From a virus: a stretch of DNA of 64,000 nt. Both the position numbers and the translations under genes were made by a program. The notes under the pieces are model-generated. The model searched no databases and was not told where the DNA came from. It saw nothing but the letters and a program-made list of their open reading frames with translations. Location of the stretch: IMG/VR virus record IMGVR_UViG_3300017746_000003, positions 37,915 through 101,914 of that record; one strand, given 5' to 3'. Positions 1 to 64,000 of this stretch are shown in pieces; positions within the stretch are counted from its first letter, which is position 1; each line of letters opens with the position of its first letter.

Positions 1-52
1 CACAGCACCCCAAAACCCTGTATATTAAGAGAGTCAAAGGAACACACCTCAC

Positions 53-307
53 ATGCAACTCACCACACTCGTCACCACAGTTGATTTCTTTCCTGAAGCA
101 TTCATTGCTGAAGAGTCTGGCACAATTGTCAAGCGTTTCCAGAAGCGCGTCACTTTCAACTCTAATGGTCAGAAGTCTTACAGCACAGTCACAGCACTCA
201 CAGCACGTAACGAGTGGTCTGAGCGCATTGCTAATGGTGCTGAGGTGACTGGTTACAACGTAGATCAAATGCCACGCTCCGAGTATTCTCCAATGGCAGT
301 TGGTTGA
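53..307 (+). CDS. Hypothetical protein, 84 aa
   Basis: I do not recognise a family. The protein is small and soluble-looking, with Thr/Val-rich strands in the first 60 residues and no membrane segment or signal peptide. The ATG follows an AAGGAA-type ribosome site about 11 bases upstream, which supports this start. A TATATT element near position 20 could be the -10 of its promoter, but the -35 would fall at or beyond the window edge. It is the first of a run of small plus-strand genes, an arrangement typical of cyanophage early or middle regions. Codon structure and spacing make it a likely real gene. Confidence 0.7.
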   Translation: MQLTTLVTTVDFFPEAFIAEESGTIVKRFQKRVTFNSNGQKSYSTVTALTARNEWSERIANGAEVTGYNVDQMPRSEYSPMAVG

Positions 308-375
308 TCAATGAAGCGATTAGGATGAGTTAATCGCTTCATCCTAATCAATTCTCAATTTCACTCAAATAAAGC

Positions 376-510
376 ATGAGAATCACACAGTATCTCCTAA
401 GCGGCATCTTTGCTATTGTTGCTCTCACTTGTTATCTGCTATTCTTAGCAGAGCGTGATAGTAAGATGATGAACTATTATGACTCAACCATTGAACGAAC
501 TGCCAACTGA
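376..510 (+). CDS. Small single-pass membrane protein, 44 aa
   Basis: The reading frame starts with MRITQYLLSG and carries one hydrophobic segment at about residues 6-25, followed by a charged tail (AERDSKMM). It overlaps the start of the next gene by 32 bases in another frame, a packing seen elsewhere in this region. It could be a small inner-membrane or holin-like accessory protein, but nothing in the sequence shows a function. Support comes from the well-formed membrane segment and from filling the gap between two coding genes. Confidence 0.5.
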   Translation: MRITQYLLSGIFAIVALTCYLLFLAERDSKMMNYYDSTIERTAN

Positions 511-769
511 TTTCCCACATCAACCACCACAAGGTTTCACATACTATGTTAAAGAACATAAGACCAACGTCATTGGCATTTGGATTAGGAATCATGCTAG
601 GTTTAGTTACAGTAATGACCCTATCGTCTCAATTTGGGGATTCTACAACACAAAAAAACAATGTTACATTGCCCCAATTAACCACAAACGTCCTGGCAAA
701 CCAGTAGACGTAAGCACCACCACGGCATATTCTTCTATGCCACTACTTAAATCATACGTAGAACAATGA
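479..769 (+). CDS. Hypothetical protein, 96 aa
   Basis: No recognised domain. The protein is rich in aromatic residues and Pro, with a proline-rich start (LPTDFPHQPPQG) and a basic middle, and has no membrane segment. It ends four bases into the next gene (ATGA overlap at 766-769), so translation of the two is probably coupled. The start is the first ATG of the frame and lies inside the preceding membrane-protein gene. Confidence 0.6.
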   Translation: MTQPLNELPTDFPHQPPQGFTYYVKEHKTNVIGIWIRNHARFSYSNDPIVSIWGFYNTKKQCYIAPINHKRPGKPVDVSTTTAYSSMPLLKSYVEQ

Positions 770-951
770 CTATTCCAGATACAACTTCATTTGAAGATCT
801 AATTGAAGAGATGTGTGATGATCCAGCATTTGTTGCACAATGTGAGAAGAACAATCGTGAATGGGATGAAGAAGTTGCGGCAGAGTTAGAGATTACAATT
901 GATGAGTTATGGGATAGATTGGGGATCACATGGCATGAAACTCGACAGTAA
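766..951 (+). CDS. Small acidic protein, 61 aa
   Basis: A strongly acidic protein with about a quarter Asp/Glu and a predicted helical C-terminal half (EITIDELWDRLGITW). It starts in an ATGA overlap with the upstream gene, and its 3' end overlaps the next gene. Small acidic phage proteins often bind host proteins, but no specific target can be read from the sequence. Confidence 0.65.
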   Translation: MTIPDTTSFEDLIEEMCDDPAFVAQCEKNNREWDEEVAAELEITIDELWDRLGITWHETRQ

Positions 952-1150
952 AGCAAGAGTATTAGGCAGTATTGGTGTTATCACTGCCTATTTTGTGATT
1001 CTACATGTAAATGTGATTGTTGGTGTGATGATTAATTGTGTTGCTGATTTGATTAGCATACCATACTTCATCAGAACAAAGTCTTGGGATGTGGTGATCA
1101 TGGTAGTGTTTCTATTCATGATTAGTATGTCACGACTGACCACTTCGTGA
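935..1150 (+). CDS. Small membrane protein, 71 aa
   Basis: Two hydrophobic segments are visible at about residues 9-40 and 50-66, separated by a short basic loop (YFIRTKSWD). The frame is open from 899, but I chose the ATG at 935 (MKLDSKARVLG). This puts a basic cytoplasmic N-terminus before the first membrane segment and leaves only a short overlap with the acidic-protein gene. It probably sits in the host inner membrane. The role is unknown. Confidence 0.6.
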   Translation: MKLDSKARVLGSIGVITAYFVILHVNVIVGVMINCVADLISIPYFIRTKSWDVVIMVVFLFMISMSRLTTS

Positions 1151-1220
1151 ACTGACCACTGAACCACCACAGGGCACCTCAACACGCTATACTATATTCA
1201 TACCAAAGGGAACGACCCAC

Positions 1221-1457
1221 ATGGCAGTCACCGCCGTCAAGTTTGCACACTATCGCATCTTCATCACTAATGAGGACAGCACAGTGAGCACACTTTACTC
1301 TAAGCAAGGTCAATGCACCACTATCAAGGGTCGTCAGCAGCAACTGGAGCGTGTTGTGAACATGGTAGTGGAAGGCATCCGTGATGTTAAAGGATGGAGA
1401 CGCTTAACAGTTGAGACTATGACACCTGATCAAGTGTCTGCATGTGGGTTGCAATGA
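1221..1457 (+). CDS. Hypothetical protein, 78 aa
   Basis: No recognised family. The protein is compact, basic in the middle (KGRQQQLERVV) and has no membrane segment. It is preceded by a possible promoter -10 (TATACT at 1188-1193) and an AAAGGGAA ribosome-binding stretch 11-18 bases before the ATG. It is followed by another unknown gene after a 41-base gap. Confidence 0.65.
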   Translation: MAVTAVKFAHYRIFITNEDSTVSTLYSKQGQCTTIKGRQQQLERVVNMVVEGIRDVKGWRRLTVETMTPDQVSACGLQ

Positions 1458-1498
1458 TCCCCACTAAGCATTATACTAACAACATCAACACAAACGAC

Positions 1499-1954
1499 AT
1501 GACTGCTTCATTCACTGACTTCGTTGCCACTCAAGGGGCACGTAACAGCATTCAACTCAAGGTGAGAGAGTATTGCCTGATGTTATGTGATGCATTGGAA
1601 TATGACTTCAAGCGTGATAGCATTCGCCGTGCTAACTTCTTTAATCATACTGAACCTGAATACAAAGCAAAGCGTCTTGCTTCGATTGAGAGTGGTGAAT
1701 GTCTGTATAAGTTCTACATTGAGAGTGGTCGTAAGTATCACAAGATCATCATGGAGACTGATGGTGGCAATCGTAGCGTACATTGCTTCATTAACATGAA
1801 GACTGGTGAGTTGCACAAGGCAGCATCATTCAAAGCACCAGTGAAAGATGCCCGTTTTGATCTGAATATTATTAGAGAGCGTGAGTTTGTACTTGAGAAC
1901 TGCGACTGGAGTGGTGGTTACCTCTACAAAAATGCTTACTACCAAGGTGCTTGA
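1499..1954 (+). CDS. Hypothetical protein, 151 aa
   Basis: Soluble alpha/beta-looking protein with no domain that I recognise. Features include a helical N-terminal half rich in Lys/Arg and a central segment (YKFYIESGRKYHKIIMET) that reads as alternating strands. An upstream ATG at 1442 exists. I prefer 1499 (MTASFTDFVATQ) because the extra 19 residues are low-complexity and the 1442 start would overlap the previous gene. A strong promoter begins at its stop codon. Confidence 0.65.
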   Translation: MTASFTDFVATQGARNSIQLKVREYCLMLCDALEYDFKRDSIRRANFFNHTEPEYKAKRLASIESGECLYKFYIESGRKYHKIIMETDGGNRSVHCFINMKTGELHKAASFKAPVKDARFDLNIIREREFVLENCDWSGGYLYKNAYYQGA

Positions 1955-1979
1955 CAACCAACCAAATACATAGTATACT
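1951..1979 (+). promoter_or_regulatory. Sigma70-type promoter
   Basis: TTGACA at 1951-1956, a 17-base spacer and TATACT at 1974-1979. The predicted start site is near 1986, about 17 bases before the ATG at 2003. The -35 box contains the TGA stop of the upstream gene. It should drive the 2003-2897 gene run through the host RNA polymerase. Confidence 0.75.
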
Positions 1980-2002
1980 GAATTCATTCAACACACAGAC
2001 CG

Positions 2003-2233
2003 ATGACTGCTCCCCAGTTCTTTCTCGTTGCTTCCCCACATGTTTATGCCATTGGTGCTGATGGTTACATGTTTGGTGCTTACATTGACAATGATGGTAT
2101 GCCTGATTGGTCTACATCTTATGACTTCAATCCCCAAGATGAGGATGTAGATCATATTGTTCATATGTGTCATCTACTCAAACAAGCACAACAACTGACT
2201 CAAGAACACACCAGCGAGGTATTTGTCAAGTGA
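2003..2233 (+). CDS. Hypothetical protein, 76 aa
   Basis: First gene behind the consensus-like promoter at 1951-1979. The N-terminal half holds short hydrophobic strands (FFLVASPHVYAIGADGYMFGAYI), and the C-terminal half is an acidic segment leading into a Gln/His-rich helix. There is no membrane topology and I recognise no family. Its stop codon overlaps the GTG start of the next frame. Confidence 0.65.
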   Translation: MTAPQFFLVASPHVYAIGADGYMFGAYIDNDGMPDWSTSYDFNPQDEDVDHIVHMCHLLKQAQQLTQEHTSEVFVK

Positions 2234-2448
2234 ATTTAATTTCTGATCACGTCAAAGAATTAGTTGAACTCCAACAACTGACACCAAACACATTCAAACC
2301 AGTACCAAACAACATTGACCCAGATAAGTACTGGCGTTATTTCTCTAAATTCCCTAACGAGTTTGCTAAAGGTTTGTCCCTAGCACTTACTAAAGAACAA
2401 GTGTTCGTTCGTTATGATCATCTCTCTAACGTACTTACAATCCAATGA
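2230..2448 (+). CDS. Hypothetical protein, 72 aa (GTG start)
   Basis: The frame is open from 2167, but the plausible start is the GTG at 2230 inside the overlap GTGA with the preceding stop. Downstream codons give a regular small protein (VNLISDHVKELVELQQ) with a helical N-terminus and an aromatic centre (YWRYFSKFPNEF). It ends in an ATGA overlap with the next gene, so 2003-2672 is probably a translationally coupled set. Function unknown. Confidence 0.55.
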   Translation: MNLISDHVKELVELQQLTPNTFKPVPNNIDPDKYWRYFSKFPNEFAKGLSLALTKEQVFVRYDHLSNVLTIQ

Positions 2449-2672
2449 ACAATAAACTTGCTAAAGAACAAGCATCTATCTCTAATCAGATAGACACCAT
2501 CATGCAGAATAGACTACGACGATTTAAGTTTCTTCTTAAGAAAGATCGTATGGATGATGCCATGGCACTTGCTGATGAGTTCTATGAATGGATGCTACTA
2601 GGTGAAGAAGAAAATGAACAGGAAGAGATCAGTTATTATAATGCAGATGAACTTAGTGAATACTACACATAG
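2445..2672 (+). CDS. Small charged helical protein, 75 aa
   Basis: Predicted almost entirely helical: a basic N-terminal half (NRLRRFKFLLKKDR) and a very acidic C-terminal half (LLGEEENEQEEISYYNADE). It starts in an ATGA overlap with the upstream gene and ends one base before the next ATG. The charge split could suit a protein-binding role, but this is only inference. Confidence 0.65.
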   Translation: MNNKLAKEQASISNQIDTIMQNRLRRFKFLLKKDRMDDAMALADEFYEWMLLGEEENEQEEISYYNADELSEYYT

Positions 2673-2897
2673 ATGAGACGAAAGTTACCTAACACTTACT
2701 ATGCTATAGGTTACGAACATATCCCATATGGGCATACTGAATCAACAACTCAATATGCCTGTTATATGACCCTTCAATCAGCACAAGAAGCAATGATGAA
2801 GATGATTAAAAGAGGACAAGTCGTAATAGGGATGGAAGAAAAGAAATTGGTATTATCTCCAGAGATACTCACTATACACCGCAAAGGCACTCCCTAG
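2673..2897 (+). CDS. Hypothetical protein, 74 aa
   Basis: Begins directly after the stop of the previous gene. The layout suggests a small alpha/beta fold: strands around TYYAIGYEHI and TQYACYMTLQ, an Ala/Met-rich helix (SAQEAMMKMIKRG) and a final strand pair. No motif links it to a known family. It is the last gene before a 358-base noncoding stretch. Confidence 0.6.
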   Translation: MRRKLPNTYYAIGYEHIPYGHTESTTQYACYMTLQSAQEAMMKMIKRGQVVIGMEEKKLVLSPEILTIHRKGTP

Positions 2898-3255
2898 TGT
2901 TTACAACGACTTTTAAAGATAAAACTTTATAATGTGTTGAGTGCCTGTGGAAAAACCTGTGGAAAACTAAATGGTTTATTTAATATAGGTAAGGTGCGGT
3001 GGAGTTGTTGTCTTAGCGCACCCTGCATCGATTGTCAATGCCCTCTATGACACGTTGTAAACTGGCACAAACCCCCGCCGAGGGTCACAGGGTCACTGCT
3101 ATAATATAGAGGTCTTCGAGAGGCACACAGAGGCAACTTGAAGAAAAGCAAAAAACTCGAAAACTCAAAAACTTAAGAAAGTCAAAAAGTTCGTTTTTTA
3201 AGAAAGTTCAATTTTTAAAAAACTTTAAATTTTAAGATTTAATTTAATTTCACAA
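2898..3255 (+). other. Noncoding region with DnaA-box-like repeats and an AT-rich tract
   Basis: No convincing gene. It holds two tandem 12-base units CCTGTGGAAAA(A/C) at 2944-2955 and 2956-2967, each containing TGTGGAAAA. This is the reverse complement of TTTTCCACA, the DnaA box reported for cyanobacteria (from memory). It also holds a promoter at 3097-3105 and an extremely AT-rich stretch at about 3134-3255 with repeated TTAAGAAAGT words. This could be a replication-origin-like element or a regulatory leader. The function is inferred only. Confidence 0.5.
3097..3105 (+). promoter_or_regulatory. Extended -10 promoter
   Basis: TGCTATAAT with the extended-minus-10 TG and a consensus TATAAT at 3100-3105. 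No good -35 is seen 17 bases upstream. The 25 bases from here closely match those at 7404, so the two promoters look like members of one class. It would transcribe the AT-rich leader and the KTSC gene at 3256. Confidence 0.6.
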
Positions 3256-3516
3256 ATGACACAATCACAATTCTCTACTATTCTTAAAGACTTTAACTCA
3301 TTAGAGTCATCTATGGTTAATCGTATAGTATTAAGAGAAGACTATATTGAGATTCAATTCACTACTAGTAATGTAGTGTATAAGTATCAAAGAAATGTAG
3401 ATACTTTCGATAATAACTTACAAAAAGTCATTGATAGTAAAGAATCAGTAGGTAAATTCTTGAATAATAGCATTAAACAAGAGGAACTGACTCTAATTGA
3501 CAAGATTGTACCATAA
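3256..3516 (+). CDS. KTSC-domain-like protein, 86 aa
   Basis: The C-terminal half follows the KTSC pattern: a strand with Y-K-Y (VVYKYQRNV), a helix, then S-x-G-K-F-L-N (residues about 64-71) and a final Ile/Lys segment. KTSC domains are small folds found alone in phages or at the C-terminus of some lysyl-tRNA synthetases, and their function is unsettled. The first 30 residues are an extra helical and strand region. It follows a long AT-rich leader, so its expression may be controlled at that leader. Confidence 0.6.
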   Translation: MTQSQFSTILKDFNSLESSMVNRIVLREDYIEIQFTTSNVVYKYQRNVDTFDNNLQKVIDSKESVGKFLNNSIKQEELTLIDKIVP

Positions 3517-3519
3517 ATA
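3512..3519 (+). promoter_or_regulatory. Possible late promoter (CATAAATA)
   Basis: CATAAATA overlaps the stop codon of the KTSC gene and lies 40 bases before the ATG at 3559, the same distance range as the late promoters further on. It is an isolated case in the early-gene region, so it may be chance. Confidence 0.35.
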
Positions 3520-3558
3520 CTCATATTAATCACTAATTGACTGATTTTTACACTAAAG

Positions 3559-3714
3559 ATGGCAAAAACTAGCAAAAAGTATACTGAATCGTCTACAAAA
3601 CAAGTAAGAGACGATTATGAGTCGTATGGTTACAATGTGTCAAATGCTAAGCGTTACAATAAGCGTAACAAGCATGAGCGCAAGTTTAAAGATAACGAAT
3701 ATTTCGAGGATTGA
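3559..3714 (+). CDS. Small basic protein, 51 aa
   Basis: Starts MAKTSKKYTESS and has about 14 Lys/Arg residues, many in the segment AKRYNKRNKHERKFKDN. This fits a nucleic-acid-binding role. It contains paired Tyr-Gly elements (YESYGYNV) and no membrane segment. The length and clean frame between two gaps support a real gene, but no family is recognised. Confidence 0.5.
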   Translation: MAKTSKKYTESSTKQVRDDYESYGYNVSNAKRYNKRNKHERKFKDNEYFED

Positions 3715-3802
3715 GTAGAAGTATGTGCCACTAGTTGAAGCGTCCACTATATCATCCAAAATCATCCTGATCGTGTAGTGTATACATGGTTGGGATTTTT
3801 TT

Positions 3803-3904
3803 ATGACTGAACCATACATACCCACATTTGTGGAGTATACTTCTGGTGTCAAGTTTTGGACTAAGTGTATCAAACTCGTAGTGCAACTAAGTAAGAAGAA
3901 CTAG
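3803..3904 (+). CDS. Possible small protein, 33 aa
   Basis: A short frame with an amphipathic C-terminal helix (FWTKCIKLVVQLSKK). It has only modest support: an ATG after a T-rich stretch and no clear ribosome site. It may be a real micro-protein or just an open frame in a gap of nearly 300 bases. Confidence 0.3.
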   Translation: MTEPYIPTFVEYTSGVKFWTKCIKLVVQLSKKN

Positions 3905-3911
3905 TCAGCTG

Positions 3912-3937
3912 CCTGTGGAAAACTTTTATTCCACAGG
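3912..3937. repeat. Perfect 9-bp hairpin containing a DnaA-box-like word
   Basis: CCTGTGGAA (3912-3920) pairs with TTCCACAGG (3929-3937) around an 8-base loop. The left arm runs into TGTGGAAAA (3914-3922), the third copy of this word in 1 kb. There is no T-run after it, so it is not a standard terminator. It could be a protein-binding inverted repeat. Confidence 0.6.
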
Positions 3938-3997
3938 ACAATCGGTGAACAGCACACCATCGCTTGATTTCTGCCTCAGATCCTGTATTGTATACAC

Positions 3998-4189
3998 ATG
4001 AACAACGAAACACCAAGCAACAACCCATACGTCAACAACCTCGTTGAGATGGGATACGATCGTGCCGACTGCGAGATGGTCGCTGCTGCTGGTCTTGATG
4101 CCACGTACCCACGTGTGATCCATGGTCGCACCTTTGAGACTAAGGCAGAATACGATGAGGCACTCGCAGATTATCTTAATGGTCTTTGA
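3998..4189 (+). CDS. Hypothetical protein, 63 aa
   Basis: Residues 9-35 (NPYVNNLVEMGYDRADCEMVAAAGLDA) read like a UBA-style three-helix start, with the MGYD turn typical of such folds. The resemblance is short and may be coincidental. A possible promoter (TTGATT at 3964, TATTGT at 3986) precedes it. From here the coding sequence is visibly more GC-rich than the preceding kilobase. Confidence 0.6.
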   Translation: MNNETPSNNPYVNNLVEMGYDRADCEMVAAAGLDATYPRVIHGRTFETKAEYDEALADYLNGL

Positions 4190-4224
4190 CCCCATCTCAC
4201 CCCATCAACCTCTAGACTAATCAC

Positions 4225-4410
4225 ATGGACAAACTCAACAACATCGCACACGACATCAGGGGGTTCTGCATTGCTAACCCTGAGGCAGACTTTGAAATGG
4301 TCATGGATTTTGTAGACTCGCAGATCGTCCCCTTTGAGGCAGATGACAACCTATGCGATCTTGCCATGATGATCATGCTAGATGTGGATGAAATGAACCA
4401 GTCTGACTAG
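4225..4410 (+). CDS. Small acidic protein, 61 aa
   Basis: A helical and very acidic protein with alternating Met/Leu-rich and Asp-rich segments (LAMMIMLDVDEMNQSD). No family is recognised. It could be a decoy or adaptor for a host protein, but nothing specific shows this. It is followed by a G5/C6 inverted repeat at 4420-4439. Confidence 0.6.
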   Translation: MDKLNNIAHDIRGFCIANPEADFEMVMDFVDSQIVPFEADDNLCDLAMMIMLDVDEMNQSD

Positions 4411-4419
4411 TGGCACACA

Positions 4420-4439
4420 GGGGGTTGCAATTGCCCCCC
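4420..4439 (+). terminator. Possible weak terminator hairpin
   Basis: GGGGG and CCCCCC flank TTGCAATTG, giving a short GC stem right after a stop codon. There is no following T-run, so termination efficiency is doubtful. The pattern recurs at 6199 and 6451. Confidence 0.35.
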
Positions 4440-4482
4440 ATCCCTGCAACAATACATTCAAGACAAACAACCAACGACTTTC

Positions 4483-4809
4483 ATGCGTAAGATCGAAACC
4501 CAAATGAACGCTGCTATCAAAGGCAACGCCAACTGGACTAAGGCAAACACATCTGTTACGACTCAAGATGGTGTGTCTGAGGTTCGCTTGCATGGCAACA
4601 AAATTGCTGAGATTGGTGATGAGTTCGTTCGCATCTTTGATGGCGGTTGGCAGTCAAACACAACCAAATCACGTCTCAATGCTATCATCAACGAATTCTG
4701 CAACGCATACACTGACGGCGTGTTTCAGAAAGATTTTGCATGGTATGTTCGTGACAACAAAGTCACCCATGATTTCGTGAATGGTTACACTTTCGTTGAG
4801 TTTGCCTGA
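4483..4809 (+). CDS. Conserved phage hypothetical protein, 108 aa
   Basis: The sequence has the look of a widespread phage family of unknown function: an N-terminal helix (RKIETQMNAAIKG), two strands ending VRLHGNKIAEI, the hallmark segment FDGGWQSNTTKSRLNAI at about residues 52-68, and a C-terminal aromatic segment (KDFAWYVRDN). I recall similar proteins in many cyanophages and gut phages, but no biochemical role. It is soluble, with no catalytic triad visible. Confidence 0.7.
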   Translation: MRKIETQMNAAIKGNANWTKANTSVTTQDGVSEVRLHGNKIAEIGDEFVRIFDGGWQSNTTKSRLNAIINEFCNAYTDGVFQKDFAWYVRDNKVTHDFVNGYTFVEFA

Positions 4810-4846
4810 TTAACACTCACCCATTCACACTATCTAACACAAACTC

Positions 4847-5116
4847 ATGAACTACACTCTCAAACAACTCCAAGACAGAGTATCATCTATGATCAAAGAA
4901 CAGGGGGAGGATGCAGAGTGTGCAGCATGGATTTATACTAAGAATGATTGTCACTTAAAGGATGAAGATGGCAACACTGACTATGATAACAACGTAGAAG
5001 ATCCAGCACTGCTTGCACGTATCTTTGATGATGTGGGCAACATTGATTACATCTATCAGGTCATTCAAGAGGCAGTTGATGAAGTCGTAGAGGAGGAAAT
5101 CGCAGCGACTAAGTAA
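4847..5116 (+). CDS. Acidic hypothetical protein, 89 aa
   Basis: Helical and rich in Asp/Glu, with a central GNTDYDNNVEDP segment and an acidic helical tail (AVDEVVEEEIAA). The N-terminal helix (YTLKQLQDRVSSMIKEQGED) is amphipathic. No known family. Spacing and codon use match the neighbouring small genes. Confidence 0.65.
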   Translation: MNYTLKQLQDRVSSMIKEQGEDAECAAWIYTKNDCHLKDEDGNTDYDNNVEDPALLARIFDDVGNIDYIYQVIQEAVDEVVEEEIAATK

Positions 5117-5162
5117 CACAAACTGGTCGGCTGCCTCCCAATTGCCAAAGTGTCACAGGGTT

Positions 5163-5191
5163 TTGGCACTGCCTCTCACAGCCCCTATAAT
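5163..5191 (+). promoter_or_regulatory. Near-consensus sigma70 promoter
   Basis: TTGGCA at 5163-5168, a 17-base spacer and a perfect TATAAT at 5186-5191. The expected transcription start is at about 5198, which is the ATG of the following gene, so the message may be leaderless or nearly so. Confidence 0.7.
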
Positions 5192-5197
5192 AAGGAC

Positions 5198-5386
5198 ATG
5201 AACAAAACACAACGCCATCACAACGGACAATTCATCACAACAGGTGATCCCTCCCCTTTGATGAGTCGCGTCATGGATTCGATCCTTAAGCAACAGCAGG
5301 CAGAGCATGATTATCGCATGGCAGTGAGAGCAGGACGCATTGAGCAGGTCCAGTCTACGAACTGGAACATCAGCGACAGACACTAG
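5198..5386 (+). CDS. Small basic protein, 62 aa
   Basis: MNKTQRHHNGQFITTGDP, then a helical segment with Gln/His/Arg (ILKQQQAEHDYRMAVRAGRIEQ). I reject an in-frame ATG at 5150 because it lies upstream of the strong promoter at 5163-5191. AAGGAC sits directly against the ATG, which is too close for normal ribosome binding, so translation may be leaderless. Function unknown. Confidence 0.55.
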   Translation: MNKTQRHHNGQFITTGDPSPLMSRVMDSILKQQQAEHDYRMAVRAGRIEQVQSTNWNISDRH

Positions 5387-5410
5387 ACCCTGACCCTGTA
5401 GACTAACAGC

Positions 5411-5623
5411 ATGAGAAACGATTCAATGATCACACCAAAATGCATCGCTGTCATCGGTGGATGTGATCACGAGGGCGAGTACTTCAGAACCCTTCGTCTC
5501 TTTGATTGCCAATCAACGGCAGATGCCTACGTGGTAGAACTTGAGCGTGAGTTTGATTACGTGCTCGTGGAGGTAAAGGAGATCTCACAATACAGCATGA
5601 TGATGGGAGGGACAATCGGATAA
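5411..5623 (+). CDS. Hypothetical protein, 70 aa
   Basis: Possible small alpha/beta fold: strand CIAVIGGCDHEGEYFRTLRLF, a helix (CQSTADAYVVELERE), then strand YVLVEVKEI. This order resembles a small ferredoxin-like or ACT-like fold, but no family signature is present. The word GACCCTGTAGACT precedes it at 5392-5404 and recurs before the next gene. Confidence 0.6.
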   Translation: MRNDSMITPKCIAVIGGCDHEGEYFRTLRLFDCQSTADAYVVELEREFDYVLVEVKEISQYSMMMGGTIG

Positions 5624-5696
5624 GTGACACAGGCAACCCACTAGTTGCCACCCCGACCCTGTAGACTTAGTTCAACAAACAAACAACCCACAAATC

Positions 5697-5924
5697 ATGT
5701 TCGCAGTTCAACCCACCTCCTTCGGCACCTTTGACGAGTGGGGCGCTGACTACACACCCACCATTGCTGGCGCTTATCGCATCGCAGCAATCAGACAGCA
5801 GGAGCAAGAGGGAGACCAGATGATCTGGCGTCTCACCTCAGGGCAACCCATCCCATGGGTGCGTGTCTATGAAGACGAGAACATCAGCAGTGTGACAGAG
5901 CAGGAGCTGGCACTGCTCGCCTAG
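5697..5924 (+). CDS. Hypothetical protein, 75 aa
   Basis: Opens with FAVQPTSFGTFDEWGADYTP and carries Trp residues at several positions. The C-terminus is acidic. No known domain. The shared upstream word GACCCTGTAGACTTA (5655-5669) suggests common regulation with the gene at 5411. Confidence 0.6.
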   Translation: MFAVQPTSFGTFDEWGADYTPTIAGAYRIAAIRQQEQEGDQMIWRLTSGQPIPWVRVYEDENISSVTEQELALLA

Positions 5925-5976
5925 GCATCGCCCCTCTACCGACTACAATACAAGAGAACACAACACAGGACACAGC

Positions 5977-6198
5977 ATGAACGGATGGGCAACCTACGAA
6001 ACATGGAACGTCGCTCTTTGGATCGGCAATGAGGAGATGATCTACCGCCATGCCAAGGAGAACAAGAACCTTGGGTATCGCAAGTGGGCGAAGCGATTCA
6101 TCGATGAGTTCGGTGAGTACATCACAGGCGACGGCGTGGCATGGTTGCACGACGACATCGACACCGATGAGATGGATGAGATGCTGGCAGAACTCTAA
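5977..6198 (+). CDS. NGWxxYETWNVALWI-family phage protein, 73 aa
   Basis: The N-terminus has the hallmark NGWATYETWNVALWIGNEE found in a large family of short phage proteins, which I recall being listed as DUF7249. The rest is a helical, acidic module ending in DTDEMDEMLAEL. The biochemical role of the family is unknown. It is the last gene before a possible hairpin terminator. Confidence 0.75.
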   Translation: MNGWATYETWNVALWIGNEEMIYRHAKENKNLGYRKWAKRFIDEFGEYITGDGVAWLHDDIDTDEMDEMLAEL

Positions 6199-6214
6199 GG
6201 GGTTGCCCCCTTTC
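6199..6214 (+). terminator. Possible short terminator
   Basis: GGGG-TTG-CCCCC followed by TTTC directly after the stop codon of the 5977 gene. The three-base loop and short stem make it weak, but the position fits transcript 3' end formation. Confidence 0.35.
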
Positions 6215-6238
6215 TTTACACTAACCCCACCACACTAC

Positions 6239-6445
6239 ATGTCAATGAACATCAGGAAGTATCGCAAGGCAGTTGATGCCATCATGGATCAGTATGGATT
6301 TGTTTTCTTTGACGATTCCAATCATTTGAAATACAAGCACCCATCACTAGGTATAGTTCAGACATGCTCAAAGACACCAAGTGATAACTACGCACTGGCA
6401 CAGATTAAGAGACAATGTAGAAGATCAGTAGCAGCACTAAGTTAA
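6239..6445 (+). CDS. Possible HicA-like small protein, 68 aa
   Basis: The frame is open further upstream, but the start is the ATG at 6239 (MSMNIRKYRKAV), because upstream residues are a shadow of the 5977 gene. It has a beginning helix, then a beta hairpin around DSNHLKYKHPSLGIVQTCSKTPSD, then a basic C-terminal helix (ALAQIKRQCRRS). The His-strand-Pro-Ser pattern resembles the HicA mRNA-interferase fold, whose active His sits in a similar place. No HicB antitoxin partner is visible, so a host-RNA-directed role is only inferred. Confidence 0.55.
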   Translation: MSMNIRKYRKAVDAIMDQYGFVFFDDSNHLKYKHPSLGIVQTCSKTPSDNYALAQIKRQCRRSVAALS

Positions 6446-6450
6446 ACACA

Positions 6451-6477
6451 GGGGGCAGTAATATGCCCCCTTTATTG
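6451..6477 (+). terminator. Rho-independent terminator
   Basis: Perfect 7-base stem GGGGGCA (6451-6457) / TGCCCCC (6464-6470) with a six-base loop GTAATA, followed by TTTATTGT. It ends the early small-gene block just before the late region starts. Confidence 0.7.
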
Positions 6478-6542
6478 TATACCCCCGAATGCCGAGCGGG
6501 ACTCCTACGCCTACTCTAACCTACAAAGTGTTACCCAAGCGA

Positions 6543-6550
6543 GATAAATA
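6543..6550 (+). promoter_or_regulatory. T4-type late promoter
   Basis: GATAAATA lies 36 bases before the ATG at 6586. It is the first clear late promoter and marks entry into the structural gene block. Confidence 0.6.
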
Positions 6551-6585
6551 TTAGTGCATCTCCGAATATAAAAAATCCTCCAGGT

Positions 6586-6702
6586 ATGAACACACGCACA
6601 ACACCTTTTGAAGAAATCAGTTATATTAGTATGTGTTTAGTGGAGGTAATACGTATTTTAGGAATAAATGCATATAAAAAAATCCGCCCAGTAAAAAAAT
6701 GA
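6586..6702 (+). CDS. Small protein, 38 aa
   Basis: MNTRTTPFEEISYISMCLVEVIRIL, then a short basic tail (AYKKIRPVKK). A weak hydrophobic helix covers residues 12-26. It starts behind a late promoter and overlaps the next gene as ATGA, which supports real translation. No family is recognised. Confidence 0.55.
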   Translation: MNTRTTPFEEISYISMCLVEVIRILGINAYKKIRPVKK

Positions 6703-6965
6703 CTGAAAAAGAGGAAAACCTAGAGATCAGGTATAAAACAAAGGATGGCACGATTAAGGAGCAAAGGTTTGATGATTTCAATGAATTTGCCGATGCGATC
6801 CAAGATGCTGCATTAGATTACTATGCGGGTGCTGAGGCAGCACCAGAGATGGATATTTCTGCAGCATTTGGAGCATATGGCATACAACAGAAGGAGCAAT
6901 TTAAGAATGGATCAAGAGTTAACAGCGAGATTGAATTCCTTGGAGAAGAGGTTGAAGGAATGTGA
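6699..6965 (+). CDS. Acidic hypothetical protein, 88 aa
   Basis: N-terminal strands (LEIRYKTKDGTIKEQRF) followed by an acidic, Ala-rich helix (NEFADAIQDAALDYYAGAEAAPEM). Translation is coupled to the 6586 gene through ATGA. It sits immediately before the PAAR spike-tip gene, so it may be a virion or assembly protein, but this is only by position. Confidence 0.65.
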   Translation: MTEKEENLEIRYKTKDGTIKEQRFDDFNEFADAIQDAALDYYAGAEAAPEMDISAAFGAYGIQQKEQFKNGSRVNSEIEFLGEEVEGM

Positions 6966-7101
6966 GGAACCAGGGACGATGTATTATTGCCGTCCAGGAT
7001 CTGTGCAACATGAAAAGTTGGCAGATTTTCTCAATGATGTGTATATACAATTACAGGAGATAAAATGCCAGGTCCAGTCGTTGCAGACACCACCTTCGTA
7101 G
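6907..7101 (+). CDS. Small coiled-coil protein, 64 aa
   Basis: MDQELTARLNSLEKRLKECEEPG gives a heptad-like helix, a Cys/Tyr turn follows (MYYCRPGS), then a second amphipathic helix. The frame is open from 6823, but the ATG at 6907 is the best start because it lies close to the upstream stop. It overlaps the upstream gene by 59 bases and the PAAR gene by 37 bases. Dense overlap is common here, but lowers certainty. Confidence 0.5.
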   Translation: MDQELTARLNSLEKRLKECEEPGTMYYCRPGSVQHEKLADFLNDVYIQLQEIKCQVQSLQTPPS

Positions 7102-7394
7102 ACTCTGGTGGTACGGGAGCATGTACGACACCTCCTACTGTCTTAGGGGCACCGAGTAGTGGTGGTAGTGCGAGGGTATATGTGGGAGGTAAACCAGTAG
7201 TAAAGGAGGGTGATGTATTTTCACCTGTACCTGGCACTACACCCAATGGCAATCCTTGCACTAGTACCAGGACGTTGAAGGGGTCGAGTACTGTGAGAGT
7301 AAATGGTGTTAGTATTGGAAGAATGGGTGACACATTGAATCCTGGCACAGGGATCACGATTGCTGCAGGGTCTAACAAAGTATTTGCAGGGTAG
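7065..7394 (+). CDS. gp5.4: PAAR-domain baseplate spike-tip protein
   Basis: A PAAR-repeat protein that caps the central baseplate spike, as T4 gp5.4 caps gp5. Gly/Val-rich repeated units are visible: GGKPVVKEGD (about residues 41-50), then VRVNGVSIGRMGDT (about 77-90), ending in the closing IAAGSNKVFAG turn. The 109-aa length suits a stand-alone PAAR cone. Candidate metal-binding Cys residues occur near residues 20 and 63. It sits shortly upstream of gp25. No lysozyme-spike gp5 gene is present in the window. Confidence 0.85.
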   Translation: MPGPVVADTTFVDSGGTGACTTPPTVLGAPSSGGSARVYVGGKPVVKEGDVFSPVPGTTPNGNPCTSTRTLKGSSTVRVNGVSIGRMGDTLNPGTGITIAAGSNKVFAG

Positions 7395-7403
7395 TGAGGG
7401 TTG

Positions 7404-7412
7404 TGCTATAAT
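7404..7412 (+). promoter_or_regulatory. Extended -10 promoter
   Basis: TGCTATAAT at 7404-7412. It drives the small basic protein at 7436. The downstream bases (ATGGAGGT) also supply a ribosome site. Confidence 0.65.
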
Positions 7413-7435
7413 ATGGAGGTAATCAAGAGAGACTC

Positions 7436-7582
7436 ATGGCAAAAGCAGGCGGATTCATGAAAGGCGGCACGTATGTGGAAGCAATTCCCAAGAAGAGTCG
7501 TCAGGGTAAGGGGAAGCACACCAAGTTAAGTGCAACCAGTCGTAATGGAGCAAAGAAGCGTTATCGTGGTCAAGGAAAATAA
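7436..7582 (+). CDS. Small Gly/Lys-rich basic protein, 48 aa
   Basis: MAKAGGFMKGGTYVEAIPKK, then a Lys/Arg/Gly-rich tail ending RYRGQGK. I recall very similar short proteins in many cyanomyoviruses, always near baseplate genes, without an assigned function. The high charge suggests nucleic-acid or assembly binding. It has its own promoter with a GGAGGT ribosome site 18-23 bases upstream, and overlaps the next gene by 38 bases in another frame. Confidence 0.7.
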   Translation: MAKAGGFMKGGTYVEAIPKKSRQGKGKHTKLSATSRNGAKKRYRGQGK

Positions 7583-8174
7583 GGTAGAAGGATCTACGAT
7601 ATATCAGATCGACGATTATTATTCAGATCCAGATAGTGTTGTCAGAAGTTTTCTCGGCACACTACCTGGGTTATGGAAGGGTGATGAGAGTCGATCAATG
7701 AACGGGGTATACTTCGAGGATCGTAGACATGATGTTTATCACTCTGATTCAATAAGAGTTTATGATGACTTAGCAGAAATTTGTGGACATCGTGCTATTG
7801 AATCAGGTCAAGTGATTACAAATTTAACTCGATTCAAGAAATGTGAGTTTAATAATTATCATGATCATTATTGGTGGCCACATAAAGATGCAGGGTATAC
7901 TGGGATCATATATTTAAATAATAATCCAGGTGATCGTTCAGGTACGAATCTTTATATTTCCAAGGATATCGATAATAAGACGGGAGTCAATGAGCACGAA
8001 TTCCCATGGCGATCTAAAGAGTATTATGAAGTGATACATACGTTAGAACCAAAATACAATCGATTATATATTTTCAACGGAAATAAATTTACGCATGGAA
8101 TGAATATTGTTGATGATATGTATTTTGGTGAAGAGTATAGATTAAACCAAGTATTCTTTTTCACCGATGTCTAA
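7545..8174 (+). CDS. 2OG-Fe(II) oxygenase-like protein
   Basis: Likely member of the 2-oxoglutarate/Fe(II)-dependent dioxygenase superfamily, enzymes that hydroxylate proteins, nucleic acids or small molecules. The iron triad is visible: H113-K-D115 (WWPHKDAGYTGIIYLN), then H184 (KFTHGMN), and the 2OG-binding Arg at R199 (EEYRLNQ). Length is 209 aa from the ATG at 7545. A GTG at 7566 is an alternative start and a GTG at 7530 a less likely one. It overlaps the basic-protein gene and the 8167 gene. The substrate is unknown. Confidence 0.75.
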   Translation: MEQRSVIVVKENKVEGSTIYQIDDYYSDPDSVVRSFLGTLPGLWKGDESRSMNGVYFEDRRHDVYHSDSIRVYDDLAEICGHRAIESGQVITNLTRFKKCEFNNYHDHYWWPHKDAGYTGIIYLNNNPGDRSGTNLYISKDIDNKTGVNEHEFPWRSKEYYEVIHTLEPKYNRLYIFNGNKFTHGMNIVDDMYFGEEYRLNQVFFFTDV

Positions 8175-8604
8175 GATTGATGCTGTTAGTAAATGGATCG
8201 AGTATGTTTCGGTAAAACGAAAGGAACTTGGTGGGCATGCTATATGTCCCTTTGCAGCAGCAGCAAGTGTAGAGGTTATAGAGTGTAATTTAAGCGACAT
8301 TGCTCTGAATTCAGACCTTAACGCTGAGATCATCATCTTTATAGTCGAGGATGACATTTCAGAAGCAGCATTACTACAAAGTGTATCAATGCTGAATATG
8401 GAACAAAATGAATATATTGTATTAGATGATCATAAACATGATCCTTCATATATCAATGGTATTCAAACGAACTTTGGTAAATACAACATTGTATTGTGTT
8501 CAAAAGTTGATAAATTAGAACAGGCAAGGAAATCTTTGCACCAGACCGATTATTATAGTTATTGGTCACCAAAAATGTATACGAGAATAGTCCATGGCAA
8601 ATAG
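8167..8604 (+). CDS. Hypothetical protein, 145 aa
   Basis: Starts MSKIDAVSKWIEYVSVKRKE, then contains GGHAICPFA, reminiscent of the CPFA motif of DUF1415-type proteins, but the rest is too divergent for assignment. Later segments (AEIIIFIVEDD, QNEYIVLDDHKHD) suggest an alpha/beta fold. It overlaps the oxygenase gene by 8 bases, so the two are probably made together, as partner or sequential enzymes. Confidence 0.6.
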   Translation: MSKIDAVSKWIEYVSVKRKELGGHAICPFAAAASVEVIECNLSDIALNSDLNAEIIIFIVEDDISEAALLQSVSMLNMEQNEYIVLDDHKHDPSYINGIQTNFGKYNIVLCSKVDKLEQARKSLHQTDYYSYWSPKMYTRIVHGK

Positions 8605-8770
8605 TCCCACCGATAAGAGCAACGATTTCGTACAATCAGGAATGACCTTGATCACTCAAGTGGAAAGTGATTATTGGTTGAATAAGTCTGCTAAAGAAAA
8701 TGAACTAATGCAACAGACCAGAGAATTTTTATCTACAGCAGAATGGGACGATGGATTTGTTGGTAAGTGA
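8594..8770 (+). CDS. Small helical protein, 58 aa
   Basis: MANSPTDKSNDFVQSG, then a helical segment (KENELMQQTREFLST) ending WDDGFVGK. The ATG overlaps the preceding gene by 11 bases. No family is recognised. It lies immediately before the gp25 late promoter. Confidence 0.55.
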   Translation: MANSPTDKSNDFVQSGMTLITQVESDYWLNKSAKENELMQQTREFLSTAEWDDGFVGK

Positions 8771-8778
8771 CTAAATAC
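8771..8778 (+). promoter_or_regulatory. Late promoter of the baseplate operon
   Basis: CTAAATAC directly after the stop at 8770 and 24 bases before the gp25 start. The gp25-gp6-gp7 genes follow with spacings of 0-6 bases. Confidence 0.65.
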
Positions 8779-8801
8779 TAGGAGGTAACCTCTACTAATA
8801 A

Positions 8802-9194
8802 GTGGCGAATCAACAATCGTTTAAAGATTTGAGCATTACGTTCAAACCTCATCCTGTAACAGGCGATTTAGTCGTTAAGAAGGATGATGCTGCAATTAAG
8901 CAGGCGATTGTAAATTTATTATTAACAAATAAGGGAGAAAGACCCTTTGCTCCTGATCTAGGTTCTGATCTACGTTCATTAATGTTTGAACCACTTGATG
9001 TGGCAACTGCAGGTCAGGTTGCCACTAATATTAAAAAAACGTTACGTGATTATGAACCACGTGTTGCAATGACTCAACTTTCTGTTGAAGCAAACTTTGA
9101 TAGTAACGGGTTTGATGTACAAATAGAGTTTGAGATTGTTGGTAGAGAAGATTTTCCACAAACACTAGAATTCTTCCTAGAGAGAACTCGATAA
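8802..9194 (+). CDS. gp25: Baseplate wedge subunit gp25
   Basis: Gp25-like baseplate wedge protein that nucleates the contractile sheath on the baseplate. The N-terminal motif SFKDLSITFKPHPVTGD and the YEPRV motif (the conserved EPR element at about residues 84-88) are diagnostic. Length 130 aa against 132 in T4. A stop codon directly precedes the frame, so the GTG at 8802 is the earliest possible start. AGGAGGT at 8780-8786 is 15 bases away, rather far. It is followed with no gap by gp6. Confidence 0.93.
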   Translation: MANQQSFKDLSITFKPHPVTGDLVVKKDDAAIKQAIVNLLLTNKGERPFAPDLGSDLRSLMFEPLDVATAGQVATNIKKTLRDYEPRVAMTQLSVEANFDSNGFDVQIEFEIVGREDFPQTLEFFLERTR

Positions 9195-11003
9195 ATGCCA
9201 TACGTTCAGCTGTCAAACCTAGATTTTGCAGATATTAAGACTGCTCTCAAGGAATACTTGAGATCGCAGCAAGAATTTACTGACTTCGATTTTGAAGGTT
9301 CAACATGGGCGAACCTTTTGGATGTGTTGGCATATAACACCTACTACACAGCATTCAACACTAACATGGTGGTGAATGAGACGTTCCTTGATTCAGCAAC
9401 GCTGAGGGACAACGTAGTAGCATTAGCGAAGCAATTAGGATACACACCCAAGTCTGCAACTTCACCAAAGGCAGTATTAACGTTTAGAGCAGTTTTCCCC
9501 AACACTGCACCCAATGAGATCATACTGAAGCGAGGTACAGGATTTACCGCATCGTATGACACAAAAGCGTATAATTACGTTGCAGTTGAGGATATTAAAA
9601 CCCAAGTAGTTAATGGAACCGCAACTTTTGATGAAGTTGAAATCTATGAGGGTAATTTTGTTACAGATACTTATATTGTAAATGCAACTGCGTCGAACAG
9701 GTTTACAATTAAGAACCCATCTGCGGACATTTCTACGTTAAGAGTACGTGTTTTCCCTTCTGCACAGGCAAGTACGGGAACTATGTTTGCAAGAGCGGAC
9801 AATATACTTGCTGTTACGGGAGATAGCAAGGTATTCTACGTAGAAGAGATTGAAGATGAGCAATATGAAATTTTCTTCGGTGATGGAGTCCTTGGAAAGA
9901 AATTAGAAGCAGGGAACAAGATTGACATTACATATCTCTCTACAAATGGTCCTGAGAGCAATGGTGCCAAAGCATTCACCTTTAATGGCGTCCTAGAGGA
10001 CCCACAGGGGTCTTCTAACTATAATTACAGCATTTCCTACACGTCAGCAGCAGATCTTGCTGAAGCGGCAAATGGAGGTGCTGAAATTGAGTCGCTTAAA
10101 AAGATCAAGTACAACGCACCCAAGTTTTTTGGTACACAGAACAGAGCAGTAACTGCAGAAGACTACGCAGCAATTGTTCGTGAGATTTATCCTGCTGTTG
10201 CTGATATCATTACGTTTGGCGGAGAAGAGGATGATCCCCCAGAATATGGTAAGGTAAAGATTGTAGTAAAACCAAAATCCGCATCAAGGTTGAGTTCTAG
10301 AACCAAGAAAGAAATTAAAACTGGTCTCAAACCATATATTGTTGCTTCTATTACTGCTGATATTGTTGATGCATCTGTACTATATGTTGAGATGACATCT
10401 AGGGTCATGTTTGATAAGACTAAGACTAATCAAACTAATGACGAGATCAAATCCAAAGTTATTGCTGGATTAGAGAAATATATCGAAACATCTGATACAG
10501 AAAAATTTAATGGCAAATTTAGGTATTCAAAATTTGTCAGTGTCATTGATGATGCAGATCGTAGCATTAACGGCAATCTTACGACAATTAAAATGAGAAA
10601 GGATTTCTATCCTAGTATCAATAACAAATTCTTTTACGAAGTGTGTTTCCAGAATGCATTTGATGACACATGTGATGAGGATACTATAGTTCAATCTACT
10701 GGATTTAAGGTTAGCGAATATCCTTTGTATACAGTGTATCTGGAGGATCGTGCTGGTAAAATGGTCCTATATAGAATAGACTCTATAACTAGTGAAAAAA
10801 TTGTTCTCAACGATTCTGTTGGAACAGTAGATTACAAGAAAGGTGAGGTTAAATTGTTCGACTTGACGATTATCAAAGGTAGTTTCTTTGACAATCGTAT
10901 TGAAATTAGATCTGTCCCTTTGAGCAATGATATTAGTGCCATCAGGGAAGTTTATCTTGACGTAGATATCCCTAAGAGTTTGTTCACGATTATCGCAGAG
11001 TAA
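9195..11003 (+). CDS. gp6: Baseplate wedge subunit gp6
   Basis: Gp6 dimers link neighbouring baseplate wedges in T4. This 602-aa protein (T4: 660) opens with the cyanophage gp6 pattern (DFADIKTALKEYLRSQQEFTD). It has the family's ANLLDVLAYNTYYTAFNTNM segment near residues 38-57 and a Baseplate_J-like middle (FGDGVLGKKLEAGN, ENRAVTAEDYAAIVRE-like segment at about residue 320). Start and stop abut gp25 and gp7, typical of a wedge operon. Catalytic residues are not expected because it is structural. Confidence 0.9.
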   Translation: MPYVQLSNLDFADIKTALKEYLRSQQEFTDFDFEGSTWANLLDVLAYNTYYTAFNTNMVVNETFLDSATLRDNVVALAKQLGYTPKSATSPKAVLTFRAVFPNTAPNEIILKRGTGFTASYDTKAYNYVAVEDIKTQVVNGTATFDEVEIYEGNFVTDTYIVNATASNRFTIKNPSADISTLRVRVFPSAQASTGTMFARADNILAVTGDSKVFYVEEIEDEQYEIFFGDGVLGKKLEAGNKIDITYLSTNGPESNGAKAFTFNGVLEDPQGSSNYNYSISYTSAADLAEAANGGAEIESLKKIKYNAPKFFGTQNRAVTAEDYAAIVREIYPAVADIITFGGEEDDPPEYGKVKIVVKPKSASRLSSRTKKEIKTGLKPYIVASITADIVDASVLYVEMTSRVMFDKTKTNQTNDEIKSKVIAGLEKYIETSDTEKFNGKFRYSKFVSVIDDADRSINGNLTTIKMRKDFYPSINNKFFYEVCFQNAFDDTCDEDTIVQSTGFKVSEYPLYTVYLEDRAGKMVLYRIDSITSEKIVLNDSVGTVDYKKGEVKLFDLTIIKGSFFDNRIEIRSVPLSNDISAIREVYLDVDIPKSLFTIIAE

Positions 11004-11009
11004 GTTTAA

Positions 11010-14000
11010 ATGGTAGAGACCAGAAGAATATCTACTCTTATTGAATCTCAACTGCCTGAGTTCATTATCAATGAATATGAGAATTTCTCTAAAGTCATTG
11101 AGAAATACTATGAGCAGTTGGAGTTAAGAGGCAATCCTCTTGACGTGATTAGTAATATCACGAAATATCGTGATATTGATTTTTATGAAAAAAATCTACT
11201 TAAAGAGTCTACTAAAGTATCATCTTACGTTGATGCAGTTGATACCACTATTCAGGTTGAAGATGCATCTTCCTTCCCTGAAACTGATGGTTATATCTCT
11301 ATCGGCAGTGAAATCATTTTTTATAAGTCTAGAACCGACTATGAATTTAGAGAAGTATCCCGTGGTGTCAGCGGCAATCAAAGACTAGGAGATTTGTATA
11401 GCTCCAGTCAGTTTGTTACCACTCTGGCAGAAAATCATGACATCAATGACAATGTACAGAACATTAGTAATCTGTTCTTGTATGCATTTGTCAAAAACTT
11501 TGAAAATGATTACCTAGCATCATTCCCAGAAAAGTATCTAAAGGAAGATGTTGATAAGCGTACCCTAATCAAGAATATTACTGATTTCTATCAGGCAAAG
11601 GGTACTGATAGGTCTATTCAGTTTATTTTTAATACACTAGTTTCTAATGATAAACCCAAGGTTCTAAGACCTAAAGATAATACTCTAAAATCATCTTTTT
11701 CTGATTGGGTTACATCATATGCTCTTAAGGTAATTGTTTTAGAAGGAAATCCTGATGATTTAATCGGTGAGACAATTATTCAGAATCTAGATCCACTCAA
11801 TGAATCTATTGAGTATGCATCTGCTATTGTAGACAATGTATTCAGTGCTGGGTCAATTGATGGATTATCTTTGTATGAAATTACGATTGATACTGCTACA
11901 CTTAATAACCAATTCAGTACTGCATCTAAAACACGCTTAACTGATGGTCTACCAACTAATAGTGATGTTGGTGATAGGATTAATGTATTCTCTACAGAAG
12001 GATTTTTACAGCAGGGCAGAATCTATATTAATGGAGAAGAGGTTCAATATTCCTCTAAAAATGTAGATCAGTTCGTAATTAGTCGTAGGGAAAGATCTGA
12101 TGGGTATGCTGTAGATACTAACGTCTATAGTTACTCTACAATCACCTCTGGAGACGTTAGATTACTTTGTCTAGGAGTTCTATACAATCTGGAGCAAGAG
12201 ACCTCTGCTCCGTATTCAGAACCAGGTGATAGGATTCAAATCTCCGAACCAGGATTCACTGATATCGATCCAATTCTTATTGATACTAATGGTAATTTAA
12301 GATGGTTTGAAAATGATGGTTATGGATCATCTGGCGATATCAATGTTGGTAATGTTATTAGTAAGTTAAAAAATAACATTTCTGCTGTATATCGTGATGA
12401 AAACTATTATTATCTTGCTACAGGAGGATTGCCAAATAGACCTATCTTGTATAGTGGTATTGGACAAACTCTAAGTGATCAAAAAATTCTTAGATTGATT
12501 CGTAAGAAACCACTTACGATTACCGAGTCTTATGAGACTTCACAACGTGATGTTGGTATTTTTGTTGATGGCACCATTGCGTTCAGTCACAAAGACTTTG
12601 ATCAAATCAAATATGGTAAAATTACTAAATTTAATATTGAAAACAAAGGCAATGGTTATAATGATCCCCCTAACGTTCTTATTAATGGAGCACCAGGATT
12701 AGCAAGAACATTTTTGTCTGGCGAGACAATTGGTACTATTGAACTAGAAACTGATAATATTTTTACTAGTGTTCCTGAAGTTACGATAACTTCTGGTAGA
12801 GGAGCAGAGGCAACAGCTGTTGTAACTTTCGGTACTATCACAAGTATTAATGTTATTAATTCTGGAGAATACTATTCAACTCCTCCTAGAGTTGTAATTA
12901 CAGATAAACTAGGTAAGGGTCGTTTTGCAGAATATAAAGCAATTCTAGAAGATGGTAAAATTGTTTCCTTTGAAAGTGTAGATCAAGGTAAATTCTACAG
13001 CAAAGGAAATGTAATTGTTGAAATTATCCCAGTTGGTAGAGATGGTCTGGTAACATGTGATGTGTTCACTTGGACTAAAAACAGATATAATAAATTACAA
13101 CCAGATCTAGACAATAATAATTCTTACGTATTTCCTCACTATAATCCAACTAGAGGATTTGGATATGGCGTTTGTGCATCTCCAACTCAATTAAGAACTG
13201 AGTTATCTGATGATGGAACTGGACATTCACCTATTCTAGGTTTTGCTTATGATGGTAATCCCATCTATGGTCCTTTTGGATTTGAAAATCCACTAGATTC
13301 TACTAGTACAGTAGGAAGGATTAGATCTGCATATAGAATTAAAGCAACTAGAACTAATGGACCATCGGTAGATGAATTTCCTATCGGAACATTTATCCAA
13401 GATTATGAATGGATAGCAAGTACATCTATCGGTAAGACTGAACTAGATGAGAATAATGGTAGATTCTGTGTAACTCCAGAATATCCTACTGGCACCTATG
13501 CATATTTTATTAGTGTTGATTCTGATGGCAACCCCGCCTTCCCATACATTTTAGGTAACAATTTTTATTCTTTACCTGTTGATTCTAACTATAATGCAGA
13601 TTTAACTCAGGACGATCTACCGACAAAAGCAGAAAGATACAGAATTCCTGGTATGGACGGAAATGGTTCCCAATCCATGCTAACTATTGCTGAGACTTTA
13701 TCAGGAAACGTTGAAACTTTAAGTATTTTAAATTCCACGGATCAGTTTAAAGTTGGTGGTAAATTTCAAGTTAGTGATGTAAGAACAGAGGGATCTGGTG
13801 CGTCTGCATTTGTTTCTTCTGTTGTAGGTAAAGATATTCTTTCTATGGATTGTAAGTCCTTAGAAACAACTAATACTAAGTCAGTTGCACTAGTACGATT
13901 AATTGCTCCAACATACCTATTTGAAAATGATATTGTTACACAAGAAGATTCTACATTTACTGGTAAGGTAATTTCTGACATATCTAATAGAAGTGAATTT

Positions 14001-17000
14001 GTCCTTGAAGAAGTATCAGGAACTTTTGTTGAAGGTAAGGAACTTAATTCTTCTAGTACAATTATTAGTATCTTAATTGATAGAAATGTATTTTTTACTG
14101 CAGAATCAACTCTTCTGTTAACTGATGGCGCAGATTCAACCCTTGCTACTGGTAGAGTTTTAGAATCAGTATCTAATCAGAATTCTGTTAAGGTAGAAGT
14201 TTTATCAGGTGAGTTTGTTGTTCCTGATAGTGTAACCACCGCACACTTTTTGCAGAGCACGACTCTAGGTGATAGTGTTGGTGGTGAAGTTGTAGTTTAT
14301 TCAAATCTAAGTAAAGAAATTAAAGCTTTTGCAGTTAGAGATGATCTAGTTCTAGTCGAAACTGATGGAACTCACAATGTAGGAGTTAATAGTTATATCG
14401 ATGTTGAAGTAGATCCAGATGTAAGTCAGACTACAACTGAATATTATGTAAGGAAGCGTTTCTATCAAGAAATTAAACTCAAGACTCCTAGTTTTGGTAG
14501 TTTGATGATTGATACTGGTGTAGGTAGAGGAGATCTCTTAAATGGTGGTCTTTCTTATACTGCTGGAAATTATGTAGATGTAGAATTAATTTTCCTTGAT
14601 CAAAGCAAGGTCAGAAATGGAATTGGTTCTCCTGGTGATAGTAAGAACGCAATCGCAACTATTAATGTTAGTGATTTTAATGGCACTGGGTATGGTAGTG
14701 TATCTGACTTTACTATTACTAATAAAGGAAGTGATTATATTAAAGGTGATGTTCTAACAGTTGCAGATGCCGATCTCAATAGACTTTCAAATTCTGTTTC
14801 TTCACAGAGACTAGCAATTAATGTAGATCATATTGGTCTTGCACAACTTAATACTAAATTGAGTCTCGTTCAGGTCAATAAGCTGTCGGTGGATGATCTT
14901 CTTAAAATTGATAGTGAAATTGTCAAAATTGTTAGTATTGACTCTAGTAATAGAGAAGTAACAATTGAAAGGGGTATTGAAGGTAGTAATATTGTAGATC
15001 ACTTTGATGGAACGCTTGTATCTCTATACAAAGGTGTCTATAGATTTGATGCGAATTCAAGACCTCTGGGAATTGGTCCTAACGATCCAACTATTATTTC
15101 ATATGACTCTACAACACAGAACATTGTGTTGGCATATAATTATAGTTCCACTTCCCCTAGAGAAGTTACTCTAAGTAGCGTATTCCAAGATAATAGTTCT
15201 CCTAAGAAGTCTATTGCTTTAAGTTCTGTTATTCCTGGAGAAAATAGACTAGAATTTTCTAAAGATGTTAATTTTGCTACGTTTGGTGTTAATACTGATA
15301 TTAGAATTCAAAAATACTACAATTATGTGTTTGACACTAGTCATGTTTCTATGCAAGGTGTCTTCCTAGATTTTTCTGCTAGCAGAACAGGAACTATCTT
15401 CACAGAAGAAAAAATAGTAAGTGGCATTCAACCTGGCAATGCTGGTTCGTTTGTTTCAATTACTCTTGGATTTGGTCCAAATATTGTAGGTCAAACTCAA
15501 CAGAGATTCCCAGTAAACTTTGACACGTATTATTACTTTATTAAATCAAATAGTGATGTTAATACTGATGGTGCAGCTCTACGAGTTATTGATGATCCAA
15601 TTGCAGGTTCTAAGCAAATTTTGTTCTCTAGTCAAACTAAATTTGCATATGCTTATACAGAGATTCCTGATTACAATGGCAAAGGAGATTTAAGGTATAA
15701 CACTGATTCTCCATTTGCTATTGGTAAAATTAAATATGCAACTATCGACAATAAAGGTATAGATTACAAAAGATTGCCAGTAATTACTGGATGTAATGTT
15801 GATTCTGATAATCAACCAAACCTTAATGTTCAATGGGATTCTATTACAAAAACTATTCTTGGAGTTGAAATTTTACAAGGTGGTAAGAATTTCGTATCAC
15901 CTAAAGCATATGTTAGTAGAGGTGATGGTACAGGAGCAGTATTTAATGTATTCCAAGATGCTGGTAGAATTGTTAGAATAGATGTTGTTAATGAAGGTAG
16001 TGGATATAATTACATTCCTGAAATTACTATTTACGAAGGTGGAGTAGAGGCATACTTTGGATCTGATAATATTGGATTACCTAAGAATGTGAGTATTGTT
16101 AAAAGTGGTGGTGGATATCATAATGATACTACTATTCTACCTAAATTTACATCACACTATGCTCTTATTATTAGAGGACAATCTAAGTTTTTTAAAGGTG
16201 AAAGAGTTGAGCAGAGAGATGGTAATCGTTTAGTATTCAGTGCAATTATTTCTGATAAGGGATGGAGACTTGGTACTAACATTTTAAGATTAGAAAAAAT
16301 TACAGGTAATGTAGATTTTAATTTACCGCTAGTTTCGGTAATGCAAACATCCAGATCTGTTGAAGTAGTAGATGTTTTGTCAACTCAATTTAAACCTACC
16401 ATTAAATCTTTCTCAGATAACATGGGTAGATTTACATCCGATAAGGGAAAAATTGGTGATAGAAATCAAAGACTTACTGATTCTTTCTTCTACCAAGATT
16501 ATTCTTATGTAATTCAATCCAAGACTCCTATCAATACATGGAGAGACTTGATCAAGCAAACTACGCATCCAGCTGGTTTCTTGATGTTTGGTGAAGTTGT
16601 CATTGAAAGTGAACAAGAAAGTTCAATGCCAATTGAACAACCAAAGTCGGATAAAATTTCTTTTATCGAACTAGCACCTAAAAATGTTACAGTAGAAAGA
16701 AAATCCACTAGAGTTACTCAAAGTTCAATTAGAGTTAGAGATACCAATCTTCGTAGAGGTATTGGTAGTGTTTCTATTAATGAGTATGATACTGAAGGTA
16801 TTCTATCTAAAGAATTAATTTTAGCACAAGATTTCTCTGGTCGCTATGCAACTCAGGAAGATTATATTGGACCTATCAAATCAATTACAAAAGTAGGTGA
16901 TGGCACTTCTGAGATTGCTGTTGGGTTTGGTGGTGGAACTAACTTTACCACTATTGCTGGTGAATATAATCACTGGGTCAAGTTTAAAATGCTTGGCAAC

Positions 17001-20000
17001 ACCAATAATCAACCTGCTATCACTCCTTATGTTGATGCTACTTCTCCTGCACAATCGTGGAGAGGATCATTACATAACTACTCTATTCTGTCAAATGATG
17101 AGTATGTAACCAGTGGAGGTGGCAATTTTGATCTGTCAAAGATCAATCTTATGACTATTGGTTTCATGCCTGAGTTTGGTGAGTTCTCAAGTAATCAAGG
17201 TACTTCAAATACTGAATTTGGTGCGATTATACAATCAAACGAATCTGACTTTTCCGAGATTGCATCAGGATTTGAAGTTGGCGATACTATTACTTTTTAT
17301 GAAAATGCTTCAACGTTTGTTAAAGTTGAAGTTGTATCTGTAGATTCTCCAGCATACCACCCAACGCTAGGTGTCATTGGTGATGGTAATGTTCTTGGAA
17401 GAAGAACCTTCCAACTTTTAGACAAAGCAAATAATTTAGCATACTCACCATATAATGAGCAAGAAACATTCATTACTCTAAATGGTGTTGCACAAGAACC
17501 AAAAAAAGCATACGAGATAAGTGGAAGTCAAATTACATTTGCATCTGCTCCTTTAGGACCTCAGTATCCTATTACTGGGGAAAATTTTGATGATACTTAC
17601 ACCACAGATCCAACAAAGTTTGTATGTAAATCATTTAAATTTAAAAATGATACATTTAATGCTAAGTATCTTAAAAAAATTAAAGATATCTCTGGAAGTT
17701 TTGATGGCATTTCTACAGAGTTTGCATTAAGTTGGGATGACGATACTATTGTTAAAACTGACACCAAAGAAAATCTTCTGATTTTTGTTAATGGTGTTTT
17801 GCAGGCAGTAAATAGCGCATATACTATTAGAAGGAGTGATAATGATTCCCAAACAGATATTATTGTATTCATTGAACCACCAAGAAATTTCTATGATGTT
17901 ATTGACTACACTCCAGAACAATTAGATCAAAAAGAATATTTCTATGGATATGGTGTTGGTAGTTATGATAGACTTAGAATTGATGAGAGATTGATTCCTT
18001 ATCGTGGTGAGGGACCATATCTTGTATTTGATGAAGAAACTGATACAGTCAAAAATATTAATGAAGCAGATTTTGCTTTAGTGTTTGTTGATGGTGTTCT
18101 ACAAGCACCTGATACTTATAAGTTAAATGGTCCAAATATTTCGTTTACAGAACAACTTATTAAGTATATTCCTAGTACTGGAGAATCTTTAGCAAGCAAA
18201 GTAGAAATTATTTCTTTGTTTGGTAGACAAGTTCCTAAAACTTTATCTGCATATGATTATGATAGAATTATTTTTAGAAATGAAGTTAGTATAGTTCTAA
18301 CTAAAGTATTAGATGATCCTAATGGAAAAGATGAATATATTGAGTGGCAGGAAAACTTTACTGCTTTTGATCCTTCTGTTACTAAGAATGTATTCACATT
18401 TGATGATAATGGTAACAGAGTATTCATCGGTAAACTTAATAGTGTAAGATTTGATCTTCTAGAAGACGGAACAGCAAATGGTGTAGCAAAACCAGGAGTT
18501 GTTGCAGAACAACTAACTATCAAGATTCTCAATGCAGAAAACCTCAAGTTTACCGCAAATGATTATGACCCAAGAGTTAGCGATGATGATGAACTAAGAA
18601 TTAAAGGAATCTTCATTACAGACCAACCTGATTTTACTAATTTCGTAAGTTTCAACGCAGCATATCCTATCTTTAAAATTGAATGGGATTATACTAAAAA
18701 TGCTGATGGTGACAGGGTTCTTGTTCAAGATATTCCCGATTGGTTGAAAGGATCTAAACTAGGTGATGATGCATACTTCAATCTTTATAATAATCTAGTT
18801 GACATTGCTCCTGGCGATGAAATTATGATTGATGGTGAGAAAGATTACAGAAAAGTTTTGTATATCCCGCCAGAAGTAAAAGGAAGAAACTTCAACAACG
18901 GACAGACTGCCAAGTTTGAGCACTATAGTCCTATTGAAGTTACTAACTATAATGATATAGTAAGAGGAGAGGGTCTTAGTGTTACTTGCACTATTGGTGA
19001 TGGTGGTGCCGTCACTGGTGTTGGTTTTAGTGACCTTGAGTGGAATAGAAGAGATCTAAAACTCTTTTTTGATACAGGTATTCTACTACAACCAACAGCA
19101 TATCAGTATTTTGTTCCACCTCAAGTTAAATTTATTCCTGTCGATGGAAGAGGTGGTGGTGCAAGAGCAGAAGTTCTCACTATTGCAGGACAAGTTTTAG
19201 ATGTTATTCTCATTGAGGGTGGCAGTGGATATACTCAACCACCTAAGGCAGTTGTAACACGAGGATATAACGTTCTACGTAAACCAAATAGAACTATTCA
19301 ATCTAACTATAGACTTGAGATTGGAACACAAATTGGTTTACAACAGCAAACCACCATTGCTACAGAGATTATTATTTCTGGTCAGGGACAATCGACTGGT
19401 CTCTTCTCTCTCATCTCGTTTGGTATTGTTGGTTCAGTTACGCCAATTGATAACGATGAAATTGTTAACATCATTACACCTGAGGCAGAAGAAGTTGGCG
19501 ATCAACTAAGTTTGCCTGAAGGCAACTCTATTATCTTTACTAAGAGGGATCCATTCACTGCAGTTGATCAGGTTGCATCTGAACTTATTATTAATGAGAC
19601 TCTCATCACAGTTACACTTGATAACCCAATTGCAAGTATCACTAACATCAGTCCTGTTGGTGGTGTTGATGTTATTATTAATAATCTACAGAAGATTATT
19701 AATACACCAATTGCATACTTCCGTGAAGAATCTGCATCTGCAACTGGTGCATTGTTGGATTCCCCACTATCTCCAATAGGTACTACTCTGTATGTTAATA
19801 ACACGTCTCTATTTGCAGACGTTGGTAAACTACAAGTTGGTAGAGAGATTGTTGGATATGAAAGAAAACTACAAGATAGATTCCTTAATGTTACTAGAGG
19901 ACTTGATAGAACTGTAGCAGTTGCTCATCCTGCAGGTCAATACATCAGAACTATCCCAGACTCTGTAAGGGTTATTGATGCTGGTCCTAGAAGTATTGTT

Positions 20001-20771
20001 GCTACTATCGTCAGTGTTGCACAGAGTAATGTATCCAACATTGAAGTTAAGAATCAAGTTCATTCTGTCAGTGATATTGTAGACGTTCAGGTAGATACTA
20101 ACCTTAAGATGACTCTACAGAAGGAAATTCAATCTTCTGTAACTGAAGTATCTGCTGCAATTCAAAATTATGTAATCTCACTAACTGAATCTTCTGTATT
20201 GATGAGCAGTGAGAGTGTATCTGTTGCTGCATCTACAATTCAATCTATTAATAGTGCTGAACTTCCTCAGCAGGTTCTTACTGATGTTATTGAATATGAG
20301 ATTGCTCCATACCTAGCATACAATGATCAAGTTGTAACATTAGAACTGATTTCTACAGCGACTCCATCCGAGTCTTCTGTATTGATGAGTGATGAAAGTG
20401 TATCTGTTGTTGCATCTACGATTCAAACTATTAACAATTCTGCTATTGTAACAGAAAAAGCACTAGATCTACACACTTCACAAGTTGAAACAACAATCTC
20501 TCAATCTCTACAAGTATTTGCAGCAATTCCTCCAGGCACTGATCCAGGTGGACTGAATTCACCAATTCCAGTTGCTTCTATTCTAAGTACCGAAACTGCT
20601 CTATATGCAGTTATTCACGGAACTGAAACTGAAGTTGCTATTCTTGGCAACCATCTACCAGTTCTTAATGGTAGAGATAAACCTGCAGATATTACGTTAA
20701 ATAGAGAGATGGGAGTCTTAGACTTCTTTGAAGAACTAGTTGTACTAGAAACCAGTGTCCTTCTCCGTTAA
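11010..20771 (+). CDS. gp7: Giant gp7-like baseplate wedge initiator, 3253 aa
   Basis: Position after gp6 and the N-terminus (VETRRISTLIESQLPEFIIN) match the protein annotated as gp7 in cyanophages. T4 gp7 has only 1,032 residues. Visible architecture: N-terminal about 250 aa wedge-like region; short beta modules GxGYxxPPxVxI at several places; a YHYH-like domain at about residues 715-850 (SPILGFAYDGNPIYGP, LDENNGRF, YPTGTYAYF, FPYILG); many DGxLQxPxxY fibre-like units at about residues 2150-2400; and a C-terminal duplicated 22-aa element. It probably builds an extended wedge arm or peripheral fibre. The gp7 label for the distal 2,000 residues is inference. Confidence 0.75.
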   Translation: MVETRRISTLIESQLPEFIINEYENFSKVIEKYYEQLELRGNPLDVISNITKYRDIDFYEKNLLKESTKVSSYVDAVDTTIQVEDASSFPETDGYISIGSEIIFYKSRTDYEFREVSRGVSGNQRLGDLYSSSQFVTTLAENHDINDNVQNISNLFLYAFVKNFENDYLASFPEKYLKEDVDKRTLIKNITDFYQAKGTDRSIQFIFNTLVSNDKPKVLRPKDNTLKSSFSDWVTSYALKVIVLEGNPDDLIGETIIQNLDPLNESIEYASAIVDNVFSAGSIDGLSLYEITIDTATLNNQFSTASKTRLTDGLPTNSDVGDRINVFSTEGFLQQGRIYINGEEVQYSSKNVDQFVISRRERSDGYAVDTNVYSYSTITSGDVRLLCLGVLYNLEQETSAPYSEPGDRIQISEPGFTDIDPILIDTNGNLRWFENDGYGSSGDINVGNVISKLKNNISAVYRDENYYYLATGGLPNRPILYSGIGQTLSDQKILRLIRKKPLTITESYETSQRDVGIFVDGTIAFSHKDFDQIKYGKITKFNIENKGNGYNDPPNVLINGAPGLARTFLSGETIGTIELETDNIFTSVPEVTITSGRGAEATAVVTFGTITSINVINSGEYYSTPPRVVITDKLGKGRFAEYKAILEDGKIVSFESVDQGKFYSKGNVIVEIIPVGRDGLVTCDVFTWTKNRYNKLQPDLDNNNSYVFPHYNPTRGFGYGVCASPTQLRTELSDDGTGHSPILGFAYDGNPIYGPFGFENPLDSTSTVGRIRSAYRIKATRTNGPSVDEFPIGTFIQDYEWIASTSIGKTELDENNGRFCVTPEYPTGTYAYFISVDSDGNPAFPYILGNNFYSLPVDSNYNADLTQDDLPTKAERYRIPGMDGNGSQSMLTIAETLSGNVETLSILNSTDQFKVGGKFQVSDVRTEGSGASAFVSSVVGKDILSMDCKSLETTNTKSVALVRLIAPTYLFENDIVTQEDSTFTGKVISDISNRSEFVLEEVSGTFVEGKELNSSSTIISILIDRNVFFTAESTLLLTDGADSTLATGRVLESVSNQNSVKVEVLSGEFVVPDSVTTAHFLQSTTLGDSVGGEVVVYSNLSKEIKAFAVRDDLVLVETDGTHNVGVNSYIDVEVDPDVSQTTTEYYVRKRFYQEIKLKTPSFGSLMIDTGVGRGDLLNGGLSYTAGNYVDVELIFLDQSKVRNGIGSPGDSKNAIATINVSDFNGTGYGSVSDFTITNKGSDYIKGDVLTVADADLNRLSNSVSSQRLAINVDHIGLAQLNTKLSLVQVNKLSVDDLLKIDSEIVKIVSIDSSNREVTIERGIEGSNIVDHFDGTLVSLYKGVYRFDANSRPLGIGPNDPTIISYDSTTQNIVLAYNYSSTSPREVTLSSVFQDNSSPKKSIALSSVIPGENRLEFSKDVNFATFGVNTDIRIQKYYNYVFDTSHVSMQGVFLDFSASRTGTIFTEEKIVSGIQPGNAGSFVSITLGFGPNIVGQTQQRFPVNFDTYYYFIKSNSDVNTDGAALRVIDDPIAGSKQILFSSQTKFAYAYTEIPDYNGKGDLRYNTDSPFAIGKIKYATIDNKGIDYKRLPVITGCNVDSDNQPNLNVQWDSITKTILGVEILQGGKNFVSPKAYVSRGDGTGAVFNVFQDAGRIVRIDVVNEGSGYNYIPEITIYEGGVEAYFGSDNIGLPKNVSIVKSGGGYHNDTTILPKFTSHYALIIRGQSKFFKGERVEQRDGNRLVFSAIISDKGWRLGTNILRLEKITGNVDFNLPLVSVMQTSRSVEVVDVLSTQFKPTIKSFSDNMGRFTSDKGKIGDRNQRLTDSFFYQDYSYVIQSKTPINTWRDLIKQTTHPAGFLMFGEVVIESEQESSMPIEQPKSDKISFIELAPKNVTVERKSTRVTQSSIRVRDTNLRRGIGSVSINEYDTEGILSKELILAQDFSGRYATQEDYIGPIKSITKVGDGTSEIAVGFGGGTNFTTIAGEYNHWVKFKMLGNTNNQPAITPYVDATSPAQSWRGSLHNYSILSNDEYVTSGGGNFDLSKINLMTIGFMPEFGEFSSNQGTSNTEFGAIIQSNESDFSEIASGFEVGDTITFYENASTFVKVEVVSVDSPAYHPTLGVIGDGNVLGRRTFQLLDKANNLAYSPYNEQETFITLNGVAQEPKKAYEISGSQITFASAPLGPQYPITGENFDDTYTTDPTKFVCKSFKFKNDTFNAKYLKKIKDISGSFDGISTEFALSWDDDTIVKTDTKENLLIFVNGVLQAVNSAYTIRRSDNDSQTDIIVFIEPPRNFYDVIDYTPEQLDQKEYFYGYGVGSYDRLRIDERLIPYRGEGPYLVFDEETDTVKNINEADFALVFVDGVLQAPDTYKLNGPNISFTEQLIKYIPSTGESLASKVEIISLFGRQVPKTLSAYDYDRIIFRNEVSIVLTKVLDDPNGKDEYIEWQENFTAFDPSVTKNVFTFDDNGNRVFIGKLNSVRFDLLEDGTANGVAKPGVVAEQLTIKILNAENLKFTANDYDPRVSDDDELRIKGIFITDQPDFTNFVSFNAAYPIFKIEWDYTKNADGDRVLVQDIPDWLKGSKLGDDAYFNLYNNLVDIAPGDEIMIDGEKDYRKVLYIPPEVKGRNFNNGQTAKFEHYSPIEVTNYNDIVRGEGLSVTCTIGDGGAVTGVGFSDLEWNRRDLKLFFDTGILLQPTAYQYFVPPQVKFIPVDGRGGGARAEVLTIAGQVLDVILIEGGSGYTQPPKAVVTRGYNVLRKPNRTIQSNYRLEIGTQIGLQQQTTIATEIIISGQGQSTGLFSLISFGIVGSVTPIDNDEIVNIITPEAEEVGDQLSLPEGNSIIFTKRDPFTAVDQVASELIINETLITVTLDNPIASITNISPVGGVDVIINNLQKIINTPIAYFREESASATGALLDSPLSPIGTTLYVNNTSLFADVGKLQVGREIVGYERKLQDRFLNVTRGLDRTVAVAHPAGQYIRTIPDSVRVIDAGPRSIVATIVSVAQSNVSNIEVKNQVHSVSDIVDVQVDTNLKMTLQKEIQSSVTEVSAAIQNYVISLTESSVLMSSESVSVAASTIQSINSAELPQQVLTDVIEYEIAPYLAYNDQVVTLELISTATPSESSVLMSDESVSVVASTIQTINNSAIVTEKALDLHTSQVETTISQSLQVFAAIPPGTDPGGLNSPIPVASILSTETALYAVIHGTETEVAILGNHLPVLNGRDKPADITLNREMGVLDFFEELVVLETSVLLR
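12634..12910 (+). repeat. GxGYxxPP beta modules in gp7 (first pair)
   Basis: Two encoded units, NKGNGYNDPPNVLI and NSGEYYSTPPRVVI, separated by about 70 residues. Further gp7 copies occur near 14715, 15745, 15870, 15985, 16100 and 19215. The same module recurs in gp8 and in three later proteins. Confidence 0.65.
20187..20435 (+). repeat. Duplicated 22-aa element at the gp7 C-terminus
   Basis: ESSVLMSSESVSVAASTIQ (from 20187) and ESSVLMSDESVSVVASTIQ (from 20370) are 183 bases (61 codons) apart and also very similar in DNA. This suggests a recent in-frame duplication. Confidence 0.8.
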
Positions 20772-20776
20772 AATCA

Positions 20777-21322
20777 ATGCCACAAACGCAGTTACAATTA
20801 GCAAGTCCTTATAATGAGGTACTTAAAAGAAATACTTTAGTTATTAAAGTAGAAAATTTTAAGCAAAGAAAACCAGAAGGATTTGATTCGTTTGATTCTG
20901 GTAATGCTTTCCATACTCTTGCGGCTTTTGAAAAGCACATTTTTAGTGGTGATAATGTTATTGATGATTTAACAAGAGAATTTCCTACTCTTCAAATTAG
21001 AGATTTTGAAATAAGACCAAATTCTTCATTTACATTGACAGGTAGTAAATTTAATTTTGCTGGTTCTACTCAAACATTACCTTTTGGATCTACCATCAAT
21101 AGTCTACAAGTATTGACTACTGATGAGTCAAATCAAACAATTCTTGACGCAGACACTAGCATTACAAGATTTGCAAGTGCTGGACATCTTTTTATTGGTG
21201 GTAGTGCGCGTACTCTTTTCGAGTATACATCCAAGACTGCCACAGGATTTATTGGTTATGTTAAATCTGGAAATGTGAATATTCCGCCTTCTACGGAGTT
21301 CATCCAGTATTCTGTTGAATGA
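20777..21322 (+). CDS. Putative virion protein between gp7 and gp8, 181 aa
   Basis: No T4 counterpart recognised. Begins PQTQLQLASPYNEVLKRNTLV, has an acidic helical middle and a beta-rich C-terminal half (SSFTLTGSKFNFAGSTQ). Codon use and the six-base gap after gp7 show that it is co-expressed with the baseplate genes. It is probably a baseplate accessory or wedge-bridging protein. Confidence 0.6.
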   Translation: MPQTQLQLASPYNEVLKRNTLVIKVENFKQRKPEGFDSFDSGNAFHTLAAFEKHIFSGDNVIDDLTREFPTLQIRDFEIRPNSSFTLTGSKFNFAGSTQTLPFGSTINSLQVLTTDESNQTILDADTSITRFASAGHLFIGGSARTLFEYTSKTATGFIGYVKSGNVNIPPSTEFIQYSVE

Positions 21323-21335
21323 TCAAACTATATTG

Positions 21336-21343
21336 TATAAATA
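21336..21343 (+). promoter_or_regulatory. Consensus late promoter of gp8
   Basis: TATAAATA, identical to the T4 late consensus, 34 bases before the gp8 ATG. One of two exact matches among the promoters identified here. Confidence 0.8.
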
Positions 21344-21376
21344 AATCAAGACAACAACGTTCTAGAGAAAAAATAA

Positions 21377-23245
21377 ATGGCTGCAATTATTTCAGACAAA
21401 TTTAGAATTTTCAATGCTAAACAATTTCTAGAGTCTCTGTCCGAAGGCAGTAGTGATACTGGATCCGACAGAACTAGAATGTACTTCTTTGTGGGTCGTC
21501 CACAAGCATGGAATTCATACTTGGAGATTTACTCCGCAAACGCAACAGCATTTACTGCTGGTCAGTTTGTTTATGTTTCTACCGATACGAATGGATCGTA
21601 TACTTGGGCAAATGCACCTTTCAAGGCAAGCATTGTAGCAGTATACGAAAATTCTCTTATCCTTAGTTCAATTTCTCCAAGTACATCTTCAACTCCTCTC
21701 CCCAACTCTGTAGTTGAAGGTTGGAACGGAGCATCAGATACAGGAGCAGAAGCAAGAGCAGGTGTATATCGCTTTGCTACAGAAGACACCCCTCCTACTC
21801 CACTGGATCACCAGTCGGAAAAATTTGATGTTTATGATGAAATTATTGCTGCTAAGCGTATCACCGATTCGTTTGCTCGTGGTGTAATTACTCGTTACGA
21901 TTGGAACACGCTTGCTGCGGAACCTCGTTTCGACATGTACAAGCCTGACTACACCGCAACCACGACTGGTCAGATCGGCAAACTAGCACTTACTAATGCC
22001 GCATCTCTAGCAACTGCTAAGTACTATGTAATCAACTCCAACTACGAGGTATTCAAGTGCCTCTATAATGGTGAGTTCCCTGGCAGAACTTCCCCTAACC
22101 CCCAGTACGAACCCAAGACCTCTCCTTCTGCTGGTCAAGGTACTTATAATGGTAATGTGTTTACCGAAGGTGGTGACCTAGAAGTTTCTAACACTGCGGG
22201 TTATGCTTGGAAGTATATGTACACCATCCCAACAGATGATGTTCTTCGCTTCCTTTCTACCAACTTCCTTCCCATCAACCTACCATCGGAAAGCACTAGA
22301 GCTGCTGTTCAATCCGCTGCGATTGAAGGTGCAGTAAGCGTTGTTCTGGTAGAAGAAGTTGGCGCTGGTCTTCCTAACGGAACCCACTATGCACCTATTA
22401 ATGGTGATGGTCAACTTGCTGGTGGTACTGAAGCAGTTGTAGAAATCGTAGTTGCTTCTAATGCTATCCAGTCTGCTAAAATTGTAACAGAAGGTGCTGG
22501 TTATACTTATGGTTCAGTCAACCTTGCTGACGGCGTAACAGTCGGTGGCATTAAGACTGGTCTATTTACTACTTCTGCACTCACAACTGGACGCACTGGT
22601 GTTTCTGGCACAGGTGCTTTGGAAGTTATTATTGCTCCCGAAGGTGGTCATGGTGCAGACATGGAGTCTGAGTTCGGCGCTAAGCGTGTTATGACGAACA
22701 TTCGTTTGACCTACGCTGAAGGTTCTGGCGACTTCCCCGTTGATAACGACTTCCGTCGTATCGGCATTATCAAGGACCCATACAACTACGGCACTACCGA
22801 TTTCGCAACTAACGACACCCGTAATGGTTTGTTTGCAGTTAAGATCGAAAATGCAACTGCTGACTACAATGCTGATGAAGAAATTACTCAAGCATTGTCT
22901 ACTGGTGGTACTGCAAAAGGCACCGTAGTTTCTTGGACTCTTGATTCTGGTTCTACCACTGCTGGTGTTCTTAAGTACATCCAAGTCCCTGGTCTACATG
23001 CAGAAAACGGAGTTGTAAGAGAATTTGATTCTAGTGCTGCTGTTGTTGGTACTTCATCTCTTGCTTCTGGCACAGTTGATCAAGCAACCACTGCTGTCAC
23101 ACTTCTAGGTGTTAGTTTCACCAATGGTCAAGGTAATCCTGAGATCGAAGCGAACTCTGGAGATGTCATTTATGTTGAGAACAGAAGACTCATCACACGT
23201 GCTCCTGACCAAATTGAAGACATCAAGTTAGTAATTGAGTTCTGA
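21377..23245 (+). CDS. gp8: Baseplate wedge subunit gp8, 622 aa
   Basis: Gp8 joins gp7 and gp10 in the T4 wedge. Hallmarks of the family are near the start: IISDKFRIFNAKQFLESL, MYFFVGRPQAW, then KRITDSFARGVITRYDW and AWKYMYTIPTDDVLRFL at about residues 270-290. T4 gp8 is 334 aa. The extra length here is in the C-terminal half, which holds a GAGY module (near 22495) and a GxA/SGTAKG-type module (22852-23060) also seen in gp14. Codons are more C-ending than in gp7, consistent with stronger expression. Confidence 0.85.
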   Translation: MAAIISDKFRIFNAKQFLESLSEGSSDTGSDRTRMYFFVGRPQAWNSYLEIYSANATAFTAGQFVYVSTDTNGSYTWANAPFKASIVAVYENSLILSSISPSTSSTPLPNSVVEGWNGASDTGAEARAGVYRFATEDTPPTPLDHQSEKFDVYDEIIAAKRITDSFARGVITRYDWNTLAAEPRFDMYKPDYTATTTGQIGKLALTNAASLATAKYYVINSNYEVFKCLYNGEFPGRTSPNPQYEPKTSPSAGQGTYNGNVFTEGGDLEVSNTAGYAWKYMYTIPTDDVLRFLSTNFLPINLPSESTRAAVQSAAIEGAVSVVLVEEVGAGLPNGTHYAPINGDGQLAGGTEAVVEIVVASNAIQSAKIVTEGAGYTYGSVNLADGVTVGGIKTGLFTTSALTTGRTGVSGTGALEVIIAPEGGHGADMESEFGAKRVMTNIRLTYAEGSGDFPVDNDFRRIGIIKDPYNYGTTDFATNDTRNGLFAVKIENATADYNADEEITQALSTGGTAKGTVVSWTLDSGSTTAGVLKYIQVPGLHAENGVVREFDSSAAVVGTSSLASGTVDQATTAVTLLGVSFTNGQGNPEIEANSGDVIYVENRRLITRAPDQIEDIKLVIEF

Positions 23246-23248
23246 CCT

Positions 23249-23256
23249 CCTAAATA
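23249..23256 (+). promoter_or_regulatory. Late promoter
   Basis: CCTAAATA, 35 bases before the ATG at 23291, just after the gp8 stop. Confidence 0.6.
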
Positions 23257-23290
23257 ACGTTAGGAAAACCAGGACGTTAGTGCATATACA

Positions 23291-26200
23291 ATGCCTCAAA
23301 ATACTAACTTAAACGCATCGCCTTACTTTGAAGACTTTGATTCTCAGAATAATTTCTATAAGGTCTTGTTTAGACCAGGGTTTGCGGTACAGACTAGAGA
23401 ACTAACAACTCTCCAGTCTGTATTACAAACTCAATTAGAATCATTCGGGAGGAACGTCTTCAAGCAAGGCGATCTTGTTGTGCCTGGAGAAGTCGGGTTC
23501 AATACGAAACTAAATTACGTTAAACTATCTTCTGTTTCTGAGGTTGCAATCAGTGACGAAGCAGGAAACGTTGTATATCAAAAATATGACATTAGTCAAC
23601 TGGTCGGTCTGAAAATTCAGGGTGTATCATCTAGTGTTATTGCAAGTGTTATTGCTACAGAATTTGGTTCTGATACAGAATCAGATACAATTTATGTCAA
23701 TTACTTGGACTCTGGCGCATCTGGCGACGAAGAGAGATTCCGTCAAGGTGAGACTCTAGAAGTAATTGGTGGTGTTAATTCTCCTCTATTGGTTGTCGGA
23801 ACTGATGGAGTATCTCTTCCTACCAGTATCAGTGTTACTGATCCTGACACAGGTATTGAACAATTTATTGATAGTCCTGCATTGGGATTTGCTTCTGCTA
23901 TAAAAGTAGAAGAAGGTATTTACTTTGTTAATGGATATTTTGTAAGAAATGCCGAGCAACTTTTAGTTGTTAGCAAATACTATGATGCACCTTCCAGCAA
24001 AATTGGTTTTAAAATTGTAGAGTCTCTGGTTACACCTGAGGAAGATAGTTCCTTGTATGATAATGCAAGGGGGTATTCTAATTTCTCTGCTCCTGGTGCT
24101 CATAGACTTAAAATTAATCTAGAACTTGTTAAGTATGGTTACTATGATCTAACTGATAAGAATTTTATTCAGTTACTACTTATTAAACGTGGTACTATTC
24201 AGAAACAAATTAAAGCAAATGACTATTCTCTTGTAGAAGCAGCAATTGCTAAGAAAACTTTTGACGAATCTGGTGATTATGTTGTAGAACCATTCCCTCT
24301 ACAAGTTAGAGAGTATTATCAAAATGATAATAACCTAGGATTCTATACTGCCGATGATGATGGACTTGTTAATGGTCTATCAGTAAATCAAGCATCCGCA
24401 AAACTCCTAGGAACTATTGGTTCTGGCAAAGCATATATTAAAGGATATGAAGTTAAAAATAAAGAGAGTAAGTATCTCGAAATTGATAAAGCAAGAGATA
24501 CAATTAAAAGAGAAAATCAGACACTAAAAACAACAGGTCTAACTTCCTTCTATATTAGTAATGTATATGGTACAACTCCACTTAATGCTGAGGGTGCTGA
24601 ACTAACATCGTATCCTACATTATTTTTAAATTCTACTTACAATGATGGTTCTGTCGGTCTTAATGACACAGAAGCAAGTGATGGTGTCAAGCAGACTACC
24701 AATCGCCGTGGACAAGGATATGGCGTAGAAGAAGGAGTCAAGACAATCTATTGTCAGATTGAAGCTGGATCTGGTTTTGGCATCGCAGATATGACTGATG
24801 CTAACTTTAAATCTCAGTTTAAAAAATTATATTTTATCAAAACTAGAGCTGCTAGTCAGGTTACTAGTTATGGAGAGGTAGATGTTTTAGCATTCTCCAT
24901 TGTATCTCGCCCAGAAATTTCTGCCGCTGGTGCAAATCAATTTGTTGAAATTACAGTAAAAGGAAATAGATCTGAACTAGATATTTTTGTGATTGATTAT
25001 GATGCATCAGCATCAAATAAACTGAGGAAGTTGTTTAAATCACAAGCAGATGTTGAAGATAATAGTAGCGAACTATTTGATCTGCGTGATTATAATGAAA
25101 CTATTACACCTATCGTAGGTATTGCTAAACCAAAAAATATTGCTTTAAAAGAAATTAGTTCTGGTTTTAATAAAGATCTTGATAAGATTGTATCTAAAGG
25201 TAGACTTGCTGGTGGTCTAGAACAATACAATTCTATTTTTGACCTTTCATATTTTGCTCCTCAATTTTTCACAAGAATTCTTTTAGAAACAGAAATTACT
25301 GGAGATTCTTTTAATCCTGGTAAGTACATTTATGGTTCCCTAAGTGGTGCTATTGCTGTTATTGAGGGAGGTACGTTGGCTACCTACTCGTCAGTCTCCA
25401 AGTTGTTTGTTACTATGGTGTTTGGTGAGTTTAAAGGTGGTGAAACAATTACATCAGAAACTGGCGAAACAATTAAGATTGCAACGGATAATACAATTTC
25501 CCACTTTATTATTCCTACTAGGGGAGATAGTTATGCTGCAGGAACAAGAATTATCCTTGATGGTGTTACTTATGATGAGTCTTCAATTGCTATTGTTAGA
25601 TCTGGTGCAGGTGCTTTAGATACGATCTATGTTAACGATAGAGCTTCTACAGACACTCTATACTCACGTCCTCCGATTGTTGAGTTTACTGGTACTGTCC
25701 CAACTAATGTTGCTGTTGTTACTCCTGTTCTATTCAGAAATACAGTATATACATATTCTCCAAAGAATATTAAATCTGTATTCTCTCAGTTTGGTTCTGG
25801 TAATGCCAATAAATTCTCTGCTGATATTGAACTTGAAAAGACTGGATATGTCAATACAATTTCAGTAACTGACTTTACCTTCTCAGGCACTGCAGGGTAC
25901 AAGTTTATCGAGTGTAATGGATTTGGTGGTGATGCGTCGAAGAACCTTGTTCAAGGCGACGTGGTGCAGTTCTCAGACGTTACTGGTGCTGTATATAAGT
26001 ACATCGTTCAATATGCTACTAGACCTGACGGAACAAAGAGATCAAGAATCTATCTAGATAGAGCTCTGCAGGCAAATGTAGAGAATGCTTCTGTTGTTCT
26101 GCAAAGACCAATAATTGAAAATCCAAGCGGTACTCTAGTTTTCCCAACTGGCGATAAGCAGATCAAGACTCTTATTGATTCTTCAGAAGACTCCAAGATC

Positions 26201-29200
26201 AAATATTATTTCAGAAGAGATTTTATTACGAGTGCTGCATCTGCTAGTGGAAACTTAACTTTTGCTGCTCAACTTCCATTTGGTACTCAACGCTTTGCTC
26301 CTTTCTCAGATAAGAACTTCTTGATTACTGTTCTAGAAACAGGTGTTGCTGAGCATGTTATTGATTCGAGTGGAAGTCTTCAATTGTTTGGCGGTCCTCT
26401 TAAAAAGGGTGATGTAGTTTACGTTGATCCTGAATATGTAACTATTGCTCAATCAGATAGTAATCTAACTGCAGGAAGTGTCACGATTAATTTCCCTGAA
26501 AATCATTTTGGTGATATCACTGCTCTGCGTACTGCTCTAGAAGCAAGAGCTGCAAATCCTCAATCAGGTGATCCTGATTGGACCCTTCCTGAAAACAACT
26601 TCCCTAAGATGAAGTTGACTGCTACTTTAGAAGTATCTAAAGCAAAACCAAGACTTAAAACTTCTATTCTGAACAAGCAAATTATTGTTCAATCTGGAGG
26701 AACCTCTGTAGTACCACTAAGAGGACAAGAACTTGGTGGCGAAACTATTCAAATTACTTCTTACTCAGATGTTTTCAAATTAAGATATGTTTATGAAGGA
26801 TCTATTTCTTCTCCTCCTACTGTAGATGCTGGAGGTAATCTTATTAGTGGAGTAGATGTTTCTAATAAGTATACATTTGACAATGGACAAAGAGATACAT
26901 TTTATGATATTGCAAGATTGGTTTTAAAACCAGGTCTTACTGCACCTACAGGTCAACTTGTAATCGCGTTTGATTACTTCGAGCACTCACAAGGTGACTT
27001 CTGTACTATCGATTCGTATTTGCATGAAGCAGGTGTAACTGAGAAAGACATTCCATCTTTCAACTCATCTGTTAGTGGTTTAGTATCACTTAAAGATGTT
27101 ATTGATTTCAGACCTAAAGTAGATAACTCTAACATACTTCCTGGATATCAAGATAAAACTTTTCTTTCAGAATCTGACTTCTTGTCATTCTCTGGTGTAT
27201 CTGGTATTCCCGCTAATTGTCCATCGGATGATTCTAATCTAGAATTTACTATCAAGTATAATAAAGAACAATACCTTGACAGAATTGATGGTGTGTTCTT
27301 GAATACTGATGGAAATTTTGTTGTTAAGAAAGGAAACTCTTCACTTAACCCATCACGTCCAGAGACAATCAGCGATTCTACTCCACTCTACTATCTCTAC
27401 ATTCCTGCATTTACAGATTCTTATAGAGATGTCCGTATTATTCCTGTAGAGAATAAGCGTTACACGATGAAGGACATTGGAAAATTGAATCAACGTGTCG
27501 AACGCCTAGAGTATTATACTTCTCTTAGTGTTTTAGAACAGCAAACACTGAACATGCAAGTTACCGATGATATTGGTCTTGACAGATTTAAGTGTGGTTT
27601 TTATGTAGATAACTTTGAAACACATAAAGGAGATATCAAATCAGTAGATCATGTATGTTCTATTGATACTCAGCAGTCTGTTCTTAGACCACAAGTTAGT
27701 GAAGATAGTTTCCTCGTTAAGGAAATCAATACTAGAAATGATCAAAGAGAAGTTTCTGGTTATGTTAACAATAAAGGTGTTCTAACACTACCATATACTA
27801 ATCGTAGATTACTTGGTAATAATTTTGCTACTAAGACAATTAATCCAAATCCATTTGTTGTTCTTCAATATGTTGGTGATCTATCCGTAGATCCTAATGT
27901 TGATTCTTGGTATGATAGATCTATTGCTCCTCTAGTTACAGACAACAATACGGATCTATTTGTACCCTTCCTTGCTAAAGAAAATCTAGAAGTGGCATTC
28001 GCAAGTCTGTACAATTCCTTTATTGTAACTTGGTCTGGCACCGAAAGATCTTTCTATAATATTAATCCTCTATCAAAAACCAATACAGAAATATCTGGTG
28101 AAGAAGTTATCAAAGCAAATGTTGCGAGTTCTTCTAATATCAGTCCGATGAATAATGAGATTGGTAAAGGTATTGCTTCTAGAACTAGTCGTGGTAAGTC
28201 TGTTGCATCTGCACTGCAATATTTTGCTCGTAGCATTCCAGTTAAATTTACCATCCGTAGACTTAAACCAAAAACTGAAGTATACGTATACTTAGAAGGT
28301 AAAAAAATTAACAGATGGGTTGTTCCTGATATTAGATTTACTGGTATTCCTGGCAACTCATTATCTACTTTCAATGCACCTATCATCACTGACGAAAGTG
28401 GCAATGCTAGTGGTATTGTTTTGATCCCTGCTGGTAAAGCACCTAGAGAATCTGCTGCATGGACAGGAGAAGCAGAAACAGTATCGTATGATAATTCATC
28501 CGAAGAAGTTAGAATTACTACTGGAGAAAAAACTTTACGCTTTACTTCCAGTGCAACGAATCGCAACAAAACAGATGTAGAAACATTTGCAGAAACTAAG
28601 TTCTATGCATCGGGTCTTCTTCCAGATAATCCTGCTAGCATCGTATCCACAAAACCAGCATACTTCAAAGCAAATGAAGGAACTCAATTGGTTACAAATA
28701 ATACTGAAGTTGAGCAAAAACCAAATCCTTTAGCACAAACATTTAAAGTTGAAGAGTATGATGAAGGCGTATTTGCTACTGGTGTAGATCTATACATTTC
28801 TAAGAAGAGTGATTCTATTCCTATTAGAGTATACCTTACCGATGTAGATTCAGAAAAACCAGGTAAAAATATTATTCCTGGCACAGAAATTGTCAAGGAA
28901 CCATATACTTATGTTAAAGTATATGTATCAGCTTCTGTAACTGTTATTAAGGAAGAAAATATTATTGGTGTAACAACCAATGCTTCTGGTCCTATCCTTA
29001 AAATCTTAGACAAGAACAATAACCAACTTCCTGTATCAGAAGATAATGAAATTCAATTGAATAACGAACAAGTATACACTTTTGTTCTATCTAATAACAA
29101 TGGTACTGCTTTCATAGCAAACGAGGAATTAAAACTTAACTCTATTACAGTATTCAATAACGCAAACAATACAGAGATCTCTGCACGTATTGCAAAAGAC

Positions 29201-31513
29201 TCTGGTGTTGTTTCTGTAATGAAAGTAACTAATACAGGATCTAATTATGATTCTGCAACTATCACCATTGAGTCTCCAAGTCTTCCTGGTGGCAGTAACG
29301 CTACTGGTAGTGTTAAAGTATCTGATGGTCTCATCTATGACACTACACTTACACTTTCTGGTAGAGGTTACACAGAACCACCTTCTGTTGTTATTAGAGG
29401 ATCTGGTATCGGTAACACTGGTGCTACCATTGAAACTGAAATTGAAATCACAGAACCTGCTGTCAGAATGGGTGTTGCTGAAGATGTGGATGGCGGTATC
29501 CCATCAGTAACTCCAACTAACTTTATGTTTGACTATCCTGTATTCCTGCAAAACAATACAGAATATTCTCTAGTTGTAGAAACTGATTCTAAAGACTATA
29601 ACATTTGGGTATCTAAGTTAGGTGAAACTGAAATTGCTACAAATACAACAGTTACCACAAATCCGTCACTAGGATCTGTTTACAAATCACAGAATACTGG
29701 TTCCTGGGTAGAAGATCTATTTGAAGATATTAAATTTACTTTATACAGAGCAGAGTTTGATATCTCCAATACTGCATCCATTGATCTCACAACTATTAGT
29801 AAAGGTTATGAGAACATGATCGAGGATCCTCTAGAAACATATGCATTTGCTAATGCCAATGCAACATCATCTCTCTTTAAAAATAACAATAACATTATTA
29901 AAGTAAATCATAAAAATCATGGTTTTGATTTAAACAATTCATATGTATTCTTTAAAAATCTAGATACGACTGCTGGGTTCACTCAAGGTTCTTTGAATAC
30001 AACTCTATTTAAAGTTTCCAATGCTGGTCTTGACACATTTAATATCAGTGGTATTGGTAGAGCAGCAGACACAATTACTGGTGGCGGTGCAGATGGATTG
30101 ATTGCTTCTAATAAAAAATATGAAAGACTATTAGCACAGATTGCTTACTTGCAGTCTCCTTCTACAAACATCGAAACTTTTGTTAAATCAACAGATGTTA
30201 TTGCTGTTGACTCTTTAACTGAAAACTATAACTCATATGGTTCAGTAGATTTTGAAAAGACTTTCCTAAATGAAGAGCAATTCTTTATTAATCAAAAAGT
30301 AATTGCTTCTGATATTAATGTTTTGATGAATAATTTAGAAAGAAGTCTTACTTATAGATTAAATCTATCATCCAACAAATCTTATCTTTCTCCAATTATT
30401 GATTTAAATACCTCTTCTATTAAAATTTCTTCTAATAGAATTGAGAATGCCAAAGGAAAGGAAGGAAGATATGGCAAGAGATTGCAAGTTATTGAATTCT
30501 TACCAGTGTATTCATTTGTTGTCGCGGGTAATAGTGTTGATGTAAGTCTTGGACAAACAGTAGAAGGTGTTGGTTACGAGGCAAGCGGTATTGAGGCATC
30601 TGGTGCTCGCGGAGAAATTGTATTCTGGAATCCATCAAACTCCACGATACTTGTAAAAGTTAAAAACCAAAGTAACTTTGTATCTGGAGAGCAACTATTC
30701 TTCTCCATTCAATCACAAGCAGGTGAAGATTTTGCAAGCGATACAGTTAGAATTTCTGGTGCAGCACCACAACTCATCAGACCTGACTTTAATTTTGATC
30801 AATTAGTTACAGCAATTAATCCTTCTGCTACTACGACAAATTATGATAATTTAATTGGAGGAACAATTACTTCCTGGGATGTTCCTAACCAAGTATTGAT
30901 CTTAGAAAATGATAAAGAACCTATCAATTCTGACTATAATTCAGATAATAAATCTGGTTCGTTTATTAGAGCACAGCAAGTTGCAGATCAAGCATCTGAT
31001 ATTCTTAGAGTTGGTGATCTTGTTTCCTGGTCTGGATTGATAGCAGGTTATGAAAAGTTATACGAAATTAAATCTATGAGATTTACTGATGGAGTTGACT
31101 TTGTTTCTGAAAATAGTGCTAAAGAAACATCTGCTGTTGCTAAGTACACCACAAAAGAAATTGCTCTTAAGACACAAGCATCAGGAATTGATGTTATCAT
31201 TACCGCAAACGTATCAAATTCTGAAAATATTAAACTATCCTACAAAACAAAAACAACTTCTGTTCAGAAGAAATTTGAGGATATTGAATGGGTTCTATTT
31301 AATGATACTGGTATGCCTATCAATCCAGAGAATGCAACCCCGCAAAATACTATCTCCGCTCAGAAAGAAGAACAATCTGCTTATCAAGAGTTCAGATATA
31401 GTGTTGACAACTTAGATGACTTTATTTCGTTTGGTGTCAAAGTTACCATGTCATCTGATGATCCTGCATATGTACCCAAAATTCAGGATATTAGAGTAGT
31501 TGCTTCAGTATGA
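23291..31513 (+). CDS. DUF4815-type virion structural protein, 2740 aa
   Basis: The N-terminus (SPYFEDFDSQNNFYKVLFRPGF and VQTRELTTLQSVLQTQLESFG) matches a conserved phage tail family that I recall as DUF4815. A second conserved region lies at about residues 1650-1870: KFTIRRLKPKTEVYVYLEGK, then PNPLAQTFKVEEYDEGVFATG. A GxGYxxPPxVVI module occurs near 29365, and a GE-rich module at 25297-25475. In T4 this position holds gp9-gp10, so it may act as baseplate pin and fibre base. It overlaps the next gene as ATGA. Confidence 0.75.
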   Translation: MPQNTNLNASPYFEDFDSQNNFYKVLFRPGFAVQTRELTTLQSVLQTQLESFGRNVFKQGDLVVPGEVGFNTKLNYVKLSSVSEVAISDEAGNVVYQKYDISQLVGLKIQGVSSSVIASVIATEFGSDTESDTIYVNYLDSGASGDEERFRQGETLEVIGGVNSPLLVVGTDGVSLPTSISVTDPDTGIEQFIDSPALGFASAIKVEEGIYFVNGYFVRNAEQLLVVSKYYDAPSSKIGFKIVESLVTPEEDSSLYDNARGYSNFSAPGAHRLKINLELVKYGYYDLTDKNFIQLLLIKRGTIQKQIKANDYSLVEAAIAKKTFDESGDYVVEPFPLQVREYYQNDNNLGFYTADDDGLVNGLSVNQASAKLLGTIGSGKAYIKGYEVKNKESKYLEIDKARDTIKRENQTLKTTGLTSFYISNVYGTTPLNAEGAELTSYPTLFLNSTYNDGSVGLNDTEASDGVKQTTNRRGQGYGVEEGVKTIYCQIEAGSGFGIADMTDANFKSQFKKLYFIKTRAASQVTSYGEVDVLAFSIVSRPEISAAGANQFVEITVKGNRSELDIFVIDYDASASNKLRKLFKSQADVEDNSSELFDLRDYNETITPIVGIAKPKNIALKEISSGFNKDLDKIVSKGRLAGGLEQYNSIFDLSYFAPQFFTRILLETEITGDSFNPGKYIYGSLSGAIAVIEGGTLATYSSVSKLFVTMVFGEFKGGETITSETGETIKIATDNTISHFIIPTRGDSYAAGTRIILDGVTYDESSIAIVRSGAGALDTIYVNDRASTDTLYSRPPIVEFTGTVPTNVAVVTPVLFRNTVYTYSPKNIKSVFSQFGSGNANKFSADIELEKTGYVNTISVTDFTFSGTAGYKFIECNGFGGDASKNLVQGDVVQFSDVTGAVYKYIVQYATRPDGTKRSRIYLDRALQANVENASVVLQRPIIENPSGTLVFPTGDKQIKTLIDSSEDSKIKYYFRRDFITSAASASGNLTFAAQLPFGTQRFAPFSDKNFLITVLETGVAEHVIDSSGSLQLFGGPLKKGDVVYVDPEYVTIAQSDSNLTAGSVTINFPENHFGDITALRTALEARAANPQSGDPDWTLPENNFPKMKLTATLEVSKAKPRLKTSILNKQIIVQSGGTSVVPLRGQELGGETIQITSYSDVFKLRYVYEGSISSPPTVDAGGNLISGVDVSNKYTFDNGQRDTFYDIARLVLKPGLTAPTGQLVIAFDYFEHSQGDFCTIDSYLHEAGVTEKDIPSFNSSVSGLVSLKDVIDFRPKVDNSNILPGYQDKTFLSESDFLSFSGVSGIPANCPSDDSNLEFTIKYNKEQYLDRIDGVFLNTDGNFVVKKGNSSLNPSRPETISDSTPLYYLYIPAFTDSYRDVRIIPVENKRYTMKDIGKLNQRVERLEYYTSLSVLEQQTLNMQVTDDIGLDRFKCGFYVDNFETHKGDIKSVDHVCSIDTQQSVLRPQVSEDSFLVKEINTRNDQREVSGYVNNKGVLTLPYTNRRLLGNNFATKTINPNPFVVLQYVGDLSVDPNVDSWYDRSIAPLVTDNNTDLFVPFLAKENLEVAFASLYNSFIVTWSGTERSFYNINPLSKTNTEISGEEVIKANVASSSNISPMNNEIGKGIASRTSRGKSVASALQYFARSIPVKFTIRRLKPKTEVYVYLEGKKINRWVVPDIRFTGIPGNSLSTFNAPIITDESGNASGIVLIPAGKAPRESAAWTGEAETVSYDNSSEEVRITTGEKTLRFTSSATNRNKTDVETFAETKFYASGLLPDNPASIVSTKPAYFKANEGTQLVTNNTEVEQKPNPLAQTFKVEEYDEGVFATGVDLYISKKSDSIPIRVYLTDVDSEKPGKNIIPGTEIVKEPYTYVKVYVSASVTVIKEENIIGVTTNASGPILKILDKNNNQLPVSEDNEIQLNNEQVYTFVLSNNNGTAFIANEELKLNSITVFNNANNTEISARIAKDSGVVSVMKVTNTGSNYDSATITIESPSLPGGSNATGSVKVSDGLIYDTTLTLSGRGYTEPPSVVIRGSGIGNTGATIETEIEITEPAVRMGVAEDVDGGIPSVTPTNFMFDYPVFLQNNTEYSLVVETDSKDYNIWVSKLGETEIATNTTVTTNPSLGSVYKSQNTGSWVEDLFEDIKFTLYRAEFDISNTASIDLTTISKGYENMIEDPLETYAFANANATSSLFKNNNNIIKVNHKNHGFDLNNSYVFFKNLDTTAGFTQGSLNTTLFKVSNAGLDTFNISGIGRAADTITGGGADGLIASNKKYERLLAQIAYLQSPSTNIETFVKSTDVIAVDSLTENYNSYGSVDFEKTFLNEEQFFINQKVIASDINVLMNNLERSLTYRLNLSSNKSYLSPIIDLNTSSIKISSNRIENAKGKEGRYGKRLQVIEFLPVYSFVVAGNSVDVSLGQTVEGVGYEASGIEASGARGEIVFWNPSNSTILVKVKNQSNFVSGEQLFFSIQSQAGEDFASDTVRISGAAPQLIRPDFNFDQLVTAINPSATTTNYDNLIGGTITSWDVPNQVLILENDKEPINSDYNSDNKSGSFIRAQQVADQASDILRVGDLVSWSGLIAGYEKLYEIKSMRFTDGVDFVSENSAKETSAVAKYTTKEIALKTQASGIDVIITANVSNSENIKLSYKTKTTSVQKKFEDIEWVLFNDTGMPINPENATPQNTISAQKEEQSAYQEFRYSVDNLDDFISFGVKVTMSSDDPAYVPKIQDIRVVASV

Positions 31514-31704
31514 TAAAGGTTGAAGGTCATGATGGTCTTTATCGAGACCCAGATTCAGGGGCGATTGTAACTACACGATCGTCTCCTAATAAGACCGCAT
31601 CCCATACAATCAAAGGAATGCGGACTGACATAAATACATTGAAGGAAGAACTATCTGATATTAAACATCTTCTTAGAGAGATATTAAGAAATGCCAGCAA
31701 TTAA
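31510..31704 (+). CDS. Small conserved virion-associated protein, 64 aa
   Basis: N-terminal EGHDGLYRDPDSGAIV is a motif I recall from short cyanophage proteins between fibre genes. The C-terminus is an amphipathic coiled-coil helix (DINTLKEELSDIKHLLREIL). Overlap with both neighbours (ATGA at the start, 14 bases at the end) implies tight translational coupling. It may trimerise or chaperone the fibre proteins, but this is unproven. Confidence 0.7.
   Translation: MIKVEGHDGLYRDPDSGAIVTTRSSPNKTASHTIKGMRTDINTLKEELSDIKHLLREILRNASN
31629..31636 (+). promoter_or_regulatory. Possible internal late promoter
   Basis: CATAAATA inside the 31510 gene, 55 bases before the ATG at 31691. This is farther than the usual 22-40 bases, so it is less certain. 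Confidence 0.35.
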
Positions 31705-34700
31705 CGTCGCAAAAACAGATACCTTTGAAATTCAAAGGCAGAAGATCAATAATATTGGAACGCAAATTTTCAATATTTCGGCTGGTGGTAGTGACCTGGC
31801 TACTGGAGAATTAAAACTAGGGGACGGAACTAAAACAGCTCCTTCTCTGGCATTCACTAGTGAAGGAACTTTAGGTTTATACAAACCAGCATCACAAGAG
31901 ATTGGTTTTGTTGCTGCTGGTAAAGATATTATCAACTATAGACCAGATGGTATTTACTCTTTCCAAGATTTTTATGTTAGAAAAAGAATTCTATTAAATT
32001 CTGGTCTTGATATCCAGAATGAAGGTCAAAATTATGATCCAGGTGTATATACTAGTGTTGACTTAACAGGTGGTTCTGGTTCTAATGGTTTAATTGACCT
32101 AGTTGTCGAAGCATTTAATGGATCTGTAACTAATAATGGTAATAACTATCTTTCAGGAGATTATAGTGATATTCCTTTAGTTACTGATGGTAGCGGTACT
32201 GGAGTTCAGGTCTCGTTTTCTACTGCCGCACCAGTAATTGCAATTGGAAACGCTGGTAGTGGTTATGATGATAATGAATATGGTTCTGTTGAACCAGTAT
32301 CATCTGGAACTGGAACTGGTTTAGTTGTAACGCTAACTATTACTGGTGGTTCACTGGCATCTGTCTCTGTAGATGAAACAGGAAGTGGTCACAATTCATC
32401 AGATACATTCACAATTGATAACACGACACTAACTTTTATTGATGAAGCTACAGGACTAGAAACCCAAAGTGGTGGTGCTGGTATTCAATTAACCATTAGT
32501 AATAACGTTAATGAAGTTGACGTAGCAACTTTATCTTTTCAGGAAAAAGGATCTGGTCACGCAGTTGGAGACAATCTAACAACTCCTGGTTCTGTAACTA
32601 AAACAGCAGATTTACCTGGTGCGGTAACTGGTCTTACGACTACACTTAGTGTCGCTAGTGCAAATATTACAGTATCCTCAACTACTGGTATTGTTAGTGG
32701 AATGATTGCTACCCAGACTGCTGGGGATGGCGCTATTGAAGGAAGTTCGGTTGTACAAAGTGTTGTTAATGGAACCACTATTCAATTATCCGAGTTGCCA
32801 ACAGTAGATGGTACTGCAACTCTTGATTTTACCAGTGATCCTGTTGACACTATAACTGTTAGTGACGCAAGTGATGTAATTAATGGTGGTATTGTTACTG
32901 GTGGTGGATATACTGGTGTTGTTGGTGGTATTGATTATGAACTGAATACTATTACTTTAGATCCCGCGCCAACAGGTGGTGCTCAATCAGGAGTTACGTT
33001 TACTATTGCTCCGCCATACGGATCTGGTAGTGCATTTAACTTTGAAATTAATGCTGTTGGTGTTGTTACTACAACAACTTTATCATCTCAAGGAGAAGGT
33101 AATGGTTATGCTGTTGGTGATGTACTAACAGTTAATCCACTTACTGTTACTCAACCACTTGAATACGAGACTACAGTATTTGCTGGTCAGTTACTTACTG
33201 TTGCTTCTCCAATCAATGTTAGTGTCGGTAGTGTAATTAACGGATATACACCACCTGATAGTGAAGCAGGAACACCTGCAGAATACGGCGACGACATGCT
33301 AGTCATTGCTATTACAGCAGGAAGTCCTGGTTCGGCAACTGGATTTATCGCAGGTTCTGCTACTCAATTAGATGCAGGTGCTGAGTTTGGTATTAATAGT
33401 TCTGGAGTGTTCACAGTTGCTACTTACGAACCTGCAGGAAGATTCTATATTGATGATGGAAACGGATCAAATCTCCAACCAAATTACACACTATACGCAG
33501 GTAACACATACTACTTTAATCAAACTGACGGAAGTTTTTCAACTCATCCAATGAGTTTTTCGCAGCATCCTGATGGAACTAGGAATCTTGTTGAAAATAT
33601 TACTACTACGCTATCAGTAGGTTCAACTACTTTTACTGCTAGTAGTACTACTGGTATTCTAGAAGGAATGCTTATTGCTGTTACAGATGATGGTCCTGGC
33701 GGTGTTACAATCGGATCAACAGTTACTAGTATTGTTGGCAGTACAATTACCATGTCCGCACCTGCTGCAGCTGATGGAGCAGCAACTCTAAGTTTCACTG
33801 GTGCTGCATATACTGATGGCGTAGTACAGGGTGCAGCAGGAAACCAAATTACAATTACTGCTTCAACACCAAATCCACTTTATTATTATTGCCCAAACCA
33901 TGATGGAATGGGTGGTGAACATACAATTAATTTAAACAACCCTAAAGTATTTGGTTCTAATTTAGAAATTCTTGTCTCTTCTGTTGACATTGACGATATT
34001 ATTAGTGCGGATATTAACTTAGGTATTTTTGATGCTGTTAAGTTAACTTCAGAAACTTCTACAATTGGAGCAGCAGATTTTACTACAAGTCTGGTATCAC
34101 CTCTTGGTACTATTGATACATTAAATACAACTGATGTTATTGCTGTTACTGGAGGAAATCTAAATCTCAGTTCTGCGGCAGATATTATATTGCAAGCTGT
34201 TGACGTTAAACTTGGTACGGGTATTAAATTAAATTCTGCTCTCAATTTAATTGAGACTACTGGAGAGATTAAGACAACTACCAAACTTAATGTTAATGAT
34301 AGACTCAGTATTGTTGATAACAATATTTCAACAACTTCTCTTGATGATATTTTACTAACTCCTGGTCTTGGTAAAGTTGCAAAAGTTGATACCTCAACTG
34401 CATTCACAATTCCTGTTGGTACTACAAATGATCGTCCTGGTGTGCTCGATGTAGAGAGTGGTCAGATTAGATTTAATACAGATACTAACCAGTATGAGGG
34501 TTATAGTTCTACTGCTGGTGCATGGAATTCTCTTGGTGGTGTACGTGACCTAGACGGAAATACCTATATTCTTGCAGAAGAATTTATCGGTGCTAACGAT
34601 AATACACTTTATTTCGTTAATGATGCTGTCACAACAATGAAGTTGGACAGAAATTTCCTTGATTTCTTTACAACTAAAGATATTAAATCTACTAGAATTG

Positions 34701-35959
34701 GAGCACCAGAAAATAGAAATTGGAACACAAATACTCCTGTTACTCAAGGAGAGTTCTTAAAGTATGGTTTGAATCTATTTGAGGTAATTACTGCTGGTGT
34801 CACTGGAACATCAGGTAATGAACCAACAAATACTACTGGAAATAATTTCAATAATGGTAGTGCTGTCCTTAAATATAATTCTCTAGCAGTTGCTCCAATT
34901 GACTTCAATGAAGTTGAAATTGTTAGGATTGGTACAAGCAATCCAATTCCTCTAGAAATTAACGGAGATCTAAAACTATTCAATAACACCATTTCTACCA
35001 ATGTCAATGACATGGTGTTTCAACCAAATTCAGGTCAAAAGGTAAAAGTTAATGCTAATACTTCTTTAGTAGTTCCAGTTGGAGATTCTAACTCCAGAGG
35101 AAATGCTGAGCAAGGATCTATTCGCTATAACACAAGTGACCTAACGTATGAAGGTTATGATGGATCTCAGTGGGGATCTCTTGGTGGTGTTAAAGACGTT
35201 GATCAGAACACTTACATTATTCCTGAAACTGCTCCTGGTGCAAATGAAAATATTCTATACTTCTATAATAATGGTCTGAACACTCTGCAACTTACTGAAA
35301 ATGCATTAGAGTTTCGTGACATTGATACCATCACTTCTTTGGGAGCAGGTGGTATCAAAGATTTGCTTAATATTAATGCAAATAAAGTTACATTTGATAA
35401 TCTCGCAACTACGCTTGATAATACGAGTGCTGATTCTACCTTCTTATTTTGCACAAAACAAAATTTTGATTTAGGTTTATCTGCTGGTTTGACCACAGAT
35501 ACATTGGTCAGACTTACAGATGACGGAGATGTATTCTTCAACTTAGGTTTTGGAACAGGAGTTTACAATGGTCTCAAAATTATTGATAGCGAACTGAGTG
35601 CATTTGAACTACAAAAATTTGCAGTTCGCACTGAGCAAAGTAATCTAGTTAAAGATACTATTGATCAAGGTGCCACAGTTCTTTATAATCCTGCAGTAGA
35701 AGCATCGGCAAAGGTAACACTAACAGCACACAATAAAACTTCTGGAAACAAAGAATTTTTAGAATTTGCTGTTATTGATAACGGCACTGATATTTCATAT
35801 ACTGAATATAATAATCTTAAGACTGGACAAGAAATTGTTTCAGTCGAATTCGATTTTGATGCTAATAGTGATGTTCGCATTACATATACATTAGATACGA
35901 ATTTAAATACAGGTAATCAAGTAGACGTTACAGTCGTCAATCAAGTAACTAAGAGGTAA
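31691..35959 (+). CDS. Fibre/structural protein with cupredoxin-like domain, 1422 aa
   Basis: N-terminus (MPAINVAKTDTFEIQRQKIN) and repeated SLGGVxDxDxNTYI segments near residues 950 and 1160 are typical of cyanophage fibre proteins. A cupredoxin-like domain starts near residue 582: TYYFNQTDGS, H619-P-M, and later LYYYC734-PN-H737-DG-M740-GG, matching type-1 copper ligands His, Cys, His, Met. Between its two halves lies an inserted module of about 70 aa, which also occurs earlier in the protein (32629-32840). GSGY units occur near 32260 and 32380. Probably a baseplate-attached fibre; copper binding is inference. Confidence 0.75.
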   Translation: MPAINVAKTDTFEIQRQKINNIGTQIFNISAGGSDLATGELKLGDGTKTAPSLAFTSEGTLGLYKPASQEIGFVAAGKDIINYRPDGIYSFQDFYVRKRILLNSGLDIQNEGQNYDPGVYTSVDLTGGSGSNGLIDLVVEAFNGSVTNNGNNYLSGDYSDIPLVTDGSGTGVQVSFSTAAPVIAIGNAGSGYDDNEYGSVEPVSSGTGTGLVVTLTITGGSLASVSVDETGSGHNSSDTFTIDNTTLTFIDEATGLETQSGGAGIQLTISNNVNEVDVATLSFQEKGSGHAVGDNLTTPGSVTKTADLPGAVTGLTTTLSVASANITVSSTTGIVSGMIATQTAGDGAIEGSSVVQSVVNGTTIQLSELPTVDGTATLDFTSDPVDTITVSDASDVINGGIVTGGGYTGVVGGIDYELNTITLDPAPTGGAQSGVTFTIAPPYGSGSAFNFEINAVGVVTTTTLSSQGEGNGYAVGDVLTVNPLTVTQPLEYETTVFAGQLLTVASPINVSVGSVINGYTPPDSEAGTPAEYGDDMLVIAITAGSPGSATGFIAGSATQLDAGAEFGINSSGVFTVATYEPAGRFYIDDGNGSNLQPNYTLYAGNTYYFNQTDGSFSTHPMSFSQHPDGTRNLVENITTTLSVGSTTFTASSTTGILEGMLIAVTDDGPGGVTIGSTVTSIVGSTITMSAPAAADGAATLSFTGAAYTDGVVQGAAGNQITITASTPNPLYYYCPNHDGMGGEHTINLNNPKVFGSNLEILVSSVDIDDIISADINLGIFDAVKLTSETSTIGAADFTTSLVSPLGTIDTLNTTDVIAVTGGNLNLSSAADIILQAVDVKLGTGIKLNSALNLIETTGEIKTTTKLNVNDRLSIVDNNISTTSLDDILLTPGLGKVAKVDTSTAFTIPVGTTNDRPGVLDVESGQIRFNTDTNQYEGYSSTAGAWNSLGGVRDLDGNTYILAEEFIGANDNTLYFVNDAVTTMKLDRNFLDFFTTKDIKSTRIGAPENRNWNTNTPVTQGEFLKYGLNLFEVITAGVTGTSGNEPTNTTGNNFNNGSAVLKYNSLAVAPIDFNEVEIVRIGTSNPIPLEINGDLKLFNNTISTNVNDMVFQPNSGQKVKVNANTSLVVPVGDSNSRGNAEQGSIRYNTSDLTYEGYDGSQWGSLGGVKDVDQNTYIIPETAPGANENILYFYNNGLNTLQLTENALEFRDIDTITSLGAGGIKDLLNINANKVTFDNLATTLDNTSADSTFLFCTKQNFDLGLSAGLTTDTLVRLTDDGDVFFNLGFGTGVYNGLKIIDSELSAFELQKFAVRTEQSNLVKDTIDQGATVLYNPAVEASAKVTLTAHNKTSGNKEFLEFAVIDNGTDISYTEYNNLKTGQEIVSVEFDFDANSDVRITYTLDTNLNTGNQVDVTVVNQVTKR
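32629..32843 (+). repeat. TTLSV...STTGIxxGM module, copy 1
   Basis: Encodes TTTLSVASANITVSSTTGI through DGTATLDFTS. A closely related copy lies at 33595-33807 inside the cupredoxin-like domain. Confidence 0.75.
33437..33936 (+). other. Split cupredoxin-like domain
   Basis: First half 33437-33594 (strands plus H619), second half from about 33808 to 33936 with C734, H737 and M740. The interruption at 33595-33807 is the second copy of the STTGI module, whose start and end match copy 1. The ligand spacing C-x2-H-x2-M is tighter than plastocyanin's C-x2-H-x4-M. Confidence 0.65.
33595..33807 (+). repeat. TTLSV...STTGIxxGM module, copy 2 (inserted)
   Basis: Encodes ITTTLSVGSTTFTASSTTGI through DGAATLSFTG. 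It interrupts the cupredoxin-like domain in frame. Confidence 0.75.
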
Positions 35960-35961
35960 AA

Positions 35962-36471
35962 ATGGCATCTAATTTACAAAATTTAGATTCGCTAGGAGGT
36001 TTCTCTGTTGACAATACCACTATTGTCAACGAAACTTTTGACATCAAAAATGTTAATACTCTGCAGGTAAAAAATTCTTTTTTTGCAGATAGTTATACAG
36101 AGCATTATATTATGAGAGGACTTAACACGTCTATTCTTGAAATTAATGATACTGGTGGTCAAATTTTTCTACCAGACAATACTATTAATTTTATTGAATC
36201 TACTATTGTTGGAGTGAATGATTCTGGTGGAGGAAATTTAGTACAGAAACTGGAAAGTGCTATTTCTGTAAATTCTGCTGGTACTTTAGCAGAAATGTCA
36301 ACAATGACCACTATCATAAAAGATACTGTTCCGCAAGGACAAACTTGGACTATCAATCCTTTTGTCGGTGGTTCTTCAAATTCATTTAGTTATACAACTT
36401 CTAGAGCAGGTACAACCATTTCAATCAAGTGGATTGCATACACTAGAGTTGTTAGCATTCAATGGACTTGA
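35962..36471 (+). CDS. Putative fibre-associated protein, 169 aa
   Basis: No family with a known role. Beta-rich and Ser/Thr/Asn-rich, with a C-terminal jelly-roll-like stretch (SYTTSRAGTTISIKWIAYTRVVSIQWT). Only two bases separate it from the upstream fibre gene, so it is co-translated with it. Likely a small virion or fibre-tip component. Confidence 0.65.
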   Translation: MASNLQNLDSLGGFSVDNTTIVNETFDIKNVNTLQVKNSFFADSYTEHYIMRGLNTSILEINDTGGQIFLPDNTINFIESTIVGVNDSGGGNLVQKLESAISVNSAGTLAEMSTMTTIIKDTVPQGQTWTINPFVGGSSNSFSYTTSRAGTTISIKWIAYTRVVSIQWT

Positions 36472-36473
36472 TG

Positions 36474-36480
36474 CTAAATA
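36474..36480 (+). promoter_or_regulatory. Late promoter
   Basis: CTAAATA, 40 bases before the ATG of the 3335-aa protein, just after the stop of the preceding gene. Confidence 0.6.
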
Positions 36481-36519
36481 GATAAGAGAATAAAACCTAC
36501 GGCAAAGGCTGAGTAAGAA

Positions 36520-39500
36520 ATGAGTTTTCAGTTAAATTCCGACAGAGAAACTATTAGAGCCATTGCTCCTACTCTAATTGGATCTCAAGAATTATCCATT
36601 AGGGCAGGTTCTGGTTCTGACGAAAAGGAAGTACTCAGAACTCTACTTGATCCTGGGACAGATTTACCGCGAGTCGGTATCAATAGGACTGGAAATAGAA
36701 TTGACAGGGTTGTAGTAAATTTAGGTGGTACTGGATACACTATTCAACCAACTGTTAATATTGAACCACCTCCAGCTGGTGGTACTCAAGCAGTAGGTTC
36801 TGCAATTATTGATGAAGGTTTTGTTACTGCCGTTCTTATTGACAATCCTGGTAAAGGATACATTACTGCTCCTGCTGTAACAATTAGTGGTGGTAATGGT
36901 ACAGGTGCTCAAGTCGAAGCATTCCTTGATACTGTTGATTTTGAACTTGACATTAATGGTGCTATTAGAACATCTACGTCGATTATTTCAGACACGGCGA
37001 GAATTCTAAACCTAGATATTGATAACTTCATCACTCCAGATGCTAAGTTTAGAGCACCTGATCTGAAAACTTATATGAACAACACGGGCATCCCATGGAC
37101 TGCCCAAACTATTGTTCAGAAAGATGCTTATAGGTATAGAGGTCCAAACGTTTATCAAGCACTGAATGCTGGCGAAACGGGAACTGTACCACCTCTGCAT
37201 AAAGATGGTATTGAAACTAATAATGAAGTTCAATTCAAGCATATTGGTTTTAGAGTAACTGATCCTTCGGCGTTCCAGTATAATGAGACTGGAGAATCTG
37301 GAGAGTTCCCTCGTTCTATCACACCTCTACTTGGTGATAGATCTACTAAAATTGCAACTACAGAATACGTCCTCAACCTAGCAACGAATGACGTTGGTGG
37401 TCGTATTTACGTTTCAGCACAGATTGGTTCTGACCTAAACGATGGTCGTTCTGCTGTTGCTCCTGTTAGAACAATCAAGAAGGCAGCACAACTTGCATGG
37501 TCAACTCCTGGTGTCAAGGAGACTCTTATTGTTTCTGGTGGTGATTACGTAGAAGATAATCCAATTTCACTACCACCTGATGCATCAGTTGTTGGTGATA
37601 ACTTACGTTTGGTTATCATTCGTCCTGCTAACCCAAGAAAGCACATCTTCAAGTTCGGTGACAAGAACTATGTCATTGGTGTTACGTATCGCGACCAGGT
37701 TGACTCTACTGGAGATGCGGTAGCAACTTGGGACTTTGCGATGGTCTTTGACGACAAGCAAAGAATCAACTATGACTATACAGCAAATGGAGATTTCGGA
37801 ACTTCTTTCCCAATTGGAACACAAATTTTTGGACCAGAAAAATTCCGTGCAGACTTCCAAACAAACACAGGTCTCTCAAATCTTACATCAAATTTAGCAG
37901 TCAAAGGTATCAACACTGGTGCTGAAGGTATTATTAATGAAGTAAACTTTGGATCTATCGTTGGACCACAAGCTTATATTTCTGGTAAACTTGATTTTTC
38001 TGTTACCAGTGGCGCATTTACAGCGGGTGAAACTTTCTTGTTTGGTGGTACAGGGTCTATCAAATGGACTCCAAATACACCATATACAATTGGACAATTA
38101 CTTTGGGCAACTGATAATGTTTATCAAGTAGCTGTTGCTGGTACTTCTGCTGCATCATCACCTATTCACACCACAGGAACAGTTGCTACTGGTCCCGATA
38201 CACTAGAACTTACATTCCTTAGAGATGCATACGAATTCGTATCTACTGATATTAGATCAATTAGAGCAGAAGGCGAAGTTGTTTTTGAAGAAACCGACAT
38301 TACTGATGCTCTGCCTCTCGTAAGAATTGATTTCTCCAAGCAAGGCACTGCAGAAGTTTCAACTGGTGGTTTCCAAGATCCTAATGTTGTAGAAGATAAT
38401 GGTGGTATTATATTCTACACCAATGCTTTGGTTGGTAGGCAGAACACTCATGATTTTAAGGAAGGACAGGAAATCTTTATTGAGGGAATGCCTACCAGTT
38501 CTCCTGATCTATCTTTCCTAAATGGAAAGCAAAGAATTTACAAAGTTCTGGAAGATGCTGATGGTCGTTCAAGACGTTTTGTAATCCCTAAGAAAACTAC
38601 GATCACTACAACTGATAATTTTGATCCAGGTCAATTTTCATCTGTAAGAGCTTATGGTAAGTCAATTACCATCTCCTTGCTGAACTCTCCTAATAGATTC
38701 CCAATGGCAACACCTGTTGCCAGAAGATTCCAAGATGCTTGTTTGCAAATTAGAAACAACGTAGAATTTATTGCAGATGAAGTTGTTGGAAAAGTCAATG
38801 ATCAATTTAAGAAAGAATATTATTCTGTCTACGAAATTGGTGGCACTCCAGATTCTACACTTACTCCAACTGATGTAGACTATGATCCTGCTACTGGCAT
38901 CGCTACATTCACAGTAACTAGTCATGGACTTAGTATTGGAGATGGCGTTAGAATTACGGATAATTCTATCACACAAACCTGTGCGATGGATGGATATAAG
39001 ACAGAACATACTTCACCTAATTCCCATCATTATTCTAGCGGAAAGACTCTACCAATTCGTTCTTCAGGATTTACAACTGATCAGTTTGAACTTTTTGTTG
39101 GCATCTCTGGTCCTGACCAGCAATATACACCTACTGATGTAACTTACGATCCTGCAACTGGAAATGTAAATCTAACAATTGGTGCTCATACATTATCTGT
39201 TGGAGAAGGTATTGTTATTGATGACAATTCGTTGTCCTTTACGTGTGACATGGATGGCGATCAGTCAGTTAAGTCTTATCCACGTCCTGGTATCGATCCT
39301 TTTGCTAGCAGATCTATTCCTATTACAGAAATTTCTGCAACTAGTATTACTATCAATGGAGGAATTTCTGGTCCCAATAAGTATTTCCAACCATCTGCTG
39401 TAAACTATAACGCTGCAACTGGTGACATGACTGTCACAGTTGGTCAGCATGGACTCGGAGTTGGACGCAATGTTGTTCTTGCGGATAACTCATTCACATT

Positions 39501-42500
39501 CACTTGTGATCAAAATGGATATGCAACCGAGCATACTTATCCACGTCCTGGACAAGATCCACAAGCAGGTAAGTCTATTGCTATTACTGATGTAGGAACC
39601 AATTCCCTAACAGTATCTGGAGCAACTTACACCGCTTCAAGTGGTCAAGTTGACATCACTACTTCCGCACCACACGGAATGCAAGAAGGTGATTATATCT
39701 TGTTTGAAGATAACTCACTAACCTTTACGTGCAACCTGGACGGGAATGTAGTCAGTAAAAATTATCCACGTCCTGGTTATGACTACCCTAGCGGAAGATG
39801 GTTCCCAATTAGCAACATTTCAGCAAGTGGTTTTAGAGTTAATATTGGACCTTCTAGTTATACTGGAGTACATGCTTTTGTTTCCGCAACAAACAATGGT
39901 CTAAAACATCAAGACGGAACATTTACAATTAATGTTGGTAACGCAGGTAGTGCATCAGGATCAAATCATCAGTTTGTAAATGCAACTGCTCAAGCAATTA
40001 AGCACGAACCACAATCTGTCCATACGTTTACTGGTTCAACATCTAATTCAGTAAAACATCTACCTCAATCCGCACATACGTTTGTAAGATCTGCACCAAA
40101 CGCTCTATCTATTGGTGGTTCTACTCTCAAAATTTATCTCGGAACATCTACTTTCGTACACACATATGTAAGTGGTGGTGTTGTAACTTACAATTCTCAA
40201 AATTATAATATTACTAATTTTGTTTATGATAATATTTCTACTGGCGAAGCAACTATTACCCTAGCATCTCCAGTTGCTGCTTTGTCTGAAGATGCTACTA
40301 TTAGAATTTCGGATTTAGTTGTAGAGTGTGTAGTAGATGGTGTTACTACCCAAAAAACTTATCCAAGTTTTAGCATCCCTGTAAACGATAACAAGTGTCG
40401 TAGAGATGTCGGACATTTCATTAGTGCAATTACTAGAGACCTTGAGTTTGGTAGCAACTATAACGTTATTGATGCAGCGAAAAAGTATATTGATGGTACT
40501 AACACCCAGATTGATTTTGTCAATACCGAAATTATTCAGACAGTACGTGCTCTAGAATATGCAAGAGAACTGATCACTTTTGCTATGAGAAAGTGGCGTA
40601 CTGGAACTGGAGCTCCTGGTCAAGCAATTTATGTTCCTCAATATTCTCAACTTGACAGATATTTTGACCCAACAATTATTGATGATATTTCAACTCCTGC
40701 TTGTGCTAACGTAGCATCTGCTATTGATACACTAGCATATCTGTTTATTGATGTTCTTGCTAATGATACCAGTGGAACTTATCTAGATGGTGCTTATCTA
40801 ATTGCTAGAAATAGAGATTTGATTGCTGATGAAGCATACAAACTAGCAATGATCCAATACCCTTCTCTTGGATTAGGTAACATTGATGAGCGTAAGTGTC
40901 GTAGAGATATTAACTTAATTACTGGCGCTATAATTAGAGATCTATCACTGGGAGGAAATGCTGGTATTGTCAATGCAGCAGAATTGTATTTCACAGGAAG
41001 TGCCCTAACTGGAATACCTGCATCTGAACTTGCTCCTACAAGGTTTGCATTCGAGAAAGCAAGAGATTTGTGTATCGCAGCAATGCGTAATTGGACAGAT
41101 GCATCTGGTGCTGCAGTCACCACACCTAATTCAGATATTCCTCAATTTACTGATAGTTCAATTCTTGTAGATCCTACTGGTGTACCTTTATGTGCAAACG
41201 TTGAAGCATCTATTACAACTGCATTCCAACTACTAGATGACATCTTGAGTGGCACTACCTCTCCTGGTGCTACAGTAAGAGATACGGGAACTTTATTTGA
41301 TACTTCAACTATTGCTACTTTCCCTGATAGCATTATTTACGATAGTAAAGGTACAAAACTAACTCCACGTTCTGATTTTGCTGATAATCCTATCATTGAA
41401 GCATCTCCATATACTCAGAACGCATCTGTTATCTCCTTCCTAGGTGGTGGCGGTGCTGAGGTTGATGGTGATAAGGTTAAGCAACCTAACTGCCCCTTCC
41501 CTGGTCTTGAGTTAGACGGAACAGCATCCTTCCCCAATCAGGGTAAGTCGATGGTTGCATCAGCCTTTACTATCGTTTCTTTCGGTGGTACAGGTTACAA
41601 AATTACTAATGATGGTTATGTTCAGTTAGTTTCTGTATTCGTTATCTTCTGTGCCGATGGCGTCCTTGCTGAGTCTGGTGGTTATTGTTCCATCACGAAC
41701 TCTGCTACAAACTTTGGTATCTTTGCTCTCCGTGGCATTGGATTTAGAAAAGATGCATATGAATTTGATGTTGGTTTAATTAGTAATGTATCTTCCACTC
41801 CTACAGGCAGAACAATCTTCACAGTTTCTGGTTTAGGAAGAGAACCACTTGAGCATTATATTGTTAAAATTGATGGATTCTCGAACGTAGATCCAGATAT
41901 TGAATACTTTATTGATACTGTAGAAGGAGTAACAGTTGGTCCTCCTTTCACTGCTCAACTAACACTTGAGTCTGGTTCTGGTGGTGGCGCAGCTTTAAAA
42001 AATGACGCTACTGATAACGCAGTTTCTGTTGGTACTTTGGTTGGTGAAACAGTAAGACTTCACAGACCATCTATTGTTAACTCGTCTTCACATACGTGGG
42101 AATTTGCAGGATCAGGAACCAACTATAATGCACTACCAGAGAACGGCGGTACTAAAATTGAAGCATACGAACAAGTTTCCGAAAACTATGGTCGTGTATA
42201 TGTCTCAGGTACTGACGAACTAGGCGACTTTAAAGTTGGAACATTTGCGAGAATTGAAAACAGAACTGGTAATATTACTTTCACAGGTACTGTTACAATT
42301 TCGGAAGTTGAATTCTTGAAACTAAAAGGTGGCGACGTTGTTGTTACTGGTTTCGACGCATCCAACACACTTGGTGGTGCAAATACTACTAACTCTAAAC
42401 TGCCAACGCAGAAAGCAGTTAAAGATTACATCACCAATAATCTCGGTCCATATCTAAACAAACCATATTCAACTAACCCTGTTCCTAGAGCACTGGTTGA

Positions 42501-45500
42501 ACTTACTGATTCTGGTAAGATCTCGGAAGATCAGATTCCCCCTCTACGTCCTTTCCAAGTATTTACGGTTGCAAACCAATCAGAAAGAGTTGCTATTGAA
42601 GGAGCACTTGCTGGTGATATTGCAATTCAACAGGATACTAACTCTTCATTCATTTTAAACAATGATAATGATAGTTTGTTTGTATCGTTCCCAATTGATT
42701 CCACTCTTCAATTCACCATTGGTGACATCTTTACTGGCAGTAATTCTGGCGGTAAAATTCAATCAACTGAATATAGAGAAGGTGTTGTTTATCAAATCAG
42801 TATTACTGATAATGGTTCTGGTTATGTTACTCCCCCTGTTGTAACTATCTCTGGTGGTAATCCTCAAGCAGGTGCTGTTTCAGCATTTGCTACTTGTTCG
42901 ATTGCAAATGGTCAAGTTGTCCTGGTCGAGATTCAACTATTCAATAACTATATTGGTGGTAAAGGATACACTACTGCTCCTACAGTTACGTTCTCTCCTC
43001 CAGCAGGTTCTGGAACGCAAGCAGCTGGTGCTGCTATAATTGAGTCCAGACTCTATGGTGATATCGTCAACAATATCAAGATAGAAGATACAGATGATAT
43101 CGAATCTAGTGATATTCCTGCCGAGACTATTGCTATTACCCGTGTTATTAATACTTCTGCGAGTGATAGTAATAACTGGGTATCTCTATCTTCCAATCAA
43201 ATTGCTGCTAATGACATTACATCTGGTGTTATTTCTACCGCAAGATTAGCATTTACTTCAGATGCTGCAAACTCCTTCACATTCCTTAGAGGAGATCAGT
43301 CATATAATCCTGTTATTCAATCACTCAAGGGTGCTGAGACTAGATATTTTGCTAAGATTACTTCACAAGCAAACAGCAGTTCTTCGCAATTAGTTTTTGC
43401 TACTAATTCAGATGTACTTCTTGGTCATGAAGTTGTAGCAAACATTAATGGTATTCAACCTAATACTAATATCTCTGGTATTCTTACTGCTGCTGGAACA
43501 ACCACAGTCTCAATTGATAATCCACTAACAGCTACAATTCCAGTCAACACAGTTATTGAATTTGAGCGTGGTTCATCTCCACTAACATTTGAATCATCAC
43601 TTACTCAAGGAGACTTTATTGAATCCGTTGTTATTGCAGCGGGTGGATCTGGATTTACTGATGGTCAATTCTTTGATGTAGAACTAGATGGTGGATCTGG
43701 TACAGGACTCAAAGCAAATATTATTGTAAGTGGTGGTACAGTTTCAGATCTAACACTTACTTCTACTGGTGTTGGATTCCTAAATGACTTCACAGTCACT
43801 TCTGCTCCAGCAGCTATTGGTTCTGGTACTGGTTTAGTTCTACTTGCAAAACTCAGTACAGTCAATAAGCAATTTGCAAACGTTGCTGTTGATATCTCTA
43901 GAGTTTCTGATCTAACTATTTCTGCTGACGAATACGGAACAATTGGTGTTGCTAGATTCTATAAAGATCAATTTAAAATTGGTCTTGCTGGTAATGGTTC
44001 TATTCAACTTAAGACTGGAGCAGACTCTGGTCTTGATGCTGACCTTCTCGATGGTGTTCAAGGATCTTTCTACCTTAACGCAGGTAATCTAAACGCAGGT
44101 GTTCTGCCCGTTGATAGATTATCTGGTACTTATAATATTAATATTGCTAACCAGTCTGGTAGTACATTAAGACTCAAGTCTTCTACAAGTAACCCAGCAT
44201 CGAATCCAAACCCTGATTCGTTTAACGTTGGTATAATTGCAGATACTAGAAATAATGCTGCTGATGGTCTAGCAGATGGTGGCACACGTCACGTTACAAT
44301 GACTATCAGGAATGGTGGATCTGGATTTGATGCAACATTCGGTGGTGTAAGACAACTTGCATTCACTGATAATGATAATATGTATCTTAGAGGTTCTGGT
44401 TCTACCCTAGCAACCTTTAGTACATGGGCAAAGATCTGGTCTTCCCAGAATGATGGCATCAACTCTGGACTTGATGCTGATAAACTTGATAGTCGTCAAG
44501 GAACTTTCTATCAAAATGCTATCAATACAAATGAAGGCACATTCAGTGATCTTAGAATGCCTTCTCACCAAACACAGAAGGACTTCCAAGATAGAGTTAG
44601 AATTCTTGATTGGACAGGTCAACCAAGATTTAAAATTCTTGTTAGAGATGAACTATTAACGGCATCTCCATTCTTAGTTGGTTTGCCAGTTAACTTGTAT
44701 GATGCTCAAGGTCTTGCTCCTGGTCGTATTTCAATTACTGATATTGCCATCAACCAAGATGCCAATGATCCTTCTAATAATTTCACTCTAATTACAGGTA
44801 CACTAACAACAGGTAACTTTATTGGAGCGATTGCAATTGGTGATACCGCAATCAACTATCCTTTCCAAGATTTTAGTATTGCGGACCTAGACGCTAATGC
44901 AGATGGACTACCCGATGGTACATTTGAAGTTGGAGGACTAGAAAGTAGTGGTGGTAATGCCAGATTGAAACTTGGTAGAAACGATGGTATCTCTGCTTCA
45001 GATCCTTCCGTCTACTTCAGATCTTCTCTCAACCCATCAACTAACTATAGTTCTGCAATTATTGCTACTGGTGGTAATTCCACCGATGGTTCTGGTTCTC
45101 TGGAATTTAAAGTATCAGATGTAAATCAGTTAACTCTATTAGGCAACATTATTTGGAATGAAGGTAATGTAGTATTCAACTCCTCTAATGTATTATCAAC
45201 AACATCACTGAAGTCTGCTGTAATGAGAGACACTAGTGGAGACTTTAGTGCTGGAACAATCACTGCTTCTCTAACTGGTGCTGCTTCACTTAACGTTCTT
45301 AAGGCAGGCGATACAATGTCAGGTCTGCTCTCCATCTCTGGAGTAGCGGTAGGACAGCAAGCATTGAGCGTATCTGGCAGAGGAGATTTCCTAAGCAATA
45401 TTACAGTTGCTGCTGACCTAACAGTCAACACGGACACATTGCACGTTGATGCTATAGATGATACAGTAAGCATTGGCACAACTACTTCTGATTCTGCAGT

Positions 45501-46527
45501 AAAACTTCTGATTGTAGAAGATGGCGATCAAGATGTTGTCCTGAGAATGTATTCAACTCCTAATAGTGGAACACAATATGACTCAAGACTTGAACTTCTT
45601 GGACAGAGTGGCACTCTAGATGAGGGTCTCCAACTCATGTATGACAACTCTGTTGGTGACGTGTACTTCAAGCAACTATACAATTCTCTAACAACAGAAG
45701 TTGCAATACATTTCAGCACTGGTGCATTTACTGACGCTCTAACGATTACTGGTAACGGCAATCTGGGTGTACAGATGACTGCCAGTGATGCATATGAGTT
45801 GGATGTAAATGGATCTTCAAGATTCAAGACTGCTCTTAGCGTTGGTCGTGCAGATAGCAATGCTGGTGCTCCTGCAATTTTCGCAGGCGCAACTGGTGGA
45901 TCTAATGGAGCAGGTGGTTATCTAAGTAACTTCCGTGTTGGTAACCAACTTCTACAAGCAGATACTTTTGAAATCACACCTAGTGATGGAACGCAGGGTG
46001 CTCTAACTTGGAAATCTACTCCAGCACTTGCTATCCAAGGTTCCGAGAACCGAGTTGCAATCAATACTCTTCAGTTTGGTGGTACTGATACTACAGTATC
46101 TCCACAGGTTCAAAGAGAATATCAACTGAACATCCAAGGCGATATCAACATCAATGGTCTGGTCTTCCAGAACAACGCTGAGTTCGTTACTTCCAGATGG
46201 ACAGAATCTGATAATGAACTGGATATCTACAGAGAGTCTAAGGTCTGGATTAACCCAGATTCAAGTGTTGCTGGATTTACTGGCAACCCCGACTATGATC
46301 TACAACTTGGTGGAGGTGGCAATGATGGTCACTTCGGACTACATGGTGTAATGTACATTAGAGATACCCCTCAGTGGATTGATACTACTGGCATCATCAA
46401 AAACTCCGCTAACACATTGTCAGAAAATGTAATTATTCCCGCAAATGCTAATGCAATGTCCATTGGTCCAATTACAATTCAACCAGGCATCACAGTAGAT
46501 GTCGTAGGTAACTGGGTAATTATGTGA
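36520..46527 (+). CDS. Giant modular tail-fibre protein, 3335 aa
   Basis: Likely long tail fibre or baseplate fibre. Modules in order: GTGY/GKGY beta units (residues 65-120); a pectate-lyase-like opening (IGSDLNDGRSAVAPVRTIKKAA, about 300-365); four YPRPG-type repeats (782-1108); four short HxF...KH units (about 1110-1195); a duplicated KCRRD helical domain (K1292 and K1459); LPTQKAVKDYI near 1970; two SGLDADxLD fibre units (about 2503 and 2648); and a C-terminal IIPANANAMSIGPITI...NWVIM cap. It replaces T4 gp10-gp12 or long fibres positionally. It probably contacts the cyanobacterial surface. Confidence 0.75.
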   Translation: MSFQLNSDRETIRAIAPTLIGSQELSIRAGSGSDEKEVLRTLLDPGTDLPRVGINRTGNRIDRVVVNLGGTGYTIQPTVNIEPPPAGGTQAVGSAIIDEGFVTAVLIDNPGKGYITAPAVTISGGNGTGAQVEAFLDTVDFELDINGAIRTSTSIISDTARILNLDIDNFITPDAKFRAPDLKTYMNNTGIPWTAQTIVQKDAYRYRGPNVYQALNAGETGTVPPLHKDGIETNNEVQFKHIGFRVTDPSAFQYNETGESGEFPRSITPLLGDRSTKIATTEYVLNLATNDVGGRIYVSAQIGSDLNDGRSAVAPVRTIKKAAQLAWSTPGVKETLIVSGGDYVEDNPISLPPDASVVGDNLRLVIIRPANPRKHIFKFGDKNYVIGVTYRDQVDSTGDAVATWDFAMVFDDKQRINYDYTANGDFGTSFPIGTQIFGPEKFRADFQTNTGLSNLTSNLAVKGINTGAEGIINEVNFGSIVGPQAYISGKLDFSVTSGAFTAGETFLFGGTGSIKWTPNTPYTIGQLLWATDNVYQVAVAGTSAASSPIHTTGTVATGPDTLELTFLRDAYEFVSTDIRSIRAEGEVVFEETDITDALPLVRIDFSKQGTAEVSTGGFQDPNVVEDNGGIIFYTNALVGRQNTHDFKEGQEIFIEGMPTSSPDLSFLNGKQRIYKVLEDADGRSRRFVIPKKTTITTTDNFDPGQFSSVRAYGKSITISLLNSPNRFPMATPVARRFQDACLQIRNNVEFIADEVVGKVNDQFKKEYYSVYEIGGTPDSTLTPTDVDYDPATGIATFTVTSHGLSIGDGVRITDNSITQTCAMDGYKTEHTSPNSHHYSSGKTLPIRSSGFTTDQFELFVGISGPDQQYTPTDVTYDPATGNVNLTIGAHTLSVGEGIVIDDNSLSFTCDMDGDQSVKSYPRPGIDPFASRSIPITEISATSITINGGISGPNKYFQPSAVNYNAATGDMTVTVGQHGLGVGRNVVLADNSFTFTCDQNGYATEHTYPRPGQDPQAGKSIAITDVGTNSLTVSGATYTASSGQVDITTSAPHGMQEGDYILFEDNSLTFTCNLDGNVVSKNYPRPGYDYPSGRWFPISNISASGFRVNIGPSSYTGVHAFVSATNNGLKHQDGTFTINVGNAGSASGSNHQFVNATAQAIKHEPQSVHTFTGSTSNSVKHLPQSAHTFVRSAPNALSIGGSTLKIYLGTSTFVHTYVSGGVVTYNSQNYNITNFVYDNISTGEATITLASPVAALSEDATIRISDLVVECVVDGVTTQKTYPSFSIPVNDNKCRRDVGHFISAITRDLEFGSNYNVIDAAKKYIDGTNTQIDFVNTEIIQTVRALEYARELITFAMRKWRTGTGAPGQAIYVPQYSQLDRYFDPTIIDDISTPACANVASAIDTLAYLFIDVLANDTSGTYLDGAYLIARNRDLIADEAYKLAMIQYPSLGLGNIDERKCRRDINLITGAIIRDLSLGGNAGIVNAAELYFTGSALTGIPASELAPTRFAFEKARDLCIAAMRNWTDASGAAVTTPNSDIPQFTDSSILVDPTGVPLCANVEASITTAFQLLDDILSGTTSPGATVRDTGTLFDTSTIATFPDSIIYDSKGTKLTPRSDFADNPIIEASPYTQNASVISFLGGGGAEVDGDKVKQPNCPFPGLELDGTASFPNQGKSMVASAFTIVSFGGTGYKITNDGYVQLVSVFVIFCADGVLAESGGYCSITNSATNFGIFALRGIGFRKDAYEFDVGLISNVSSTPTGRTIFTVSGLGREPLEHYIVKIDGFSNVDPDIEYFIDTVEGVTVGPPFTAQLTLESGSGGGAALKNDATDNAVSVGTLVGETVRLHRPSIVNSSSHTWEFAGSGTNYNALPENGGTKIEAYEQVSENYGRVYVSGTDELGDFKVGTFARIENRTGNITFTGTVTISEVEFLKLKGGDVVVTGFDASNTLGGANTTNSKLPTQKAVKDYITNNLGPYLNKPYSTNPVPRALVELTDSGKISEDQIPPLRPFQVFTVANQSERVAIEGALAGDIAIQQDTNSSFILNNDNDSLFVSFPIDSTLQFTIGDIFTGSNSGGKIQSTEYREGVVYQISITDNGSGYVTPPVVTISGGNPQAGAVSAFATCSIANGQVVLVEIQLFNNYIGGKGYTTAPTVTFSPPAGSGTQAAGAAIIESRLYGDIVNNIKIEDTDDIESSDIPAETIAITRVINTSASDSNNWVSLSSNQIAANDITSGVISTARLAFTSDAANSFTFLRGDQSYNPVIQSLKGAETRYFAKITSQANSSSSQLVFATNSDVLLGHEVVANINGIQPNTNISGILTAAGTTTVSIDNPLTATIPVNTVIEFERGSSPLTFESSLTQGDFIESVVIAAGGSGFTDGQFFDVELDGGSGTGLKANIIVSGGTVSDLTLTSTGVGFLNDFTVTSAPAAIGSGTGLVLLAKLSTVNKQFANVAVDISRVSDLTISADEYGTIGVARFYKDQFKIGLAGNGSIQLKTGADSGLDADLLDGVQGSFYLNAGNLNAGVLPVDRLSGTYNINIANQSGSTLRLKSSTSNPASNPNPDSFNVGIIADTRNNAADGLADGGTRHVTMTIRNGGSGFDATFGGVRQLAFTDNDNMYLRGSGSTLATFSTWAKIWSSQNDGINSGLDADKLDSRQGTFYQNAINTNEGTFSDLRMPSHQTQKDFQDRVRILDWTGQPRFKILVRDELLTASPFLVGLPVNLYDAQGLAPGRISITDIAINQDANDPSNNFTLITGTLTTGNFIGAIAIGDTAINYPFQDFSIADLDANADGLPDGTFEVGGLESSGGNARLKLGRNDGISASDPSVYFRSSLNPSTNYSSAIIATGGNSTDGSGSLEFKVSDVNQLTLLGNIIWNEGNVVFNSSNVLSTTSLKSAVMRDTSGDFSAGTITASLTGAASLNVLKAGDTMSGLLSISGVAVGQQALSVSGRGDFLSNITVAADLTVNTDTLHVDAIDDTVSIGTTTSDSAVKLLIVEDGDQDVVLRMYSTPNSGTQYDSRLELLGQSGTLDEGLQLMYDNSVGDVYFKQLYNSLTTEVAIHFSTGAFTDALTITGNGNLGVQMTASDAYELDVNGSSRFKTALSVGRADSNAGAPAIFAGATGGSNGAGGYLSNFRVGNQLLQADTFEITPSDGTQGALTWKSTPALAIQGSENRVAINTLQFGGTDTTVSPQVQREYQLNIQGDININGLVFQNNAEFVTSRWTESDNELDIYRESKVWINPDSSVAGFTGNPDYDLQLGGGGNDGHFGLHGVMYIRDTPQWIDTTGIIKNSANTLSENVIIPANANAMSIGPITIQPGITVDVVGNWVIM
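38863..39843 (+). repeat. Four tandem YPRPG-type repeats
   Basis: Units start at residues 782, 870, 957 and 1032 (88, 87 and 75 aa apart). Shared pattern: Y-x2-A-T-G, HGLxxGxxVxxxDNSxxFTCxxDG, then YPRPGxDP and a Ser/Ile strand. The first unit has HTSPN in place of the YPRPG core. Confidence 0.85.
39850..40110 (+). repeat. Short HxFxxxxxNxxKH repeats
   Basis: Four encoded units: HAFVSATNNGLKH, HQFVNATAQAIKH, HTFTGSTSNSVKH and HTFVRSAPNALSI, each about 20 residues. They form a His-rich segment directly after the YPRPG repeats. Confidence 0.75.
40393..41330 (+). repeat. Duplicated KCRRD helical domain
   Basis: KCRRDVGHFISAITRDL (K1292) and KCRRDINLITGAIIRDL (K1459) lie 167 residues apart. The 15-base core AAGTGTCGTAGAGAT is identical in both copies. 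Each copy continues with similar helices ending in a CANV segment (ACANVASAIDTL and LCANVEASITTA). Confidence 0.8.
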
Positions 46528-46533
46528 TAAATA
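46526..46533 (+). promoter_or_regulatory. Late promoter before the adhesin and halogenase cassette
   Basis: GATAAATA, overlapping the stop codon of the giant fibre gene and 34 bases before the ATG at 46567. No further clear late promoter precedes 52753, so it may transcribe the entire 46567-52753 block. Confidence 0.65.
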
Positions 46534-46566
46534 GATAAAGCAAAGAACTCATAAGCAGATTGAAAT

Positions 46567-47625
46567 ATGTCTAGTCTAAACGTAGGAACTGTAACTCTGT
46601 CTAACGGACTGACACTTCCTTCATATACATCAAGTCCAGATAACAGACCATCACATAGTGCTGGTAGGACTATCTATGATTCGACTTCGGATACTATTCA
46701 GATATCTGATGGATCACAATGGATTAGTGCGGGTTCTGCGGGTAGTGGTTTGATTACTGCTACTGGCGGTGAAGTTACATTCTCTGGTGGATATAAAGTT
46801 CACACATGGTACAATGTAGGAGAGTATAATTTTAATGTAACGGGAGCTGCTGGTGGTGCTACTGCCGAAGTTCTTGTGGTAGCAGGCGGTGGTGCTGGTG
46901 GAACTATTGGTGGCGGTGGCGGTGGCGGTGGCGTTTGCTACCATGGAACTTACCCAATCTCAACTGGTTCTTATGATGTAAAAGTTGGAGCAGGCGGATC
47001 TACACCTTTGTCTGGTTATCCTGTTGCTAAAGGTCAATCTGGAGGTAATTCTGAGTTTGGAACACATACCGCATTTGGCGGAGGTGCTGCTGGATCATGG
47101 GGACCTAATGCTAGAGAAACTGGAGAACCAGGAGGTTCTGGCGGTGGTGCATCTGGTCCTGCTCCCAGACAACCACAAAGAGGAGAAGCAACCAAAGGTA
47201 GTGCTCCTGGTGGCGGTGTTACTCATGGAAATCCTGGTTATAGAAACGGCAATAATACTTCTGGAACACACTCTGGTACTCATACTGGCGGTGGTGGCGG
47301 CGGTGCTAACCCCAACAATACAGTTAATGGAAGAGTCGGTGGTGATGGCATCACCTACATGGGTCTAACTGTTGGTGGTGGTGGCGGTGGTGGAACCCAC
47401 GAAAACTATGGTACTGCTCCAATCACAACTCCTGCTGCTCCTGGTGGCGGTGGTCGTGGTGGATCTAGATCATCGCAATATGCAGGTGGCGGTGGACAAG
47501 GTTGGGGCGAACCAGGACAAGTTAACACTGGTGGCGGCGGAGGCGGCGGCTGGTATAATGGTACTGGTAATGGTCAAGGTGCTGCTGGTGGTCCTGGCAT
47601 CGTTCGTGTTCGTCATACAATCTAA
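46567..47625 (+). CDS. Glycine-rich adhesin-like protein 1, 352 aa
   Basis: The N-terminal 60 residues (VGTVTLSNGLTLPSYTSSPD, GSQWISAG) resemble the attachment domain of cyanophage fibre proteins and of the 51539 paralogue. The rest is about half Gly in runs such as GGGGGGGG and GGGGGGANPN, with short variable loops. Polyglycine-sandwich domains of this kind form the receptor-binding tip of some myovirus fibres (gp38-type adhesins). Probably presented on the tail fibre to bind the host surface. No catalytic motif. Confidence 0.75.
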   Translation: MSSLNVGTVTLSNGLTLPSYTSSPDNRPSHSAGRTIYDSTSDTIQISDGSQWISAGSAGSGLITATGGEVTFSGGYKVHTWYNVGEYNFNVTGAAGGATAEVLVVAGGGAGGTIGGGGGGGGVCYHGTYPISTGSYDVKVGAGGSTPLSGYPVAKGQSGGNSEFGTHTAFGGGAAGSWGPNARETGEPGGSGGGASGPAPRQPQRGEATKGSAPGGGVTHGNPGYRNGNNTSGTHSGTHTGGGGGGANPNNTVNGRVGGDGITYMGLTVGGGGGGGTHENYGTAPITTPAAPGGGGRGGSRSSQYAGGGGQGWGEPGQVNTGGGGGGGWYNGTGNGQGAAGGPGIVRVRHTI

Positions 47626-47628
47626 TAT

Positions 47629-48126
47629 ATGTTTTACAATGTAGAGGAAAATTTCCTCAATAGTGAAGAGTTTGAACAACTAACTAAACAAACAATAAAC
47701 AATCCTTATTTCCCGTTGTATTTGAAGAACCGAGTAGCGTCGGCGTCTTCAAACGACGGGATTTATTTTACCCACAATTTTTTCTTTGCTGGCGAGGTAT
47801 GTAGTGATTACTACGATCATCTTTCTCCTATTATAGAAAAAATTAAAACTAAAAAATTTCTAAGAATTCAATTAAATTTATTTCCCAAAACTACTGAGAT
47901 CGTGCGCCACGACTGGCATACAGATATGCTTTGGGATCATAGAGGTTGTATAGTCTACCTAAATACTAATGATGGGTCAACGTTATTAAAAGAAGATGAT
48001 GAGAATGCTATAAGCATTCGTTCTATATCAAACAGAGCATTATTTTTCAATCCAGCAAAACCTCATTGTAGTACAACATGTACTGATTCTGAATTCAGAA
48101 GCAATATTATTTTTAATTATGAGTGA
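47629..48126 (+). CDS. 2OG-Fe(II) oxygenase-like protein A, 165 aa
   Basis: Short dioxygenase-fold protein. Iron ligands H97-T-D99 (DWHTDML) and H146 (AKPHCSTTC), with R157 (EFRSNII) as the 2OG-binding residue. The DxxGCIVYLNTNDGST segment is the jelly-roll core strand typical of phage members. It is the first gene of the modification cassette, three bases after adhesin 1. Probable hydroxylase; substrate unknown. Confidence 0.75.
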   Translation: MFYNVEENFLNSEEFEQLTKQTINNPYFPLYLKNRVASASSNDGIYFTHNFFFAGEVCSDYYDHLSPIIEKIKTKKFLRIQLNLFPKTTEIVRHDWHTDMLWDHRGCIVYLNTNDGSTLLKEDDENAISIRSISNRALFFNPAKPHCSTTCTDSEFRSNIIFNYE

Positions 48127-48790
48127 ATTATATAATGTTTTTTCTATACCCGTATGGAAAACAAAAATAACTAAAAATGATTATGACAAAGATCTCATTC
48201 TCAATGAGATGCTGTACAATTTTAATGTAGATCCCAAAAGAAATACTTGGGATAAGGTAATGCCAACTACCATGAAAAGTAACTGGCACCATTCCAATAA
48301 TGACGAGGCAGACGAAAAATTTAAATCTATCAGTTACAAAGACTCTGGATTGACTTCTGTTATAGACTCAAAGGTTAGAGAATTTGTTTCTCACCTTGGA
48401 TTAAATTCCAGCATCAATTATTTTTTTCAAATAACTAATTATACAGTATCTACAGAAGGTTACTTCCTCACCAGTCATGGTCATGGTTGTGACTCTTTTA
48501 GTTCTGTGTTATTTGTGCAATTTGATAAACTTAATCACCCCTCTACATATTTTAATAATCCGTTTAGTTCATCAGATCAAACTAGATGGTTACAGAAAGA
48601 CCTATATGATTCGTTTGATAACAAAAATTCATTTTTTAGTTACATGCAAGATACATGGTCAATTGATACTGACGAAGATGATTACATGATTTTTCCAGGA
48701 CATGTCAAACACGAAGTTCCTACTGTAGGAAAATCAAACAAAGAACGAGTAACTATTTCATGCAATATTAAGGTGTACAAAAATGTCTAA
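48119..48790 (+). CDS. 2OG-Fe(II) oxygenase-like protein B, 223 aa
   Basis: Follows the layout of putative phage 2OG oxygenases that begin with a short IPVWKTKI segment. Candidate metal residues are H120-G-H122 (SHGHGCDSF), a variant of the usual HxD, and H195/H198 (PGHVKHEV), with R210 (KERVTISCNI). The missing Asp of the HxD motif is odd and may change the metal or the activity. Eight-base overlap with the upstream gene and eight-base overlap with the halogenase gene. Confidence 0.65.
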   Translation: MSELYNVFSIPVWKTKITKNDYDKDLILNEMLYNFNVDPKRNTWDKVMPTTMKSNWHHSNNDEADEKFKSISYKDSGLTSVIDSKVREFVSHLGLNSSINYFFQITNYTVSTEGYFLTSHGHGCDSFSSVLFVQFDKLNHPSTYFNNPFSSSDQTRWLQKDLYDSFDNKNSFFSYMQDTWSIDTDEDDYMIFPGHVKHEVPTVGKSNKERVTISCNIKVYKNV

Positions 48791-50339
48791 TGAAATTAAT
48801 TCAATTACTATAGTTGGTGGCGGTAGTGCTGGATGGATGTCTGCCGCTACAATGATTAGGTTTTTTCCAGACAGAAAAATTACTATCATAGAAAGTCCAG
48901 ACTACCCAATCGTAGGAGTTGGTGAAAGTACACTAGGACATATCAATCAGTGGTTAGATCTGCTAGGAATTCATGAAGATGATTTTATGAAGGAGTGTGA
49001 TGCTTCTTACAAATTAAGTATTAAATTTACAGACTTTTATGCAAAAGGAGATGGTGGTTATCATTACCCATTTGGACCACCAATGTTGGATGGAACTGAA
49101 CTTGGGTTTAATGATTGGCAAGTATTAAAACATTTTTCTCCTGGTATTCCTGTACAAGATTTTGCCAGATGTTATAATCCTATAACCCTTTTGGCAGAGC
49201 AAAATAAAATTGATAAAAATGAGAGTGGTCACTTAGATAATTTTAATTTTGCAAAAGATGCTGCATATCACTTTGATGCTGTTAAATTTGGACAATGGTT
49301 GAAAAAAAATTATTGCCTTCCTAAAGGTGTAGAACTTATTTCATCTTCTGTAAAGAATGCTATCGTAGGTGCAGATGGAGTAGAATCATTAATTCTCGAA
49401 GATGGTACAGAGCATTCTGCTGACATGTATCTTGATTGCACAGGATTTAAAAGTATGCTGTTAGCAGGTGCTTTAAATGAGGAGTTTGTTTCTTATAGAG
49501 ATGTTGTTCCTAACAACAGAGCATGGGCAACTAGATTACCTTATACAGATAAAGAAAAACAATTAGAACCATTTACTAATGGAACTGCTTTATCATCTGG
49601 TTGGGTATGGAATATTCCTTTGTGGAGTAGAATTGGAACAGGTTATGTGTATAGTGATGATCACATCACACCAGAGGATGCGTTAAAAGAATTCCAAGAA
49701 CACATAGGAAGAGATGATCTTGAGTTTAGAGATATCAAAATGCGTATTGGAATTCACAAAAATGTGTGGAGTAAAAATGTAGTTGGTATTGGTCTAGCAG
49801 GAGGTTTTATTGAACCTTTAGAAAGCAATGGATTATTTACTGTACATGAGTTTCTACTCAAACTAACAAAATCTATTTCCAAACCTTTTGTAAACCAATT
49901 AGATAGAGACATTTTTAACATGTCTGTCCGTGATATATTTGATACATTTGCTACTTTTGTAGGTCTTCACTATAGACTTAGTTCTAGAAACGATAGTCCT
50001 TATTGGAGAGATATTACAGAGAGATCTAATCTATGCGAAGAAATTTTAAAAATTCCCCAAATGCAAACAGATTTTAGACATCTAGCAGTAGCAAAAATGA
50101 TTGATGATAAATTCTGTAACGGAGGACAACCTTATATTGCTACAGGTATGCATTATCCAATTGCAGATGAATCAACAATTTGTGCATGGGGATATCATAA
50201 TGAGGTAAACTATAAAAAAATAGCACAGGAATCTGCGTTACGATTCTCTAGAAGAAAACATTTATGGCAATGTGTGGCGGACATTGCTCCAACATTGTAT
50301 GCACATTTGGCAGATAAATATGAATATGAGGTAAATTAA
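48783..50339 (+). CDS. Flavin-dependent tryptophan-type halogenase, 518 aa
   Basis: Member of the FADH2-dependent halogenase family, which adds Cl, Br or I to electron-rich substrates. The FAD-binding GGGSAGW lies near residue 12. The catalytic Lys is at K77 (SYKLSIKF, PrnA K79 equivalent), the signature W274-V-W-N-I-P279 is complete, and the Glu/Ser pair is at E347-S348 (EPLESNG, PrnA E346 equivalent). A related viral enzyme, VirX1 of cyanophage Syn10, is known to iodinate small molecules (from memory). A separate flavin reductase, needed for activity, is not seen here and may come from the host. Likely functional; substrate unknown. Confidence 0.9.
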   Translation: MSNEINSITIVGGGSAGWMSAATMIRFFPDRKITIIESPDYPIVGVGESTLGHINQWLDLLGIHEDDFMKECDASYKLSIKFTDFYAKGDGGYHYPFGPPMLDGTELGFNDWQVLKHFSPGIPVQDFARCYNPITLLAEQNKIDKNESGHLDNFNFAKDAAYHFDAVKFGQWLKKNYCLPKGVELISSSVKNAIVGADGVESLILEDGTEHSADMYLDCTGFKSMLLAGALNEEFVSYRDVVPNNRAWATRLPYTDKEKQLEPFTNGTALSSGWVWNIPLWSRIGTGYVYSDDHITPEDALKEFQEHIGRDDLEFRDIKMRIGIHKNVWSKNVVGIGLAGGFIEPLESNGLFTVHEFLLKLTKSISKPFVNQLDRDIFNMSVRDIFDTFATFVGLHYRLSSRNDSPYWRDITERSNLCEEILKIPQMQTDFRHLAVAKMIDDKFCNGGQPYIATGMHYPIADESTICAWGYHNEVNYKKIAQESALRFSRRKHLWQCVADIAPTLYAHLADKYEYEVN

Positions 50340-50341
50340 TT

Positions 50342-50938
50342 ATGGCATATGAAGCGATGTGGTATCAATCACATTTACCAGATGAGTTAATTGATCCATT
50401 GGTATCAACTTTAGAACAATCTGATAATTTTATTGATTCGGAAACTAAAGGTGGATTAGCATTAGCAGTTAGAGATAGTTCAAACCAATGGATTCCTGAT
50501 ACTCATTGGATTTGTGGATTGTTATGGCATTATGTTACTCTGGCAAACGATAGTAATTTTGGTTATGACATTAAAGAATTTGATCATAATTCAATACAAT
50601 ATACTAGATACAAAACTGGTCAATATTATGGATGGCATAAAGATGACGGAGTGGGAAGTATAATTTCTCCTGATCCTAAGCACCCAGTTGAATCTTTTAT
50701 TGATAGAAATACTAAACAGATTAGAAAATTGTCTGTAGTTGTCCAGTTATCTTCACATGAAGATTACACTGGCGGAGAATTTCAAATGCTAGAAGATCAA
50801 AATAAAACTTTTTTTGCACCAAAAACAAAAGGAACTATTATTATTTTTGATAGTAGACTTCCTCATAGAGCTAAAAAAGTATTGTCTGGTGAAAGACGAT
50901 CTTTAGTTGCTTGGGTAACTGGACCCCAGTGGAGATGA
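50342..50938 (+). CDS. PKHD-type 2OG-Fe(II) hydroxylase, 198 aa
   Basis: Close to the PKHD-type (prolyl-4-hydroxylase-like) family. Core residues are H99-K-D101 (GWHKDDG), H175 (LPHRAKKV) and R185/R186 (GERRSLVAW). The segments RKLSVVVQLSSHEDYTGGEFQ and KGTIIIFDSRLPH are typical. Enzymes of this family hydroxylate proline or other residues in proteins. It follows the halogenase after a two-base gap and overlaps the next gene. Confidence 0.85.
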   Translation: MAYEAMWYQSHLPDELIDPLVSTLEQSDNFIDSETKGGLALAVRDSSNQWIPDTHWICGLLWHYVTLANDSNFGYDIKEFDHNSIQYTRYKTGQYYGWHKDDGVGSIISPDPKHPVESFIDRNTKQIRKLSVVVQLSSHEDYTGGEFQMLEDQNKTFFAPKTKGTIIIFDSRLPHRAKKVLSGERRSLVAWVTGPQWR

Positions 50939-51519
50939 GTATGAATTGGAATGATTGGTCTGTTATTGTAGTAAAAAATATTATAAATCCTGTATTTTTA
51001 TTTGAACCTGTTCCTTGGGAACGAGGACAATATAGTTATGAGTCCAAGGGAAATGTTATTCATGTTCCTGATGAAGGACAAGTTAGTGGTAGTTTGTCTA
51101 GATATAATCACCCAAAATTTAGGCAATTGCATTTTGATGTAAAATCTAAAATAGAAAATGTAATTAATGATCCTCTGTATCCAACATACTTTTATGATAG
51201 ATTTTATTTTAAAAAACAACTACTAGAAAAACATGTGGATAGACCTGCATGTGAAGTAAGCATCTCTATTAATTGCTCGCATAATTTAGATTATGACTGG
51301 CCAATATGGTTTACAACTCCAGATGGAGATGATATCCCGTTGATTACAAATCCTGGCGATGGGGTAATTTACAAAGGATGTGAACGACCTCATTGGAGAG
51401 AACCAATGGAAGGAAATTCAGAATCATACTATCATCAAATGTTCATGCACTACGTGCGTAGAGATGGTCCTCATCTAGAACATGCACATGATAGATGTAA
51501 TACTATAAATAGAGTATAG
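50935..51519 (+). CDS. 2OG-Fe(II) oxygenase-like protein C, 194 aa
   Basis: The ATG at 50935 is preferred because of its ATGA overlap with the upstream stop; the frame also opens at 50911. Putative ligands are H100-V-D102 (EKHVDRPACEVS) and H153 (RPHWREP), with R155 nearby. The NPGDGVIYKGCERPHW region is characteristic of this superfamily. Completes the four oxygenase-like proteins flanking the halogenase. Substrate unknown. Confidence 0.7.
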   Translation: MSMNWNDWSVIVVKNIINPVFLFEPVPWERGQYSYESKGNVIHVPDEGQVSGSLSRYNHPKFRQLHFDVKSKIENVINDPLYPTYFYDRFYFKKQLLEKHVDRPACEVSISINCSHNLDYDWPIWFTTPDGDDIPLITNPGDGVIYKGCERPHWREPMEGNSESYYHQMFMHYVRRDGPHLEHAHDRCNTINRV

Positions 51520-51538
51520 CAAAAAGTCTTGACAGAAC

Positions 51539-52753
51539 ATGTCCGAAATTAATGTTGGTGATTTAAACGTATCTACCGAATTTAACTTACCCCTTTATAA
51601 TAGTTCTAACAGACCCGTGAATCCTGCTACAGGATTCATGATATTTAATACTACCGAAAATAAATTGCAGGTATGGACTGGATCTCAATGGAAGAGTTTT
51701 GGTCAACAAAATTATGATATTAGTGCAACTGGCAGCGTAGTTACTAACGATTTAACTGGTGACTATAACGGATACAGAGTTCATAGGTTTACTGGGGATG
51801 GAACTATAACAGTCAACCAAAGTAATCAAGATGGTGGTGTAGAATTTCTACTAATCGCTGGGGGAGGCGGTGGTGGTGGCGTCATCGGCGGTGGTGGTGG
51901 TGCTGGTGGTGTAATCTATAGAAGAGAACTTTATCTAGCACCAGGTACTTATAATATTTCCATTGGTGGTGGTGGCGCAGGAGGAACTGGATGGAATAGT
52001 CCACAGCAAGAAGGTCGCGCAGGGACTCCATCTGTATTTACCGATAATGCTGGATTTAGTTATGAAGCAGTAGGCGGTGGTGGAGGTTGTGGTCATGGCG
52101 GTGCTACACCAAATAGAATTGCTGGTCAAGGTGGTTCTGGTGGTGGTTCTGCTAATATCTCTAGAAGAGGTGGCAATGCAATTGGTAAAAACTTCGGACC
52201 TCAAGCAACAGATAAAGCACATGATATCAGATCTGTGTACTTGAGTAGTAACGATGCTATGGCTGATGGTGATGCACTTGGTAGAAGTGCTCAAAGTTGG
52301 GATGCCATCGAAACATCAACTAATGAACACCAAGGAGTTCAAGGAAACGCTGGTGGTATCTGGGGTGATGGAGACGCTGGCGCTGGTGGTGGTGGATTTG
52401 GCACTAATGGTGGCAATGGTGGTGCTCCCAGAGATACTGGTGGCGAAGGTGGGCACGGAGGATACTTTGATATCAGTGGATCAATGGTTGGTTATGCTGG
52501 CGGTGGTGGTGGCGGTGTCCGAGGCACAGGTCGCCGTCGTGGCACAAAAGCAGGTGACTATGGTGGAGGAGATGGAGGCAGGGCAACTGGTGCCCCCGTC
52601 AATTTTGGTAGTCCCTCACCTAACAATGCTGAAGCTGGCGCAACTAATCGCGGTGGCGGTGGCGGTGGCGGCGGTTATAACGCCCCACGTGGCGGTGCTG
52701 TAGGTGCTCCAGGTGGATCTGGAGTTTGTATTATTCGATATAGGAAATCATAA
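51539..52753 (+). CDS. Glycine-rich adhesin-like protein 2, 404 aa
   Basis: Paralogue of the 46567 product. The N-terminal 55 residues match it (INVGDLNVSTEF, NRPVNPATG, TGSQWKSFG), followed by an RVHRFTGDG strand and a polyglycine tip with long Gly runs. Loops between the Gly runs differ strongly from adhesin 1, as expected for receptor-binding surfaces. It closes the modification cassette and is followed three bases later by 52756. Confidence 0.75.
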   Translation: MSEINVGDLNVSTEFNLPLYNSSNRPVNPATGFMIFNTTENKLQVWTGSQWKSFGQQNYDISATGSVVTNDLTGDYNGYRVHRFTGDGTITVNQSNQDGGVEFLLIAGGGGGGGVIGGGGGAGGVIYRRELYLAPGTYNISIGGGGAGGTGWNSPQQEGRAGTPSVFTDNAGFSYEAVGGGGGCGHGGATPNRIAGQGGSGGGSANISRRGGNAIGKNFGPQATDKAHDIRSVYLSSNDAMADGDALGRSAQSWDAIETSTNEHQGVQGNAGGIWGDGDAGAGGGGFGTNGGNGGAPRDTGGEGGHGGYFDISGSMVGYAGGGGGGVRGTGRRRGTKAGDYGGGDGGRATGAPVNFGSPSPNNAEAGATNRGGGGGGGGYNAPRGGAVGAPGGSGVCIIRYRKS

Positions 52754-52755
52754 AA

Positions 52756-53079
52756 ATGGCATTAGATTTAACGTACATGGCTTCACTATCTGAAGCACAA
52801 AGAGAAGTTTTTGTAACACTTATCAATGATATTGAAAGTGAAGAACCTTTTGGTCCTGGTGTAACTTCTGATTGGGTTGACGAGATGAGAGAAAAACTCA
52901 GACTATCTGCTCCACGTCAAGAAGATATTGACAAATGCGAAACTTTGAAAAAAATTGCTCCAAGCGATTTAACTTACTCTATTAATAGACTTGCTGATAG
53001 TCAGGGATTACCTGTTATTAGTATTATAGGTAACTCTTTGGAATTGGATAAAATTTTCTGTTCTGAAAAAGAAAACTAA
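52756..53079 (+). CDS. Hypothetical protein, 107 aa
   Basis: N-terminal helical segment (LSEAQREVFVTLINDIESEE), a Pro/Gly turn, then further helices. No domain recognised. It is placed directly behind adhesin 2 and may be a structural or chaperone protein. A late promoter overlaps its stop codon. Confidence 0.6.
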   Translation: MALDLTYMASLSEAQREVFVTLINDIESEEPFGPGVTSDWVDEMREKLRLSAPRQEDIDKCETLKKIAPSDLTYSINRLADSQGLPVISIIGNSLELDKIFCSEKEN

Positions 53080-53082
53080 ATA
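53075..53082 (+). promoter_or_regulatory. Late promoter
   Basis: ACTAAATA overlaps the stop codon at 53077-53079 and lies 29 bases before the ATG at 53111. Confidence 0.6.
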
Positions 53083-53110
53083 GTAAAGTACATCATTTTA
53101 TATTACTACA

Positions 53111-53296
53111 ATGGACACTGAACAACTGAGAAAGAATTTTGATGAGCAAATCGCTAGTACAGATAAGCAAATTTCTGAACTAGAAGCAAACCTTGCTAAA
53201 GCAAAAGAATACAAATTGAAACTAATTGGTGGTATTGAAACTCTAGATTTGCTCAACCCCAAAGAGGAAACTCCTTCCGAAGAAGAATCTGAGTAA
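53111..53296 (+). CDS. Small coiled-coil protein, 61 aa
   Basis: Almost entirely heptad-patterned helix in the first 40 residues (NFDEQIASTDKQISELEANL), then an acidic disordered tail. I recall short coiled-coil proteins of this type before the neck genes in cyanophages. It could serve neck or fibre attachment. No catalytic features. Confidence 0.65.
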   Translation: MDTEQLRKNFDEQIASTDKQISELEANLAKAKEYKLKLIGGIETLDLLNPKEETPSEEESE

Positions 53297-53300
53297 CACA

Positions 53301-53335
53301 AATCCCTGCTTCCTAAATAGAAGTAGGGATTTTTT
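53301..53335 (+). terminator. Terminator with a late promoter in its loop
   Basis: A 12-base stem (53301-53312 / 53320-53331, one G-T pair) closes on the seven-base loop CTAAATA and is followed by a T-run. The loop is itself a late promoter word, 29 bases before gp13. Termination of upstream transcripts and initiation for the neck operon appear combined in one site. Confidence 0.75.
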
Positions 53336-53347
53336 GTATCTAGGTGC

Positions 53348-54178
53348 ATGGCTACACCAACAACTAAAGCAGAACTAATTGCATATTGTGAACGCCAATT
53401 AGGTGCGCCTGTCCTGCAAATCAATATGGATGCCACCCAAAAGGATGACATCATAGATCAGGCGTTGCAATATTATCACGAATACCATTTTGATGGTGTC
53501 GAAAGGATGTATCTAAAGCATCAGTTTACTGCTGCAGAGGTAACTCGTTTCACTGAAACTAATGCTGCATCCACGTCACCTGATGGAACTGGGTGGGAGA
53601 ACAGGAGTAACTACATTGAAGTTCCTGAACTTGTTATAGGTATTCAAAAAGTTTTTGGAGTCTCTTCAAATTTCTTGAGGAATAACCTTTTTGGTATGAG
53701 CAATCAATACTATTTGATGGACCTGTTTTCTTTCTCATCAGGTTCGGCATTTAGTTTTGGTAATTTTGACTTAACAAATTACTATATGATTAAACAGCAC
53801 TTTGAAACTATTGATATGGTTATCAATACAGGTGCGTTTGTTGAGTATAGATTTAATAAAAGACAAGATAGATTATATGTAGATATTGATAAATCTAGAA
53901 TTATAGAAGATCAATATTTACTTATTGATTGCTATAGATACCTGGATCCAGATGTACATACTCAAGTTTATAATGATAGTTTTGTAAAGAGATATGCTAC
54001 TGCTCTCATGAAGAGGCAGTGGGGTCAAAACTTGATTAAATATAACAACGTTTCACTTCCTGGTGGCATTAATCTTAATGGTCGCCAACTATGGGAAGAC
54101 GGAAACAGAGAAGTTCGTGAGTTGGAATCTAGAATGATGATAGATTATTCACTCCCACCAATGGATATGATCGGATAA
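53348..54178 (+). CDS. gp13: Neck protein gp13
   Basis: Gp13 forms the neck that seals the head after packaging. Opens with TTKAELIAYCERQLGAPVLQI, the family's conserved N-terminus, and has DDIIDQALQYYHEYHFDG near residues 37-55. Length 276 aa (T4 309). The start is the ATG behind the combined terminator and promoter. Followed after one base by gp14. Confidence 0.9.
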   Translation: MATPTTKAELIAYCERQLGAPVLQINMDATQKDDIIDQALQYYHEYHFDGVERMYLKHQFTAAEVTRFTETNAASTSPDGTGWENRSNYIEVPELVIGIQKVFGVSSNFLRNNLFGMSNQYYLMDLFSFSSGSAFSFGNFDLTNYYMIKQHFETIDMVINTGAFVEYRFNKRQDRLYVDIDKSRIIEDQYLLIDCYRYLDPDVHTQVYNDSFVKRYATALMKRQWGQNLIKYNNVSLPGGINLNGRQLWEDGNREVRELESRMMIDYSLPPMDMIG

Positions 54179-54179
54179 A

Positions 54180-55064
54180 ATGCCTACCAGTTCCTATTTC
54201 CCAAGTTACTACGGCGGTACTAGTGGCGAGCAAGGTCTCGTCCAAGATCTTGTGGACGAACAAATTAAATTGTTCGGCACGGATATCTACTACATGCCTA
54301 GAACTATTCTTAGAGATAATACTCTAGATGATATTATCTACAACAAATATACAGAGCAGTTTCAAATTGAAATGATGCTGCAGAATGTAGAAGGTTTTGG
54401 GTCTCCATCAGAATTTATCAGTAAATTTGGACTTCGTATTACAGACGAAGTTAGATTTTCTGTGTCACAAAGAAGATGGGATGAAGAAGTAACTGAACAT
54501 AATCCAACATTAACTGTTGATGGAAGACCCAATGAAGGAGATCTTCTTTATTTTCCACTGACTAAAGATCTCTATGAAATTAAATTTGTAGAAAGAGAAG
54601 ATCCTTTTTATCAGTTAGGTAAGGTCTACTACTATACAATGACTGCTGAAATCTATGAGTATGGTAGTGATGACATCTCTACAGGAGTTGCAGAGATTGA
54701 TGTAATTGAGACTCTGTTTAGTAATTCTATTGCTCTCACTATGGCAGTCGGTGGTACTGGAGACTTTACCATCGGTGAAGCAGTTACAGGATCAACCACA
54801 GGCACAGAAGCAGAAGTAAAATCTTGGGATGCTGGCACAAGAGTTTTACAAGTCATCAACAGAACTGGTACATTTGCTACTGGTGAAGCTATGACTGGGA
54901 ATGACAGCGGTGCTGTTCATGTAGTCGGAACGTTTGACACTCTAAATAATACCAACAGCGAATATGATCAAAATAGAGTCATTGAAACTGCTGCTGATGA
55001 CATAATTGATTGGACTGAGGGCAACCCTTTCGGTGAATCAGGTAACTTTACAGGTAGTATCTAA
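54180..55064 (+). CDS. gp14: Neck protein gp14
   Basis: Completes the neck with gp13. Conserved N-terminus (YYGGTSGEQGLVQDLVDEQIK, IKLFGTDIYYMPR). It is 294 aa, against 256 in T4, and the excess is a module at about residues 188-255 (FTIGEAVTGSTTGTEA, then GTFATGEAMTGNDSGA) that also occurs in gp8, gp7 and the DUF4815 protein. The stop overlaps the gp15 start as TAATG. Confidence 0.9.
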   Translation: MPTSSYFPSYYGGTSGEQGLVQDLVDEQIKLFGTDIYYMPRTILRDNTLDDIIYNKYTEQFQIEMMLQNVEGFGSPSEFISKFGLRITDEVRFSVSQRRWDEEVTEHNPTLTVDGRPNEGDLLYFPLTKDLYEIKFVEREDPFYQLGKVYYYTMTAEIYEYGSDDISTGVAEIDVIETLFSNSIALTMAVGGTGDFTIGEAVTGSTTGTEAEVKSWDAGTRVLQVINRTGTFATGEAMTGNDSGAVHVVGTFDTLNNTNSEYDQNRVIETAADDIIDWTEGNPFGESGNFTGSI

Positions 55065-55867
55065 TGTTTGGGTCACATTTTTACAACGAAATTATTCGTA
55101 GAAATATTGTTGGGTTTGGAACCCTATTCAATAACATTTCTTTGAAGAAAGTTGATCCTACTGATGGAACTACTGTTCTTGAGGAAGAAAAAGTTCCTCT
55201 GGCATATGGTCCTAAGCAGAAATTTTTGACACGTCTAGAACAAAATCCAGATGTTGATAGAAAAATTGCTATCACACTACCACGTCTTTATTTTGAAATG
55301 ACTGGTATTGATTATGACGCCGCTCGTAAAACATCTCCTATTCAAAAATATAGAACCATCATTCAAAATGATGGCACAGAAGTAAAGGAACAATATGTTC
55401 CTGTTCCTTATAACATTGATTTTGAACTTGGTATTATTGCGAAGTCTCAAGATGACGGACTTCAGATTCTTGAGCAAATTTTACCATACTTTCAACCATC
55501 ATTTAATATTACTATTAACATGATCCCAGACATGGATGAGAAAAAAGATGTTGCTATTACATTAAACAATGTCAGTTATGAGGATGAATGGGATGACAAT
55601 TTTCTTGAGCGCAGATATATCACATGGATTTTATCGTTTACTGCTAAGTCTTACATCTACGGACCATTTGATCAAACAAGTGTTATTAAGAAAGCAATTG
55701 TATATGAAGGACTTGGAACTTCTGTACCAAATAGAACTACAAAAGTTACTTACACACCTAGAGCACTGGAAGATAAGAACAGCGATGGAAACATCGATGC
55801 TCTGGATGATGCACTACTAACATCTTCAGATGACTTTGGATTTAATGAAGGCATTGAACTACTATGA
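55064..55867 (+). CDS. gp15: Tail sheath stabiliser gp15
   Basis: Gp15 caps the tail and joins it to the neck. FGSHFYNEIIRRNIVGFGTLFN at the start and PYNIDFELGIIAKSQDDGLQI near residues 119-139 are typical. Length 267 aa (T4 272). Overlaps gp14 and gp16, so the neck-terminase genes are coupled. High confidence from position and sequence together. Confidence 0.9.
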   Translation: MFGSHFYNEIIRRNIVGFGTLFNNISLKKVDPTDGTTVLEEEKVPLAYGPKQKFLTRLEQNPDVDRKIAITLPRLYFEMTGIDYDAARKTSPIQKYRTIIQNDGTEVKEQYVPVPYNIDFELGIIAKSQDDGLQILEQILPYFQPSFNITINMIPDMDEKKDVAITLNNVSYEDEWDDNFLERRYITWILSFTAKSYIYGPFDQTSVIKKAIVYEGLGTSVPNRTTKVTYTPRALEDKNSDGNIDALDDALLTSSDDFGFNEGIELL

Positions 55868-56283
55868 GCAAACTTGAGGATAATATGGAAGATCTATTTG
55901 ACATTGAAATTGAATCTACTGCTATCGAACCATCTAAACCAGTACCACCAACATCAGATAAAGACGACCAGACAAAAGATTACGAATATACCAGAGGGTC
56001 TTTGTACTCGCTCATAGACAAGGGCAGAGAGGCGCTAGACGGGGCGTTAGAGGTTGCTCAGGAGTCAGGGCACCCTAGAGCGTATGAAGTCGCTGTGAAC
56101 GCCATGAAGCAGGTAGCAGACGCTACTGATAAACTTCTAGATCTACAGAAGAAGATGAAAGATCTAGAAGCACCCACAAAGAACTCTGTCAATAACAAGA
56201 CCACAAACAATTTATTTGTTGGTAGCACAGCAGACCTACAGAAAATGCTCAAGCAAATAAATAAACAAGAAGAGTCGGAATAA
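55864..56283 (+). CDS. gp16: Small terminase subunit gp16
   Basis: Small terminase for DNA recognition and regulation of gp17. A 139-aa protein (T4 164) with an acidic N-terminus, then the conserved RGSLYSLIDKGREALDGAL region and a coiled helix (VADATDKLLDLQKKMKDLE). ATGA overlap with gp15. Three small genes separate it from gp17, unlike T4, where the two are adjacent. Confidence 0.85.
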   Translation: MSKLEDNMEDLFDIEIESTAIEPSKPVPPTSDKDDQTKDYEYTRGSLYSLIDKGREALDGALEVAQESGHPRAYEVAVNAMKQVADATDKLLDLQKKMKDLEAPTKNSVNNKTTNNLFVGSTADLQKMLKQINKQEESE

Positions 56284-56285
56284 AT

Positions 56286-56564
56286 ATGAAGTCTTTTAAA
56301 CAACTACGTATTGACATCACCGAAGCAGCAGCCTGGACCAAAAAGTCAGGAAAGAAAAAGTCTGGAGGACTCAACGAAAAAGGACGAAAGTCTTACGAAA
56401 AGGAAAATCCAGGATCTGACCTCAAAGCACCAAGCAAAAAAGTTGGAAACCCCCGTAGGGCATCCTTCTGCGCTCGAATGAAGGGCATGAGGAAGAGGCA
56501 GAAAAAATCTAATAACACAGGTGATGATCGCCTGTCAAAATCATTGAGAGCTTGGAATTGTTAA
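56286..56564 (+). CDS. Conserved basic protein (DUF6321-like), 92 aa
   Basis: Contains WTKKSGKKKSGGLNEKGRKS and SYEKENPGSDLKAP followed by NPRRASFCARMKGM, a pattern I recall as DUF6321 in cyanophages and marine bacteria. Highly basic and probably disordered in part, so DNA or RNA binding is plausible. Sits between the terminase subunits, two bases after gp16. Confidence 0.75.
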   Translation: MKSFKQLRIDITEAAAWTKKSGKKKSGGLNEKGRKSYEKENPGSDLKAPSKKVGNPRRASFCARMKGMRKRQKKSNNTGDDRLSKSLRAWNC

Positions 56565-56566
56565 TC

Positions 56567-56680
56567 ATGACTGAAAAAAAACCAATCAAAAAAGATTACG
56601 ATGGACCATTGTATGCTCCGTGGTCTAAAGTAGTTGCTGGTAAGAAAGCATTTCAAGATAAGAACATAAAACGTAGCTGA
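56567..56680 (+). CDS. Very small basic protein, 37 aa
   Basis: MTEKKPIKKDYDGPLYAPWS, then VAGKKAFQDKNIKRS. Two bases after the preceding gene. It looks like other short cyanophage proteins near terminase genes, but I cannot assign a function. The clear coding frame in a tight cluster supports it. Confidence 0.5.
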   Translation: MTEKKPIKKDYDGPLYAPWSKVVAGKKAFQDKNIKRS

Positions 56681-56691
56681 CTGATACAATT

Positions 56692-56729
56692 TATTCCACT
56701 ACATACACTATAATGTTTGTAGTGGAATA
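56692..56729 (+). promoter_or_regulatory. TATAAT promoter inside a perfect 12-bp inverted repeat
   Basis: TATTCCACTACA (56692-56703) and TGTAGTGGAATA (56718-56729) are perfect inverted arms. The 14-base loop contains TATAAT at 56709-56714. Such an arrangement could be an operator or a structured transcript end that overlaps a host-type promoter for 56735. Confidence 0.7.
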
Positions 56730-56734
56730 TTATC

Positions 56735-56956
56735 ATGCTTGGCATATATGTAATCGTCACTCTCATTATTCTCATGGTAGCGTATGCTGGCATAGAAGAA
56801 ACTATTCGCTTATTTGCTTATACTGATCTGGTGATCAGATATCAGTGGATCAAATTTAGAATGTTTATGATGAGACGTAAATTAGAACAACAACTAATAA
56901 AGGACTTACCAGACTACAACAAACTCATAAAGGAATTAAAAGATGACCAACGATAA
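56735..56956 (+). CDS. Small membrane protein, 73 aa
   Basis: N-terminal membrane segment at residues 2-20 (LGIYVIVTLIILMVAYAGI), then an amphipathic aromatic/basic segment (RYQWIKFRMFMMRRK) and a charged tail. It is driven by the promoter within the inverted repeat just upstream. It could assist membrane or lysis processes, but there is no motif for this. Confidence 0.6.
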   Translation: MLGIYVIVTLIILMVAYAGIEETIRLFAYTDLVIRYQWIKFRMFMMRRKLEQQLIKDLPDYNKLIKELKDDQR

Positions 56957-57242
56957 GGAACTGTCGGATCTCAAACTTGAGAGAAAAGAATGTCCTAAAT
57001 GTGGTGCTATTTGGATTAACGGCAAACATGTGTTTAGTGGCACAGCCGCATCATACGATAGAAGTGAACTAGATCTTGCTGGACTAGTTTGCAATAAACT
57101 AGGCAACGAGGAATGTATTAATCCATCTAAAGGAAAGGAAGGTGGAACTACTTGGGAATATCGTTCTGGTTTCATTGATGGTGCTTATGCACAAAAGAAA
57201 AAAACAATGGAAGACTTGCGCGATCAATTCGGAGACTTATAA
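56943..57242 (+). CDS. Zinc-ribbon-like protein, 99 aa
   Basis: CPKCGAIW (C-x2-C) at about residues 17-24, with two more Cys at 50 and 57 (VCNKLGNEECIN), possibly a four-Cys zinc site. The remainder is charged and helical. It overlaps the membrane-protein gene by 14 bases. Zinc ribbons near terminases often bind nucleic acid or protein partners, but the role here is unknown. Confidence 0.65.
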   Translation: MTNDKELSDLKLERKECPKCGAIWINGKHVFSGTAASYDRSELDLAGLVCNKLGNEECINPSKGKEGGTTWEYRSGFIDGAYAQKKKTMEDLRDQFGDL

Positions 57243-57245
57243 ATA
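57238..57245 (+). promoter_or_regulatory. Consensus late promoter of gp17
   Basis: TATAAATA, an exact T4 late consensus, spanning the preceding stop codon and 23 bases before the gp17 ATG. Confidence 0.8.
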
Positions 57246-57267
57246 GTAGTGGTGAACTAGTTTTTTT

Positions 57268-58917
57268 ATGGCATCCGATCAGATTTATCTTGGCAACCCG
57301 CTACTAAAAAAAGCAAACGTCAAGATTGACTTTACACCTGAACAGGTTAAAGAATTTATCAAGTGCAAGAACGATCCGATATATTTCACTAAGACTTATG
57401 TCCAGATCGTTTCACTCGATGAAGGTCTGGTGCCATTTAAAATGTGGGACTTCCAGGAAGAGTTAATTAGGAAGTTTCATAAAAGCAGATTTAACATCGC
57501 AAAACTACCACGACAGACTGGTAAGTCTACTACTGTTGTGTCTTATCTTTTGCACTATTTAATTTTTAATGATAGTGTTAACGTAGGTATTCTAGCAAAC
57601 AAAGCATCGACTGCGCGAGATCTTTTAGCAAGATTAGCTACAGCATATGAGAACCTACCTAAGTGGATTCAGCAAGGTGTGGTAGTATGGAACAAAGGTA
57701 ATATTGAGTTAGAGAATGGCAGTAAAATATTGGCAGCTTCTACATCTGCATCTGCTGTCCGAGGCATGTCGTTTAACATCATCTTTCTCGACGAGTTCGC
57801 TTTCGTCCCAAATCACATTGCTGACTCGTTCTTTGCCTCTGTTTATCCTACTATCACTTCTGGTAAATCAACGAAAGTAATTATTATTTCTACCCCACAG
57901 GGTATGAACCACTTCTATAAGATGTGGCAGGATGCTGTTAATGGTAGAAACGATTACACATATCATGAAGTCCACTGGTCACAGGTTCCTGGAAGGGACG
58001 CCAAGTGGAAAGAAGAAACTATCAAGAACACATCCCAACGTCAGTTCACACAAGAATTCGAGTGTGAGTTTCTGGGATCTGTTGATACTTTAATTGCAGC
58101 ATCAAAATTAAAAGCATTAGCATTTGACGATCCTATTTCGCAAAGTAAAGGACTTGACATATATGAGAAACCAAAGGACAAGTCTGAATACCTTCTTACT
58201 GTTGATGTTAGTCGCGGTATTGGCGGAGATTATAGTGCTTTTATTGTTTTTGACATTACAACAGTTCCCTACAGGGTAGTAGGAAAATATAGAAATAATG
58301 AAATCAAACCCATGTTGTTCCCTAACGTTATTAATGACGTTGCCAGAGCATATAATAATGCATGGGTTCTATGCGAAGTGAATGACGTTGGAGATTCAGT
58401 AGCATCTGTTCTTAACTATGATCTAGAATACCCCAACGTCCTTATGTGTGCTATGAGAGGACGTGCTGGTCAGATTGTTGGACAGGGATTCTCTGGTAAC
58501 AAAACACAACTTGGTGTTAAGATGAGTGTTACTGTAAAGAAAGTTGGATGTGCTAACCTCAAACAAATTATTGAAGATGACAAACTCACTTTCAATGACT
58601 ATGAAATTATTAATGAACTTACTACATTCATTCAGAAGAAACAATCCTTTGAAGCTGATGAAGGATTCCATGATGACTTGGTAATGTGTATGGTAATTTT
58701 TGCTTGGTTAGTTCAGCAAGATTACTTTAAAGAACTAACAGACAATGATGTTCGTCAACGCATTTACCAAGAACAGAAAAATCAAATTGAACAGGACATG
58801 GCACCATTCGGATTTATTACAACAGGACTAGAAGGAGATGAAGGATTCGTTACTGATGGTGCTGTATGGTATGGTGATACACAAGAAGATGTTGGTTATA
58901 TGTGGGATTACCGATAA
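57268..58917 (+). CDS. gp17: Large terminase subunit gp17
   Basis: ATP-driven DNA-packaging motor and nuclease. Walker A is P81-RQTG-K86-S (LPRQTGKSTT). Walker B is at D175-E176 (IIFLDEFAFV). The nuclease acidic centre starts at D313 (LTVDVSRGIGGDYSAF), with CEVNDVGDS and FHDDLVMCM following. Length 549 aa (T4 610). All key residues are present, so it is probably active. Confidence 0.95.
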   Translation: MASDQIYLGNPLLKKANVKIDFTPEQVKEFIKCKNDPIYFTKTYVQIVSLDEGLVPFKMWDFQEELIRKFHKSRFNIAKLPRQTGKSTTVVSYLLHYLIFNDSVNVGILANKASTARDLLARLATAYENLPKWIQQGVVVWNKGNIELENGSKILAASTSASAVRGMSFNIIFLDEFAFVPNHIADSFFASVYPTITSGKSTKVIIISTPQGMNHFYKMWQDAVNGRNDYTYHEVHWSQVPGRDAKWKEETIKNTSQRQFTQEFECEFLGSVDTLIAASKLKALAFDDPISQSKGLDIYEKPKDKSEYLLTVDVSRGIGGDYSAFIVFDITTVPYRVVGKYRNNEIKPMLFPNVINDVARAYNNAWVLCEVNDVGDSVASVLNYDLEYPNVLMCAMRGRAGQIVGQGFSGNKTQLGVKMSVTVKKVGCANLKQIIEDDKLTFNDYEIINELTTFIQKKQSFEADEGFHDDLVMCMVIFAWLVQQDYFKELTDNDVRQRIYQEQKNQIEQDMAPFGFITTGLEGDEGFVTDGAVWYGDTQEDVGYMWDYR

Positions 58918-59144
58918 TGAATTTAGATGATCAATTTAAACTTGAGCATCTACTCCTAAAAGAAAGGAAATGTAGGACGTGTAATAAAACTAAAAGTTTG
59001 TTAGATGATTACTATTTGATAAGGAGAGTCAGGGGAGATCTTCCTTCATCATACTCATATGAATGTAAAGATTGCACTATAGATCGTGTACTAAAGACAA
59101 GACAAAAAGGTAGACCTGTAACAGATCTATATCCAGACTGGTAG
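58917..59144 (+). CDS. Zinc-finger-like small protein, 75 aa
   Basis: Start at the ATG overlapping the gp17 stop (TAATG). It has CRTC (C-x2-C) near residue 24 and CKDC near 54, resembling a treble-clef or the N-terminal zinc part of endonuclease VII-like proteins, but the catalytic His/Asn portion is missing. Possible packaging or DNA-binding accessory. Confidence 0.65.
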   Translation: MNLDDQFKLEHLLLKERKCRTCNKTKSLLDDYYLIRRVRGDLPSSYSYECKDCTIDRVLKTRQKGRPVTDLYPDW

Positions 59145-59185
59145 TGTGTTCATGCATTGTTTCCCCACTCAAGACATTCAAAAAT

Positions 59186-59193
59186 CTAAATAG
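59186..59193 (+). promoter_or_regulatory. Late promoter of gp18
   Basis: TCTAAATA, 37 bases before the gp18 ATG. Confidence 0.65.
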
Positions 59194-59229
59194 TTTTAGA
59201 TTAAATTTGGACATACCAAGGAGAAAAAT

Positions 59230-61164
59230 ATGGCAAGTCAAGTCTCGCCTGGAGTAATGATCAAAGAGCGTGACCTTACCAATGCTGTTGTGACGGGTGT
59301 TCTGCAGATTCGTGCTGCTCACGCCTCATCTTTTACTAAGGGACCGATCGGTGATATCGTAAATATCAATTCACAAAAAGAACTAATTTCTGTATTCGGA
59401 ACGCCAAACGAAGACAATTCAGAAGATTGGTTGGTTGCTAACGAGTTTCTGAACTATGGCGGTAGACTCGCTGTTGTTCGTGCTTCTAGCACTGGTCTTC
59501 TAAACGCAACTACTGGCAGTGGTGTACTGATCGCCAATGACTTGCAATGGCAAGCTGGTGCTGGCACCTCAGAAACTTTTGCTGCACGTACAGCAGGAGT
59601 ACACGGAAACTCTTTGATGGGAGTTTTGGTTGACGCAGGTCCCGATTACATTCTGGATCTCGCAACTGCACCTGCTAATGTAACAATCGCTGTTGGCGAT
59701 TCCCTAGCATTTAGTAACGGAACAACTGCTACGGTTGTATCAGGAACACAAACTGCACTGGTAGTCAAGGCAAGCGCAGCATTGACATCAGCAGCAACAC
59801 TAACTGATGGTGGAGCAACAGTTGCTCTAACATCGGTAAAAGACTGGTATCTAAACACCGAGGTTGGTTCTACTGGAGTCAGACTTAGTGACATCGGTCC
59901 TCGTCCTGTATCCACACAACATGCTTTGGATAATGGCATTACTGGTGATGCTCTACACTTTGCAGTTATTGATACTACTGGAGCAGTTACTGGTACTGCA
60001 AATACTATCGTAGAGAAGTTCACCTTCCTCAGTAAACTGACTGATGCTACTAGCGAAGAAAACGCTAACATTTATTATAAGTCAGTTATCAACACCATCT
60101 CAACTCAGTTGTTCCACGGAACATCGGTTGGTACAGATGCTAACATGGCTGGTGCTGCTTGGGATCAAGCAACTTCTGCAGTATCTGGAGCAATGGCAAG
60201 AGTAGGTGCTGAATCTGGTCAACTACAAAATGGTGCTGATGGCAGTGGTTATACCTCTGGTCAGTTTGCATCTGCAATGGATCTCTTCGTTGACACAGAA
60301 GAAACTGATATCGACTTCGTTCTCATGGGTGGATCCATGTCAACTAAGAGCGATACTCAAGCAAAAGCAACAAAAGTAATTGCAATTGCTGCAGCAAGAA
60401 AAGATTGCATCGCATTTGTTTCTCCTTTCAAAGGAGACCAAATTTCAAGCACTGGTGGTAATTCACTAACATCAGTTCAGCAGAAAGAAAATACTCTGGA
60501 CTTCTTCAGTGGTTTGACTTCTACTTCTTATGCTGTATTTGATAGCGGTTACAAGTATGTCTACGATCGTTTCAGCGACAAGTATCGTTACATCCCTTGC
60601 AATGGAGACGTTGCAGGTCTATGTGTAGCTACTTCTAGCGTACAAGAAGACTGGTACTCACCTGCTGGTTTGAATCGTGGTGGCATTCTTAACGCTGTTA
60701 AACTTGCTTACAACCCTAACAAGGCAGACAGAGACGAGTTGTATCAGAATCGCATCAACCCAATCACATCACTCAAAGGACAAGGTATTACTTTGTTCGG
60801 TGACAAGACTGCACTTGCAGCACCTTCTGCATTCGATCGTATTAACGTTCGCCGTCTCTTCCTCAATCTTGAGAAGAGAGCTCGCAGACTTGCTGAAGGT
60901 GTATTGTTCGAGCAGAACGATGCCACCACAAGAGCAGGTTTCGCTAGTGCATTAAACTCCTACCTAGCAGAAGTTCAGGCACGTAGAGGTGTTACCGATT
61001 TCCTAGTTGTTTGTGATGAGTCAAACAACACTGCTGACGTTATCGATCGTAACGAATTTGTTGCTGAAGTTTATGTAAAACCAACTCGTTCGATCAACTT
61101 CATCACAGTCACATTTACTGCAACGAAGACTGGAGTTTCCTTCAGTGAAGTTGTAGGTCGCTGA
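59230..61164 (+). CDS. gp18: Tail sheath protein gp18
   Basis: Major contractile sheath subunit, 644 aa (T4 659). N-terminus QVSPGVMIKERDLTNAV and the C-terminal phage sheath domain (RINVRRLFLNLEKRARRLAEG-type segment near residue 535; VYVKPTRSINFITVTF at the end). A Val/Thr-rich insertion near residues 150-205 is the surface domain. Codons are noticeably more C-ending than in gp7, as expected for a high-copy protein. Confidence 0.95.
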   Translation: MASQVSPGVMIKERDLTNAVVTGVLQIRAAHASSFTKGPIGDIVNINSQKELISVFGTPNEDNSEDWLVANEFLNYGGRLAVVRASSTGLLNATTGSGVLIANDLQWQAGAGTSETFAARTAGVHGNSLMGVLVDAGPDYILDLATAPANVTIAVGDSLAFSNGTTATVVSGTQTALVVKASAALTSAATLTDGGATVALTSVKDWYLNTEVGSTGVRLSDIGPRPVSTQHALDNGITGDALHFAVIDTTGAVTGTANTIVEKFTFLSKLTDATSEENANIYYKSVINTISTQLFHGTSVGTDANMAGAAWDQATSAVSGAMARVGAESGQLQNGADGSGYTSGQFASAMDLFVDTEETDIDFVLMGGSMSTKSDTQAKATKVIAIAAARKDCIAFVSPFKGDQISSTGGNSLTSVQQKENTLDFFSGLTSTSYAVFDSGYKYVYDRFSDKYRYIPCNGDVAGLCVATSSVQEDWYSPAGLNRGGILNAVKLAYNPNKADRDELYQNRINPITSLKGQGITLFGDKTALAAPSAFDRINVRRLFLNLEKRARRLAEGVLFEQNDATTRAGFASALNSYLAEVQARRGVTDFLVVCDESNNTADVIDRNEFVAEVYVKPTRSINFITVTFTATKTGVSFSEVVGR

Positions 61165-61211
61165 TATAAAGTTCCATATACATAAAAATCAATAGAGGTT
61201 AAAAGAAACAA

Positions 61212-61829
61212 ATGGCAACTAAGTTAAGCAATTTTATCACTGACATTGGACAAGGCGTTAAGCCTAATATGTTCATTGTTGATATCGCATTCCCTGGCGA
61301 AGTCGCTGGGGCGGAAGGCGATTCCGACATGATTAACTTGCTCTGCAAATCAGCAGCACTTCCTGCATCCAACTTGGGTGTAATCGAAGTTCCTTTCCGT
61401 GGCAGAACAGTTAAGATCGCAGGTGACCGCACCTTCGACACATGGACCGCAACCTTTGTCAATGACAAAGAAATGAAGATTCGTTCATACTTCGAGCAAT
61501 GGTTGGCAACAATCAACTCACACGAATCTAACAATGCTCCACTCTTCACACCTGGTATGACCGATGGTGGTTATTCCAGAATGCTTAAAGTTAAGCAACT
61601 TGAGAAGAATGCTTCCGAGTCTGGCGAAATCCTTCGTCAGTATGATCTCCACTATGCATTCCCAACCAATGTTTCCCAGATTGATCTTGCTTATGACAGC
61701 AATGATCAGATCGAAGAGTTCACAGTTGAGTTCCAGTATTCTTACTGGAAAGCAGTATCTGGTGAAGCTCAGAACGGAGCAAGTGGTAACAAAGATGGAG
61801 TTGGCGATCAGCGTCTAGTTCAAGGTTGA
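61212..61829 (+). CDS. gp19: Tail tube protein gp19
   Basis: Major tube subunit inside the sheath. 205 aa (T4 163), with FITDIGQGVKPNMFIVDIAF, RTVKIAGDRTFDTWTATFVND and YDLHYAFPTNVSQIDL. There is no TAAATA motif just upstream, so it is likely co-transcribed with gp18; a GAGG ribosome site lies at 61195-61198. The extra 40 residues are mostly at the two ends. Confidence 0.92.
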   Translation: MATKLSNFITDIGQGVKPNMFIVDIAFPGEVAGAEGDSDMINLLCKSAALPASNLGVIEVPFRGRTVKIAGDRTFDTWTATFVNDKEMKIRSYFEQWLATINSHESNNAPLFTPGMTDGGYSRMLKVKQLEKNASESGEILRQYDLHYAFPTNVSQIDLAYDSNDQIEEFTVEFQYSYWKAVSGEAQNGASGNKDGVGDQRLVQG

Positions 61830-61835
61830 TAAATA
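61828..61835 (+). promoter_or_regulatory. Late promoter of gp20
   Basis: GATAAATA overlaps the gp19 stop codon and lies 29 bases before the portal ATG. Confidence 0.65.
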
Positions 61836-61863
61836 GATATAGCAATAGATCTGTTTTCATCTG

Positions 61864-63543
61864 ATGAGTCAACTATTTGGTTTTATTATTAATAAGAAGG
61901 AGGGTCAGCAAGGTCAGTCCCCTGTCCCTCCCAACAATGAAGCAAACGTCAGCACTGTTGCTGGTGGTTATTTTGGTACGTATGTTGATCAGTCTGGTGG
62001 TCAAAATTCAAGAAACGAATTTGAACTCATTCGCAGATATCGCGACATGTCCCTTCATCCAGAAGTGGATACTGCCGTCGATGAAATTGTGAATGAGTTT
62101 GTCGTTAATGATAGTGATGACAAACCCGTAGAAGTTGATCTGGCAAATTTACAAGTTGGTGCTGGAGTAAAGAAAAAAATTCGTGACGAGTTTAATCATA
62201 TTTTGCGTATGATGGACTTCAACACAAACGCACACGAAATTATTCGTAATTGGTATGTTGATGGTAAGTGTCATTACCACAAAGTTATTGACCTAGACAA
62301 ACCTAGAAAGGGGATCTTGGAGTTACGCTACATGGACTCCTTGAAAGTAAGAAAGGTCAGACAGAAATTAAAAGGAACCGATCAAAACAGAACAGAACAA
62401 GAGAAAGGTTCTGCTTTGCAGTATGATTACGGCGACTACATTGAATTTTATTTGTACAACCCCAAAGGGTTTGCTGGTTCAGCTCCTTCTGTTACTGGAG
62501 CAATGGATTGGACTAACCAAGAAGGTATTAAAATTGCTGCTGATGCTATCGCGCAATCTACCTCTGGGTTAATGGATCTCAATAAAAAAATGTCATTGAG
62601 TTTCCTACACAAAGCGATCAAGTCTCTCAATCAACTACGAATGATTGAAGACTCTCTTGTTATCTACAGACTATCACGCGCACCAGAACGTAGAATCTTT
62701 TACATTGACGTTGGCAATCTTCCCAAAGTAAAAGCAGAGCAATATCTACGTGATGTCATGGCACGTTATCGTAACAAACTTGTGTACGATGGTCAGACTG
62801 GTGAGATCCGTGATGACAAAAAGCATATGAGTATGCTAGAAGATTTTTGGTTGCCTCGTAGAGAGGGTGGACGTGGAACTGAGATCACTACTCTTCCTGG
62901 CGGACAAAACCTTGGCGAACTCAAAGATGTGGAGTATTTTAAAAAGAAACTCTACAACTCTCTTAATCTCCCTCCTTCTCGTCTTACTGACGACAATAAA
63001 GCTTTTAATCTTGGTAAATCTACTGAGATTTTGCGTGATGAACTAAAATTTACTAAGTTTATTGGTCGTCTCCGTAAGCGTTTTGCTCAGTTGTTTCATG
63101 ATATTCTTAAGACTCAACTAATCCTTAAAGGTATTATCACTCCTGAGGATTGGGATGATATGGAAGAGCATATTCAATATGACTTCCTGTTTGATAATCA
63201 TTTCAATGAACTGAAAGAACAAGAGATGATGATGCAACGCATCACTCTTGCCACTCAGATGGATCCTTTTGTTGGAAAATATTTCTCCACAGAATACATC
63301 CGTCGTAAAATTCTTATGCAAACTGAGAATGAATATAAGGAAATTGATAAGCAAATGAGGTTTGATATTGACACAGGACTCGCTATCGATCCTGTTCAAA
63401 TCAACATGCTTTCAGACTTGGAGCAGCAGAACAAAGCGTTTGAACCAGAGCTACAATCTGCGGAAGCTGATGCTGCTGCTGATAGAGAAATGAAGAAGAT
63501 AGCAGCTGCTCCAAAACCTTCCGCATCTAAAAGTGATAAATAA
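61864..63543 (+). CDS. gp20: Portal protein gp20
   Basis: Dodecameric portal vertex that starts prohead assembly and holds the packaging motor. 559 aa (T4 524). Conserved segments include NEFELIRRYRDMSLHPEVDTA near residues 51-71, RIFYIDVGNLPKVKAEQYL near residue 280, and LNLPPSRLTDDNKAFNLGKS near residue 365. This is the standard marker gene for cyanomyoviruses. Confidence 0.95.
   Translation: MSQLFGFIINKKEGQQGQSPVPPNNEANVSTVAGGYFGTYVDQSGGQNSRNEFELIRRYRDMSLHPEVDTAVDEIVNEFVVNDSDDKPVEVDLANLQVGAGVKKKIRDEFNHILRMMDFNTNAHEIIRNWYVDGKCHYHKVIDLDKPRKGILELRYMDSLKVRKVRQKLKGTDQNRTEQEKGSALQYDYGDYIEFYLYNPKGFAGSAPSVTGAMDWTNQEGIKIAADAIAQSTSGLMDLNKKMSLSFLHKAIKSLNQLRMIEDSLVIYRLSRAPERRIFYIDVGNLPKVKAEQYLRDVMARYRNKLVYDGQTGEIRDDKKHMSMLEDFWLPRREGGRGTEITTLPGGQNLGELKDVEYFKKKLYNSLNLPPSRLTDDNKAFNLGKSTEILRDELKFTKFIGRLRKRFAQLFHDILKTQLILKGIITPEDWDDMEEHIQYDFLFDNHFNELKEQEMMMQRITLATQMDPFVGKYFSTEYIRRKILMQTENEYKEIDKQMRFDIDTGLAIDPVQINMLSDLEQQNKAFEPELQSAEADAAADREMKKIAAAPKPSASKSDK
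63535..63542 (+). promoter_or_regulatory. Late promoter of the prohead genes
   Basis: GATAAATA at the end of gp20, 22 bases before the ATG at 63564. Confidence 0.6.
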
Positions 63544-63563
63544 TTAGACTTCAACACATTAAT

Positions 63564-63749
63564 ATGAGTGATCAACCACTAGAGTCTGAAGTATTGGACA
63601 TCGTAAATTTAATTGGGGATAAGAAAAGAGCAAATGCTCTGGACAAAATCTCCGATATTTTGTACGCAAAAGCGTCACAAAACATGGACGACTATAAAAA
63701 AGTTGTCGCAAACACTTTCTTTGACGAACCATCACCAGAAGAAGAATGA
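63564..63749 (+). CDS. Small prohead core protein, gp67-like by position
   Basis: 61-aa acidic, helical protein (LESEVLDIVNLIGDKKRANAL, then an acidic end FFDEPSPEEE). In T4 this slot between gp20 and gp21 holds gp67 and gp68, prohead core proteins. The sequence is too short and divergent to prove identity. ATGA overlap with gp21. Confidence 0.6.
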   Translation: MSDQPLESEVLDIVNLIGDKKRANALDKISDILYAKASQNMDDYKKVVANTFFDEPSPEEE

Positions 63750-64000
63750 GACTAATAACAGAAAACATCGAAGATATCCAGATTCTCACTGAGGAGCAGG
63801 ATGGTAAGCAACACCTATACATCGAAGGTGTTTTCTTGCAGTCTGAAATCAAGAATCGCAACGGACGCATTTATCCTTTCTCTGTACTAGAGAAAGAAGT
63901 AGGTCGTTATAATGAAGAGTACGTAACAAAGGGACGTGCGCTTGGCGAACTTGGTCATCCAGATGGTCCTACTGTAAACCTTGATCGTGTTTCTGATAGA
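63746..64000 (+). CDS. gp21: Prohead protease gp21 (partial, 3' end outside window)
   Basis: First 85 residues of the prohead core protease, which cleaves scaffold and capsid proteins during head maturation. It begins MRLITENIEDIQIL, then contains SEIKNRNGRIYPFSVLEKEV and ALGELGHPDG, where the His of LGHP is the expected catalytic His. The Ser and Asp of the active site lie beyond the window. The start overlaps the preceding stop. Confidence 0.9.
   Translation, partial: MRLITENIEDIQILTEEQDGKQHLYIEGVFLQSEIKNRNGRIYPFSVLEKEVGRYNEEYVTKGRALGELGHPDGPTVNLDRVSDR

Follow-up and report, generated by a model that had tools for sequence, protein, structure and literature searches.

The 64,000-nucleotide window analysed here (positions 37,915 to 101,914 of IMG/VR record IMGVR_UViG_3300017746_000003) is DNA of a marine cyanobacterial virus, and it carries a predicted cassette of one halogenase and four 2OG-Fe(II) oxygenases between genes for glycine-rich (Gly-rich) adhesins (Table 1). 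Open reading frame calls across 46567-52753 gave the order adhA, oxA, oxB, halogenase, oxC, oxD, adhB, with all seven genes on the plus strand. An earlier note had described the five enzyme genes as joined in one orientation by overlaps of 4-8 bases or a 2-base gap, and the coordinates confirm this: oxA and oxB overlap by 8 bases, as do oxB and the halogenase gene, 2 bases separate the halogenase gene from oxC, and oxC overlaps oxD by 4 bases when oxD is read from its ATG, the start used for its coordinates (the mechanical ORF begins with a TTG at 50911). A gap of 19 bases follows between oxD and adhB. The single shared late promoter that the note had also proposed was not borne out; octamers resembling late promoters occur upstream of adhA (41 bp), oxC (29 bp) and adhB (35 bp), yet such octamers are no commoner in the window than chance would give.

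Table 1. Features of the adhesin slot and its borders, in window positions.
Feature	Positions	Strand	Length (aa)	Basis or role
Giant gene, putative structural/fibre-like	36520..46527	+	3335	ORF; left border of adhesin slot
adhA, putative Gly-rich (30% G) tail-tip adhesin	46567..47625	+	352	PF21722 E 7e-9; composition
oxA, predicted 2OG-Fe(II) oxygenase	47629..48126	+	165	Conserved motif residues; weak PF13640
oxB, predicted 2OG-Fe(II) oxygenase with HxH	48119..48790	+	223	PF13759 E 1e-6; motif residues
Halogenase, VirX1-like, flavin-dependent (predicted)	48783..50339	+	518	PF04820; VirX1 6qgm; motifs; tree
oxC, predicted PKHD-hydroxylase-like 2OG-Fe(II) oxygenase	50342..50938	+	198	PF13640 E 1e-13; 3dkq; motifs
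oxD, predicted P4H-like 2OG oxygenase	50935..51519	+	194	Invariant motif; AF2 model; fold match 4iw3
adhB, putative Gly-rich (28% G) tail-tip adhesin	51539..52753	+	404	PF21722 E 5e-13; AF2 model; 7ypx
Conserved ORF	53111..53296	+	61	Right border of adhesin slot; followed by gp13 (53348-54178)

Neither chance nor assembly accounts for the cassette, which is also carried by the sequenced isolates Sf-CH11 and Sf-CH1a, at 82.5% DNA identity, and by several IMG/VR contigs (halogenase identity 66-100%). A Pfam search of the giant gene on its left gave no match; orthologues in Sf-CH11, S-RIM44 and ACG-2014e are annotated as 'structural protein' or 'tail fiber-like protein'. The small ORF and gp13 on its right recur in Syn1, S-RIM44, S-RIM32, S-H9-2, S-PM2 and ACG-2014e.

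Motifs, domain and tree all identify the central enzyme as a VirX1-like flavin-dependent halogenase. It matches PF04820 (E 2e-101) and holds the marks of the VirX1-like family, namely an FAD-binding GxGxxG, the catalytic Lys, WxWxIP and the ExxES Glu, with GGGSAG at residue 12, K77 (invariant across 18 aligned halogenases), WVWNIP at 274 and E347 of EPLESNG; K77, WxWxIP and E347 are the residues that the earlier note had picked out. VirX1 of Syn10/Syn9 (PDB 6qgm) is its best solved relative, 38% identical and with the same catalytic residues, and in a FastTree of 91 phage sequences and cellular ones both fell within one large phage clade that also held one MAG sequence. The window enzyme, whose activity is predicted, differs from VirX1 in having its own set of oxygenases and Gly-rich adhesins on both sides. 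The neighbourhoods of cellular relatives contained further halogenases and large unlabelled ORFs, almost no island oxygenases, and no direct clue to function. The window halogenase also bears the label tryptophan 7-halogenase PrnA, which is annotation only; VirX1 is closer.

The division of the oxygenases into three of HxD type and one with HxH, as first noticed in the sequence, holds among their relatives. An HxD...H iron triad is present in oxA, oxC and oxD. Scored across 81-140 relatives for oxA, oxB and oxC, the conserved residues are H97xD99, H146 and R157 in oxA (81 relatives), H99xD101, H175 and R185 in oxC (121 relatives), and H198, R210 and an H120xH122 found in 100% of the 140 relatives of oxB. 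With HxH in place of the canonical HxD/E...H triad, oxB is classed as a PF13759 family member carrying HxH, and it scores above the curated cut-off of that family. PF13640 matches oxC above its curated cut-off and oxA below it (E 0.03); the closest sequence relative of oxC is the PKHD-type hydroxylase 3dkq (E 2e-4). The name endonuclease V, attached to oxA through phrog_274, was rejected, as oxA has no such Pfam match and shows the HxD...H...R oxygenase signature instead.

Pfam and NCBIfam searches with oxD gave no match, and an HxDR...HxR motif is invariant in 26 relatives. Its AF2 model (pLDDT 90) has a double-stranded beta-helix fold and 545 PDB matches at E<=0.001, of which the best 50 are all 2OG enzymes. 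The modelled fold is that of a 2OG oxygenase and comes nearest to a protein prolyl-4-hydroxylase, the best match being the Pseudomonas putida EF-Tu prolyl-4-hydroxylase PPHD (4iw3, E 4.7e-8), whose structure was determined with EF-Tu, its protein partner, bound. Identity to PPHD is only ~10%, and the putative basic residue for 2OG is placed differently, as an invariant Arg at +2 from the distal His with none conserved at +10. A database name of ferrochelatase for oxD was rejected, given the lack of a ferrochelatase domain match and the 2OG-oxygenase fold of the model.

On both sides of the enzymes, the Gly-rich adhesins of the original description scored above the curated PF21722 cut-off of 24.3 bits (36.4 for adhA, 50.1 for adhB), like other Gly-rich phage fibre tips. 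We infer that they are tail-tip adhesins, putative virion parts that bind the host. The AF2 model of adhB (pLDDT 72) weakly resembles a cyanophage fibre, its best fold match being that of Pam3 (7ypx, E 8e-4) at a TM-score of just 0.28/0.42. In S-PM2, proteins in the corresponding slot are annotated as virion structural proteins. The S-SZBM1 virion proteome includes the fibre block 51-54 and lists no halogenase or oxygenases (PMC9146016), which is expected if the enzymes act before assembly. Its Gly-rich proteins 48-50 are not on the list either (PMC9146016), although each is predicted to yield 8-9 detectable peptides, which leaves them putative virion proteins in that phage and counts against adhesin tailoring.

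Between the giant fibre gene and gp13, the contents of the slot vary greatly among the phages compared. The same flanks enclose other tips and no halogenase in Syn1, S-RIM44 W2, S-RIM32, S-H9-2, S-PM2 and ACG-2014e, including lectin-like alternatives (Laminin_G_3 in S-PM2 and S-H9-2), and such siblings with non-Gly-rich tips have at most one oxygenase in the slot. They enclose Gly-rich tips together with enzymes in S-RIM44 Np, Sf-FP1 and Sf-CH11, so that W2 and Np, two isolates of a single species, differ in slot type. That the enzymes usually sit beside Gly-rich adhesins and are exchanged together with them suggests that they modify the host-gripping part.

The comparative search called for by the earlier note found the enzymes strongly linked to Gly-rich adhesins, not scattered as unconnected homologues. 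In 12 of 13 whole records the halogenase and Gly-rich genes are no more than 8 kb apart, and over the 13 records the median distance from halogenase to Gly_rich_2 is 1.6 kb (Fisher-combined p 4.3e-6); the control genes show no such linkage to Gly-rich genes, with p 0.75 for psbA and 0.81 for transaldolase. Around oxD, 26 of 317 ORFs up to 3 genes from the enzymes were Gly-rich vs 1 of 173 at least 6 genes off (p 9e-5), and around the halogenase the counts were 30/257 near vs 1/62 far (p 0.008). When gp13 served as anchor, a halogenase was found in 7/14 Gly-rich slots vs 1/16 other slots (two-sided p 0.012), a count that leaves out four phages first picked for their halogenase, bar Sf-CH11, which stands in for the window clade, a clade that the gp13 scan likewise returned. 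When only slots whose giant gene was visible were counted, p was 0.32 for the halogenase and 0.14 for at least two oxygenases, a loss of power because long cassettes push the giant gene beyond the 10-kb view. All of these p-values overstate independence, since the records are related.

There are exceptions: half of the Gly-rich slots in the gp13-anchored sample have no halogenase, S-B64 carries a window-type halogenase in its replication region, distant from its Gly-rich gene, and many oxygenases and a second halogenase clade are located elsewhere in these genomes. Other islands contain a tail-fibre assembly chaperone (Tfa-type) or place oxC-oxD pairs, with no halogenase, before Gly-rich genes. 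The linkage also holds where the architecture of the contig is unrelated and where the tips lie on the opposite strand, and for the halogenase clade of phages and the oxygenases on the fibre side it is well supported.

We favour, as the probable explanation, that the seven genes make up an exchangeable receptor-binding unit of two Gly-rich fibre-tip adhesins and the enzymes that finish them, acting in the infected cell during adhesin synthesis and ahead of virion assembly. The four oxygenases would hydroxylate adhesin side chains (candidates are Pro, Asn/Asp, His and Lys), and the halogenase, dependent on reduced flavin, would add Br, I or Cl to exposed aromatic residues; the modified residues may alter tip binding or durability in seawater. 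Where islands are richer, hydroxylated sites may be extended further by enzymes resembling carbamoyl-, glycosyl- and methyltransferases. The earlier note's idea of adhesin tailoring is partly supported, favoured by the linkage and by co-swapping with Gly-rich tips and weakened by the enzymes found elsewhere; we infer the adhesins as substrate, the residues modified, late co-expression and an effect on adsorption. Within the literature searched, no published adhesin-modification role for such enzymes was found.

Published guesses for viral halogenases and cyanophage 2OG oxygenases have been antibiotic synthesis, DNA repair and nitrogen sensing. The most credible alternative to adhesin tailoring, if still an unlikely one, is that the cassette enzymes build or decorate some small molecule or surface glycan (a secondary metabolite, antibiotic or capsule decoration) and that their genes lie near fibre genes merely because both are late and variable. 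VirX1 reportedly takes diverse small substrates in vitro (a finding attributed to Gkotsi, 2019), and the fold neighbours of oxD include small-molecule enzymes such as AsqJ and FtmOx1. In S-SSM6a, a cluster of halogenase, carbamoyltransferase and 2OG genes was interpreted, with that of S-SSM7, as serving secondary metabolism or the decoration of polysaccharides (Iyer et al. 2021, PMC7824862); the S-SSM7 cluster, which is similar, includes genes for heptose and nucleotide sugars. Both clusters resemble the window in setting a halogenase and several 2OG oxygenases near gp13, but their halogenases belong to a more distant clade (28%) and are joined by carbamoyltransferase and heptose genes, whereas ORFs and domain searches found no S-SSM6a-type markers (carbamoyltransferase, methylase, sugar enzymes) in the window cassette. 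That cassette also has no scaffold-making gene, precursor supply, transporter or sugar enzyme, the islands are linked to one tip type and swap with it, and even the S-SSM7 cluster starts directly after Gly-rich ORFs, three in number.

Next in plausibility, and also improbable, is hitch-hiking, in which the slot is an insertion hot spot and the adhesin link positional, not functional; its variability and the four gene hot spots reported in Synechococcus phages (PMC3037559) fit this, but the usual auxiliary genes psbA and transaldolase do not land near Gly-rich tips, slot contents are nearly all modifying enzymes and tips, and the link survives unrelated architecture, a Tfa-type chaperone context and opposite-strand tips. 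It is somewhat harder to credit that the target modified during infection is a protein of the host (EF-Tu, ribosome, receptor or photosystem); the closest fold match of oxD hydroxylates bacterial EF-Tu and the PKHD and P4H families include hydroxylases of host proteins, yet this leaves unexplained why the genes track fibre-tip type and not host, and isolates of one phage species differ in carrying them. Earlier authors proposed that cyanophage 2OG oxygenases serve DNA repair or modification, or regulate 2-oxoglutarate and nitrogen status (PMC3037559; PMC9146016); such roles are very improbable here: the island copies do not adjoin repair genes and are of PKHD/P4H-like protein-hydroxylase types, and those schemes have no place for a halogenase.

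Linkage and co-replacement with one adhesin type point to the adhesins as a directly testable answer to the substrate question. If adhesin tailoring is true, post-translational chemistry diversifies the tips with which phages bind their hosts, host-range prediction from sequence would change, and such islands would be a source of protein halogenases and hydroxylases. More tentatively, cyanophages and other marine phages may possess interchangeable sets of genes, each Gly-rich receptor-binding tip moving together with oxidising and halogenating enzymes of its own (joined in larger islands by carbamoylating and glycosylating ones), so that virion adhesins would be brominated, iodinated or chlorinated as well as hydroxylated and host-range evolution extended chemically. 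This possibility, which we hold as doubtful, would also supply a native role for VirX1, the gene for which, in Syn9, sits in an island of the same kind beside Gly-rich fibre genes.

The window, the final 64 kb of its 101,914-base virus record, contains T4-like neck, terminase and sheath genes as well as a cassette bordered by a 3335-aa fibre-like gene on one side and by a 61-aa ORF and gp13 on the other. In this variable slot, two genes for Gly-rich tail-tip adhesins (adhA and adhB) enclose four 2OG-Fe(II) oxygenase-like genes (oxA to oxD) and a halogenase. Spacings from adhA to adhB were 3, -8, -8, +2, -4 and +19 bases, counting oxD from the ATG at 50935, and the middle four confirm that the five enzyme genes are joined by overlaps of 4-8 bases or a 2-base gap. 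Synechococcus phages Sf-CH11 and Sf-CH1a (82.5% DNA identity) and several IMG/VR contigs share the arrangement. Both adhesins passed the Gly_rich_2 (PF21722) cut-off. The adhB model was of moderate quality (pLDDT 72) and best matched the cyanophage Pam3 fibre at a low TM-score; by eye, unscored, the N-terminal part of adhA and adhB resembles non-Gly proteins of the same slot in other phages.

Cassette genes in window order, followed by features of other records
Record	Feature	Coordinates	Strand
Window	adhA	46567-47625	+
Window	oxA	47629-48126	+
Window	oxB	48119-48790	+
Window	halogenase	48783-50339	+
Window	oxC		+
Window	oxD	50911-51519 (from ATG, 50935-51519)	+
Window	adhB	51539-52753	+
Window	107-aa ORF (single)		+
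L028	halogenase with Gln	10001-11590	
L182 (JABDFK010000005.1)	halogenase	7995-9593	
L031	phrog_7084 member	11562-12293	
L347 (S-MbCM6)	sericin-like ORFs, then oxC-oxD	29354-32673	

The enzymes are linked to Gly-rich adhesins in other phages as well, in four tests that follow up the comparative search proposed in the earlier note. With p-values that are optimistic because related genomes count as independent, halogenases lay close to the nearest Gly_rich_2 match in whole records (n=13, circular shifts of positions as null, combined p 4.3e-6; controls on the same phages, psbA p 0.75 and transaldolase p 0.81), Gly-rich ORFs clustered within three genes of the enzymes in halogenase-anchored (p 0.008) and oxD-anchored (p 9e-5) samples, and in a gp13-anchored sample picked blind to adhesin and enzyme content a halogenase occurred in 7 of 14 Gly-rich slots versus 1 of 16 others (p 0.012). 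The window's adhA position was entered by hand in the whole-record test from its Pfam domain match, the genome search having given adhB only, and the lone non-Gly slot with a halogenase was truncated by a contig end. The link runs one way: slots that carry a halogenase nearly always have Gly-rich tips, and half of Gly-rich slots lack a halogenase.

In the last of the four tests, on natural replacement with the giant fibre-like gene and gp13 as common flanks, we found other tips, no halogenase and at most one oxygenase in Syn1, S-RIM44 W2_07_0710, S-RIM32, S-H9-2, S-PM2 and ACG-2014e (with Laminin_G_3 domains in tips of S-PM2 and S-H9-2), and Gly-rich tips, one or two halogenases and at least four oxygenase-like genes in S-RIM44 Np_42_0711, Sf-FP1 and Sf-CH11.

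Within one named species, S-RIM44, the whole fibre slot varies between two isolates: KX349294 (L084) has three Gly-rich tips along with two halogenases and several oxygenases, KU594607 (L263) one non-Gly tip and one oxygenase.

The window halogenase retains its FAD motif as well as the K77, WVWNIP (WxWxIP) and E347 named in the earlier note, and HxD...H is retained in oxA, oxC and oxD versus HxH in oxB. HxH replaces HxD/E in 140 of 140 oxB relatives, a pattern suggesting that three or four His residues may ligate the iron in this family. The closest solved relative of the halogenase is the flavin-dependent cyanophage enzyme VirX1 (PDB 6qgm), whose sequence is matched over its full length (1271 bits) by the second halogenase of Syn9, also located in an island, where three Gly-rich ORFs and then a 164-aa ORF precede two halogenases and an oxygenase run. 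One island halogenase (L028) has EPLQSSG for EPLESNG, placing Gln at the catalytic Glu position, and may be inactive or altered. A further halogenase, in a bacterial-looking contig of a Deltaproteobacteria MAG (JABDFK010000005.1), is 50% identical to the window enzyme, falls inside the phage clade and adjoins efflux-pump genes, a possible phage-to-bacterium transfer.

Among the oxygenases, oxC is PKHD-like and oxD had no match in a Pfam search. The AlphaFold2 model of oxD (pLDDT 90) was closest to Pseudomonas putida prolyl-4-hydroxylase, the top entry being one solved with EF-Tu; small-molecule enzymes followed closely, so this likeness gives enzyme class, not substrate. Database labels on relatives of oxD ('ferrochelatase') and oxA ('DNA endonuclease V'), families present in many cyanophage records (phrog_2954, phrog_3531 and phrog_274), appear to be inherited misnamings of 2OG oxygenases that find their way into lists of auxiliary metabolic genes.

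The most likely mechanism, which we think probable, is that Gly-rich tips are modified post-translationally by enzymes carried with them: the oxygenases would hydroxylate the tips and the halogenase would halogenate them, where substrate, residues and benefit are what we infer. In earlier papers these genes were assigned to antibiotics, DNA repair or nitrogen, and the published alternative to adhesin modification, put forward for the S-SSM6a cluster, is a role in secondary metabolism or in decorating polysaccharides (PMC7824862); the similar S-SSM7 genes begin directly after three Gly-rich ORFs. A search of largely open-access literature found no paper tying these enzymes to adhesins.

Some observations sit less easily with adhesin modification. 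S-B64 carries a window-type halogenase in its replication region, apart from its Gly-rich gene, and Pfam 2OG matches occur at many sites of these genomes. In S-MbCM6 a halogenase of a second, more distant clade is found near psbA, and in S-SSM7 one sits in a heptose cluster. The S-SZBM1 virion proteome lists fibre block 51-54 but not halogenase 46, oxygenases 42-44 or the Gly-rich proteins 48-50 (PMC9146016). Enzymes that act before assembly would be expected to be missing in this way. That the Gly-rich proteins are missing too, with 8-9 predicted peptides each, is awkward for adhesin modification, though they would also escape detection if heavily modified or present in few copies.

Members of the second clade (L092 S-MbCM6; second halogenases of W01, W03 and W04 near 170-176 kb) are about 28-36% identical and lie near psbA or transaldolase, not fibres; they may have a different role.

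Islands in other contigs hold up to five halogenases and about 10 oxygenases, together with a NodU-type carbamoyltransferase, a GT9-like protein, a Methyltransf_24 protein, DUF6445, JmjC-like proteins and an unnamed ~250-aa family; such additions may serve to modify hydroxyls made by the oxygenases. In several of them a Tfa-type tail-fibre assembly chaperone (PF16778) separates the Gly-rich gene from the halogenase, and several have oxC-oxD immediately 5' of the Gly-rich gene and no halogenase. At the fibre end of S-MbCM6, the oxC-oxD pair follows directly on three 'sericin 1 precursor-like' ORFs and may therefore serve other proteins besides Gly-rich tips. The ~250-aa family (phrog_7084; the L031 member and 44 relatives), without a Pfam or NCBIfam match, recurs beside island halogenases and oxygenases and is possibly another modifying enzyme.

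Follow-up and report, generated by a model that had tools for sequence, protein, structure and literature searches.

The locus described here raised the question of whether a viral gene resembling a tryptophan halogenase still encodes a working enzyme and, if so, what this enzyme would act on. The gene was located at positions 48783-50339 (+ strand) of a 64,000-nucleotide stretch of viral DNA (hereafter, the window), which sits in a virus record of 101,914 bp, itself a fragment.

The halogenase gene and its viral relatives

The open reading frame (ORF) ran from ATG to stop without an internal stop and encoded a protein of 518 amino acids; stops were present throughout the opposite strand in the one frame that was read. 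The protein matched the Pfam family PF04820 (Trp_halogenase) with an E-value of 2.3e-101 (340 bits, for a cut-off of 21) and PHROG 2928, “tryptophan halogenase”, with an E-value of 2e-143, and its assignment as a flavin-dependent halogenase (FDH) also took into account the AlphaFold2 model and the match to VirX1 described below. The original prediction of an intact viral FDH was upheld by the open frame, the two family matches and the motifs, all of which were in place. The nearest isolate relative, the halogenase of Sf-CH11 and Sf-CH1a, annotated as a tryptophan 7-halogenase, was likewise intact and 85.9% identical over its whole length. Positions 47600-55900 of the window shared 81% DNA identity with Sf-CH11, which had the same gene order and, in contrast to the window, an extra halogenase linked to talC.

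Such enzymes had been regarded as rare in viruses, which proved wrong for marine T4-like phages. A tblastn search of 50,697 phage records detected relatives in 77, most of which (66) bore the name Synechococcus, Prochlorococcus or cyanophage; IMG/VR contributed at least 585 stretches. Among the 77 records, 41 covered at least 80% of the query, and the identity was 86% in two and below 60% in the other 75. In the accessible text of earlier studies, prnA already figured among cyanophage genes in 2010 (PMC3037559, PMC2984593), and a tryptophan halogenase was reported in 20 of 153 cyanophages (PMC10452541). Hence, the protein is a further cyanophage halogenase within an already known viral family. 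Genome contigs yielded 44 relatives (two peptide patterns), the best isolate being Nonlabens xiamenensis (45%) and one MAG match, of phage or cellular origin, reaching 50%.

In a maximum-likelihood tree of 47 halogenases, the window protein was placed in a clade of 34 rows with a support of 100/100; besides the window protein and VirX1, this clade contained another 15 proteins from isolates and 17 from IMG/VR. The tree has long branches, that of S-MbCM6 inside the clade among them, and the S-PM2 copy, which was absent from the tree, was classed outside the clade by its 28% identity. VirX1, the known enzyme named in the original prediction, was an apt comparator, since CPUG_00131 of phage Syn10 corresponded to VirX1 over all 530 residues. 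It shares the motifs and the clade of the window protein, although it lies in a sister sub-branch and is only 38% identical, so its substrate and halide do not transfer to the window protein.

Active site and predicted structure

In FDH chemistry, reduced FAD, O2 and a halide give HOX, which a Lys/Glu pair directs to an aromatic ring. Every residue originally named for this chemistry was found at its position on the + strand of the window. GGGSAGW (residues 12-18, positions 48816-48836) is a dinucleotide (FAD) binding motif that fits GxGxxG, and K77 (49011-49013), the equivalent of PrnA K79, is the catalytic lysine and was conserved in the alignments. W274, W276 and P279 belong to WVWNIP (WxWxIP motif, residues 274-279, 49602-49619), and the catalytic E347 lies within EPLE (344-347) of FIEPLESNG (residues 342-350, 49806-49832). 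The latter also contains the tunnel motif F..P..S.G, reported for active FDHs in the part of the source consulted (PMC8407142).

The conservation of these residues was analyzed in two sets. The first was formed by the window protein and 53 IMG/VR relatives, obtained from 67 tested loci after removing five with a stop in the matched range and nine duplicates (13 of 80 loci were left out as partial or apparent repeats). K77 was conserved in 54/54 of these proteins and E347 in 50/54, the others having Gln (three) or Asn (one). In the second set, an isolate alignment of 30 rows, the catalytic Lys was present in all of the rows and the catalytic Glu in the 17 clade rows, the window among them; Gln replaced it in 6 of the 13 rows outside the clade. 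The exact F..P..S.G motif was found in 13/17 clade rows versus 2/13 outside, with Gly or Ala in place of its Ser in the clade rows S-B64, P-RSM6_a, S-WAM1 and S-SZBM1. All four copies located about 2 kb from talC (Syn1, S-RIM44, Sf-CH11 and Sf-FP1) carried Gln. Since the clade member of S-MbCM6, 4.9 kb from talC, retained Glu, the Gln pattern was taken to hold only up to about 2 kb from this gene.

An AlphaFold2 model of the halogenase was built from a 51-sequence alignment, with a mean pLDDT of 91.6 and a pTM of 0.90. Its top match in Foldseek was VirX1 (6QGM; E 3e-51, TM 0.93), and the superposition of both with VIA-align gave Z 47.9 and an rmsd of 1.7 Å over 506 residues at 38% identity. 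The same program gave Z 47.6 for PrnA (482 residues) and 47.4 for SttH (468 residues), both at 2.3-2.4 Å, followed by AbeH and RebH (Z 46.5-46.6). Therefore, PrnA and SttH tie with VirX1 on Z, whereas in the model both superpose less closely and over fewer residues. The comparison with VirX1 and PrnA had been proposed together with the original prediction; given a confident model that matches both, the overall halogenase fold is predicted not to be collapsed, VirX1 being the best match. A phmmer search against solved structures also placed VirX1 first (E 2e-108). PrnA, RebH, PyrH and Thal share the fold and the catalytic Lys/Glu with the window protein at 27-30% identity in the structural alignment. 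The fold is also shared, at Z 37.4 and 25% identity, by MibH (PDB 5UAO), a lanthipeptide tryptophan 5-halogenase that belongs to a peptide natural product pathway. The substrate of MibH is a Trp inside a peptide.

Degenerate relatives do exist, such as the S-PM2 copy, with an early stop, the split second copy of Sf-FP1 and the copies outside the clade with Gln for Glu, so it was also considered that the gene might encode an inactive halogenase, either decaying or repurposed. This explanation was judged very improbable for the window copy, which has all of the motifs and an open frame, a confident model and a closest isolate relative that is intact at 86% identity. From the sequence and the model, the gene probably encodes a working VirX1-type (variant A) FDH of a T4-like marine cyanophage.

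The original prediction had also noted the lack of a dedicated flavin reductase, and this observation was extended to 13/13 records: no reductase of the families PF01613, PF00175 and PF03358 was found in 12 isolate phages and the record of the window (a fragment). Of 14 control genomes, 10 to 13 gave a positive result in the same searches. Because no reductase of these three families was found, the host would supply FADH2. In the proposed mechanism, which follows the reaction established for the family, a host reductase would produce FADH2; at the flavin site, formed by GGGSAGW, this would react with O2, and the resulting flavin hydroperoxide would oxidize the halide to HOX. This would travel along a tunnel lined by the F..P..S.G loop, to be held by K77 and E347 and aimed at an electron-rich aromatic ring.

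Gene neighborhood and its conservation

In the window, the halogenase gene is the third of five packed enzyme genes; each of the other four encodes a 2OG-Fe(II) oxygenase, either known or probable. The order, all on the + strand, was a Gly-rich gene, a gene for a 165-aa protein, a 2OG oxygenase, the halogenase, a second 2OG oxygenase, a gene for a 192-aa protein and a second Gly-rich gene. The first six were tightly spaced, adjacent genes either overlapping by 8 nt or being separated by 2-3 nt, and the halogenase may be co-expressed with its neighbors. Two small ORFs and homologues of genes 13, 14, 15 and 16 were found beyond the second Gly-rich gene. A terminator-like stem of 13 pairs preceded the gene 13 homologue (53300-53332, + strand); it came from a pattern scan only, in which six such sites were found versus 4.2 expected. 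Promoter-like sites were at chance level (24 versus 23.5 expected). The oxygenase cassette and the flanking Gly-rich fiber-like genes were absent from the original prediction.

Two of the oxygenases were recognized by Pfam. The 223-aa protein (48119-48790), whose gene runs 8 nt into the start of the halogenase gene, matched PF13759 (29.2 bits, for a cut-off of 27) and phrog_81, and the 198-aa protein (50342-50938) matched PF13640 (E 1e-13, 52.5 bits) and phrog_61. The 165-aa protein (47629-48126) matched phrog_274 (E 5e-37) and, below threshold, PF13640 (E 0.03). It is probably a 2OG-Fe(II) oxygenase, with an HxD within WHTD followed further on by H and R; the “DNA endonuclease V” label of its PHROG looks wrong, although it was rejected less firmly than the label of the 192-aa protein.

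The latter protein (50941-51519, phrog_2954), whose start was placed at the ATG at 50941 (the listed ORF starts at a TTG, 50911), was predicted to adopt a 2OG-Fe(II) oxygenase fold. A profile search against PDB sequences gave no useful E-value (best 0.21). Its AlphaFold2 model (pLDDT 92.0) retrieved a Pseudomonas P4H first in Foldseek, and matched P3H1, prolyl hydroxylases, PHD2 and a chlorella virus collagen prolyl hydroxylase (Z 13.6-14.3, 8-13% identity). AlkB and small-molecule enzymes also appeared in the match lists and, since these include enzymes acting on small molecules and nucleic acids, the fold does not indicate a protein substrate. H98-x-D100 and H151 were invariant in 31/31 aligned sequences. 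The name “ferrochelatase”, which this protein bears both in PHROGs and in the record of Sf-CH11, looks wrong and was rejected in view of the modeled 2OG oxygenase fold.

The two Gly-rich proteins, 40% identical to each other, both matched PF21722. The first (46567-47625; 352 aa, 30% Gly) did so with an E-value of 7e-9 and also matched phrog_2295; the second (51539-52753; 404 aa) matched with an E-value of 5e-13 and was the only one listed by a six-frame search of the window's record. The Gly-rich profile retrieved no relative at E 0.01 among solved structures; hence, the term “fiber-like” is based on PHROG labels, some phage annotations and Gly content. One of these labels, phrog_863 (“tail fiber assembly”), was matched by the neighbor in Syn10 and, weakly, by the 51539-52753 protein. 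Aromatic positions were conserved among 22 Gly-rich proteins, e.g., Phe164 in 20/22 and Tyr125 in 14/22.

Halogenases, 2OG domains, Gly_rich_2, gene 13, psbA/psbD and talC were located by family searches in 20 isolate genomes. To this end, 21 of the 77 matching phage records were fetched, with P-SSM5, a near copy of P-SSM2, omitted from the distance table; the other 56 (near copies, Campylobacter phages, fecal and single-cell contigs, and 17 unlisted) lay outside the analysis. Distances were taken between match midpoints and rounded to 0.1 kb. With a limit of 3.1 kb, chosen after the distances were known, 14 of the 16 clade isolate proteins (10 of 12 genomes) were linked to a Gly-rich gene, versus none of the 13 isolate halogenases outside the clade. 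The Fisher p of 1.8e-6 for this comparison is not a true probability, because the genomes are related. The unlinked members were those of S-B64, 65 kb from its Gly-rich gene, and S-MbCM6, which had no Gly-rich match. A random site in the 10 linked genomes would be as close as 3.1 kb to a Gly-rich gene with a probability of 0.035-0.089, the midpoint of the pair being used where there were two halogenases. VirX1 itself lies beside Gly-rich genes and 2OG domains in Syn10, as in the window, although Syn10 differs in carrying a second halogenase in tandem.

The oxygenase link was weak, looser than the Gly-rich one. Counting the over-cut-off 2OG domains among the matches listed, with the same midpoints, a slight excess was observed within 8 kb of the halogenase in the 10 linked genomes (P 0.06-0.32 per genome). 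The density of 2OG genes was dropped as sole evidence, given that psbA and talC also have 2OG neighbors in several genomes.

This abundance of 2OG genes would also agree with an explanation in which the halogenase and the oxygenases are unrelated cargo in a variable stretch beside fiber-like genes, their linkage having no functional meaning. The gene 13 data argued otherwise. The distance from gene 13 to the halogenase was 4-7 kb in four linked genomes and 65-77 kb in the other six, so the Gly-rich gene and the halogenase occur together at two kinds of place; since the distance to gene 13 varies and that to the Gly-rich gene is small, the halogenase accompanies the Gly-rich genes irrespective of their position in the genome. 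Furthermore, the order Gly-rich gene, phrog_1787, halogenase was constant in the nine linked genomes tested (of 10), and the tight spacing in the window also speaks against mere cargo. The phrog_1787 protein had no Pfam match and is annotated in PHROGs as of unknown function; two oxygenase-like genes occupy its position in the window and Sf-CH11.

The neighbors in IMG/VR, examined in 62 distinct loci of 80 with a simple longest-ORF rule, were more mixed, including carbamoyltransferases, epimerases and a sigma factor, in agreement with the cargo explanation. The upstream ORFs (n = 55) comprised 22 matches to PF13759, six tail assembly chaperones, four PF13640, four further halogenases and two Gly_rich_2. 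Downstream (n = 57), 17 matched PF13640, 16 PF13759 (these may overlap) and 26 phrog_81. A Gly-rich ORF was present within four ORFs in 26/62 loci and not in the other 36, many loci being cut by a contig end; the figure was 15/40 for loci having four ORFs on both sides. Half of the neighboring ORFs of 440-620 aa (24/49) were further halogenases by Pfam, and a stricter motif rule detected a further halogenase in 14/62 loci. A scan with the talC-linked halogenase of Syn1 gave only four loci, too few to serve as a matched neighbor control. Taking all of these data together, the cargo explanation is considered possible, although doubtful.

Possible roles of the halogenase

The role assigned to these genes in the accessible literature is that of prnA as an ordinary auxiliary metabolic gene (PMC9964418, PMC9146016, PMC2984593). 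Its product would halogenate free tryptophan or a small metabolite, for instance for antibiotic-like protection. The fold shared with PrnA and RebH fits this role, as does the acceptance of many small molecules by VirX1, described in the text consulted (PMC8407142), and the clade member of S-MbCM6 lies 1.6 kb from psbA. Nevertheless, the 14 linked clade proteins are found by Gly-rich genes, 42-85 kb from psbA/psbD, and no genes of a halogenated-product pathway were detected among the ten window ORFs scanned, which differs from the setting of PrnA, RebH, PyrH and Thal in that no biosynthetic cluster was seen.

In 29 of the 31 rows, the phmmer alignments to solved halogenases stopped between residues 410 and 423 (the other two ended at 468, 9ltb, and 95, 8gu0), before the C-terminal substrate region, which was left unaligned in PrnA, RebH, PyrH and Thal. 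This is weak evidence against a metabolic role, because the VirX1 alignment also stops at 423. According to the available text on Thal, its residues 445-466 form a helical lid, which differs in VirX1, where the pocket is open (PMC7948982). Overall, a metabolic role remains a serious candidate, somewhat short of being probable.

The linkage of the clade to Gly-rich genes suggests that the halogenase may decorate part of the virus particle; its substrate would be tied to a virion protein or to virion assembly, rather than being free tryptophan. In a more specific form, proposed tentatively and judged rather unlikely, VirX1-type halogenases and 2OG oxygenases would halogenate and hydroxylate the Gly-rich adhesin-like protein or the phrog_1787 protein, thereby tuning attachment. 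A virion substrate was considered because of the Gly-rich linkage, downstream of large structural genes, together with the 2OG neighbors, and because relatives acting on peptides or proteins exist, such as MibH and QhpG. The latter, a peptidyl-tryptophan dihydroxylase with a halogenase-like fold, works on a protein substrate, as stated in the passages available (PMC7876137). It is a monooxygenase distant from the window halogenase, with a weak profile match at residues 181-412 (27.8 bits, for a cut-off of 240). A further reason was gp38, which forms the receptor-binding fiber tip of T2-type phages and contains glycine-rich motifs, as described in the accessible part of PMC12892980; against a likeness to gp38, the Gly-rich profile retrieved no solved relative at E 0.01, as noted above.

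Some observations count against a virion substrate. S-SZBM1 was described by microscopy as lacking long tail fibers, and S-WAM1, P-RSM6 and P-TIM40 were reported likewise in the portion of the article consulted (PMC9146016); these phages represent 4 of the 10 linked genomes. In the accessible part of the S-SZBM1 virion proteome, searched by name, the halogenase (S-SZBM1_46) and the Gly-rich proteins (S-SZBM1_48 and _49) were not found, trypsin being liable to miss Gly-rich proteins; the list does include the upstream proteins 51 to 54. The S-CREM1 virion proteome, as available, comprises 14 proteins (PMC9964418). Among the matches listed in open-licence PMC articles, no phage halogenase was linked to fiber or virion modification in the text seen.

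In cyanophages, no fewer than two kinds of gene go by the name “prnA”. One clade lies mostly beside Gly-rich fiber-like genes and has an intact active site, whereas the talC-linked copies (those of Syn1 and S-RIM44 and the second copies of Sf-CH11 and Sf-FP1), of the same Pfam family and 22-23% identical to the window protein, belong to another clade, occupy another genome place and carry Gln for the active-site Glu. Of these findings, the Gly-rich linkage with an intact active site, as opposed to the talC-linked copies, most deserves to be followed up. If true, a virion role would mean that a protein of the virus particle is halogenated enzymatically, and would give a native substrate to VirX1, which is described on unnatural substrates only in the sources as consulted. 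Outside the clade, the S-SRM01 copy was followed by one flanking gene and then a putative tail fiber, with a gene annotated as “adhesin tip complex” adjoining.

Genes next to the Gly-rich genes

In all nine phage genomes tested, a gene of the phrog_1787 family separated the Gly-rich gene from the halogenase (L083:9487-9981 in isolate genome L083, with an equivalent place in L084 and L087-L093), and its product is a candidate fiber chaperone or partner. In the window, a single ORF of 3335 aa (36520-46527) was found immediately upstream of the Gly-rich gene, and its counterpart in phage Sf-CH11 was annotated as a structural protein. Further giant ORFs were present at 11010-20771 and 23291-31513.

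Oxygenase-like neighbors with doubtful labels

The PHROG 2954 protein encoded at 50941-51519 (+) carries the label "ferrochelatase", which looks wrong, since its AlphaFold model adopted a 2OG-Fe(II) oxygenase fold. This label also occurs in phage annotations. The product of 47629-48126, a member of PHROG 274 ("DNA endonuclease V"), looks like a 2OG oxygenase on the basis of an HxD motif and a later His/Arg, and the endonuclease label matched neighbors of other halogenases as well. Additionally, halogenase genes were arranged in tandem (at least two in a row on the same strand) at loci L030, L080, L037, L038, L052, and L064, where they were adjoined by ORFs of 2OG-oxygenase size.

Divergent, interrupted and MAG-filed halogenase copies

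The motif EPLQ replaced EPLE in all four cyanophage halogenases lying about 2 kb from talC (L098, L103, L104, and L105); hence, these talC-linked copies may not be ordinary halogenases. The reading frame of the S-PM2 halogenase (L101) was interrupted by an early stop, whereas in Sf-FP1 (L105) the second halogenase copy was split between frames near its start. A halogenase 50% identical was carried by L209, a contig filed under a Deltaproteobacteria MAG, which may be phage DNA within the MAG bin.
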